From a virus, in IMG/VR virus record IMGVR_UViG_3300025401_000021, positions 17,601 to 81,600 of that record: 64,000 nucleotides of DNA. One strand, 5' to 3'. The notes beneath the pieces were generated by a model. That model was not told the DNA's origin. It saw only the letters and a program-made list of their open reading frames with translations, and did no database searches. The translations under genes were made by a program, and so were the position numbers. Positions 1 to 64,000 of the stretch are shown piece by piece (the stretch's first letter is position 1; each line of letters starts with the position of its first letter).

Positions 1-1531
1 CGGCTTCATTTTTGATCAACACACGAGCATTTGCGGTGACCGCAGTACTATCAATAGTTAATGTAGCATTTGCGGTGCCTGTTAGGGTCGCGCCGATTCC
101 GCTTGATCCGTTGTTATACGTATAGGATGGAAGTATTCCGGCAGTTGCAAGAGTAACATTTTGCTTAACGTCCAAACCTTGTGCTGTAGTATCTACGTAA
201 TTTTTTGTGGCAGCATCTTGAAGATTAATTGGATCGGACAGGTTATTAATATATCTATTGGCAACAGTGATATTACCATTTCCATTAGGAGAAAGATTGA
301 TATTTCCGTTAGCACCAGTTGCGATTGTAATCGCGCCTGTGCTTAAAACGGAGTTGGATATAACATTCGAACCAGTAACGATATTACCAGAAGCATTTAT
401 ATAACCTGCTGCGTTTACACCGGTTGCGGAAACTACCAATTGAGAGGTAGCGTTCCCACCAACATAGTGGTTAATATTACCGCCAGCAGCAATCGCCACA
501 TTAGAACTGCCATTCTGAACAATTCCGGTATTAACGGAAGTTGAAAATACACCAGTTGCAGCGCCAATATTACCTGCATTAGCATTTCCTGATACGTTGA
601 GTCCATTTGCAAAATAAACATTTCCATTTCCAACAAACAGTGCATATGGATTGGTAATAGTCATATTGCCAGTAGCAATAGGTGCACCCTGAATAAAGAA
701 TGTTGCTGCGTTTGTTGCAACAATCGCAGTGTTTGCTGCCGCAAGTGTCGGCGCGGCAATCGCATGAATCGCGGCATTCGCTATAGTTGAACTTGGCGTT
801 GCGATATTATCTATATATGTTGAAGATACTGAACGAATGCCAAAATTAGAAGTAACAATTTGAACATTGCTATTGCCAATTACTTGACCCGAAACGTTGA
901 AATTGTTAGCAGTAACATAGCCATTCACACCGTTAGCAACTACGTTACCATTAAGACTACCCACGAACTGTGAAGCAGTAATTGAGTTATTTGCTAAATT
1001 AGCGTTAATGCCGGTTGACGTAACAGCACTGAACCAACCATTTGATCCAACAGTTACAAATGTAGGATATGCAGTGGTTGCCACTGAAGAGTTGGTGAGG
1101 AATGAGTTAGCAGCAGTGGCGTTTGACACCGAACCAACAACGTTTGAACCATTAATAGATGACAGTCCGGAACCATTTCCTGTGACCACGCCATTTACAT
1201 ATATTCCAGAAGCGGTAACAACAACTACGTTAGATGCACCTGCACTACTCATAGTGATGTTGCCACTATTGATTACTTGAATATTACTGGTTCCGCTATT
1301 CAGGCTGTTAGTGCTTATTGACGTAAATGACAGATTTCCTAAACCATCAGTGGTAATCACTTGTCCAGAGATACCACCACTAATTTTTACATTTCCAATC
1401 ACATTAAGATTTGCGAGGCCAGTTGTGGAAATGTTATTGGTAGTGACATCCCCGTTAGCCAGAATAACAGTCGAATACGGATATTCTCCTACTGAGAATC
1501 CTGCTACTGAATTTAAGGGTCTAACTGCCAT
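1..1531 (-). CDS. Fibre-like virion structural protein (C-terminus cut by window edge)
   Basis: The ORF reads from ATG at 1529-1531 to the window edge without a stop, giving 510 codons (2-1531). It is rich in Gly, Asn, Ser and Thr. Short beta-type repeats of the form TGxGNI, ANIxGN and GSGLSSINGSNVVGSV are typical of trimeric phage fibre shafts. Near the visible end is the segment ATKNYVDTTAQGLDVK, followed by RVLIKNEA. This pair is common in large phage tail or fibre proteins. The N-terminus (MAVRPLNSVAGFSVG) resembles that of the next gene upstream (MTSQPFNSLSGYTAG), so the two are paralogues sharing an attachment module. An AAAGGA ribosome site lies about 10 nt before the ATG, and a GATAAATA late promoter lies just upstream. 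A virion fibre or decoration protein is well supported; the exact location on the particle is not. Confidence 0.75.
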   Translation of the reverse strand, partial: MAVRPLNSVAGFSVGEYPYSTVILANGDVTTNNISTTGLANLNVIGNVKISGGISGQVITTDGLGNLSFTSISTNSLNSGTSNIQVINSGNITMSSAGASNVVVVTASGIYVNGVVTGNGSGLSSINGSNVVGSVSNATAANSFLTNSSVATTAYPTFVTVGSNGWFSAVTSTGINANLANNSITASQFVGSLNGNVVANGVNGYVTANNFNVSGQVIGNSNVQIVTSNFGIRSVSSTYIDNIATPSSTIANAAIHAIAAPTLAAANTAIVATNAATFFIQGAPIATGNMTITNPYALFVGNGNVYFANGLNVSGNANAGNIGAATGVFSTSVNTGIVQNGSSNVAIAAGGNINHYVGGNATSQLVVSATGVNAAGYINASGNIVTGSNVISNSVLSTGAITIATGANGNINLSPNGNGNITVANRYINNLSDPINLQDAATKNYVDTTAQGLDVKQNVTLATAGILPSYTYNNGSSGIGATLTGTANATLTIDSTAVTANARVLIKNEA

Positions 1532-1554
1532 TTTTGCTTATTCCTTTATCTAAT

Positions 1555-1562
1555 TATTTATC
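1555..1562 (-). promoter_or_regulatory. T4-type late promoter element GATAAATA
   Basis: On the minus strand the octamer GATAAATA lies 23 nt before the ATG of the fibre-like gene. It matches the T4 late -10 element (TATAAATA) in seven of eight positions. The same octamer recurs before several other structural genes here. Confidence 0.6.
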
Positions 1563-1571
1563 TTTATGGTC

Positions 1572-3011
1572 TTATCCAGCATATACGGTGATTTGCATTC
1601 TATATACAATGGAGTTTGACGTATCTGGATTAACCAAAAGCTGCACGGCAGGGGGAGTTATAACATTTCCGGCATAATAAGTAACGTCAAATTGCCCAAC
1701 TCCGCCATTGATTTGTAAGCCTGCATATTCAGTATAAGATACCATTCCGGCGTAATATAAAGATGAAATTTTAGCTGACTGTCTTGTGTTGGCAATTGTA
1801 TCAGTAGCAATAATATGGAAATCTACACCAGATATGTTTTGTACCGGAATACTAAACAATACTTGATTGGGAGTTGTGCTAACAGTTGACGCAAAATAGA
1901 CCTCTGATGTTGAGAATTCATATACACCAGAACCAATTTGTAATGCATTTGCAATTAAGTTTCCACCAACGGTAAGAGCATGCGCAAAATTATCATATGT
2001 AAGATATGGGCTTCCACCAAACAATCCATTTGAATTGAACTGGACCTGTGAGTTTGACCCACCGGGAGAAGTGTTTCCCCCGCCGCCCCCGCCGCCGACT
2101 TCCCAACTTAAATTGCCTAATCCATCGGTAGTGAGAACATAGCCATTAAGACCACCAGAAATATGCAAATTTGAGATTGGACCGAGTGAAATATTTGGCG
2201 AGTTCGTAAAGTTTATCTGCCCAAGACCAATCGTAGTGCCGTTTAAGGTAGTATTATTGGTAACTACTAATGTTCCGGTCTGTGTCTGTCCACCCGTTTG
2301 GATATTTGCCGCACTCACATACTGTGAAGATATGATATTTCCTGAAACTGAAAGGTTTGTTAGCGTTCCAGTGCTGGTAATGTTTGGCTGGGAATTTGAT
2401 GTTACGTAATTTGCATATTGTGTTGTAATTCCAGTAAGTCCTGCCCCATTGCCAGAAAAATAGTTACTAACGATATTTCCGGTTGTGTTTATGTTTGTTG
2501 CAACAAGATTTGCTGCATTTATTATTCCTGTGACAGAAAGTGTGTTATTATTCGTATTATATGTGAACCCGGAAGCACCAGCAAATGCACCATTTTGATT
2601 AAACTGGACTTGTGTGTTAGAACCACCCGGTGATCCATTTCCTCCACTTCCTCCGAGAGACCATGTTAGATTTCCAGAACCATCAGTCTGTAAAAAATAG
2701 CCGTTAAGACCACCACCAATTGAAACATTAGATACGTTACCTAAACTTATTTTACTTCCATTCCACGTAACGCTTGGAATACCACCACTTATTCCATTAT
2801 TATTAAATTGAATCTGTGTATTTGAGCCTCCAGCAGGAGCCGAAAAGGGTGCACCATTTGCTAAAAAATAATCATTAGAATAGAAGGCACCAGCGGCAAC
2901 GTTTCCAGAAGTAAAGACGTTGGTAACAACATTTCCGTTGCCATCTACTATTCTTACTGGAGGAATTCCTGCTGTATAACCACTCAATGAGTTAAAGGGC
3001 TGTGATGTCAT
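1572..3011 (-). CDS. Fibre-like virion structural protein, 479 aa
   Basis: The protein has repeated modules of two kinds. One is GGSNTQ(I/V)QFN(N/Q)NG, found three times (about residues 60, 130 and 320), each followed by a short glycine-rich linker. The other is GGLNGY(V/F)LxTDGxGNLxW, found twice. Both are common in T4-like virion fibres. The C-terminal ~110 residues lack these repeats and look like a globular beta domain. The start is ATG at 3011 with a GGA ribosome site 8 nt away. The N-terminal 30 residues are similar to those of the downstream paralogue, which suggests that both plug into the same virion position with different distal ends. No catalytic motif is visible. A fibre or appendage role is inferred from composition and repeats. 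Confidence 0.7.
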   Translation of the reverse strand: MTSQPFNSLSGYTAGIPPVRIVDGNGNVVTNVFTSGNVAAGAFYSNDYFLANGAPFSAPAGGSNTQIQFNNNGISGGIPSVTWNGSKISLGNVSNVSIGGGLNGYFLQTDGSGNLTWSLGGSGGNGSPGGSNTQVQFNQNGAFAGASGFTYNTNNNTLSVTGIINAANLVATNINTTGNIVSNYFSGNGAGLTGITTQYANYVTSNSQPNITSTGTLTNLSVSGNIISSQYVSAANIQTGGQTQTGTLVVTNNTTLNGTTIGLGQINFTNSPNISLGPISNLHISGGLNGYVLTTDGLGNLSWEVGGGGGGGNTSPGGSNSQVQFNSNGLFGGSPYLTYDNFAHALTVGGNLIANALQIGSGVYEFSTSEVYFASTVSTTPNQVLFSIPVQNISGVDFHIIATDTIANTRQSAKISSLYYAGMVSYTEYAGLQINGGVGQFDVTYYAGNVITPPAVQLLVNPDTSNSIVYRMQITVYAG

Positions 3012-3036
3012 GTATTGCTTCCATTATCTTATACTG

Positions 3037-3043
3037 TATTTAG
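3037..3043 (-). promoter_or_regulatory. Late promoter-like element CTAAATA
   Basis: On the minus strand CTAAATAC lies about 25 nt before the ATG at 3011. It shares the TAAATA core with the other late elements in the window. Confidence 0.45.
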
Positions 3044-3087
3044 CCTTAGTATAAATTTAAGGAAGTGCAAAGACAATCGCGAAACGG

Positions 3088-3657
3088 TTAGATAACTGGA
3101 TCAGTTATAACCAATATGTTTCCTCGCAGCATGATATTATCGTTGTGAATGTCTATGATTTCTTCTTTAAACCTGTTCCCAATCATATTACAGGCATATT
3201 TAATTCCGGGCTGTTCTTTTTCAATCTCGTCAATATCACTTATCAATTCGTCGGCATCAGATCGTATTCGCCCCGATTTGTTCTGTATCAGTTTAACATA
3301 TGCTGAAATCTTTTTTGCATATGATGCAGTATCTGGTGTATCGGGTAAAGGAGTCAATTTTTCCATACGAATCGCGTAGTATTCGTCCGTTATCTTCATC
3401 ATCTTGCCTTTAAACTTAGGAAAGTGCGGATTGGGATTACTCATTGCCATATAAACAAATTTCTGATATGCTTCGTCTTCGGAATCAAAAAGTTTGAGGA
3501 CACCATTTTCACCGGGCTTAGCATACACATTAGCAAATATTCCATAACCCAACATTTCATAGCCTGCATTCATAAGAATATTATGTGCTTCTGAACGTTT
3601 TGGTCGGCTTATTTCGTCCAATATCTCTGATTCTGTGAGGAGTTCTGTTATTTTCAT
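3088..3657 (-). CDS. Kinase-fold protein 1 with prohead-type N-terminal peptide
   Basis: This 189-residue protein has kinase-fold landmarks in the right order: a glycine-rich segment LGYGIFANVYAK (36-47), a lysine in VLKLF (K55), a hinge-like RMEKLTP (97-103), a catalytic loop DIHNDN (169-174) and a metal-site-like ITDP (D186). The D-x-H-x-x-N pattern is that of aminoglycoside-phosphotransferase-type kinases. All key residues are present, so activity is plausible; the substrate is unknown. The start is ATG at 3657, because from here the N-terminus (MKITELLTESEILDEISRP) matches the upstream paralogue almost exactly; an upstream extension would overlap that gene. Only 1 nt separates the two genes, so they are co-transcribed. 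The peptide contains ITE and LTE, which fit the L/I-x-E cleavage rule of T4 gp21 protease. Packaging in the head is an inference. Confidence 0.65.
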   Translation of the reverse strand: MKITELLTESEILDEISRPKRSEAHNILMNAGYEMLGYGIFANVYAKPGENGVLKLFDSEDEAYQKFVYMAMSNPNPHFPKFKGKMMKITDEYYAIRMEKLTPLPDTPDTASYAKKISAYVKLIQNKSGRIRSDADELISDIDEIEKEQPGIKYACNMIGNRFKEEIIDIHNDNIMLRGNILVITDPVI

Positions 3658-3658
3658 A

Positions 3659-4219
3659 TTAACATGCCACCGGATCAGTAATAACCAGAACATTTCCACG
3701 CATCATGAAGTTTCCACGGTGCATATCTAACGATCTTCCACGCGTGATGGTTGTTGCTATAGCCTCGCAAGCTTTAGTAATTCCCGGCTGCTTCTTTTCA
3801 ACTTCTTCCATGTTTGCTAAAGAAGCATCACTTGCCTTGCCACTATAGTAAATATCAGAGGTATAATTGTCAATTGCGTACATCATAGTACGCATTTCTA
3901 CATAGTCAATGGGAGATAATCTTTCCATTTGAATGGCGTAGTAATGATTTGTTATCTTCATCAACTTACCTTTAAACTTAGGAAAGTGCGGATTGGGATT
4001 ACTCATTGCAAGATTAATAAATTCAATATAGGCCGTGTCCTTTGCTACAAATAGTTTAAGACAATTTGGAGCATCCTGTTTAGCGTATACATATGCAAAG
4101 GTTCCGGAACCTAATTGTTTGTATCCGGCTCTTCTAAGAATATCTCTTGCATCCATTAAATGAGGACGACTGATTTCATCCAAGATTTCTGATTCTGTGA
4201 GGAGTTCTGATATACGCAT
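3659..4219 (-). CDS. Kinase-fold protein 2 with prohead-type N-terminal peptide
   Basis: This 186-residue paralogue of the next gene has the same order of kinase-fold motifs: LGSGTFAYVYAK (36-47), K55 in CLKLF, hinge QMERLSP (97-103), catalytic loop DMHRGN (165-170) and ITDP (D182). Between the hinge and the catalytic loop the two paralogues diverge strongly, while SNPNPHFPKFKGK (73-85) is nearly identical. That pattern suggests a shared scaffold with different targets. The N-terminus MRISELLTESEILDEISRP again carries I-S-E and L-T-E, possible gp21-type cleavage sites. The ATG is preceded by a CTAAATA element only 4 nt away, so a transcript from there would have almost no leader. Kinase-type fold is fairly secure; the phosphoryl acceptor, and whether it is injected with the DNA as T4 Alt is, are not shown. 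Confidence 0.65.
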   Translation of the reverse strand: MRISELLTESEILDEISRPHLMDARDILRRAGYKQLGSGTFAYVYAKQDAPNCLKLFVAKDTAYIEFINLAMSNPNPHFPKFKGKLMKITNHYYAIQMERLSPIDYVEMRTMMYAIDNYTSDIYYSGKASDASLANMEEVEKKQPGITKACEAIATTITRGRSLDMHRGNFMMRGNVLVITDPVAC

Positions 4220-4223
4220 GATG

Positions 4224-4230
4224 TATTTAG
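4224..4230 (-). promoter_or_regulatory. Late promoter-like element CTAAATA, 4 nt before an ATG
   Basis: On the minus strand the sequence reads CTAAATA, CATC, ATG (4219). It overlaps the stop codon of the acetyltransferase gene. With T4 late promoter geometry, transcription would begin at or next to the start codon. Confidence 0.4.
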
Positions 4231-4781
4231 TCTATGTATGGCTCATATGCCTCCTTAACAAATCCACCACCATTATACATCGGCCAGTTAAACTCACCGT
4301 CATTTTCCAATACGAGACGCCATGGTGTGACCTCTACATAGCTATAAAATTTATCCAGTGTGTCTATACTAAAAGGCGCATTCTCTCCGGTATTCACATT
4401 GTGCCAGTATTTGTTAAAACGTGATAGTCCCTTGATAACTTCCTGCATATCCTTAGAATGAACACTACCCAAAATTAATGGTGAACGATTTAGTCTGGTC
4501 TTAAAAAACCACAATAACATTGACAAAATCTTCTTGCCTCTGTAATCTGGACTAACATAAACGTTATCTACGGTGTTCTCGTCTGTTAGCGAACAACATG
4601 CCACGAAAGCTGTATCATCCCACAATGAATAATAGTTACTACCATCATGTAAGACTTTAAAGTCTTCAATGTCTGCTACATGTTTACCATTTTTATACCA
4701 TTGGTCTTTATTGTTTTGTACAAATTGTTCTGCCTGTTTTGAGAGGTCTGGTCCTCTCATTGTCATTTCACTGATTTTCAT
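4227..4781 (-). CDS. GNAT-family acetyltransferase with prohead-type N-terminal peptide
   Basis: The 184-residue protein has the GNAT core. A beta-strand region ends in VDNVYVSPDYRGKKILSMLL (71-90), in which RGKKI forms the acetyl-CoA pyrophosphate loop (Q/R-x-x-G-x-G/A) and is followed by the usual helix. A basal strand ILGSVHS follows. It would transfer an acetyl group from acetyl-CoA to an amine on a protein or small molecule. The N-terminus MKISEMTMRG contains I-S-E at residues 3-5, as in neighbouring genes. The start codon overlaps the stop of the preceding gene (TAATG), indicating translational coupling. Its place among head genes and its shared N-terminal motif suggest a virion-packaged host-modifying enzyme, by analogy with packaged T4 Alt; this is inference. 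Confidence 0.7.
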   Translation of the reverse strand: MKISEMTMRGPDLSKQAEQFVQNNKDQWYKNGKHVADIEDFKVLHDGSNYYSLWDDTAFVACCSLTDENTVDNVYVSPDYRGKKILSMLLWFFKTRLNRSPLILGSVHSKDMQEVIKGLSRFNKYWHNVNTGENAPFSIDTLDKFYSYVEVTPWRLVLENDGEFNWPMYNGGGFVKEAYEPYID

Positions 4782-5035
4782 TACTCATCTTCGGCTTCTG
4801 AATGGTTCAGAACTTCCTGTAGTAATTCATCCGTTGTCCAGCCAGACTGACTAAGGATTTGAATGGAACTTATAAAGAGAGTGAAAATTGATGAAGTATA
4901 GTCAAAGTTTGGAAGTACTCCTTCTTTCATGTGAAGTTCTTCAATTGCCTTTTCTGCTTCTCTGTTGCATACATCCAGATCAAAGTAATATACTGTTCCG
5001 TCTTCAAGGATTTCAACACACTCATTGTCTTTCAT
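4781..5035 (-). CDS. Small acidic protein of unknown function, 84 aa
   Basis: I do not recognise this protein. From ATG at 5035 it begins MKDNECVEILEDGTVYYFD and is acidic overall. It has a hydrophobic helix-like centre (SSIFTLFISSIQIL) and an acidic end (NHSEAEDE). The ORF could be read from a TTG at 5068, but that codon lies inside the preceding gene and lacks a ribosome site, while the ATG at 5035 has AAGGA about 10 nt upstream. Its stop overlaps the acetyltransferase start by one base, so it is translated as part of the same operon. No prohead-type N-terminal motif is present. Confidence 0.6.
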   Translation of the reverse strand: MKDNECVEILEDGTVYYFDLDVCNREAEKAIEELHMKEGVLPNFDYTSSIFTLFISSIQILSQSGWTTDELLQEVLNHSEAEDE

Positions 5036-5048
5036 TTCATCTTTTCCT

Positions 5049-5345
5049 TTAAATAAGTTGCGTAGCAAGTTGATTCAAATTGGCAATCATCTTTCTCACT
5101 TTATTTTGTAGCGCAATGATATCTGGGTCAGTAGGATCAAATGGGTTAGCATCAATGAAATCTTTGGCGCGGCTATTGAAGTGATCCATTAACTCATGTG
5201 CTATCTGATATTTGTTTCGGTGTTTAACCTTAAGTACTATTCGTGAGAAATTTTCTGCATTGTTATATTCTGTATCAAAGTCAAAGTCAAACTCCATAAG
5301 ATTTTTCCAAACCATATTCTTTTCAGTAATTTCATTGATCTTCAT
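5049..5345 (-). CDS. Small protein with prohead-type N-terminal peptide, 98 aa
   Basis: The protein is of unknown function. It begins MKINEITEKNMVWKNLMEF, carrying I-N-E and I-T-E in the first eight residues, the same layout as the kinase-like and acetyltransferase genes downstream. The rest is mixed helical with an acidic patch (EFDFDFDTEY), a central helix (YQIAHELMDHFNSRAKDF) and a C-terminal helix (IIALQNKVRKMIANLNQLA). No enzyme motif is visible. It overlaps the preceding small gene by 14 nt, so the operon is tightly packed. A head-internal protein is possible because of the N-terminus. Confidence 0.65.
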   Translation of the reverse strand: MKINEITEKNMVWKNLMEFDFDFDTEYNNAENFSRIVLKVKHRNKYQIAHELMDHFNSRAKDFIDANPFDPTDPDIIALQNKVRKMIANLNQLATQLI

Positions 5346-5496
5346 CCGAAATTCCCAGTTCTTGATATAGTTCCTTAAGTGCTTGTGTAGATTTTTCTAT
5401 ATTTTCTTTTCCTCTCCGCACCAATTCTTCACAGAACTCTTTAGTGAGCATCTGTGGTTCCTTTTTATATTCGTTGATTGGCTCTTCTTCATTCAT
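5332..5496 (-). CDS. Small highly charged protein, 54 aa
   Basis: The ORF starts at ATG 5494-5496 with AAGGA 9 nt upstream and ends TGA at 5332, inside the start of the next gene. The protein begins MNEEEPINEYKK and continues as a charged, probably helical chain (KEFCEELVRRGKENIEKS). It fills what would otherwise be a 150-nt gap. Good ribosome site, tight packing with both neighbours (2 nt gap, 14 nt overlap) and codon pattern support it as real. Function unknown. Confidence 0.55.
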   Translation of the reverse strand: MNEEEPINEYKKEPQMLTKEFCEELVRRGKENIEKSTQALKELYQELGISDEDQ

Positions 5497-5498
5497 AT

Positions 5499-6299
5499 TC
5501 ACTTGTCCTTATTGTTCTTACAGTTATCACCGTGCCAACGTTTATACATCCCAACACTCGCAGTTTTTCCACAATGTTCACAGGTTTTCTTTTGTTGTGA
5601 TGGATGTTTACCTTCGGCTAACATTTTAAGATTCGTGTCTGATCCAACAAGATTATGATTTCCTTCATCAATCCGTTTCTGATTCAACTCCGGACCAAGG
5701 AAATTATGACGACCTTCTTCAACTAACCTTTTATTAAGTTTTCCTTGGTAGTTTGGACTTTTACCATCTTGCCAATGGTGTGTCCCATTAGTAGCATTTA
5801 CGGTTGATGGGTTGTTAGTCAAGGTATTGTGTGTTCCACGTTCATATGCCAATTTGGCGTTTCTTCCATCTTTGTTTGGATTATCGTTTCCCAAAAAATT
5901 GTGACTCCCGTCTTTAACCCTATTAAGCTGTTGGTTCCTAAAATCTTCTTTTCTTTCCGGATTTCGCTTTAGCCAGTGATTATCTCCGGATATCTTTGCC
6001 GCTATCTCGGGATTTCGCATCGGATTATTATCACCGGAATCAAATCCAATGGGATCAATGTTATTATTCATGCAATTGGGTTTACCATAATGTTCTGTGA
6101 GATATTCGCCTTCACGTTTAACCAGCGTGTCAAAATCATCAACAAACTCCAATATTTCACGAGTCAGTGATGATTTATCTTTAATGGACAATGGCCATTT
6201 ACCTGACCCAACATAACCATCTTCTATGTTGTCGGTGCTATGTCTGCCAATATAGTATTTGCCGTTTTTGTGAGTTGTTTTGTAAATAAAATGTTTCAT
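5499..6299 (-). CDS. GIY-YIG homing endonuclease with NUMOD-like repeats
   Basis: The protein (266 residues from ATG at 6299) begins MKHFIYKTTHKNGKYYIGRH, the GIY-YIG signature (FIY, then YYIG). The conserved arginine follows in GRH and a glutamate lies further on in REGEYLTEHYG. The C-terminal half has six spaced copies of a G-x-H-N-like motif (GSHNFLG, GTHNTLT, GTHHWQD, GRHNFLG, GNHNLVG, GKHPSQQ), resembling NUMOD DNA-binding modules. It ends with a Cys/His knuckle CEHCG...HGDNC that may bind zinc. Such enzymes cut an allele lacking the gene and copy themselves in. It is free-standing, lying just after the capsid gene and its terminator. The ATG at 6299 is chosen because GATAAATA lies exactly 5 nt before it and the GIY-YIG fold starts there; an in-frame ATG at 6314 also exists. 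No clear Shine-Dalgarno site is present. Confidence 0.85.
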   Translation of the reverse strand: MKHFIYKTTHKNGKYYIGRHSTDNIEDGYVGSGKWPLSIKDKSSLTREILEFVDDFDTLVKREGEYLTEHYGKPNCMNNNIDPIGFDSGDNNPMRNPEIAAKISGDNHWLKRNPERKEDFRNQQLNRVKDGSHNFLGNDNPNKDGRNAKLAYERGTHNTLTNNPSTVNATNGTHHWQDGKSPNYQGKLNKRLVEEGRHNFLGPELNQKRIDEGNHNLVGSDTNLKMLAEGKHPSQQKKTCEHCGKTASVGMYKRWHGDNCKNNKDK

Positions 6300-6304
6300 A
6301 CTTT

Positions 6305-6312
6305 TATTTATC
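6305..6312 (-). promoter_or_regulatory. Late promoter GATAAATA exactly 5 nt before an ATG
   Basis: On the minus strand the sequence is GATAAATA, AAAGT, ATG (6299). In T4 late promoters initiation occurs about 6 nt after the octamer, which here is the A of the start codon. This predicts a leaderless message for the endonuclease. Confidence 0.55.
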
Positions 6313-6345
6313 ATAGTCAGCAGCATTTGTCAATTATAAACAAAA

Positions 6346-6375
6346 GAAAAGGAGAGAATTTCTTCTCTCCTTTTC
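6346..6375. terminator. Bidirectional rho-independent terminator after the capsid gene
   Basis: A perfect 13-bp stem (left arm from 6346, right arm ending 6375) encloses a 4-nt loop, TTTC. On the minus strand it is followed by TTTTGTTT, and on the plus strand by CATTTTTTTG. It lies 40 nt beyond the stop of the major capsid gene and separates that strongly expressed gene from the endonuclease. Confidence 0.85.
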
Positions 6376-6414
6376 CATTTTTTTGCTTTACTTTCGTAAT
6401 AAGTTGTGTTAAAC

Positions 6415-7611
6415 TTATTGGAACGTCAAATTTTGGACCGCAATTTCTCCAACGTAATCCGCAGCATTCCCAAAACTTGAGGCAGTGTTGGTAAGCTCGA
6501 TATATCCGTAGCGCGTCATAAAGCTTACGACTGGTTCGAAAGTTGACGGATCAAGGACAACGCCAGATGACATCAACGGAATGTATGGGCAATAGAACGC
6601 TGCTGCGTCAGTTTCAGATGAACCCTTATAACCAACCAATACTGGCTGAGTGTCAGGTGCATATGAGTTAACGAATACGCGCATTGCACCATTCAAAGTA
6701 CCAACGAACTTGGTGTTAGTTGGAGCTTCAAATGTACCTTCTGTTGTACGTGCAAATGCAGAAGTAGTTGCTGATTGAAGAACAGTCAATGATGCTGGTG
6801 AAACAACAGCCCAATTACCTGCACCGCGACGAGTGCGCTGTGCGATCAAGTTTGCAACGCGGTTGATAAGAACAGCAAGAGCAGCATGTTCGTCACCAAC
6901 GTAAGTAGCAGTACCTGAAACAGTTGCTTGGTTGAAGGTGTATTCAGTTGATGCAAGAGTTGCCAATGAAAGCAAGATTTCCTGATCGATTTCAGCAGTA
7001 ATTTCCTGTGCAAGTGCTGCCATGATTTCTGCTTCAACGTCAATCCCGTGTTGTGATTGAGCGTCCTGAGCAGCTTCAAAAGTCCAACGTGCTTGCAATT
7101 TACGTGACTTGGCTTCAACAGCCTGTCTGAGGATTTGTACGCTGATCTGCTTACCACCGTCGCCTTCAAGTGAAGCAGTGTCCGCACCAGTGTAATAATT
7201 AGTGCTTGTAGTTGCTGCTGGTACGCGGGAATATGCCTGCGCGATCTTGAATGGTGAAAGTGCTTCTTCACCAGCAACGACCGAAGTCTGTGCTGCTGAG
7301 TTGTCAGTCAATGACTGAGCGTAACGAACACGAAGAGTGTGAATCTGTCCAACTGGACCAGTCATTGGCTGAACGCCTACGAGTTCGTTTGCAATAACAG
7401 TTGGCATAACACGGCGAATAACTGGAAGAATAACGCGGTTTAGAGTTGCGATATTACCAGCAGTAGTCGTGCCAGCAGAAGATTCTGCAAGCAACTGCTT
7501 TTTAGTATTTTCAAGGATAACACCCATTGTTGAGCGACGATTGCCCTTTAAGCCTTCAAGCAGAGCATCTTTTGTTTCGCCCCAACGGCTTTCTAATAGT
7601 ACTTTTGACAT
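6415..7611 (-). CDS. 23: Major capsid protein (gp23-like)
   Basis: This 398-residue protein is the T4 gp23-type capsid subunit with the HK97 fold. The segment NRVILPVIRRVMPTVIANEL (near residue 60), followed by VGVQPMTGPVGQI, is the conserved start of the mature chain. The N-terminal ~43 residues form the charged delta domain and end KQLLAE, then SSAG, a good site for prohead protease after E43 (L-A-E), so the mature protein should begin near S44. It is shorter than T4 gp23 (about 520 residues), as is usual in environmental T4-like phages. It lies in the order gp20, core, gp21, gp22, gp23, has an AGGAGA ribosome site, and is closed by a strong terminator. It forms the hexamers of the head. 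Confidence 0.97.
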   Translation of the reverse strand: MSKVLLESRWGETKDALLEGLKGNRRSTMGVILENTKKQLLAESSAGTTTAGNIATLNRVILPVIRRVMPTVIANELVGVQPMTGPVGQIHTLRVRYAQSLTDNSAAQTSVVAGEEALSPFKIAQAYSRVPAATTSTNYYTGADTASLEGDGGKQISVQILRQAVEAKSRKLQARWTFEAAQDAQSQHGIDVEAEIMAALAQEITAEIDQEILLSLATLASTEYTFNQATVSGTATYVGDEHAALAVLINRVANLIAQRTRRGAGNWAVVSPASLTVLQSATTSAFARTTEGTFEAPTNTKFVGTLNGAMRVFVNSYAPDTQPVLVGYKGSSETDAAAFYCPYIPLMSSGVVLDPSTFEPVVSFMTRYGYIELTNTASSFGNAADYVGEIAVQNLTFQ

Positions 7612-7636
7612 GTTTATATCTCCTAATATGTCTTTA

Positions 7637-22088: not shown

Positions 22089-23089
22089 ATAGCCAACAGA
22101 AGTTTAGAATCATAGAAATCGCTCTCTATGGCGGTAATTTGGTCAACAATTATTTGATCAACTGATTCAAACTTAAGTTCACCTGTTTCTAAATCTTGAA
22201 TGTGCTCGCTATTCTTTATTGGAATGAGCGACATTTCACGAAGATTATGTGTTGGTATCAGAGTTTCTCTAATGAAGTTCGCCTCTTCATATGAAATGTC
22301 AATGTCAAGATGGACACGAACGTTTGTCTTAGGAAGAAGTAACCCATCAGGATTGTCCAGAACGTCACTGAGTTTGTATACTCTGAATAGCGGCTGTTGT
22401 GGCCATGCATGAAACTCAGGCTCTTCTCCCCACTCAAGTACCATCATTCCTCTGGCATCGTCACCAGCGTCCGCATAGTTATGGGGAAACGCGTTTCCAA
22501 TGTACCATACGTTCCTTCTTGCCTGTCTCTTATGAAAGTGACCGGAGAATACTTTATCAAATTGCTGAATATGGTCTAAGTTAAGTTCTCCATGATCAGG
22601 CATTTGAACCATTGCGTTCATGTAGAAGTTTGGCAGTTCAAAGTGCCCAAACATATATTTGCCTTTTAATTTTGGTAACTTCTTATAATCATCACCAACA
22701 AGCCATGGCGCAATGACAACATTCCCTTCACAAAACCAATCATTAACGATTGTGATATTGGGAAGATGTGATGCCCACTCTACCGAGTGAATGTCTCTGC
22801 GATCACGGTAATAAAGATCATGGTTTCCCGGAATGAATAAAACACGCTCAAATGCATTGTTTAATTTTTCTAAAGCACGTAACCCAAATTGAAGGGTGTG
22901 AATGTTTATACTTGCTCTATGATGATTCCAATCACCAAGAAACAAACATGTTTCACACCCCTCCTCTTTTGCCTTTGATATAAACCAATCAACGAAATCT
23001 GCGCAATCTTGATTGTGCTGTAGGCTGTTACTCTTTAGTCCGAAATGTATATCAGTGAACACTGCTGCTTTTTTGAATAGGTTTTTCAT
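22073..23089 (-). CDS. 47: Recombination endonuclease subunit gp47 (SbcD/Mre11-like nuclease)
   Basis: The 338-residue protein has the metallophosphoesterase motifs in order: FTDIHFG (D-x-H), LFLGDWNHH (GD), FIPGNHDLY (GNHD) and VFSGHFHKRQ (GHxH). It is the nuclease partner of gp46. The start is ATG 23089, with sigma70-like -10 sequences directly upstream and no clear ribosome site. The last 5 codons overlap the broken endonuclease on the opposite strand, so its natural 3' end may have been altered when that gene decayed. Confidence 0.96.
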   Translation of the reverse strand: MKNLFKKAAVFTDIHFGLKSNSLQHNQDCADFVDWFISKAKEEGCETCLFLGDWNHHRASINIHTLQFGLRALEKLNNAFERVLFIPGNHDLYYRDRRDIHSVEWASHLPNITIVNDWFCEGNVVIAPWLVGDDYKKLPKLKGKYMFGHFELPNFYMNAMVQMPDHGELNLDHIQQFDKVFSGHFHKRQARRNVWYIGNAFPHNYADAGDDARGMMVLEWGEEPEFHAWPQQPLFRVYKLSDVLDNPDGLLLPKTNVRVHLDIDISYEEANFIRETLIPTHNLREMSLIPIKNSEHIQDLETGELKFESVDQIIVDQITAIESDFYDSKLLLAIYESI

Positions 23090-23097
23090 ATGTTCTA

Positions 23098-23108
23098 ACT
23101 ATACTATA
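23098..23108 (-). promoter_or_regulatory. Sigma70-like -10 sequence before gp47
   Basis: The minus strand shows two overlapping TATAGT boxes, 8 and 13 nt before the ATG. TTGCTT lies about 16 bp further upstream. Any leader would be very short. Confidence 0.4.
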
Positions 23109-23140
23109 AGTCATTGAAAAAAGCAAACATTATCATTCAC

Positions 23141-24046
23141 TTAGTCCAAAACTGTTGTTTTATTTTCCCTCATCTGTCGCGAGAACGAAGGGTTCAGCCC
23201 ATTAATTTCCAAGATGTCATCGCGGATATTTTGGTTACGCTTTTCGGTGTTTAGCACTCGGCAGAAACTATTTGTGATAGCAGCGGTATAATAAGCAAAT
23301 GGATTAGCTGATTTCGCTTCGTTAAATCTGAGTCCAACATAAGTCAATTGTAGGACCGCACTGGCTTTCATTTCATCGTTGTATGTATATCCACGCCAGT
23401 TAAACTTCATTGCATACTTTTCACATAGCATCATATACATTCTCGCCAGTTTATTGGTGATGTTGCCATGATCCTTTGAGAAATGTCCATTCTCCAACCC
23501 ATCAACCCAATGAGACTTACCTACACATCTGAACGTATTTGTTTCATCAAGTTTAAAATGTTGGAATGGTGGAAAGTTTACTTTGACATGAACCATGTCG
23601 TCTACTTCACCTTTAGTGGTCTTATCTTCTAAATCAGAGAAATCTTCGCCTTCATCTTCATCAAATACAATGATATCTTTTGCAGTTTTCTTTCGGTTTG
23701 TTTTTCTTGGTTGCTTCTGTGAAACAGGAATGTGGTCCCAAGTCATCACACGAAATACTAAATCCTCTGTTGGAATTGATTCAGGGAGAATTTTTTCACC
23801 CGACTCTAATGTTAATCTTGCCGCTCGTGATGTCTTTGCGGACTGAACCTGTTCGGGCTTTAATGCATACTCAAGAGCAAATTCAATTGAACTTTCAGGA
23901 GCATCAATGATCAGATCATATGCATGATATTCTGGATCAGTGAAATAGCAATAGGTAGTCTTGCTTTTGTGTATTTCTTTAAGAATGTCGCGATTGTTTA
24001 GATAATTTACCTTCTTAGTCGGTTTTGTGATTGGTGTTGTTGCCAC
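23141..24046 (-). CDS. 55: Late transcription sigma factor gp55-like, with long N-terminal extension
   Basis: The protein has 301 residues from a GTG start, with AAAGGAA 5-6 nt upstream. Residues ~215-290 (YAMKFNWRGYTYNDEMKASA, then QLTYVGLRFNEAKSANPFAY and YTAAITNSFCRVLNTEKRNQ) are the sigma region 2-like core of T4 gp55, which directs host RNA polymerase to late promoters. T4 gp55 has 185 residues. Here a VNYLNNRDILKEIHKSK start (13-29), an unfamiliar ~100-residue segment, a basic stretch RKTNRKKTAK and an acidic one DEDEGEDFSDLEDK come first. The late octamers in this window are its likely targets. It has a strong sigma70-like promoter of its own. Confidence 0.9.
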   Translation of the reverse strand: MATTPITKPTKKVNYLNNRDILKEIHKSKTTYCYFTDPEYHAYDLIIDAPESSIEFALEYALKPEQVQSAKTSRAARLTLESGEKILPESIPTEDLVFRVMTWDHIPVSQKQPRKTNRKKTAKDIIVFDEDEGEDFSDLEDKTTKGEVDDMVHVKVNFPPFQHFKLDETNTFRCVGKSHWVDGLENGHFSKDHGNITNKLARMYMMLCEKYAMKFNWRGYTYNDEMKASAVLQLTYVGLRFNEAKSANPFAYYTAAITNSFCRVLNTEKRNQNIRDDILEINGLNPSFSRQMRENKTTVLD

Positions 24047-24070
24047 GTGTGTTCCTTTACGTTAACAATA

Positions 24071-24100
24071 ATTATACCACAATATGTTGCATTAATGCAA
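24071..24100 (-). promoter_or_regulatory. Strong sigma70-like promoter for gp55, extended -10
   Basis: On the minus strand TTGCAT (24100-24095) is followed by 18 bp and then TATAAT (24076-24071), with TGG just before it, an extended -10. The leader of about 20 nt carries AAAGGAA before the GTG start. Confidence 0.7.
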
Positions 24101-24101
24101 C
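24086..24101. promoter_or_regulatory. 16-bp perfect palindrome over the gp55 -35 box, possible operator
   Basis: GTTGCATTAATGCAAC is a perfect palindrome that includes the -35 sequence. A dimeric regulator binding here would block the gp55 promoter. No matching regulator gene is recognised in the window. Confidence 0.5.
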
Positions 24102-24133
24102 AGTTATGGGTAAAAAATCGGGTATTTTTGTGC

Positions 24134-24161
24134 GATAAATACAATTAGGAAAGTATTTATC
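24134..24161. promoter_or_regulatory. Inverted pair of late promoter octamers between gp55 and the baseplate block
   Basis: GATAAATAC on the plus strand (24134-24142) and the same sequence on the minus strand (24161-24153) are separated by 10 nt. The plus copy lies 31 nt before the baseplate gene ATG. The minus copy points at gp55 and could provide late expression of the sigma factor from its own target site. Confidence 0.55.
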
Positions 24162-24172
24162 AAAGGAAAATT

Positions 24173-26149
24173 ATGCCAACTGCAACCAGATATATAACCC
24201 CAACAGCGACTATAACTGGCACAACTCCAGACCCTGATTCTGCACCAACTACATATGCAGTAACAATTAATGGACAAACCATATCTGGTCTTTCTGAAAA
24301 TGATATATCAAATATAACTGTTACCAATCCCCCGGACAGTACCACTGGTATAAGCAGTGCCACATCAACAATACAAATCGGACAATCCATTATAAATCTC
24401 CCAAAAGAGCAAGCCTTATCTGTTATTTCAAATTTAGGTATAGCTGCTCAATCTGTAAATAAATCCATAATAACACAAGCAACGTCCGGTACTGATCCAA
24501 ATTCACTGTCTTCATCTGGTAATCCACCACAATTAATTGAGGCGCAAACAACTAACATCCCACCAGATCAGATAGACGGACTTGCCAATTATCAGAAAGT
24601 AAATCCTGATACAGGTCAAATCTATTACGGCGCGCCACCGATCGATCCCAAAGAATTAGATGCTTACAACACAAGCAGAGTCGGAAACAGTAATGTTGAA
24701 GCGCAACAAACAATCGCACAAGATGAAATAGCTAATCAAACTTCTATAGTCAAGGTATTAACATTAACCGATTCGTCCATGTTACCAGGCCCAGCAATAA
24801 TTTCTGAACCGGTGCCATGGAATCCTGATGAAGGCGGAGCACCTAATCCGGATAATTCCATCATTCAAACACCAATAGGACAAATCAATGATGCTGCACT
24901 CAATATTAATAATGATTTAACAAAAACACCAGAACCCGTAGTAACCATAGCTGAATCAACACCAATAGGACAAATCAATGATGCTGCACTCAATATTAAT
25001 AATGATTTAACAAAAACACCAGAACCCGTAGTAACCATAGCTGAATCAACACCAATAGGACAAATCAATGATGCTGCATTGAGTGATCCACCGCCTCCAC
25101 CTATTCAGGAACCACAAAATATACCTTTACCGCTAGGTAATGATATTTCAGATATATATGATCCAAATTTAACACCGGAACAAGTAGCATCTTTGAGTCC
25201 GGGAGATCAGCGAGCACGTGCAGATCAATTAGGATATACGTATACCGGGCCAGGAAATGCAGCGACAACAAACCCAGATGGTTCCTTGACAGTAACTGCG
25301 CCTACGGGACTTAAGGCCACCACACAGGGACAAGCAACGGCACAAGTCCAAAGCAATTATACATCAGCAGTAGATTGGCGAGTACGTCTTACTTTAGCAT
25401 CAGATGCTGACTACTTGTATATGGCTTCTGAACCGGGTATATTAGAACCCTTAGTACAAACAAACGGAGTTATATTTCCGTATACACCAGGTATTAGTGT
25501 AAATTATGCAGCAGACTATCAACCACAAACACTGACACACAGTAACTATAGAATATATCAATACAAAAGTAGCTACGTTGATTCTATAAATATAACTGCA
25601 GAGTTTACTGCACAAGACACATTTGAAGCCAATTATTTGTTGGCGGTTATTCATTTTTTTAAATCAGTTACTAAAATGTTTTATGGACAGGATGATAATC
25701 CGAAAAATGGAACTCCTCCCCCATTGTGCTATCTACACGGTTTCGGTGGCTGGCAGTTTGATAATCATCCATTAGCAATACAGTCATTTGGGTACGTTTT
25801 GCCACCAGATGTGGATTACATCATGACAACTGCGCCTTCTGCCGCAGGAATTCCTGAATCTATCGTAAATAATAAAAGAACAACCGGGGGTGGAAGTCAG
25901 AGTGCAAGTCGCCTTCCTGCAAATGTCAGTAAAGGGGGTATTGGTGCACCTCCAGTATTTCCTGCTACACCAAAAACGGCAAATGTTCCTACCACTTGGG
26001 TACCGACAAAAATACAAATGCAAATCATCGCTGTTCCCATGGTCAGTAGAAATGATATTTCAAACAAATTTAGTCTCAGGGATTATTCAAGTGGAAGATT
26101 GTTTCCATCCATTAATGAGCAAAATAGTATCAATACGGGAATTTGGTAA
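24173..26149 (+). CDS. Baseplate tail-tube cap protein (gp48-like) with repeat-bearing N-terminus
   Basis: The protein has 658 residues. The first ~390 are Pro/Asn/Thr-rich and probably disordered, with two and a half copies of a 30-residue repeat. From about residue 395 a folded domain begins: SAVDWRVRLTLASDADYLYM, TNGVIFPYTPGISVNYAADY, SYVDSINITAEFTAQDTFEA and NYLLAVIHFFKSVTKMFYGQ. This is the conserved domain of proteins encoded just before gp53 in environmental T4-like phages, usually assigned as gp48-like tube initiators. It would cap the hub and start tube assembly. An AAAGGA site lies 6 nt before the ATG, and its stop overlaps the gp53 start. The gp48 assignment is by family resemblance and position. 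Confidence 0.7.
   Translation: MPTATRYITPTATITGTTPDPDSAPTTYAVTINGQTISGLSENDISNITVTNPPDSTTGISSATSTIQIGQSIINLPKEQALSVISNLGIAAQSVNKSIITQATSGTDPNSLSSSGNPPQLIEAQTTNIPPDQIDGLANYQKVNPDTGQIYYGAPPIDPKELDAYNTSRVGNSNVEAQQTIAQDEIANQTSIVKVLTLTDSSMLPGPAIISEPVPWNPDEGGAPNPDNSIIQTPIGQINDAALNINNDLTKTPEPVVTIAESTPIGQINDAALNINNDLTKTPEPVVTIAESTPIGQINDAALSDPPPPPIQEPQNIPLPLGNDISDIYDPNLTPEQVASLSPGDQRARADQLGYTYTGPGNAATTNPDGSLTVTAPTGLKATTQGQATAQVQSNYTSAVDWRVRLTLASDADYLYMASEPGILEPLVQTNGVIFPYTPGISVNYAADYQPQTLTHSNYRIYQYKSSYVDSINITAEFTAQDTFEANYLLAVIHFFKSVTKMFYGQDDNPKNGTPPPLCYLHGFGGWQFDNHPLAIQSFGYVLPPDVDYIMTTAPSAAGIPESIVNNKRTTGGGSQSASRLPANVSKGGIGAPPVFPATPKTANVPTTWVPTKIQMQIIAVPMVSRNDISNKFSLRDYSSGRLFPSINEQNSINTGIW
24871..25078. 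repeat. 90-bp direct repeat, two full and one partial copy
   Basis: Two identical 90-bp units (24871-24960 and 24961-25050) are followed by the first 28 bp of a third. They encode TPIGQINDAALNINNDLTKT plus ten more residues. Exact identity means a recent duplication in a tolerant linker region. Confidence 0.95.
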
Positions 26150-26478
26150 TGAGTTCTACAAAATCATCTAATCAGGTAATATACCCTGCTTCAAGCCCTT
26201 ACTATAATACAGATATAATTAATAATAAATATTTGGATTTACTGGTATATAGGACTATTCCACTGAATCCTACGGACGTATATATGATTATAACTCAAAC
26301 ATATGAATATAGACCTGATTTATTAGCATATGATTTGTATAACGATTCAAAACTTTGGTGGGTGTTTGCTGGGAGAAATCCTAATACCTTAGGACCCGAT
26401 CCATACTTTAAATTTACAGCAGGCACGGGGATATATATACCTACTCTGGCTACATTGAGAGAAGTTTTGGGAGTATAA
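26149..26478 (+). CDS. 53: Baseplate wedge protein gp53-like
   Basis: The 109-residue protein starts at ATG 26149, overlapping the previous stop (TAATG). Its central part TYEYRPDLLAYDLYNDSKLW, then WVFAGRNPN, and the end FTAGTGIYIPTLATLREVLG have the LysM-like pattern of T4 gp53, which links wedges to the hub. T4 gp53 is 196 residues, so this is a compact form as in other environmental phages. It is translationally coupled to the gp48-like gene and followed after 1 nt by the next gene. Confidence 0.85.
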   Translation: MSSTKSSNQVIYPASSPYYNTDIINNKYLDLLVYRTIPLNPTDVYMIITQTYEYRPDLLAYDLYNDSKLWWVFAGRNPNTLGPDPYFKFTAGTGIYIPTLATLREVLGV

Positions 26479-26479
26479 A

Positions 26480-29209
26480 ATGGCAAGTAATACTGTAACA
26501 GTAGGCAATACTTATATCAGATATTCAGTAGATTCTTCCGGATCAATTACGATAACAGTGGCTGATAGTTCCACTGGACAAACGTTTGCTTCTGTTTTTG
26601 AACCATCTGGATACAATACTGGTGCTGCGTTAAGCGAAGCACAGGATCAGTTAAACAGAAAAATTAGAGACGCGCAAAGAGTCATTAACAATCCAGCATC
26701 TACTCCAGAACAAATACAATCAGCACAGCAAATTTTGGCCGCCGCAACTGATGCTAGTAATTATCTAACCAGTAATGGTAACAGTGATTTACGAGCATTG
26801 ATTGACCAAACACAAACTCTAAAACCCGCACCTTTAGTGCCCCCAATGGAAACACCACTCGCGCCTCCTCCTCCATCCGCGACCGGTTCAGTAAATGATG
26901 ACAGTGGTGACATTTCATCAAATCCTGCCGGTACTATTCCAGACGCAAATGGACCAATTATACCTCCAACGGATGTTCCAGCATTGCCAAGAGATGAAGA
27001 ATTACTACCAGAATTCAACTATAGCAATGCTGAAAATGTCACGACAGTAAACAATAATGGAAGCGATAATACTTTACCGGGTAAAAGATTGCAAAATCCA
27101 TTAGGACAATTTTCAAGTTATAACTACATACTAAGTTTATATATATTAAGTCCGGATGCATATACCGCATTCGTAAAGAGTGGGAATAAGAATGTAAATG
27201 CACTAAGAGATGCAGTAAATAATAGTTCAAATCCGGATAACCCAAATCTCAAGGACAATCAGGGGGCATTTTTATTAGCTCAGTCTGGAGGAGTTAATAA
27301 TCAAAACGCTACTCGCGCTCCATATTTTGATCTTGATTATTATATTGATAATTTAAAGATAGAGAGTATTATTAGCTCAAAAGGTACTGGAGCATCAGCA
27401 CAGGAACACACAATAACTTTTGACATTGTTGAACCATATGGATTTTCTTTTGGTACTAAGTTAAGAAAGACTTGCGAAACACTAGGCAAACAGGCTAAGA
27501 AGAACTCAAAATCTGGCATATCATTACCTAACAATGCATTAAGATTTCACTATGTGTTGGGAATTGAATTCATAGGATATGATGCTAATGGGAACATAAT
27601 GCTAAGTAATTCCCCTTTTGATGGTGGTATACTTGACCCAAGTGGAGTAAATGCCGATCCAGTGGATACTTTTCAATATTATATTGATTTAACTATTAAT
27701 CGTATGAAATTCACCTTGGATGGTAGCCCTGCACGATATCATTTCGCAGCCACGCCAACTGGACACAGTGTGGGATTAGGTACTGCCAATGGCACTACAC
27801 TCGATACTCAGTCAATAACAGCAAACACGGTCTCCGATGCGATAAACCAATTGATGGCCAATCAAACAAAAGCACATAAAAAACAAGTAAAAAATAACAG
27901 CAGAACGATTGGAAACAATTATTCCATCAGATGGGAACCGGGAACAGAAAGAATTCAGAATGCAACTATTGTTTCTCCTGCTGACTTGGATAAATCAAAA
28001 TGGGCCGGTAGTGGTGCAACTAGTACAAAAGCATCTAATCCTAAAACTGCAGCTAAAGCTAAACCAAACAACAAATCCAGAACAATTCATATTGGACATG
28101 GGATGGCATTGTTGCAAGGAATCAACAATATTATTCAACAAAGCAGTTATTTAAGAGATGCACTAAAGGTTATTTATGATAGTGATATCCAAGCTAATCC
28201 TGACAAAGGCGATTTAAATCAGCAGCCCGGAGGGAACAATCCACAAATAAGTTGGTTTAATGTTACTCCTCAAGTAACAAATCCTCAATGGGATAATAAA
28301 ACGAAATCATGGGCGTATGATATATGCTATGTAATTACGGAGTATGATACTCCAGTAAATGATAGTATATATGCAAATAAGAAAACTGGAACAACTTATC
28401 CAGGTCCATATAAACGATATAAATACTGGTATACTGGTAAAAACACAGAAGTAAAAGAATTTTCATTGGCATTTGATAATGATTATATTCAGACTGTTAC
28501 TCAAATTCCAGATGAGACGGATAAAACAAAACAAAATAGTGATGGTACTAGTTCACCGGATATTAGTGATCCTACCGATACTCCTCGGGTGCCGGGAAAA
28601 CAAACCAGCGAATCTAGAACAGGCGGGAAAGGACCGGCGCTAGAATCGCAAAATGATTATATTACGTCTTTAAATAATTCTGGTGCATATACTAAAGCAC
28701 ATCTAAAAATTTTTGGTGATCCTGATTTCTTGATAAATCCGAATGCGAACTCCCCAGATGCTGTATATTCAAAGTATTATCAATCAAAAAAACATCAAAT
28801 TAATTCACAAGCATCTCAGGTAATAATTGAAGTGGATATAGTAGAAGCTATTGATTATGATAATACGTCTGGCACAATGAGTTTAAATGATAGTATATAT
28901 TTCTTTCCTATTCCCAAAGAACTTGCACAAGCTACCGATGTTTATGGAAATCCCTTAATACAAGGCATGCCATACTATGTAACATCTGTTACTAGCATGT
29001 TTAATAATGGTGTATTTGAACAAGAAATTCAAATGAACGGTGCCACTAATTTGGCGGAGTTAATTGGAGCTAACAAAACGGGTAAAGCACCTAAAAAAAC
29101 AAAATCTACAACTAAGACTACTGGAACCGTAAAAGACCCTCCACAAAACATACCTTCTAATTCTGACATACTTACTGGTGGATTCGGTGGTGCTGGAGCA
29201 TATGGATAA
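26480..29209 (+). CDS. Putative baseplate hub protein (gp27-like position)
   Basis: The protein has 909 residues. Residues 1-190 are low-complexity, with Pro-rich linkers. A folded part starts near NPLGQFSSYNYILSLYILSP (about 207) and includes FDLDYYIDNLKIESIISSKG followed by HTITFDIVEPYGFSFGTKLR. Near the end, HLKIFGDPDFLINPN, VIIEVDIVEAIDYDNTSGTM and VTSVTSMFNNGVFEQEIQMN look like the closing beta barrel of hub proteins. It lies between gp53 and the spike gene. T4 gp27 has 391 residues, so this is greatly enlarged by an insertion around residues 430-560. I assign it as hub from position and pattern; gp27 identity is not certain. Confidence 0.6.
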   Translation: MASNTVTVGNTYIRYSVDSSGSITITVADSSTGQTFASVFEPSGYNTGAALSEAQDQLNRKIRDAQRVINNPASTPEQIQSAQQILAAATDASNYLTSNGNSDLRALIDQTQTLKPAPLVPPMETPLAPPPPSATGSVNDDSGDISSNPAGTIPDANGPIIPPTDVPALPRDEELLPEFNYSNAENVTTVNNNGSDNTLPGKRLQNPLGQFSSYNYILSLYILSPDAYTAFVKSGNKNVNALRDAVNNSSNPDNPNLKDNQGAFLLAQSGGVNNQNATRAPYFDLDYYIDNLKIESIISSKGTGASAQEHTITFDIVEPYGFSFGTKLRKTCETLGKQAKKNSKSGISLPNNALRFHYVLGIEFIGYDANGNIMLSNSPFDGGILDPSGVNADPVDTFQYYIDLTINRMKFTLDGSPARYHFAATPTGHSVGLGTANGTTLDTQSITANTVSDAINQLMANQTKAHKKQVKNNSRTIGNNYSIRWEPGTERIQNATIVSPADLDKSKWAGSGATSTKASNPKTAAKAKPNNKSRTIHIGHGMALLQGINNIIQQSSYLRDALKVIYDSDIQANPDKGDLNQQPGGNNPQISWFNVTPQVTNPQWDNKTKSWAYDICYVITEYDTPVNDSIYANKKTGTTYPGPYKRYKYWYTGKNTEVKEFSLAFDNDYIQTVTQIPDETDKTKQNSDGTSSPDISDPTDTPRVPGKQTSESRTGGKGPALESQNDYITSLNNSGAYTKAHLKIFGDPDFLINPNANSPDAVYSKYYQSKKHQINSQASQVIIEVDIVEAIDYDNTSGTMSLNDSIYFFPIPKELAQATDVYGNPLIQGMPYYVTSVTSMFNNGVFEQEIQMNGATNLAELIGANKTGKAPKKTKSTTKTTGTVKDPPQNIPSNSDILTGGFGGAGAYG

Positions 29210-29214
29210 AAAAT

Positions 29215-32200
29215 ATGGCACAAAATATTTCAAAATTAAAAGGTAAACTAAAATCAGCTAATCCAAGTGTGGGTGGTGGTGACACCAAAATGTATCCTAT
29301 CCTTGCAACGGTTAAGGATAATATTGATCCAAATAATTCAGGAAGAATCAGAGTTCTTCTCGGTGACAAAACGCCAGAAGACTCGGATGATTCATCAAAT
29401 TGGCTAACAGTAAGTTACCTGAGTCCATTTGGCGGAACTACAGGAGCATCCGGGGGTAATACGGGGACGGGTTCATATAAAAATAACCCTAGTTCATTTG
29501 GTCAAACAAATTCTCCTCCTGAAATCGGCAGTAAAGTCGTCGTAATTTTTATTAATGGCGACGTAAATTATGGATATTACATTGGAGTTGCTCATGACGC
29601 AGAGGCGATGCACTCCATCCCATCAATTGGTACATCAGATAATATTGTTGCCAATAATGGTGAAGCAAACAGTTTAGGCGGTTCTACTCGTCTACCCGTG
29701 ACTAATATGAATACCAATGACGCTGCAACAACTGATAGTGCAGAATTTAATTCCACACCCAGACCAGTTCATAGCTATTCAGCAGCGATCCATACGCAAC
29801 AGGGAACAGTAAGAGACACAGTGCGCGGACCAAAATCATCAAGTGCTTCTCGCGAGTCTCCCAGTCGTGTTGGGTGGGGTGTTAATTCGCCCGGTAGACC
29901 AATTTATAGTGGAGGGTATGATGACGCTACTCTACCACAAAATTTAGCAACTGCAAACCCACAGCAACTACAAGTAGTGTCTCGGAGAACGGGACATAGC
30001 ATTACAATGGACGATGGTGACGTTGTTGGAAAAGACCAAGGTATACATATACGGACATCTTTGGGTCATCAATTGATGATGAGTGATGATGGTCAAACAT
30101 TAATGTTATTACATTCAAATGGACAATCATATATTGAATTGGGTAAAGAAGGAACAGTAGATATATTTACCACAAACTCTGTTAATATGAGAACACAGGG
30201 TGATATCAACCTTCACGCCGACCGCGATGTTAATATTCAGGCAATGGAAAATTTTAGAGTACAAGCTAAAAATATACAATTCAACTCTGAAGAAAAAACT
30301 AAATTTCGTTCAGGTCAAGACTTTCTGATAACTTCTTTGCAAAAGTTTACAGCTAAAATAAAGGATGCAATTGCATTTAGTTCTGGCGCAGAAGCCTCGC
30401 TAGTCGGCGCTGGTGATACATATATTAATGGGTCAAAGGTTAATTTAAACAGCGGTTCACCAAGTACAAATCCAGAAGAAGTTCCAATTATTCCGCTAAT
30501 TGCTCAGACTGATACATTACATGATCCAGATAAAGGTTTCGCCGCCGCCCCCGGTAAGCTATTAACTATTGCTTCGCGAGCACCATCCCATGCCCCATGG
30601 GCAAATGCCGGTCAAGGAGTTGATATAAAGAATAGTATGGATGCAGGATCAAATCTCCCATCATCACCGAATCCATCTGTTCAACAAACCAATCAAGCAG
30701 CACTATCAGGCGGTGGACAAGGAGGAACTCCCGGACTCACCAGTAATACCCCAGCATTAGCAGGCGATCCTCCGGCAGCAAAACCACCAAATATAGCAAC
30801 AATATCTTCTGCGCCATCAGTAAATGCAATCTCAGGTGCAATTGATTCTGATACCACTAATGCAATGATTGCCGCTGTAGCAACGGCAGCATCAAACGGC
30901 CCATTAAATTCTGCTGTAACACTTGGTTCTGCTGTAGTTGCCACAGATAGCGGAAATGTCGCCGCAATAGGTTCATTTGCTCTTACACCATCCCAATTGG
31001 CAAGTGCAGGAATAATAAAACCAGGATCAGATACGTTAATTAATAGTCTCGTAAATTCTGGAGCCAATATTACACAGGCAATGCCATCATCAATATTTAC
31101 TGGCACATCCGGTGCAGAAAATTTGATAAACTTGGTATCAAACCCAACCGCACAGGCTTCAGCGGTAGTCACTACCATGCAACAAGCACAAACAGCACTG
31201 GGTATGGCCGGTGTAATATCTGGCACCGAGTCTGCTACTCAAGTAGCAGGCTTAGTGCAAGCAGGGTCTACCGTTGGAATAGATGCCACCTTGGCAGCAA
31301 TTCAACAGGTAACTGGAAAAACGGGAACTGCACTAACATCATTAAATGGAGCATCCAGCGCGCTGTCAGGGGTATCCAACGCATTATCAGGTGCCGCAGG
31401 GTCAATAAGTGGTACGGCTTCTGGTGCAGTTAACAGTGCTAGTGGAGCAATCTACGGATCAGTGAATCAAGTACAGAGTGCATTAAGCGCAATAGGTTCT
31501 GGTGGTGCAGCCGCAGTTTTTGCATCAACGGCTATCGGTGGGTTAGGTGGTATAGCGAGCGCACTAACTGCGATGGGTAATTCTCCTAACTTGTCCGGAT
31601 TATTAAGTTTGGCAGATGGAGTATCAGCATCAGCATTTAAAGCCATTGTAAATTCATTCACTCCATTACAAGCAAATATACCACAAAATTTAAATGCCAT
31701 AGCCAAAGCAAATGCAGCTAAAGTAGCTACGGTTGCAAGCCAATCTACTCAACTGGGAGGATCATTACTGAGTGGATTAGCTGGTATACCATCGCAGTCA
31801 GGATTATCCACATTAAGTTCTATTGCCGGGAATGTTACGGGACTATCTCCTAATAACCCTTCACCATCATCCTTAGCGAATGCGCTAGGATCAGTGAATG
31901 CTGTATCCGGATTAATTAATAATAGCATTGCTGGGGTGACAGGATCAATTAATCAAGTAAATAATGCCTTATCAACGTCTGCTTCATTGACTGGATTGAG
32001 TTCAAGTTCTATTACTACCACCATTGGGGGTATTACTGCAATTGCAAACACAATTTCTGGCAACATAACCAAACGATCAACAATTTCGTCACCATTAAAT
32101 CCGACAATTGGAGGAGTTACTTCCGCAATTAATACTATTAGTAGTCTTGCAGGGGCATCATCATCAAATTCAAGCGATTATAATTCTCTATCATCATCGG

Positions 32201-33339
32201 CGTCAATAATACAACAAGGATCATCAGCATCACTTTCCGCTGCCACTGCCTCCGGAGTATCCAATTTGCCGGGAGGCATCAATACAGTAGCATCAGTCCT
32301 GAATCGTGCAAAGGGAGTAATAAACTCTATACCGGGAACAGGACAATTAACCAGCTTGATTAATCAAGCACAGTCTGCCGCAATGGGCATGAATTTGCCG
32401 TCAAGCGGAATATCTTCTTTAGTCTCAAGTTTACAATCACAGGCCAATGGACTGACAGCACTTGCAAGCGCAGGACTGTCGGTTGGCGCTATAGCACAAC
32501 TACAATCAGCTATTTCAAGTATAGCTGGTGGGACATCATCAATAAAACTACCGTCAGTAGGATTTAACACTACCGACCGCAGTACAATAACTGCACAAAT
32601 GACAAATATTCTTGGTGATAATGGTATACCGCCACCCAGCTTGGTTGGTGAGATTCCATCTGGGGCAGAAGATGCTTATCAGCAAATTGTTGATCAGGCA
32701 GATTCTGCCTATAAAATTCAAGATCAAGTAACGCAATATCAGGTTAAAATTCAAGATGCTTTGGATGCATATTACAAAGTTGAGCAAAATCTACCCGATG
32801 GCGATCCTGCTATTGAACAGGCATATCAAGCATATATAACACTAGTCAATGACTCTGCGTATAAATCATCGTTAGATCAACTTGATGCACTAACAAATGC
32901 TAATAATGCACTTGATGCTACTAGTGTTGCAACTACAACAGCATCTGACGCAACACAATCTATATCATCAACGCTTGGGAGTGTTTTAAATTCTGTTACT
33001 GGACAATCATATAATAATTCCTTATCAAAATCGCTGGATGTTATTAGTAATACTAATAAGTTATTCATCGGTTCAACGGCGCAATCTGTTGCACCGGACT
33101 TGACATCAAGTAGCATCGGAAGTTCAATTAATTCAACAGTAAGTGATTTAAAATCACTTACATATGATGCTCAGGGTATTTCGGTAGCTACTATAAATCA
33201 AACTGCGAAATCATTGACTTCAGACTCGTTGTTAGCATTACAGTCATCAGTAACGCCTAATGAGGCTGATATTAATAATTCGCTATCTGGAATTACGGGA
33301 CCAAATATATTATCACCGCCAGATATTACTAGTTCGTGA
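29215..33339 (+). CDS. 5: Baseplate hub spike protein (gp5/VgrG-like) without lysozyme domain
   Basis: The protein has 1374 residues. Residues ~20-130 are the OB-fold of gp5 (MYPILATVKDNIDPNNSGRI at about 26-45, then EIGSKVVVIFINGDVNYGYY). Residues ~255-415 form the spike part (GHSITMDDGDVVGKDQGIHI, then SLGHQLMMSDDGQTLMLLHS) and a short-repeat beta helix (INLHADRDVNIQAMENFRVQ). The lysozyme domain that T4 gp5 carries between these parts is absent. From ~430 to the end, about 940 residues are Ser/Ala/Gly/Asn-rich with short hydrophobic helices (ALSGVSNALSGAAGSISGTA), ending in a more polar helical part near 1140-1240. The function of this extension is unknown; it might line the tail lumen, be cleaved, or act as an injected chain. 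The spike identity is secure, the extension is not explained. Confidence 0.85.
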   Translation: MAQNISKLKGKLKSANPSVGGGDTKMYPILATVKDNIDPNNSGRIRVLLGDKTPEDSDDSSNWLTVSYLSPFGGTTGASGGNTGTGSYKNNPSSFGQTNSPPEIGSKVVVIFINGDVNYGYYIGVAHDAEAMHSIPSIGTSDNIVANNGEANSLGGSTRLPVTNMNTNDAATTDSAEFNSTPRPVHSYSAAIHTQQGTVRDTVRGPKSSSASRESPSRVGWGVNSPGRPIYSGGYDDATLPQNLATANPQQLQVVSRRTGHSITMDDGDVVGKDQGIHIRTSLGHQLMMSDDGQTLMLLHSNGQSYIELGKEGTVDIFTTNSVNMRTQGDINLHADRDVNIQAMENFRVQAKNIQFNSEEKTKFRSGQDFLITSLQKFTAKIKDAIAFSSGAEASLVGAGDTYINGSKVNLNSGSPSTNPEEVPIIPLIAQTDTLHDPDKGFAAAPGKLLTIASRAPSHAPWANAGQGVDIKNSMDAGSNLPSSPNPSVQQTNQAALSGGGQGGTPGLTSNTPALAGDPPAAKPPNIATISSAPSVNAISGAIDSDTTNAMIAAVATAASNGPLNSAVTLGSAVVATDSGNVAAIGSFALTPSQLASAGIIKPGSDTLINSLVNSGANITQAMPSSIFTGTSGAENLINLVSNPTAQASAVVTTMQQAQTALGMAGVISGTESATQVAGLVQAGSTVGIDATLAAIQQVTGKTGTALTSLNGASSALSGVSNALSGAAGSISGTASGAVNSASGAIYGSVNQVQSALSAIGSGGAAAVFASTAIGGLGGIASALTAMGNSPNLSGLLSLADGVSASAFKAIVNSFTPLQANIPQNLNAIAKANAAKVATVASQSTQLGGSLLSGLAGIPSQSGLSTLSSIAGNVTGLSPNNPSPSSLANALGSVNAVSGLINNSIAGVTGSINQVNNALSTSASLTGLSSSSITTTIGGITAIANTISGNITKRSTISSPLNPTIGGVTSAINTISSLAGASSSNSSDYNSLSSSASIIQQGSSASLSAATASGVSNLPGGINTVASVLNRAKGVINSIPGTGQLTSLINQAQSAAMGMNLPSSGISSLVSSLQSQANGLTALASAGLSVGAIAQLQSAISSIAGGTSSIKLPSVGFNTTDRSTITAQMTNILGDNGIPPPSLVGEIPSGAEDAYQQIVDQADSAYKIQDQVTQYQVKIQDALDAYYKVEQNLPDGDPAIEQAYQAYITLVNDSAYKSSLDQLDALTNANNALDATSVATTTASDATQSISSTLGSVLNSVTGQSYNNSLSKSLDVISNTNKLFIGSTAQSVAPDLTSSSIGSSINSTVSDLKSLTYDAQGISVATINQTAKSLTSDSLLALQSSVTPNEADINNSLSGITGPNILSPPDITSS

Positions 33340-33342
33340 GGA

Positions 33343-33350
33343 GATAAATA
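33343..33350 (+). promoter_or_regulatory. Late promoter GATAAATA exactly 5 nt before gp25 ATG
   Basis: The sequence reads GATAAATA, ATACC, ATG (33356). A GAGGAG sequence overlaps the octamer 12 nt from the ATG, so read-through transcripts could still use a ribosome site, while transcripts from the promoter itself would be leaderless. Confidence 0.55.
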
Positions 33351-33355
33351 ATACC

Positions 33356-33805
33356 ATGTCAACTTATATCGGATATAGCTCAATTAATGCAAACAGACCA
33401 CAAACCACTAATGTTCCAAATGGGGCAGATAACGGGACTGGCTCATTTCTTCGTCCCTTGGTTTCAGGAAAGAAATTTGTATTGTATGACGAGCAGCTTG
33501 TAGTTCAAGATTTACTGAATGCACTTAATATACGAAAGGGATCAAAAGTCGGTCAACCTGCATATGGAACAAACATTTGGGATTTCATATTTGAACCAAA
33601 TAGTTCAAATACACAACAAGCTATATTGAATGAAATCAGAAGGGTCGCGAGCTTAGACCCAAGAATGATTATTAATAGTATACAGGCTTACCCATCTGAA
33701 AATGGAATCCTACTAGAAGTAATGTTAGCCATTACTCCGTTCAATAATCCCCAGAACTTGACAATTTTTTTCAATCAAAATACCAATTCTGCATATCAAC
33801 AATAA
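33356..33805 (+). CDS. 25: Baseplate wedge protein gp25-like
   Basis: The protein has 149 residues from ATG 33356 (an upstream frame extension overlaps the spike gene and is rejected). It has the gpW/gp25 pattern: LYDEQLVVQDLLNALNIRKG, PAYGTNIWDFIFEPNSSNT and AILNEIRRVASLDPRMIINS. T4 gp25 (132 residues) is a sheath-initiating wedge subunit that contacts gp53 and gp6. The order spike, gp25, gp6 is standard. Confidence 0.95.
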   Translation: MSTYIGYSSINANRPQTTNVPNGADNGTGSFLRPLVSGKKFVLYDEQLVVQDLLNALNIRKGSKVGQPAYGTNIWDFIFEPNSSNTQQAILNEIRRVASLDPRMIINSIQAYPSENGILLEVMLAITPFNNPQNLTIFFNQNTNSAYQQ

Positions 33806-33826
33806 CAAAACCCTCTTTTTATCAAT

Positions 33827-33834
33827 GATAAATA
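33827..33834 (+). promoter_or_regulatory. Late promoter GATAAATA before gp6
   Basis: The octamer ends 21 nt before the gp6 ATG. It is part of the palindrome ATAAATATATTTAT, so an exact TATAAATA also reads on the minus strand (33842-33835), where it would give antisense to gp25. Confidence 0.6.
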
Positions 33835-33855
33835 TATTTATAAAGAGAGTTAATA

Positions 33856-36800
33856 ATGGCAACTAGTTCAAGAAAATCTGCATTGTTTGGAGCGAATGAT
33901 TGGCAATCATTATATCAGACATTCAACCAAGCTGACTTTAAAAGTTATGACTATGAAACCTTACGTAAGAGTTTCATAGATTATTTGCAGGTATACTATC
34001 CGGAAACATTCAATGATTATATTGAATCTTCGGAATTCATTGCATTATTGGACGTCATGGCATTTATGGGTCAGGGTCTTGCGTTTAGGTCTGATCTAAA
34101 CGCGCGCGAAAATTTTATTGATACCGCACAGCGTCGAGATTCTGTAATTAAATTGGCCAACTTAGTTAATTATGTACCAAAACGTAATCTAGCCGGTCAG
34201 GGGTATTTGAAGGTTGTTAGTGTATCTACGACGCAAAATATCACTGATATTGACGGTATGAACTTGAGCAACGTTCCAGTTTTATGGAACGATCCGGCGA
34301 ACCCTAATTGGTTAAACCAAATGAACACGATATTCAACGCGACATTGATTCCAGTACAAAGTATCGGCAAACCGGGAAATGTAAAAAATATTCTCGGTGT
34401 CACTACTAGCGAATATGCAATACAGATAACACCAACATCTCTTCCAATAATTCCCTTTACGTCATCCGTAAATGGACAAAACACAAATTTTGAATTAGTG
34501 AGTGTCACTTCATTAAACGAAGATTATATTTATGAAATTCCACCAGCACCATCTGGACAGTTCAATATGTTATATCGAAATGACATGCGAGGATATGGCA
34601 GTCCAAATACTGGTTTTTTCTTCTATTTTAAACAGGGAACTATACAAAATTTTGATTTTAATTTATCTCAAGCAATTTCAAACCAAATTGTCCCAATAGG
34701 ATCAATTGAAAATATCAATAATACAGACACTTGGTTGTATCAGTTTAACAATAATGGCACAAGAACTCCATGGATTCAAGTAGAAAACGTATATGCTAAT
34801 GCACATTTACAAACAGAATCATCTAAACGTCTTATTTTTTCGGTTCAGTCTGGAACAAATGATGCTGTTAGTTATGTATTTGGTGACGGTGTATTTTCTA
34901 ATATTCCGGTCGGCAACTTCCGAGCATATGTACGTTATGGGAATGCGCTAACATATACAATTGATCCAAGTGAAATGTCAGGCATATCGGTAGCCTTCAC
35001 TTATATTGACAATACAGGTACGCCACAAACTCTTACCGTAGGGTTAGCACTTACCACAACGGTTACCAATGCACAAGCGCGCGAAACATTAAATGATATT
35101 AAACAGCGCGCCCCACTTCGTTACTATAGTCAAAATCGTATGGTTAATGGTGAAGACTATAGCAATTTCCCATATACACTGTATAGTTCGATTATTAAAT
35201 CAACCGCAATCAACAGATCATCAGTTGGTGTATCAAAGAATTTAGATTTACTTGATCCAACTGGAAAATACTCTAGTATAAATTCTTACGGGTCGGATGG
35301 CGCATTGTATCAAGATGATAGTAATGGTTTCTTATCCCTTGTTGTGAGTAACACCAGTGACATTATTACCTTCTTCACAAATAGCTTAGCAAATGTTTTA
35401 AGGCTAAATGAAGCAAACCAATATTATATTCAGAATTGTACTAGATATGCAATCAATTCTTCCACAAATGATGGAACTGTTTATTGGAATGCAAGTACAG
35501 TTAACGCCGGATCAGAAACTGGATATTTATATAATTACATCAATGGAGTAAGCGCAGTAAATCCATTGTCAATTGGTGTATATTCTTCAACAAACGTAAA
35601 GTATGTCACTACCGGTGCTATCTGTCGATTTGATTCACCACCGGGTTACTATTTTGATCATAATGCTCGTTTGGTCGCGGGGATACCTGGTTCTGGGGAT
35701 AGCACGTATATCTGGGCAACTATTCTTAATGTAATCGGTGATGGCAGCAATAATGGTATTGGTAATTTTGCTAACGGAGCAGGACCGGTAACACTAAGTG
35801 GATATGTTCCAAATGGTGCTATCCTAACATCAGTAATACCAGTGTTTGGTAATATCATACCAACTACAATCATTCAAGAATGTATCATCAGAATGGAATT
35901 AAAACAGAATTTTACTTTAGTGTTTAATAATTCGCTTCTGATTAACCAAGAAAGATGGTCAATTTCAACTTACAATGATCCAAATGCATTCGTGCAGTTT
36001 ACTGCTGATGCTAACACTAACACATATAGTATTACATATAAATCATTAGCATATTATTTTGGATCAGTATCAGATACCAGATTTACATTTGATACTAATT
36101 CTGTAATATATGACCCATATTCCGGCAAGATTCTTCAAGATTTTATTAATGTTTTAGGGATTAATGCTGGCTTTAATTCTAGCCAGCCCTTAGGGCAGAA
36201 TACGCCAATCAATGTCACTGGACAGCCAGTTCAAAGTGATGGATATATCAATGATTTTCAAGTAAGGGTCTCTGCTACAGATATTAATAATGGCAATCTC
36301 ATACTTAATCCAGATTTTTTCAATAAAATAACTGGATATTCAAATGGCAGTTCTAACATCGGAGTATATACTTTTTTTGAAACAGTCATTGACCCACTCA
36401 ACTTAACGGTTAAGTATATTATTCCATCGTCGTCTGTGGTATATCAATACCCAACTCTTTCTCAAATTGAAGTTGTTAAATATCAATACCCTCAGGGACA
36501 GTTGTTCTACGCATATTCTGAGAATAATTTTTATAAATCATACCAAGACCCAACAGTTCTGACACAATTTTATACAATGGTTCCTCAGGTTCAATATTCA
36601 ATGCTACCGGGTCGTCAAGGTTTGGCGTTTCAATATAGACACAATTCAAATAATACTACTAGAATTGATCCTGTAACTACTAATATCATTGATCTATACG
36701 TAGTTACGCAGGATTATTATACTTCGTATACCAATTGGATTCAGGATACAACAAACACTATTCCAAAACCACCATTGCCTACTATAAACGAATTGTCACA

Positions 36801-37242
36801 AAATTATCCAAAATTGCAAGATTATAAAATGCTATCTGATTCTGTAATACTCAATAGTGTTGTTTTTAAGCCACTGTTTGGACCAAAAGCCGAACCAGCC
36901 CTGCAGGGAACTATTAATGTAGTACCGGCGTCAAACACCAGTGCAAGCAACAGTGAAATAAGAAGTGCTGTATTAACGGCAATAAATAATTATTTTGATA
37001 TTAATAATTGGAATTTTGGAGCTACTTTCTATTTTTCAGAATTGAGCGCATATCTGCATGCACAGTGTGGTGATTTAATCAGTTCTGCGGTGTTAGTCTC
37101 AAATGATCCATCTAAGCCATTCGGATATCTATATGAAATAACTTGTTTACCATATGAAATTTTCACAAATGCTGCAATTGCTAATTCAATACAAGTTGTG
37201 CCCGCATTAAGCCCATCATTATTACAAATAGGATACCTATAA
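33856..37242 (+). CDS. 6: Baseplate wedge protein gp6-like, enlarged
   Basis: The N-terminal ~120 residues are a strong gp6 match: YETLRKSFIDYLQVYYPETF, IESSEFIALLDVMAFMGQGL and RRDSVIKLANLVNYVPKRNL. Around residue 400 the segment AREMLNDIK-like ARETLNDIKQRAPLRYYSQN, then RMVNGEDYSNFPYTLYSSII is also typical of gp6 (J-like) proteins. The C-terminus (IRSAVLTAINNYFDINNWNF, then ATFYFSELSAYL) resembles the ring-forming end. At 1128 residues it is far longer than T4 gp6 (660), the extra being beta-rich insertions in the middle. gp6 dimers with gp7 form the wedge and the inner baseplate ring. Its stop is immediately followed by the next ATG. Confidence 0.93.
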   Translation: MATSSRKSALFGANDWQSLYQTFNQADFKSYDYETLRKSFIDYLQVYYPETFNDYIESSEFIALLDVMAFMGQGLAFRSDLNARENFIDTAQRRDSVIKLANLVNYVPKRNLAGQGYLKVVSVSTTQNITDIDGMNLSNVPVLWNDPANPNWLNQMNTIFNATLIPVQSIGKPGNVKNILGVTTSEYAIQITPTSLPIIPFTSSVNGQNTNFELVSVTSLNEDYIYEIPPAPSGQFNMLYRNDMRGYGSPNTGFFFYFKQGTIQNFDFNLSQAISNQIVPIGSIENINNTDTWLYQFNNNGTRTPWIQVENVYANAHLQTESSKRLIFSVQSGTNDAVSYVFGDGVFSNIPVGNFRAYVRYGNALTYTIDPSEMSGISVAFTYIDNTGTPQTLTVGLALTTTVTNAQARETLNDIKQRAPLRYYSQNRMVNGEDYSNFPYTLYSSIIKSTAINRSSVGVSKNLDLLDPTGKYSSINSYGSDGALYQDDSNGFLSLVVSNTSDIITFFTNSLANVLRLNEANQYYIQNCTRYAINSSTNDGTVYWNASTVNAGSETGYLYNYINGVSAVNPLSIGVYSSTNVKYVTTGAICRFDSPPGYYFDHNARLVAGIPGSGDSTYIWATILNVIGDGSNNGIGNFANGAGPVTLSGYVPNGAILTSVIPVFGNIIPTTIIQECIIRMELKQNFTLVFNNSLLINQERWSISTYNDPNAFVQFTADANTNTYSITYKSLAYYFGSVSDTRFTFDTNSVIYDPYSGKILQDFINVLGINAGFNSSQPLGQNTPINVTGQPVQSDGYINDFQVRVSATDINNGNLILNPDFFNKITGYSNGSSNIGVYTFFETVIDPLNLTVKYIIPSSSVVYQYPTLSQIEVVKYQYPQGQLFYAYSENNFYKSYQDPTVLTQFYTMVPQVQYSMLPGRQGLAFQYRHNSNNTTRIDPVTTNIIDLYVVTQDYYTSYTNWIQDTTNTIPKPPLPTINELSQNYPKLQDYKMLSDSVILNSVVFKPLFGPKAEPALQGTINVVPASNTSASNSEIRSAVLTAINNYFDINNWNFGATFYFSELSAYLHAQCGDLISSAVLVSNDPSKPFGYLYEITCLPYEIFTNAAIANSIQVVPALSPSLLQIGYL

Positions 37243-40200
37243 ATGGCAAAAATTAGAACTCTTAATTTTCTACCAGAATATTTTCAAACACCGACAAATG
37301 CTCAATTTCTGGCGGCGACGTTAGATCAGATAGTTAATCCTCCTAGCTTAATGAAAATGCAAGGATATGTCGGTAGTAAATTTGGATACGGTATCAATGC
37401 CACGGATAATTATATTCCAGAAACCACAGCAACTCGTAGTAATTATCAATTAGCACCAGGTGTCGTCTTAACGGCCCCGAACACTTCCATAACGTCAACG
37501 TCCGGAACAGCAACCGACTTTATCACTTATCCCGGCATGATTGATGCTCTTAAATTGGCAGATGGTGTAACCGATGACAACAGTAAGTTGTTCACTAGTC
37601 AATTTTACTCATGGGATTCTTTTACTGATCTTGATAAACTTATAAATTATACTCAATATTATTGGTTACCTGAAGGCCCTCCTCCGGTGACAGTCGCTGC
37701 TGCAACAGTATACACCGTGCAAGACTACAATGTAACATATCTCCAAAATGGATATGAAATTTCTGCTGGAATTTCTAATGTAGGATCAATTAATCCACAG
37801 ATCACGTTGCTTAGAGGTGGAACATATACTTTTAAAGTCAATCAAGAATCAAATTTTTGGATTCAGGGACAACCGGGTGTAACGGGATATTCTCCCACAC
37901 AGCCAACACTTTATACGCGTAATGTTTATGGCGTTGAGAATAATGGAGCAAGTAATGGATATGTTATCTTTACTGTTCCACAGGCGAATGCTCAAGACCA
38001 GTACGTTTTTTCAAATAGCACTAGTGTTGACTTAGTAAGCAATCTGTCATTCAGCCAAGTTGAGGGACAGTTGGTTAAAAATTTTGCTGGAATTGACGGA
38101 GTAACTTCTCTAGAGGGACTTACAGTATTATTCTATAACCCATCAATCACTAATGAAATTGGCTATACATCAGAATATTATGATGAAACCCTTTATGATG
38201 ATAATACTGGGACTGATCCTAGATTGGTAGTGCCTCCTGTTACGCTTCAAATCGCATCATGTGATAACACATCCTTTACTTTAGCGACTGGCAGCACCAG
38301 TATGCTAACGGTTAATAATACAGTAACTTTCTCTACCTCAGGCAGTTTTCCCATTTTTGGTGGAGTAACTGCTGGTCAGGTATATTATGTGAACTCAATT
38401 TTAAATTCTACGCAGTTTACCATAACCGATAAGATTGGAGGCAATAACATCACGTTAACTCCAGCGGCTGGTCAGATGACATTGAATGTAAATCAGGGGC
38501 TATGGGAAGAAGGCTTCTACTCAAACGTACCCCAAAACTTCTATACTATAAATTATGTCGGTGATCCAAATAATCCATTGATTCGCTTATTCCCGACCTC
38601 TACGGTGCCATTGAACACTAACATTGTTCCAAAATATGGTAAAGAATATACTAACGTTCCTTTTTATCGGAGCGTTGATTCTAACAATATAAGTTATATT
38701 AATCCAGTACCATATGTCACCGCGCCACTCAGTACATTGTATTATCAGGACGGTACCAATCCAAATGATGTTGGTGTTATTAAAATTATTGATGCGAACT
38801 TAAATGCAACAATTGACGTAACTACAGATATTATTGGTCAAAAGACTTATACTTCTCCAAATGGAGTAGTATTTACTAACGGACTATTAGTTAATTTTAA
38901 TGGAAATGTTATTCCAACAAATTACCTGCAAGGACAGTACTATGTTCAAGGAGTTGGTACTGCTATTGAACTAATACCGTTTAATCAATTAGTATGTCCA
39001 GAAAGTTTTACTCAAGAAGAATATATTCCATTTGATTCAGATGGATTTGATGATCTTAATTATGACGGCGAATTAAATGTCCCCGCTCTTCAAGATTACA
39101 TCACGATTGCTCGTGGCTCAATCAGTAGAAATGCTTGGTCACGAAGCAATCGTTGGTTTCACACTGACGTAATTAGTGCGGCTGCAAAATACAATAATGA
39201 TTCAAATATCATTACCACTTATGCTAATTCTACCAATAGAGCAAAACGTCCTATCATTGAATTTTATCCAAATCTTAAATTATTTAATTCAGGGATCGTA
39301 GGAAAGTCGGCAGTTGACTACATTGACACCAGAGTGACTAATGCCTTTACTCAGGTTGCAAATACATATAACTATTATCCAGATATTCAGACGTATAGTT
39401 CATATAGTGCCACCATCGCTGCAGTAACTGCCGCAACGTCAACAACAATTACTGTTCCAGCTAGTGCTGTTACTGGATCATTAATTGATTTAATGTTTAT
39501 TGCAGACTCATCGGGACTGTTACCAGTAAATTCTCAAATCACTAACATTACTGGCACGACAACACTGACGTTGACAGTTACATGGGAATTCCCACAGAAT
39601 GTTTCTGCCGGATCAAATGTGTCAATTTTTGCATCAGAACTTGACGTAAGTAATTATGCATTATTCCCCAATGCTCGTGTTATTTTCGCAAATGACGCTG
39701 ATCCACAGGTCAGAAATAAAATTTACGTAGCAGAGTTTTCACAAATTTCCCAAGGTTCCAGACCCGTAATTACATTAACCGTTGCAGAAGATGGTGTCTG
39801 CTTAGCAGAAGAGCAAACAGTAATTTCGCGCGGCTACTATAACCATGGCTTAACTTATGTGTATAACGGTAACACATGGGATCAGGGACAACAAAAGATA
39901 TACGTAAATCAGCCACCACTTTTTGACATTTTTGATAAGAACGGAATTTCACTTAGTGATCCGACCATTTATCCGGGAACTTCTTTTGCAGGGTGTAAAC
40001 TTTTTGCATATGGAATTGGGTCCGGTTCCAATGATGCAATACTTGGATTCCCAGTAAGATACAGTAACATTAATAATATTGGTGACATCAGCTTTGATGT
40101 GTCATTGAACAATGACACATTTTCGTATATTAATGGCACTACCCCAATTACAGAAAAGGTAAATATTGGTTACGTATATAATTATACTGATATTGCCATG

Positions 40201-43200
40201 GAAGTAAAACAGCTAGGTTGGCAAACTGCAATCGCTGACAGTGTGCAGTATCAAGTATTTAATTACAATTTTGATCCATTGGTTAACACAACTACATCAT
40301 TTGTATGTGATGTTGCTGCTCTCAGTGAACCAACATCAGATAATCCCGGTTGGCCAACGATCAAAGTATACATAAATAACACATATGTAAACCCAAACAA
40401 CTATACTGTTAGTGTTGGTCCTACTACAACTACTATAACACTTGCAAATGTTCCGACTGCAAAAACTGTAATACAAATTCTGGTACTTAGTGACCAAGTA
40501 AGTAACTTGGCTTATTATGATATACCAATCAACTTAAATAATAATCCATTTAACGAAGATTTAGCCATCGTTAATATGGGTGATATTCGCGACCAATATC
40601 AAGACATATACATTAATGCCCCAAACACAACGGGTCCAATTTTTGGAGCCAACAATTACAGAGATTTAGGTAATCTTTTGCCATATGGAACGAAGATTAT
40701 TCAGAATTCTGCCTCTCTTGTCTTGCCGGGAGCATTCCTTCGCTCACCTAGATATAATATATTTGATGCTCTTCTGTATAACAGCCGTGAATACATTACA
40801 TATAAACAGTTGATTGTTAATACCGTTCAGAACACTGACTATGTACAGCGTTATACGCCTTCACAAATTTTAGATGTGGCATTGCAAAAAATCACTGCTG
40901 CAAAAACCCGCGACCAGTCATTCTTTTGGTCAGACATGCTGCCGTCTCAGACGCCATACGTGTCAAATACATACACATTTAATAATTTGTCAAGTAGTAC
41001 ATTTTATCCACTAAGTCAAATATATAATTTTGCAACTGCGAACTATAATGGAGTATTGGTTTATCATATTACCAATATTACTGGCGTTACCGTTGAAAAG
41101 CAATTGTTGTCTGGCGTCGATTACGTAATTAATACGGATTCACCATCATTAGAAGTGTTGATTAACCTACAGGCAGGGGATCAAATTATTATTAAAGAGT
41201 ATAATCAAACATATGGATCATATGCGCCAAATACTCCTACAAAACTGGGACTATACCCTGCATTTCAGCCTGCCATTGTATTGGACTCTAATTACACAAA
41301 TCCGACATGGTTCATAAAGGGACACGATGGATCATATACTAAACTTTATGGAACTTATGATCAGATTCTGGGTGTACTCACCGATTTCAGAGATCAGGCA
41401 TTATTTGAATTTGAAAACAGAGTGTTTAATAATTTGAAATTAAGCACCAAGATTCCAATTTCAAAATTTGAAATCGTACCCGGTTTCTTTAGAAATCCAA
41501 CATATAGCTATAAAGACTTCATGTCTATCTATAGTCCATTGTTCCTAAATTGGGTTGGACAGAATCGTTTAGATTACAAGACGCAATATTATAATAGCAG
41601 TAATACTCTAACATATAATTATACTAATTCAGCAAATAGACTGAATAATGCTCCTATTCAACAAGGATATTGGAGAGGAGTGTATGAATACTTTTACGAT
41701 ACAACAACTCCTGATCAAACTCCTTGGGAAATGCTCGGATTTGCCAATGAACCAACATGGTGGACAACGCGCTATGGTCCACTACCATATACAAGCGATA
41801 ATGGTATTCTTTGGGGTGATCTTGAAGCAGGTTATATATGGAACAATGGCAATCCGTATATCAATACGGAATTTGCCCGCCCCGGACTGTCAAAAATAAT
41901 TCCAGTTGACACGAATGGCACATTGCTTTCACCATTTCAATCAATTATTGGAAACTACAACCCAAGCACTTTCCAAAAAGACTGGGCTGTAGGAGATGAT
42001 GCTCCAACAGAATTTTCATATCGTCGCAGTTCAACTTATCCATTTGACCTTATGAAAATTTACGCTCTGACTCGTCCTGCTGAATTTTTCAACTTGGGAG
42101 TCGACTTGGACAACTACCAATATAATTCTGATTTTAACCAATATCTCGTTAATAACAGAAGTCACTTAGTACTATCCAATATTGAAATATATGGTAATGG
42201 TACTGCTAAAACAAGTTATATTAACTGGATTGTAGATTATCAGAAGCAGCAGGGAATTGATGCTACTGCTGACACTACTACGTTGCTGAATAATTTGGAT
42301 GTAAGACTGGTTTATCGTTTAGCCGGATTTAGTGATAAAAATTTACTACAGTTTTATGTAGAAAAAGGATCACCTAACAGTAACAATTCGTCATTATTAA
42401 TTCCAGACGAAAGTTACAAAATTCTACTGTACAATAATCAACCGTCAGACAGAATAATGTATAGTGGCGTCATAGTGCAGCAGAATGATGGGTACTGGAC
42501 AGTATATGGGAATTCACAACTTTATGCTTATTTTACCATTGCGAATCCATTGATAGGAAAAGGAACAACTAATCTTACAGTTCAAAATATTTCCGTAAAT
42601 TTATATAGAAATTATTCTGCCACTCAAACAGATATCGTCCCATATGGGACAAAATTCTACAATGCACAAGACCTTGCGCAATTTTTAATGTGTTATGGTA
42701 AATATCTTGAAACACAAGGAATGTTATTTAATGACATTCAGAATGGCATACAAGTAACTTGGACGCAAATGATCCAAGAGTTTCTTTATTGGGCACAGAC
42801 TGGATGGAATATTGGCAGCATTATTACATTGAATCCTGCAGCAGGCTTATTGGAAATTAGTCCACAGAATCTACTGGTTCAACCGTTGACCATTCAGGAC
42901 CAAAATTTCATCCTGAATCAAAATCTTTATCCTATTGAAAATAAAGATTTAGCAATATTTCGTAATAACAATTTGTTTAGTGTTAAAACACAAAATGTTG
43001 GCGATGCTATGGCATACGGACAATTTGATATCAGTAACTTTGAGCACGGTATTGTGTTTAATAATTTTACATTATTCAATGACGTAATCTATAACTTAGT
43101 GACCGGACTAAGACAAGACCGCATTTTCCTTCGTGGAGAAAAATCGGCTGAATGGAACGGGACAATGTATGCTGGTGGATTTATTCTCAATCAGGATAAT

Positions 43201-46200
43201 GTGCAAGAATGGGACCCAGCAGTGAAATATACGCGGGGTTCGGTAGTGCTTTATAAGAACAATTATTATCAGGCACAAGTTGTGGTAAATCCTGCAACTC
43301 AATTTAATCCATCTCAGTGGAAATTGACCAATTACGAAGCAATCCAAATTGGCATGCTTTCAAATCCATCAACGAGGGCATATGAAAGCACATTATTTTA
43401 TGATATCAATCAAGCAAACCTTCATGATGATGCCGACACACTTGGGTATTCACTGATTGGCTACCGACCAAGAGATTATTTGGCATTGCTTGATTTAACT
43501 AATGTTGCTCAAGTTCAGGTTTATCAGAATCTGATTATTAATAAAGGAACTTTAAATTCAGTAAGTGCATTTGAAGGTGCAAATTTACCAACTGGTGGCA
43601 TCAACTATTCAGTCAATGAAATATGGTCAATACTGTCCGGAAAATTTGGCGGAACTCTAAATAATAATTTTATTGATTTTTCCATCAATGCTCGTGACAT
43701 GACGGGAGACCCATCAATTGTAAGTTTAACAGACGGAACCATTAATACTAACGGCGCAATGCAAGAGATTCCATTGAATACGCTGTACAACTATGGTACT
43801 CCTATTTCCTCTCCTAATTTTTTGCCTGTAACCTCTAATCCTTCAGTGAATAACACATACCCAAATGCTGGGTTTGTAAACTTCAACGATATAACACTAG
43901 CATCTTACTATTATGCAGGTCTTCCCCGTGCAACCAATTCCAGTGGCGCTATAGTGCCAATTCAGAATTTTTATGTCGGACAATATGCATGGTTGGCAAA
44001 CTTTATGCAGGATTGGGGAGTTTATTCTTGGGAGGTTGTCGGACAGATATTACAGGTTCGTAATAATAACAATTCTACCGTAACATTAACTTTTAGTGCT
44101 CCTCACAATTTGGCTAGATTGCAGTCTTTGTCTATTGTGAATTTTGCATCTAACGTAAATGGTTATTATATTGTCATTGATGTTCCAAGTATATATGAAG
44201 CGGTAATTAATTTAAACCTTAATAATACTACACAAAATTCAATTCAGGGATTAGGTATCGGGTTGACATTTAAGTCACATCGTGTAACTAATCCATCCGA
44301 TATTGGAAATCTAAATCTCACTCAGGCAGACTTCATTGATAATTTGGTATGGGTAGATAACAATGTTGATGGTAATTGGGCGGTATTGCTTAAAGCTAAC
44401 AACTATGTTATGCAGAACACACTTCTTAATCAACCGGTATCAACCTCCACATTTGGTTCAGCAGTTGCCTACACTCCTGATATCGGATATCTTGTTGGCG
44501 ATGCTGCCGCAGGAAATGTCTATAGATATGTACTCAATTCATTAACTCAAGAATATGAAATTTACCAGACAATTACTAACGGAACATCATTTGGTTCTGA
44601 AATTTCGTATTCCGCATCAAACGATATCTATGTCGTATCTCAGCCCACAGGAACGCCTGAGGTATTCATTTATACACTTAATAATAGTCCATTAGGTGAC
44701 AACCTGATTCAATATCAGAGTGCCATCACAGCGCCGGGTGGGGTAACCAACTGGGGCAGTGCAGTAGCAATTTCTGGTGATGCAAACTGGATTTACATTT
44801 CCGATATTACAAACAACAACATCTACGTTTATCGTAGAGACAATATTCCTTTGCAGGCTGGATATTTTAATACAGGCCAGACTTATGTAATTACCGAACT
44901 TGGTTCAACAGATTTCACGGCAATTGGCGCTTCATATAATGCGGTCGGAATCACCTTTATTGCCACTGGAGCGGGCACTGGATCAGGTACCGCAACTCAA
45001 GTAACATATCGCTATGCAAGTGAAATCACTGGATCAACCTATGGGTATACTTCGGGGGATAATTTCAGCGCCTCTCTTTCAACCAATCAAGACGGTAGCA
45101 TATTGATTGCTGGAGCGCCACTCAAAAATTATAGCATGACTATTGAAGATTGGGGACAAGTGTCTGTATTGAATCGCACTGAACAGAATTTCCAAGTGCA
45201 ATCAGGTCAAGTTCCTAACCAGACATCAGTGTTCCCGTTGGCTTGGACTCCTGTCGCGACCGCTACTATTACTGCTAGTGCTACAAACTCATCCAATGAT
45301 ACAATCACATGCAGCACGAGCATGAGTGCATATGCCGTAAATACCCCAATAGCCTTCACTGGTGCGTCATTGGCTGGAACTGGTATCAATGCCGCGCGAG
45401 TATACTACATCGCTTCTATATCAGGTAACAATATTACGATAAAAACAAGCCGTATTACCACAACTGTAGTAGATTTAAATAGTGTGTCATTAACTGGCGT
45501 AAATGTTTATGTTCAAGTGACACCACTGTATGTATCTGTTAACGGCACGATTGTTGATGATAGTAACTATGCAATAATTGGCACCAACTTATATTATTAT
45601 AGTAATTTAAATGCTGGTGATATTTTAAATGTCAATGACAGTAAGTTTTTCTTAGCTCAGACATTTAATTCCAATTATCATGACCGAACAGGAATTCACT
45701 TTGGTTATGCTGTCGCAAATGCTAATAGCGGTTCTGATATTCTTGTTGGATCGCCATTTGAAATAAGTGACATTAATGGTCAAGAAGGAGCAGTTTATAA
45801 GTTTTCAAATGGTGGTGCCAAGTATGGTGTTGTCGTTGGGACTACTGGATGTAATATTGTTTCTTCAACAACAGTTCTGATCAACGGATATGCGGTAAAT
45901 CTTTCTTCTGGATGGACGGCAATTCAGGTTGCTAATGCAATTAATACCTCAGGTTTGATTAATATTCAGGCTGCTGCCACTAGTAATAATAATATTATTA
46001 TTCAGTGCATTGATAGTGCAATTGCGCCAGTTAATAAAAAGTTAGTAATCACTGCATTTAATACTACTGCATTTTCTGAATTGGGCTTCCAGCCATACAC
46101 AGAAACACAAGTACTACAGTGTCCATATGCTTCTGGTCCAACACAATTTGGTACTAGTATTAAAATTGACGCGTTCAATAATATGGTGGTTTCAGCACCA

Positions 46201-49200
46201 ACTGACACTCGTTACGAAGGCACGTTATTTGATTTTGTAGATGCTTTTAATTTAAGCAACGATACCGTATTTGATAATAATGCAACTCAATTTGTTGATT
46301 CATATCCAAATGCAGGCGCAGTCTATCTCTTCCAGTATCTTGCTGATTATAATGAAAGCTTGACAACACCGGGACAATATGTGTACGCTCAGAGTGTCAA
46401 TGACAATTCAACATCATATGGTAACTCGCCTATGTATGGTACTGCTCTTGATATTAACGATAACACAATTGTTATTGGAACTCCAAACTTCTTGACTGGT
46501 GTAAATAATGGTCAAGTTCTGGTATATACAAACCCAACAGGTGTTCCAGTCTGGTCCGTATATAGAAATTCTGCACCAGTGGTTGATATCAACTCCATTC
46601 AGAACTCACAACTTTACAGTGCAACAAGCAACCAGACCCTTGTAAACTTTGATTACATGGACCCATTACAGGGCAAGTTGCTTGGTGCAGCCCGCGAAAA
46701 TCTGGATTACGTTACAAGCGTTGACCCTGCATCATACAATAGCAATCTTGCTAATAACAATGGTAACATGTGGGGCACTGCACAAGTCGGTCAGCTTTGG
46801 TTGGATGTAACTAATATCCGATGGGTAAACTATCACCAAAATGATGTAACATACAATAGTAAATATTGGGGATCGGTATTTCCGGGTTCAGATGTCGCAG
46901 TATATACTTGGGTAGCAAGTTTCTCTCCGCCAAATAAATATAGTGGTTCAGGCAGCGTATATGATATCAATAAATATTGCGTTGCAAGCGTATTGAATTC
47001 TTCAAACGTTGTTTCTCCAGTTTATTATTTCTGGGTACGCAACACTAATATTATATTTGATCAGAGAAATAAATCATTATCAGATTCAATTGTATCCACA
47101 TATATTGCAAATCCGTCTGCGTCCGGTATTCCATTTGTTGCCCCATTGTCTCCAAACACGATTGGGCTTTATAATGCATCTACATTTTTTAACGGAAAAG
47201 ATTCAATATTTCATATCGGATATTCAACTGCAAAGGCACAAGACGTCTCACATGAAGAATTTGCACTTATTAATCAGGGCGATCCTAAAAGTTTCCTGAC
47301 CGGTTTTCCTCCTATAGTGAAAAGACAGACAACAGTCGCGACATTTGGAAATAATTTTAATTATACAGGAATTCCTACTGCATTGTATGAAAGGTTATTG
47401 TATTCATTTTCCGGATGTGATAAATCCGGAGCAGTTGTTCCTGACCCATTCTTGCCACTTGCGGTGCAGTCTGGCGTAATGTCCCATCCAAGACAAAGTT
47501 TCTTTTATGACAGATTTTTAGCACTTAACAACTATTTAACATATGCTAATAGTATTTTAATTCAATATCCCATCGCTGAACTAAGACCGGACTCTACGTT
47601 TTTGTTTGCCTCAGGTGAATATTACACTACGTCAGATTATTGGTCATATACAAATTGGTGGGCTGCTGGATACGACAATAATACCAAATCGCTTTATCAG
47701 GTTCCATATTATGCTGATCTAAAAACATTAAATGTATCTTCAGGAACTATTGTTACTGTATTACAAAGTAAAAATGGTAATACTGAAACTTATCGCTATG
47801 ATGGTAATGGTGTATGGACTCGTGTCGGACTTCAGAATGGTACCATTCAGTTTAATTCTACATTGTGGGATTATGCAAGCGGTCAGTTTGGATGGGATGG
47901 AAACTTCTTTGATACTGGCGTATATGACGACTATCCAAGTCAAGAGACATATTATATTATCCGCGCACTAAATGAACAAATCTTTACTGAAGACTTACTT
48001 CAGTATAGAAATTCAAGCCTAATTCTGATGTTTGAATACATTCAGAGTGAAACTGTAGAATCCCAAAATTTCTTGCCATGGTTAAATAAAACATCATTAC
48101 TTGATGTACAGCACACTCTTCGTGAACTTCTGCCATATGAAAATTATGTAACAGATAATTTTGATTTCTTGAGTGGCTATATTAATGAAACTAAACCATA
48201 TCATGTATTGATCAAAGATTTCTTATATGATTATAAAGGAAATGAAGATTATGTAGGAAATCTGACAGATTTTGACCTTCCTGCACAATATAATAGCACT
48301 TATCAAAAATTTATATCTCCCCAGATTGTGTATGGTTTACCAAGTAATGAATATGAATATGCTAATACTGACAGCATTTGGTCAACTGCACCATATACTC
48401 AATGGAAACAGAACTATGGAGTATCATTGACCGGTCAGCCAGACTACTTGATGACTACATTAACTTCATATATGGATTTAAAGTCAAATAGCATGATAGT
48501 TGAAAATGCCAATGGTTTTCCTATTAATGGTATTCTAACTATTGACAATGAACAGATTCAATATAGTGCGGTTGATACGTCACTGAATCTTATTGCTGGT
48601 CTAACAAGAGGATATAATGGAACTACAGTGTCCAATCATTTTCCGGGCGCAAAAATCACAATAAATCTTCCTCCGGTAGTTCTATTGAACGGTGGCGCAG
48701 GATATGTAAATACTCCAAAGGTAACGGCATATATTGATACAACCCTTTATCCGCCTCCAACAGTTCCCGCACAACTACAAGCGGTTATGGGCATTGATTC
48801 CGTATTAAATATTGATGTAATTAATCCGGGTGAGGGCTATGCCATCACACCAGAAATTGTAATTGATCCGTCAACAACAATTTCATTTACCAATACTGCA
48901 ATCAACTCTTTATTACATACTGTGGTTGTTTATGCACCTAACTTACAGACAGGTAACGTAATCCAATATAAGGCTGGCGCTGATAAGGTTGGTATCGGAC
49001 TGCTATCAGATAACGAATGGTATTATGTAAATGTGTTACAGACGAACCCAACCTCTGTTATTGCATTGTATTCTTCATATCGCGATGCTATAAATGATAA
49101 AAATAGAATTCAGATATATGATAAGGGAACAACCAACACTTTAAGTTTTAACTTAGGTGCACGGGCATATGCCATTTCAACATCTTATCCTATAAGAGAA

Positions 49201-52200
49201 AATAATATTACCGTTAAGTTTGACAGAACAACTTACAAATCTCAAGTAATTGATTGGAAAGCCGGTGAGTATTATGGATCATTCTTTGCTGGAAACTACT
49301 TGAATATTAACCAAGTATCAAGTTCTTCCATTCAATTAGAAAGCGTCAATCCATCTATTTCTGGAATCTTGGCATCGGCACAAGGCGCAGTATTTGAAAT
49401 TGTTAGCGTGGCTAATAATAGACAAACTGATTGGTCATCAACCATTAGATATGTTAGTGGCACAAGCAGTAGCAATAATGCTATCACCTTAATTCCACAA
49501 GACAATAATAACAACCCATCTAATCCTGAACCAAATGCCTCGGGAACGACAATTGGATTTTATGTCGGTATGCCGGTCCAGTTTAATGGTGCAGTGATTG
49601 GTGGATTAGTGGCCAATCAAGAATATTATGTTGCGCAAGTAATAAGTGAAACTGCATTTACAGTCTCCGCAACACAAAATGGTTCCGTAGTTTCTTTAAC
49701 TACGGCAACCATAGGCTCAATACCAATGACATGTCTGACTGCTCAGATTGTTGATACTGCGGTTCTTGATATAAATTATCCCGGAATATTGACTGTTACT
49801 AATACTACCTCAGGAACCAATTATCTGACTGTCCCAACTAGTGTTATTGGAACTGGTGGAACAAGCAGTTTCTATCAAAATCTTCCAGTATTTTTCAGTG
49901 ACGGTGTGATTGGAGGAGTCGTAGAAAATCAAGTTTATTATATTAGCACAGTAATTGATCAACAGACATTTACAATTTCTGCAAATGAAAACCCGCTGAC
50001 TACTACAATGACATCAACAGCATCTAGTACTAATGTCATCACTGTGGGAAGCACATTCCAATTTAATGTAAACGATCCGATTATCTTTACGCAAATGACT
50101 ATTTCGGGAAGCCCTGTAACCGCATTTGGTGGAATTGTGGCAGGTACTACTTACTATGTAAGTAATATTCTCAGTGGTACAACGATGCAGATTTCCCAGT
50201 ATATTAATGGTTCTATCCTTACGTTGTCAAATGCAACTGGAACAGCATTGATTACCGACCAAATTGATAGTGTTCAATTAACTACGGATACTGGTGCAAT
50301 GACCATGAACGTGTCGCTGCCAGTAAGTCCCGGACAAATAAATGGTCAAAAATTTACACTGTACGGAACATCTGGTCAATATCCGAATATTACTAGCGGT
50401 ATTGTTGGAAATCTGATTCAGAGAAACGTAAATGCAACCGTTGCTAACGGTAATAATATTGTTGCTATTGATTCTGTTTCTGGTGGGACTGATTTGTTCT
50501 ATGTTAATATGCCAATTCAGTTTGCAACTGCCATTGGTGGTCTTTCATCTAATACTACATATTATGTATTGACATATTCTGGTCAAACCGGGGTGAATAA
50601 TATTCAAGTAAATGTTACCGGAACATCATCTGACGGAAATCTACTAACGGGCGACGACACATCATATATGTATGTTGGCATGTCAATCGTATTTTCTGGA
50701 CAGGGACTTGGTGGCATCTTAACTGGCAAGCAGTATTTTGTATCTAGCATTGCCGATTCAACTCACTTTACTGTGTCTTTGACTAAAGGTGGTGCAACTC
50801 TCACACTAACTACAGACAATGGTACTATGACAGGGGTTGGTGATCCATATATTACTGTTTCTGCAACTGCGGGTGGCCCACCAGTAACTTTAAGCAACTC
50901 CACAACGGGTTCGGTGTTGAATCAATACATAACTTCAACTCCTACATTTGATATGTCGTATATTTTAGGTGGATACAGGGCGATAATCACTAGTGCTGGA
51001 TCAGGGTTTGCGCTAAACAATACTATTACAATCAGTGGAACGGTCCTTGGTGGAACAACGCCATTAAATGATGCAGTATTGCAGGTTAATAATATTAACT
51101 CTTCTGGAGGAATCACGAGCGTAATCTGTTCTGGAATCGTGCCATATCCATCACTGACATGCTACTTAAAAGTGATATCCCCAAATCAAGTTGAAGTATA
51201 TGCTAACCCATCAATGACTGTGCCGGTAAGTGGAATAAATCTTGGTTTTGGTGGATTTACGATTGATACTGTAAATTCGGTCACTGTATCAAATAATTCA
51301 TTGACAATTTCTGATACTTCTAAATTTAGTGTTAATGATGCAGTTGTGTTTACTGGTAATACTAGTACTGCAGTTTCTAATATCTCTCCATACTTGACAT
51401 ATTATATTTCTGCAATTCTTAACAGCACTCAAATTCAGGTAACAACAATTCCGGGTGGAAGCGCCATTACGGTTACATCAACTGCAAACACAAACTTCAC
51501 TATTGCCAAAGCTGGAAGTTTTGCATTCTTGCCTGAACCATTCTTCTTTAATCAATCAATTGTTAAATTTAACGGCAGAGTATACATCTGCGTTGTTTCA
51601 AATAATGACAAAAACTTTGTAATAGGTAAATGGCAAATTCTTGACTCTGATGATCCACGATTGAATGCAATGGATAGAGTAATTGGTTATTATGCCCCTA
51701 CAACAAATATGCCGGGTGTTGACTTAACTCAGTTATTTGATGGAGTCACGTATCCTAACTCAATTTACTATGGTAATGAATTCCAGCCATCACTACAGTA
51801 TCCATTGGATACGGTATTACAGGATCAGCCATTTAATAATACTGGACTGCCTGTACCAACATATGATGTTCAGGGTGCACCATTCCAGTATGGATACGGT
51901 CCCGAAGAATTGGTTCCGGGAGTAGTAACAGATAACGTTGCGATGACGGTCGCAACTCGTCCGGGAACCGATTGGAACATTGAACAATACGGTCACTCTG
52001 GGTATAATGTGGTGTCCAAGAATCTTGTCCCAACCTCCGGAACACAGGCGACATATAGTTTTGCTGGAATCGCTCATTTCCCTGCACAAATCTTTGTACA
52101 GACAGTGGGTGTAGCATCCGGACTAGGAACAACATTAAATAATGGCATTGATTATACGGTTAATTGGATTAATAAGACCTTTACTCTTACTAACCCGCTT

Positions 52201-55029
52201 CCATATCCTATTACTGAAACGATTCGCTTAGATGTATATGAAGTAGGAAATGGTAACCAATTGATTAAATCAAATAGCAATGTTGATCCTATTCGGGTTG
52301 ATCCGGTATCCGGATTTAATGAAATCTATGTAGACTGTAATTACAGTGCGCCAATCTATCAAGGAAGTGGTGTAATACAGCCGGGTACATATGATATTGA
52401 TACCATTGCAACTCAGACTATCAGTAATGGTAATGGAATTCTATGCAATAATTTATCAAATCTGTCTCTTAATTCACCAATAACATTTGAAGGGATAACT
52501 TTTGGTGGAATTAATCCAGACACTGTATATTATGTAAAGAGTATTAGTAAAGCAACCAATACAATAACCATATCCGCATCGTTCAATTCGGCTACTGGAC
52601 AGCCTGGTCCCATTTTAGATGTCACTGATGCAACAGGAACCATGTATGTAATTGTTCAGGCAGGAACGGGATTGACATGGACATCGCCAATAATTTATCA
52701 TAATGGTACGAAATTAATTGCTGGTGGCACAGATATCGTTACTAACACTACTACTGGAACTAACGCCATAACAACAAATTCAACTTCTAGAATGGTAGTC
52801 AATACGCCTATCACCTTCAGTGCAAATATGTTTGGACCTGACATTGTTCCTCTACAAAGATATTATGTGGCACAGATATTAAGTAGCACAACCTTTACTA
52901 TATCCGCAACTCCATCGGGTCCAGTATTATCGCTGACTACTCAACAAGGCGGCGCAACGTTCGTAACATATGATTATGCCTTTGGTATCCAACCAAATGG
53001 AACTTCTGCAATGATAATTTTCTCAACAGGAAATTATACAAATAATTCTGATTATCTGGTATATTCATTATTTGGTCAGACGTTACCAATCCAGTATGGA
53101 TATACAGTACCTGAAACTCAATTGTTTACTGGAACTGGTTCTCAGACGCAATTTGCTTTGTCTAACTATGTTGGCGCAGGCAATCCATCTAACGCAATTG
53201 TAGAAGTTAATGGACTACGAGCATCGCCGTCCACTTATACAATTGATCCAAGTGCCGACACAATTACATTTAATTCTGCGCCATCAAACGGGTCAGAAAT
53301 AGGAGTCACTACATTTAATGATACTAGAAGACAATATTTAAATACTCAAACAATTACTGCGACAAATTCAAATATTGTTAGTCAGATCGTAAGTATTTCA
53401 AATAATATTACTTCTCCATATGCGGTGACGGCATCTAACGCAACAACTTCTGGTACCAATAATATCACAGTTGTTAGTACTTCCGGATTCGTGGTTGGTC
53501 AACCAGTTACTTTCCAAGGAACTAGTTTTGGGGGAATAGCTACAGATGGAACTGTGTATTTTGTTCAAAGTATAGTGAGTTCTACCGCATTCAGAATTTC
53601 TGCAACTGCCGTTAATGGTGTACCGGGAAGCGTGTTTGCTGTGACTACTGCCACTGGTGAAATGCTAGTAACTGTTGGAGGAACACCAGCCGTTCGTGTA
53701 ACCACAAACGGTACCAACTACTTTACAGAAAATCAATTAATCAGAATTGATGGGACAGTAGGATCAAATCAACTTAATGGAAACGAATATTATGCAAGAA
53801 TAATTAATACCAATGTATTTGACTTGTATACTACTCCATTCAGTGCTGCATTAAATGCAGTCAATAACCCAGTAACACAAATATCATCCTACATAAGCGG
53901 GGGATACACTTGGGTAGCAGGTTCTTATTATCTAGTTGATACTACAACGTCATCAACTTCGGTTTCAAGTGGTGGAAACAGTAATGTAATCACCGTGGCG
54001 AGCACTGCTACTCTTGATTATGGAACTCCTGTAGTGTTTACTGCAACAGGTTCAGCAGATGGCACAAATATTCTTGGTGGATTGATTCAGGGAACAGTAT
54101 ATTACGTAAGCACAATTTATAGTCCAACTCAATTCAGTGTAGCATATTCACAGTATGGCACAAACGTAACCCTGTCTGATGCAACTGGTGTGGTTAACGT
54201 AACTCAGTGGGAACAGAATAATCCTGATCGTCTATGGATTACCATTAATGGGTATAGAGTCCCCTCATCAAGCCTCAGATTGTATCCATCAAATGAAGTT
54301 GGAATTCTGACGAGCATTACATCAGGATCAGCCGTAATTATGACTAATATGATTCCGACTGCAACGCCGAATGGTGAAATCTATATGAACTTCATTAATG
54401 AGTTAGGTCAGGCATCAGTATATAGAGCAAATAACCTATCAAGAACTTGGTTGACTCAGCCATTATATCAAGAAAGTGATTTGGTTTATATACAAGATTA
54501 CCGTGCAGTAACTAATAGTGTTACTCAGACATCAATAGTTCCGGCAGCAAGTGGCGGCGTTTATACTATAGGATTGACTGGTGTAGATAAAACACTCATT
54601 ACCGGTATTTCTGTATATAACAATACTACTAGAAAGTATATAAGTAGTTCTAACTATCAAATCACGATCATTGGTTTGGCACCAGAACTAGTAATTAATA
54701 CTGGCAGTTATATTAACGCGGGCAACTCACTGACAATAACTACATTGATAGGCAACACTATATATATTAATGGTGAACAAATTAAATTCAGTATTGTCAA
54801 TACTGTAACTAATACACTTGGTGGATTGCAGCGTGGGGCAAATGGCACAGGCGCACAGGTATATATTCCGGAATATGCTGATGTATTCAGCATATTGTCA
54901 GCAAACAAATTGCCAGATACTTACTATAACCAGACATGGAATTCATATGTATACAACCCAACACTTGGTGATCCATTGCAGATTAGTCAAACTATTCCTG
55001 CAACATTCTTAGAAGTGGATATAACTTAA
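37243..55029 (+). CDS. 7: Giant gp7-like baseplate wedge protein, 5928 aa
   Basis: One uninterrupted frame of 5928 codons follows gp6 with no gap, with AGGA about 10 nt before the ATG inside the gp6 end. The N-terminus (LNFLPEYFQTPTNAQFLAAT, then VGSKFGYGINATDNYIPE) is the gp7 start seen in T4-like phages; T4 gp7 has 1032 residues. Residues ~2400-3090 hold five or six FG-GAP-like blades (FGSAVAYTPD, WGSAVAISGD, HFGYAVANANSGSD, TQFGTSIKID, YGTALDINDN), suggesting a beta propeller. A small domain (TYVITELGSTDFTAIGAS, ~2548) interrupts it. At least 12 copies of a ~60-residue beta module (xPVxFxGxxxGGI...YYVxxI...FTIS) occur near 356, 2700, 4107-4700 and 5077-5600. The wedge role is supported by the N-terminus and gene order. 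The rest may form peripheral, host-contacting baseplate parts. Confidence 0.85.
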   Translation: MAKIRTLNFLPEYFQTPTNAQFLAATLDQIVNPPSLMKMQGYVGSKFGYGINATDNYIPETTATRSNYQLAPGVVLTAPNTSITSTSGTATDFITYPGMIDALKLADGVTDDNSKLFTSQFYSWDSFTDLDKLINYTQYYWLPEGPPPVTVAAATVYTVQDYNVTYLQNGYEISAGISNVGSINPQITLLRGGTYTFKVNQESNFWIQGQPGVTGYSPTQPTLYTRNVYGVENNGASNGYVIFTVPQANAQDQYVFSNSTSVDLVSNLSFSQVEGQLVKNFAGIDGVTSLEGLTVLFYNPSITNEIGYTSEYYDETLYDDNTGTDPRLVVPPVTLQIASCDNTSFTLATGSTSMLTVNNTVTFSTSGSFPIFGGVTAGQVYYVNSILNSTQFTITDKIGGNNITLTPAAGQMTLNVNQGLWEEGFYSNVPQNFYTINYVGDPNNPLIRLFPTSTVPLNTNIVPKYGKEYTNVPFYRSVDSNNISYINPVPYVTAPLSTLYYQDGTNPNDVGVIKIIDANLNATIDVTTDIIGQKTYTSPNGVVFTNGLLVNFNGNVIPTNYLQGQYYVQGVGTAIELIPFNQLVCPESFTQEEYIPFDSDGFDDLNYDGELNVPALQDYITIARGSISRNAWSRSNRWFHTDVISAAAKYNNDSNIITTYANSTNRAKRPIIEFYPNLKLFNSGIVGKSAVDYIDTRVTNAFTQVANTYNYYPDIQTYSSYSATIAAVTAATSTTITVPASAVTGSLIDLMFIADSSGLLPVNSQITNITGTTTLTLTVTWEFPQNVSAGSNVSIFASELDVSNYALFPNARVIFANDADPQVRNKIYVAEFSQISQGSRPVITLTVAEDGVCLAEEQTVISRGYYNHGLTYVYNGNTWDQGQQKIYVNQPPLFDIFDKNGISLSDPTIYPGTSFAGCKLFAYGIGSGSNDAILGFPVRYSNINNIGDISFDVSLNNDTFSYINGTTPITEKVNIGYVYNYTDIAMEVKQLGWQTAIADSVQYQVFNYNFDPLVNTTTSFVCDVAALSEPTSDNPGWPTIKVYINNTYVNPNNYTVSVGPTTTTITLANVPTAKTVIQILVLSDQVSNLAYYDIPINLNNNPFNEDLAIVNMGDIRDQYQDIYINAPNTTGPIFGANNYRDLGNLLPYGTKIIQNSASLVLPGAFLRSPRYNIFDALLYNSREYITYKQLIVNTVQNTDYVQRYTPSQILDVALQKITAAKTRDQSFFWSDMLPSQTPYVSNTYTFNNLSSSTFYPLSQIYNFATANYNGVLVYHITNITGVTVEKQLLSGVDYVINTDSPSLEVLINLQAGDQIIIKEYNQTYGSYAPNTPTKLGLYPAFQPAIVLDSNYTNPTWFIKGHDGSYTKLYGTYDQILGVLTDFRDQALFEFENRVFNNLKLSTKIPISKFEIVPGFFRNPTYSYKDFMSIYSPLFLNWVGQNRLDYKTQYYNSSNTLTYNYTNSANRLNNAPIQQGYWRGVYEYFYDTTTPDQTPWEMLGFANEPTWWTTRYGPLPYTSDNGILWGDLEAGYIWNNGNPYINTEFARPGLSKIIPVDTNGTLLSPFQSIIGNYNPSTFQKDWAVGDDAPTEFSYRRSSTYPFDLMKIYALTRPAEFFNLGVDLDNYQYNSDFNQYLVNNRSHLVLSNIEIYGNGTAKTSYINWIVDYQKQQGIDATADTTTLLNNLDVRLVYRLAGFSDKNLLQFYVEKGSPNSNNSSLLIPDESYKILLYNNQPSDRIMYSGVIVQQNDGYWTVYGNSQLYAYFTIANPLIGKGTTNLTVQNISVNLYRNYSATQTDIVPYGTKFYNAQDLAQFLMCYGKYLETQGMLFNDIQNGIQVTWTQMIQEFLYWAQTGWNIGSIITLNPAAGLLEISPQNLLVQPLTIQDQNFILNQNLYPIENKDLAIFRNNNLFSVKTQNVGDAMAYGQFDISNFEHGIVFNNFTLFNDVIYNLVTGLRQDRIFLRGEKSAEWNGTMYAGGFILNQDNVQEWDPAVKYTRGSVVLYKNNYYQAQVVVNPATQFNPSQWKLTNYEAIQIGMLSNPSTRAYESTLFYDINQANLHDDADTLGYSLIGYRPRDYLALLDLTNVAQVQVYQNLIINKGTLNSVSAFEGANLPTGGINYSVNEIWSILSGKFGGTLNNNFIDFSINARDMTGDPSIVSLTDGTINTNGAMQEIPLNTLYNYGTPISSPNFLPVTSNPSVNNTYPNAGFVNFNDITLASYYYAGLPRATNSSGAIVPIQNFYVGQYAWLANFMQDWGVYSWEVVGQILQVRNNNNSTVTLTFSAPHNLARLQSLSIVNFASNVNGYYIVIDVPSIYEAVINLNLNNTTQNSIQGLGIGLTFKSHRVTNPSDIGNLNLTQADFIDNLVWVDNNVDGNWAVLLKANNYVMQNTLLNQPVSTSTFGSAVAYTPDIGYLVGDAAAGNVYRYVLNSLTQEYEIYQTITNGTSFGSEISYSASNDIYVVSQPTGTPEVFIYTLNNSPLGDNLIQYQSAITAPGGVTNWGSAVAISGDANWIYISDITNNNIYVYRRDNIPLQAGYFNTGQTYVITELGSTDFTAIGASYNAVGITFIATGAGTGSGTATQVTYRYASEITGSTYGYTSGDNFSASLSTNQDGSILIAGAPLKNYSMTIEDWGQVSVLNRTEQNFQVQSGQVPNQTSVFPLAWTPVATATITASATNSSNDTITCSTSMSAYAVNTPIAFTGASLAGTGINAARVYYIASISGNNITIKTSRITTTVVDLNSVSLTGVNVYVQVTPLYVSVNGTIVDDSNYAIIGTNLYYYSNLNAGDILNVNDSKFFLAQTFNSNYHDRTGIHFGYAVANANSGSDILVGSPFEISDINGQEGAVYKFSNGGAKYGVVVGTTGCNIVSSTTVLINGYAVNLSSGWTAIQVANAINTSGLINIQAAATSNNNIIIQCIDSAIAPVNKKLVITAFNTTAFSELGFQPYTETQVLQCPYASGPTQFGTSIKIDAFNNMVVSAPTDTRYEGTLFDFVDAFNLSNDTVFDNNATQFVDSYPNAGAVYLFQYLADYNESLTTPGQYVYAQSVNDNSTSYGNSPMYGTALDINDNTIVIGTPNFLTGVNNGQVLVYTNPTGVPVWSVYRNSAPVVDINSIQNSQLYSATSNQTLVNFDYMDPLQGKLLGAARENLDYVTSVDPASYNSNLANNNGNMWGTAQVGQLWLDVTNIRWVNYHQNDVTYNSKYWGSVFPGSDVAVYTWVASFSPPNKYSGSGSVYDINKYCVASVLNSSNVVSPVYYFWVRNTNIIFDQRNKSLSDSIVSTYIANPSASGIPFVAPLSPNTIGLYNASTFFNGKDSIFHIGYSTAKAQDVSHEEFALINQGDPKSFLTGFPPIVKRQTTVATFGNNFNYTGIPTALYERLLYSFSGCDKSGAVVPDPFLPLAVQSGVMSHPRQSFFYDRFLALNNYLTYANSILIQYPIAELRPDSTFLFASGEYYTTSDYWSYTNWWAAGYDNNTKSLYQVPYYADLKTLNVSSGTIVTVLQSKNGNTETYRYDGNGVWTRVGLQNGTIQFNSTLWDYASGQFGWDGNFFDTGVYDDYPSQETYYIIRALNEQIFTEDLLQYRNSSLILMFEYIQSETVESQNFLPWLNKTSLLDVQHTLRELLPYENYVTDNFDFLSGYINETKPYHVLIKDFLYDYKGNEDYVGNLTDFDLPAQYNSTYQKFISPQIVYGLPSNEYEYANTDSIWSTAPYTQWKQNYGVSLTGQPDYLMTTLTSYMDLKSNSMIVENANGFPINGILTIDNEQIQYSAVDTSLNLIAGLTRGYNGTTVSNHFPGAKITINLPPVVLLNGGAGYVNTPKVTAYIDTTLYPPPTVPAQLQAVMGIDSVLNIDVINPGEGYAITPEIVIDPSTTISFTNTAINSLLHTVVVYAPNLQTGNVIQYKAGADKVGIGLLSDNEWYYVNVLQTNPTSVIALYSSYRDAINDKNRIQIYDKGTTNTLSFNLGARAYAISTSYPIRENNITVKFDRTTYKSQVIDWKAGEYYGSFFAGNYLNINQVSSSSIQLESVNPSISGILASAQGAVFEIVSVANNRQTDWSSTIRYVSGTSSSNNAITLIPQDNNNNPSNPEPNASGTTIGFYVGMPVQFNGAVIGGLVANQEYYVAQVISETAFTVSATQNGSVVSLTTATIGSIPMTCLTAQIVDTAVLDINYPGILTVTNTTSGTNYLTVPTSVIGTGGTSSFYQNLPVFFSDGVIGGVVENQVYYISTVIDQQTFTISANENPLTTTMTSTASSTNVITVGSTFQFNVNDPIIFTQMTISGSPVTAFGGIVAGTTYYVSNILSGTTMQISQYINGSILTLSNATGTALITDQIDSVQLTTDTGAMTMNVSLPVSPGQINGQKFTLYGTSGQYPNITSGIVGNLIQRNVNATVANGNNIVAIDSVSGGTDLFYVNMPIQFATAIGGLSSNTTYYVLTYSGQTGVNNIQVNVTGTSSDGNLLTGDDTSYMYVGMSIVFSGQGLGGILTGKQYFVSSIADSTHFTVSLTKGGATLTLTTDNGTMTGVGDPYITVSATAGGPPVTLSNSTTGSVLNQYITSTPTFDMSYILGGYRAIITSAGSGFALNNTITISGTVLGGTTPLNDAVLQVNNINSSGGITSVICSGIVPYPSLTCYLKVISPNQVEVYANPSMTVPVSGINLGFGGFTIDTVNSVTVSNNSLTISDTSKFSVNDAVVFTGNTSTAVSNISPYLTYYISAILNSTQIQVTTIPGGSAITVTSTANTNFTIAKAGSFAFLPEPFFFNQSIVKFNGRVYICVVSNNDKNFVIGKWQILDSDDPRLNAMDRVIGYYAPTTNMPGVDLTQLFDGVTYPNSIYYGNEFQPSLQYPLDTVLQDQPFNNTGLPVPTYDVQGAPFQYGYGPEELVPGVVTDNVAMTVATRPGTDWNIEQYGHSGYNVVSKNLVPTSGTQATYSFAGIAHFPAQIFVQTVGVASGLGTTLNNGIDYTVNWINKTFTLTNPLPYPITETIRLDVYEVGNGNQLIKSNSNVDPIRVDPVSGFNEIYVDCNYSAPIYQGSGVIQPGTYDIDTIATQTISNGNGILCNNLSNLSLNSPITFEGITFGGINPDTVYYVKSISKATNTITISASFNSATGQPGPILDVTDATGTMYVIVQAGTGLTWTSPIIYHNGTKLIAGGTDIVTNTTTGTNAITTNSTSRMVVNTPITFSANMFGPDIVPLQRYYVAQILSSTTFTISATPSGPVLSLTTQQGGATFVTYDYAFGIQPNGTSAMIIFSTGNYTNNSDYLVYSLFGQTLPIQYGYTVPETQLFTGTGSQTQFALSNYVGAGNPSNAIVEVNGLRASPSTYTIDPSADTITFNSAPSNGSEIGVTTFNDTRRQYLNTQTITATNSNIVSQIVSISNNITSPYAVTASNATTSGTNNITVVSTSGFVVGQPVTFQGTSFGGIATDGTVYFVQSIVSSTAFRISATAVNGVPGSVFAVTTATGEMLVTVGGTPAVRVTTNGTNYFTENQLIRIDGTVGSNQLNGNEYYARIINTNVFDLYTTPFSAALNAVNNPVTQISSYISGGYTWVAGSYYLVDTTTSSTSVSSGGNSNVITVASTATLDYGTPVVFTATGSADGTNILGGLIQGTVYYVSTIYSPTQFSVAYSQYGTNVTLSDATGVVNVTQWEQNNPDRLWITINGYRVPSSSLRLYPSNEVGILTSITSGSAVIMTNMIPTATPNGEIYMNFINELGQASVYRANNLSRTWLTQPLYQESDLVYIQDYRAVTNSVTQTSIVPAASGGVYTIGLTGVDKTLITGISVYNNTTRKYISSSNYQITIIGLAPELVINTGSYINAGNSLTITTLIGNTIYINGEQIKFSIVNTVTNTLGGLQRGANGTGAQVYIPEYADVFSILSANKLPDTYYNQTWNSYVYNPTLGDPLQISQTIPATFLEVDIT

Positions 55030-55185
55030 ATGATAAATAGTCAGATGAAAAACACAGAAAATAATCCTAATAATCAAAAATCAGGAAAACCAAACGAGTT
55101 TGGGGGAATTTATTTTTCCTCCAGCGTAAAAATCTTTGATCCTAACTCTAACGAAGTTATATTGCAAAAAAGAGGGGATGACTAA
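55030..55185 (+). CDS. Small protein echoing the next gene's N-terminus, 51 aa
   Basis: The ORF starts at ATG directly after the gp7 stop, or at an internal ATG (55045) that lies exactly 5 nt after a GATAAATA element. It encodes a polar N-terminus and ends SSSVKIFDPNSNEVILQKRG, close to FIKIFDPNSGEVFVDKKN near the start of the next gene. Its stop overlaps the next start (TAATG). It may be a duplicated edge of that gene or a small baseplate peptide. Tight coupling and the shared motif argue that it is real. Confidence 0.65.
   Translation: MINSQMKNTENNPNNQKSGKPNEFGGIYFSSSVKIFDPNSNEVILQKRGDD
55032..55039 (+). promoter_or_regulatory. Late promoter GATAAATA, 5 nt before an internal ATG
   Basis: The sequence reads GATAAATA, GTCAG, ATG (55045). 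The octamer overlaps the first codons of the small ORF. It would serve the fibre-side genes after the very long gp7 gene. Confidence 0.5.
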
Positions 55186-55805
55186 TGTCAGTTGTCAACC
55201 TACAATATAAAGTTGAAGGCTTTATTAAAATCTTTGATCCCAACTCCGGTGAAGTTTTTGTAGATAAAAAAAATGCAATCAATTACGAGACGATGAGCCT
55301 TGCTCTTGCAAATTCACTCAGTGATCGCGGTTATGGTCAGATTTACCAAATGGCATTTGGTAATGGCGCGGCAGCAGTAGATGAAACTGGGGTCATCACT
55401 TATCTTCCACCAAATACAACTGGGTTAAATGCTGGCCTGTATAATCAGACTTATGCTAAAATCGTAGATGATACTAGTGTTTTTAATCTAGACCCAACTA
55501 GAAATAAGATGACTGTATATCATACTACTGGCAATTTGTATACAGATATTCTGGTACAGTGCCTACTTGATTATGGTGAACCATCCGGACAGCAGGCGTT
55601 TGACAATAGCACCGCATTAGTGTCAGAATATACATTTGATGAATTGGGTCTACTGGCAAATTATGGAACTGACAGTAACGGAAATCCTATAACTCAATTG
55701 TTAACTCACGTAGTATTTCACCCAGTACAAAAGTCATTGAATAGGCAAATTCAGATAGATTATACTGTCAGAATTCAGGCTCTTACCAACTTGGTGACAA
55801 TTTAA
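55185..55805 (+). CDS. Conserved baseplate-region structural protein, 206 aa
   Basis: The protein includes FIKIFDPNSGEVFVDKKNAI followed by NYETMSLALANSLSDRGYGQ, and a C-terminal FDELGLLANYG and LTHVVFHPVQKSLNRQIQID, then YTVRI. Proteins of this type occur between gp7 and the fibre genes in environmental T4-like phages and are probably wedge or fibre-adaptor components, possibly the gp8 equivalent. It is translationally coupled to the small upstream gene. No enzymatic motif is seen. The exact gp number is uncertain. Confidence 0.65.
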   Translation: MSVVNLQYKVEGFIKIFDPNSGEVFVDKKNAINYETMSLALANSLSDRGYGQIYQMAFGNGAAAVDETGVITYLPPNTTGLNAGLYNQTYAKIVDDTSVFNLDPTRNKMTVYHTTGNLYTDILVQCLLDYGEPSGQQAFDNSTALVSEYTFDELGLLANYGTDSNGNPITQLLTHVVFHPVQKSLNRQIQIDYTVRIQALTNLVTI

Positions 55806-55820
55806 TAACAGGATAAGTAA

Positions 55821-58800
55821 ATGTCATATATTATCTATAAGAGTGACGGAACAACACTATGTAGCATTTCAGATGGTACTATTAATGTCACCTCAACGTC
55901 GCTTGGTCTTCCCGGCAGATTATATCCGGGATATGGACAAGTATTTGACACGAACTTTGTGCACGTAACTGAAAATTTTGCAAACAGTTCTCCTCCGGCA
56001 AATCCGCTCAGAGGTCAGTTTTGGTATGATACCGGTAATGCCGTCATGCGTGTATCTCCGATTGACAATGAAGCCACCACATCTAACTGGATGGTCCTTT
56101 CAACTTTTGACTCCAATGGAAATCTTGGACATTCAGGAAGTTTTTCTGCAAACAATTTAAACTTAACAAATAATGTGTATGCAAACAATACATTTCTGTC
56201 TGGATATGCTAACATCACCCAAGGTATATCTGCAAATGGTGCATATACTGGTTTGTTCTCTGACGGCATTGTAGTTGATTATGTTGTAGCTAATGGAAGA
56301 ATCAGTGTTGGAACATCCGATGGTATAAATTTCTACAATAATGGAATTGGTGTTAATAAGATTTTCGGAATTGATGCAAATGGAAACATTACCTCAGGCA
56401 ATGCCACATTAGGAAATTCTGCGACTGCTACATATTTTACTGGAACATTAACAACACATGCTCAGCCAAATATTACGTCTGTTGGAACTCTGTCTAGTTT
56501 GACTGTAGGGAATGTATCCTCCAATACACTGTTTGGCAATGGCACTATTAACGCAAACGGTAATATTACTGCAAATTATCTTTTAGGTAATGGTTCCGCA
56601 CTTTCATCAATTACTGGCGCAAATGTAACCGGATATGTGCCCAATGCCAATGTTGCCAATACAGTATCTGTGGGTGCACAACCGAACATTACATCTGCAA
56701 CTAATCTCGCATCAATCGGGACCATCACAACTGGTGTGTGGCAGGGAAGCCCAATTCAGCCGTCATATGTCGCGACTCTTAACCAAAACACAACTGGATA
56801 CGCTGCGACGGTATCTGTAAGTTCACAGCCAAACATTACACAAGTAAGTAATTCATTTACTCAACTTACGTTTGCATCAAACGGAAGTATTACTATGAGT
56901 GGAATTTCTTCACAAATTGCTGGCGCTAATTTACTATCAGGAACATACCTAAACGGAACATTAACAACTCCAGCGCAGCCAAATATTACTTCGTTGGGCA
57001 CGTTACAATCTTTATCTGTATCCGGGGCAATTTCAGGCGCAACTGTCAATGGTAATGGTTCTGGATTAAATTCACTGTCCGGTCCTAATGTCATCGGTAC
57101 GGTTGCAAATGCAAACTATGCCCTATATGCCCAGCAATTAGTAGGTGGAGCAGGAGCATCCACTGCTGTTACAGTTACTGCAAATGCTCAGCCAAACATT
57201 ACATCTGTTGGTACATTAACTGGGTTAGTGGTTTCAGGAAATATTACCGGAGCAAATCTCAACGGAAATCATTTTGGTAATGGTGCAGGATTAACTAACA
57301 TCAATGGTGCGAATGTTACGGGGACGGTTCCTTATGCTGCTGTTGCAAACTCAGTCGCAGGCGCAAACGTATCTGGACCGGTAGCAAATGCAACCTATGC
57401 ATCACAAGCAGGATCACTAACCGCTGGTGTCAATGCTACTACTGCAAACACTGTCACCAATGCATCACAGCCAAATATTACTACAGCAACAAATCTGGTC
57501 ACGGTAGGCACGTTGAATTCTCTTGCGGTTAATGGCACAATTTATACGGCTGGATCATTCAGTGGCAATGGTTCTGGAATATCATACATTTTAGCAGCAA
57601 GCGTGAGTGGTACAGTTGCTAATGCAGCATATGCGACATCTGCTGGTAGCGTGTCGGGCGCTAATGTGATTGGAGCAGTACCAAGCGCAACCATAGCAAC
57701 CTCTGCAACAACCGCAGGAACTGTAACAACAAATGCTCAGCCGAACATCACATCTGTTGGAACATTGACTTCATTGTCCGTAAATGGAAATATTACCGGA
57801 GCAAATATTAACGGGAACTTCTTTGGTAATCTGTCCGGGAACGGTGCGGCCATTTCATCAATTAATGGTGCGAATGTTACAGGAACGGTTGCAAATGCGG
57901 CATATGCAACCAGTGCAGGTTTAGCAGCCTCTGCAACAACCGCAGGAACCGTAACGACAGCAGCACAGCCGAACATTACATCTGTTGGAACATTGACTTT
58001 ATTGTCCGTAAATGGAAATATTACCGGAGCAAATCTCAACGGAAATCATTATGGCAATGGTTCTGGTCTGACTTCAATTACTGGTGCGAATGTCACAGGA
58101 ACTGTTTCTTATGCTGCCGTTGCAAACTCAGTCGCAGGTGCGAATGTCACAGGAACTGTTTCTTATGCTGCCGTTGCAAACTCAGTCGCAGGTGCGAATG
58201 TCACAGGAACTGTTTCATCTGCCAGTGTTGCCAGCACGGTATCTACAGGTGCACAACCGAACATCACATCTGTTGGAACACTTACAAATTTATCAGTAAA
58301 CGGAAACATTTCTGCAGGCAATTTATTTGCTACGTTAGTATATGGTACAGTAGCAATAGCAGCACAGCCAAATATTACATCGCTAGGAACACTATCTGGA
58401 TTGGTGTCTTCCAATACGGTTGACACAACTACGCCAAATAGTGGAGGAACAACAGGTGGATTAAGATTACGCGCAAATGCAACATCAGGCAATGCATATT
58501 TCCAAATAACTGATAGCACTGCCACCACTCAGTGGGGTTATTGGCTATCAAATTCTTCAGCAACTGCAAACTTGATATGGAGCGGAAATCTATCAACTGC
58601 TGGTACATTTTACGGTAACGGCGCAGGATTAGCAAATATCACTGGCGCAAATGTCACAGGAACTGTTTCATCTGCAACAAATGCCGTATATGCAGGGACG
58701 GCAGGCGTAGTAAATACGATAACCGGACCACAAGTAACAACCGCTTTGGGCTTCACTCCATATAATGCCACTAATCCAAACAATTTCGTGTCCTTAAGTG

Positions 58801-64000: not shown

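Follow-up and report, generated by a model that had tools for sequence, protein, structure and literature searches.

A 5,928-residue gp7-position protein from a T4-like jumbo phage, enlarged relative to its cultured phrog_10938 homologues

The locus and its open reading frame

The window, by which we mean the whole stretch of 64,000 nucleotides that was analyzed, comes from an IMG/VR virus record of 81.6 kb and carries a series of genes matching baseplate proteins on the plus strand. These include a small baseplate wedge subunit (26143..26478, +; phrog_7145, E 2.2e-21), a gp5-like hub/spike protein of 1,374 aa (29215..33339, +; phrog_13211, Pfam Phage_base_V), a gp25-like wedge/sheath initiator (33260..33805, +; phrog_261, phrog_43), whose true start is probably further downstream, and a gp6-like baseplate wedge protein of 1,128 aa (33856..37242, +; phrog_10646, E 6.6e-242; phrog_219, E 2.5e-24). 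A hub-like ORF measures 909 aa, and the sizes which an earlier note on this DNA had given for gp6, hub and spike agree with the ORFs. The gene at the gp7 position encodes 5,928 aa (37243..55029, +) and is referred to as the giant in the following. Its ATG directly abuts the stop codon of gp6, and T4-like portal and capsid genes are located near it. Downstream lies a conserved neighbor of 206 aa (55185..55805, +; phrog_11259); PA5oct, SCTP-2, Phosso and Vibrio 2.275.O likewise have a gene of some 200 codons after their homologue of the giant. A phrog_17744 search of the large relatives, carried out without a positive control, gave no match.

Several other features of the window were recorded. 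Two overlapping tandem paralogues on the minus strand (3088-3699 and 3659-4219) are 52% identical over 184-188 residues, have no Pfam match and both carry 'ITELLTESEILDEISRP' or a close variant near their start. Six short ORFs, mostly overlapping end to start, lie in a row at 60693-62631 (+); the first three end in 'LLRWS' or 'TLRWS', the remaining ones in the similar 'LLRVL', 'NLKYL' and 'TLKYS', which suggests a tandem family of tiny proteins with a common C-terminal motif. Two fibre-like genes (55821-59135 and 59561-60625, both +) have their N-terminal 70 or so residues in common ('GTINxTSTSLGLPGRxYxGYGQ'), probably a shared attachment domain. Perfect in-frame tandem repeats were found in a structural ORF (24868-25078, 90 bp x2.3), in a tail-fibre ORF with a Gp53-like_C end (58083-58216, 54 bp x2.5) and in the tape-measure ORF (15434-15500, 21 bp x3.2).

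The giant's frame runs from the ATG at 37243 to the stop at 55029 without an internal stop, so that the 17.8-kb intact frame reported in the earlier note, and its share of more than a quarter of the window (27.8%), were confirmed. From the sequence a mass of 646 kDa and a pI of 4.4 are predicted. Since the gene was found on a single metagenome contig and its length is unusual, we considered whether an assembly error might have joined several genes, one of the outcomes which the earlier note had named as refuting it. We regard this as practically negligible. A separate record, G002, contains the giant gene letter for letter (296/296 60-mers), long homologues exist in cultured phages, and in each of 40 IMG/VR records searched whole the region around the core match forms one frame without internal stop, with the same architecture. 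In 38 of them the C-terminal 199 aa are in the same frame as the core, and in the other two (G015 and G039) the giant's frame is cut by the contig ends. Complete giants among these records measure 5,845-7,757 aa. The 40 records include reassemblies or repeats of one phage (G010-G013 share ORF length and scores) and therefore represent fewer than 40 independent phages. An IMG/VR scan with 700 aa of the core yielded 238 related stretches, a scan with a divergent alignment at least 582.

We also compared the gene with that of its nearest relative, L119, at about 72% identity. In each of the ten 600-codon blocks up to the end of the gene pN was 0.14-0.23 and pS 0.68-0.82, nonsynonymous differences per site being 3-6x rarer than synonymous ones. 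The giant is thus under purifying selection along its full length, and the low pN relative to pS in every block indicates that translation and conservation extend over the entire chain. The expectation that the extra residues must matter is supported by this selection.

Family membership and the question of gp7 identity

In a PHROG search the giant matched phrog_10938, 'virion structural protein', in two halves (E 6.5e-188 and 2.9e-46), and tblastn of aa 1001-2200 found homologues in 57 cultured-phage records. These are jumbo myoviruses of the RaK2, 121Q, GAP32, PA5oct, Atu_ph07, Phosso and SCTP-2 kinds. Judged by its sequence the giant belongs to this known, little-studied family. Seven cultured homologues were measured and range from 3,326 to 4,555 aa, among them RaK2 gp465 (3,326 aa), GAP32_230 (3,341), SCTP-2 gp140 (3,807), PA5oct gp355 (3,857), Atu_ph07 gp180 (4,449) and the Phosso protein (4,555). 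BLAST aligned the giant to the seven in ordered blocks at aa 1-160, ~510-700, 812-2224 and 3104-3725. As in the window, the homologue directly follows gp6 in PA5oct, RaK2, GAP32, Atu_ph07, Phosso, Vibrio 2.275.O and CBB; the exception is SCTP-2, where it is coded apart from gp6. Two members of the family have been detected in virions: PA5oct gp355 carries a note of ESI-MS/MS detection, and CBB_236, the CBB homologue, was found by mass spectrometry with 21 peptides (PMC5259590).

With 57 cultured-phage records and hundreds of IMG/VR contigs, the assumption that phages rarely keep such a gene is not supported. A giant gene after gp6 is the rule in RaK2/PA5oct-type phages, so its presence here is normal and not new, and it is the expansion that is unusual. 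The window giant shares with the cultured members the blocks over aa 1-2250 and 3100-3725, but it is 1,400-2,600 aa longer than the named ones. In our search of the literature on large phage structural proteins and on FCCH domains in phage tails we found no paper on such an expansion.

The gene order gp25-gp6-giant equals the gp25-gp6-gp7 order of T4. We therefore compared the giant with gp7 profiles of T4, phiM7, Cr30 and a cyanophage by hhalign, which gave a probability of 0-3% anywhere, N-terminus included. Among the known gp7s (for the cyanophage, its gp7 domain) the same procedure gave 78-100% across pairs, and T4 gp7 as positive control found those of phiM7 (94.5%), Cr30 (89.8%) and the cyanophage (78.3%). 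The sole better match of the giant (47-48%) pairs aa 3730-3786 with a cyanophage giant and is located in a generic beta-module. An 'LP' near the N-terminus and a KGT motif at aa 2101-2103 (43543..43551, +), suggestive of the gp7 landmark 'FYxxKGT', align in register and in the same order as in gp7, but the scores of these alignments did not exceed those of reversed-sequence controls. Deeper profiles, and the N-terminus and KGT segments taken alone, likewise gave nothing above reversed controls, and homology to T4 gp7 by sequence was discarded. In AlphaFold2 models we looked for the helix-turn-helix by which gp7 enters the (gp6)2-gp7 core bundle; aa 1-146 have a pLDDT below 50, the KGT region has 25-45, and no T4 gp7 structure is among the fold matches listed for the two models, which does not show that such a fold is missing.

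The earlier note had described the N-terminal part as resembling gp7. Gene order fits, but the profiles, whose controls worked, lend this no support; by sequence the likeness is to the RaK2/PA5oct-type virion protein. We therefore use the name gp7-position protein and consider gp7 identity likely on the basis of gene order and the two landmark motifs. The gp7s of T4, XM1, Cr30 and phiM7 occupy the same place in the gene order with similar LP and KGT landmarks, but the gene after gp6 encodes only 767 aa in Cr30 (gp248), 1,006 in phiM7 (gp92) and 1,032 in T4; compared with this set the giant is 6-25x longer, shows no detectable profile similarity and is not followed by a recognizable gp8 gene. 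Two cyanophage giants, S-RSM4 151 (3,515 aa) and S-SSM6a 275 (3,007 aa), also lie directly after gp6. Their N-terminal domain matches T4 gp7 (hhalign 78-87%), whereas that of the window family does not, and S-RSM4 retains a separate gene 8. Both gp7-matching cyanophage proteins (L145 19823-30370 and L146 19846-28869) are annotated only as structural proteins.

A chain of this size might also have arisen by fusion and stand in for several wedge proteins of T4, gp7 together with gp8 and perhaps gp10, so that it would make up most of a wedge. Consistent with this, the 206-aa product of the next gene is not a recognizable gp8, and a search of five records (82-361 kb) for the gp8 family phrog_438, which lacked a positive control in these phages, came out empty. 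Within the giant, however, there is no gp8 profile match, and we consider such a fusion improbable. In the relative G041 the giant does match phrog_438, but the match lies in a generic glycine-rich 'GSGY..P' repeat and was rejected.

A conserved scaffold with added modules

All cultured homologues have in common the N-terminus of aa 1-160 (37243..37722, +), starting 'xIRTLNFLPEIFQT', a candidate wedge anchor. It is followed in the AlphaFold2 model by a cupredoxin-like beta-sandwich at aa ~147-545 (37681..38877, +; pLDDT mostly 70-89), for which rusticyanin was matched with Z 9.7 over 95 residues at 2.1 Å rmsd, and which is interrupted by a first module described below. Laccase and endosialidase ranked top in Foldseek for model 1 and were rejected, with 19-27 Å rmsd over long spans; for this reason we relied solely on local matches in the VIA alignment, the cupredoxin-like and the FCCH-like one. 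The family core at aa 812-2224 (39676..43914, +) is the part best conserved across the cultured jumbo phages (mean column identity 74%, alignment A2). Its helix-rich portion, aa 1382-1684 (41386..42294, +), is modeled mostly with confidence, and a fold search with this model found no PDB relative. A second block shared with the cultured homologues spans aa 3104-3725 (46552..48417, +), and the conserved C-terminus, aa 5730-5928 (54430..55026, +), has the clade ending 'GDPLQISxTxxAxFL'. PDB profile searches with aa 1-1180, 1200-2260 and 3380-4540 found no relative; two hits with E 0.13 and 0.3 were taken as chance.

Within the core, aa 1984-2030 (43192..43332, +) were assigned by fold match to a CBM5/12-like carbohydrate-binding domain. 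A baseplate chain of the phage Milano receptor-binding complex matched with Z 8.0 and 0.9 Å rmsd over 45 residues, and chitinase CBMs matched the same residues at Z 5-6.7. Pfam CBM_5_12 lists no match for the window copy; the relative L201 scores above the cut-off (33.8 vs 26.2), PA5oct, Atu_ph07 and G027 below it. In PA5oct and Atu_ph07 the weaker match falls at a position corresponding to aa 1791 and thus at another site than in the window giant, which indicates that this module occupies the same scaffold at two places. An FG-GAP beta-propeller region at aa ~2411-3110 (44473..46572, +) is an insertion relative to RaK2 and GAP32, which have only ~160 aa at this place and thus no room for it. 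Pfam FG-GAP_2 scored 27.8 bits in the giant (cut-off 23), and 17 of 18 homologues have matches.

Most frequent is a module of about 90 residues, with the consensus 'T..NxIT...TS.F.VN.PI.F.G..FGGI..G..YYV..I..ST.FTIS.T..G', which is present in 13 copies. Module 1 (aa 329-420; 38227..38502, +; HMM i-E 5e-22) interrupts the beta-sandwich and module 2 (aa 2671-2759; 45253..45519, +) lies in the propeller region. The others form an array of six (aa 4064-4759; 49432..51519, +), a group of two (aa 5049-5246; 52387..52980, +) and a group of three (aa 5389-5659; 53407..54219, +). The consensus matched no family in Pfam or PDB by sequence. Module 1, the one of the 13 copies that was modeled, resembles in fold the ubiquitin E1 FCCH domain (Z 8.8 and 2.2 Å rmsd over 76 residues), with about 20 E1 entries at Z 8.2-8.8 over the same residues. 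We therefore call the modules FCCH-like, a likeness of fold which implies no E1 chemistry; unlike the E1 domain, this one recurs as 13 copies within a structural protein of a phage. The 13-copy set, like the displaced CBM5/12 site, separates the window giant from the cultured members.

From these comparisons the extra length consists of modules added to a conserved scaffold (aa 1-160, ~812-2250 and 3100-3730). In a tree of the core the 20 proteins of at least 5,426 aa form one clade (support 100/100). This clade sits within a set of proteins of 4,174-5,316 aa, and the cultured phages (3,326-4,555 aa) branch outside both. FCCH-like copies number 10-20 in the large clade, 0-3 in the sister group and 0-1 in the cultured homologues, the module HMM having been seeded from the window protein, so that the counts for the other sets may miss diverged modules. 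Among members of the large clade, length correlates with module number (r=0.90, n=19, without kinship correction). The longest frame of this search, 7,757 codons with 20 FCCH-like modules, belongs to the relative L137/L138 (record G027). The lineage thus seems to have enlarged the giant by plugging in stick-like and sugar-binding modules.

This graded insertion, as opposed to a joining of separate genes, also bears on the idea that the giant is a polyprotein which a protease cuts into several virion proteins. In jumbo phages, head proteins are known to be processed by a prohead protease (PMC10052503), and a length beyond that of usual structural proteins would suit such a precursor. On the other side, no protease-like domain was found in the giant, and the CBB homologue appears as one entry in the virion mass spectrometry table (PMC5259590), which would still be compatible with cuts. 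We rate this idea as slightly less probable even than the fusion of wedge proteins.

Possible role at the baseplate

The reading we favor, and hold to be somewhat more probable than its alternatives together, is that of a single-chain virion protein of ~646 kDa which takes the place of gp7 in a contractile tail of the T4 type, acting as a wedge scaffold with long adhesive arms. It builds on the single frame, its conservation and selection, the make-up of the modules, their expansion in one clade and the presence of homologues in virions. The scaffold would dock with gp6 in each of the six wedges, as gp7 does, giving six copies. The inserted modules would project outwards as jointed adhesive arms, and these, we infer, may hold fibres and/or touch glycans on the host surface before the tail contracts. 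By analogy, a precedent for a gp7 carrying receptor-binding parts may be seen in XM1 gp17, a T4 gp7 orthologue of 242 aa, which holds tail spikes via a loop and its C-terminal part (PMC10457771). Against our reading count the missing gp7 profile similarity, the lack of a T4 gp7 structure among the listed fold matches (the KGT region being poorly modeled), the separate location of the SCTP-2 homologue and the filing of phrog_10938 under 'head and packaging'.

The absent profile similarity and the predominance of adhesion-type beta-modules would also fit a fibre, whisker or arm protein that is attached to the baseplate or tail, gp7's job being done by another protein. RaK2 has branched, spike-studded fibres (PMC3622015) and CBB has tail whiskers (PMC5259590). 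However, the giant directly follows gp6 in nearly all relatives, its most conserved part is the helix-rich and beta core and not an adhesin, and in the relatives examined we saw no small gene of its own resembling gp7 in the interval from gp6 to the genes that follow. We consider a pure attachment of this kind unlikely, and return to the wedge scaffold.

According to the earlier note the extra residues most likely form a large baseplate periphery. A role at the edge is plausible, given the peripheral modules of adhesion type. The baseplate of T4 measures some 50 nm or more. Those of RaK2 and CBB, both with homologues of ~3,330 aa, measure 35 nm (PMC3622015) and 36 nm (PMC5259590), respectively, and relatives of this type have a gp6 of ~1,150 aa. 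The enlarged genes, from which the earlier note had suggested a baseplate far exceeding that of T4, therefore do not imply one; gene size does not simply translate into baseplate size.

A further-reaching version, which we put forward tentatively and with clearly less confidence than the wedge scaffold as such, takes the gp7-site protein of this uncultured clade for a mega-scaffold: one chain per wedge would account for the greater part of the baseplate's periphery and act as a multivalent adhesin that is built in and able to evolve. If true, it would have arisen as FCCH-like, propeller and sugar-binding modules were inserted and duplicated again and again, reaching 7,757 aa in one relative. 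A protein that usually goes by the annotation 'hypothetical' or 'virion structural' is now indicated to contain integrin-type propeller and sugar-binding domains. The graded size series of 3.3k-4.6k, 4.2-5.3k and 5.8-7.8k aa lets the role of the added modules be tested, and it indicates that, compared with cultured relatives, a core tail component can be enlarged by a third to twofold while its scaffold remains constant.
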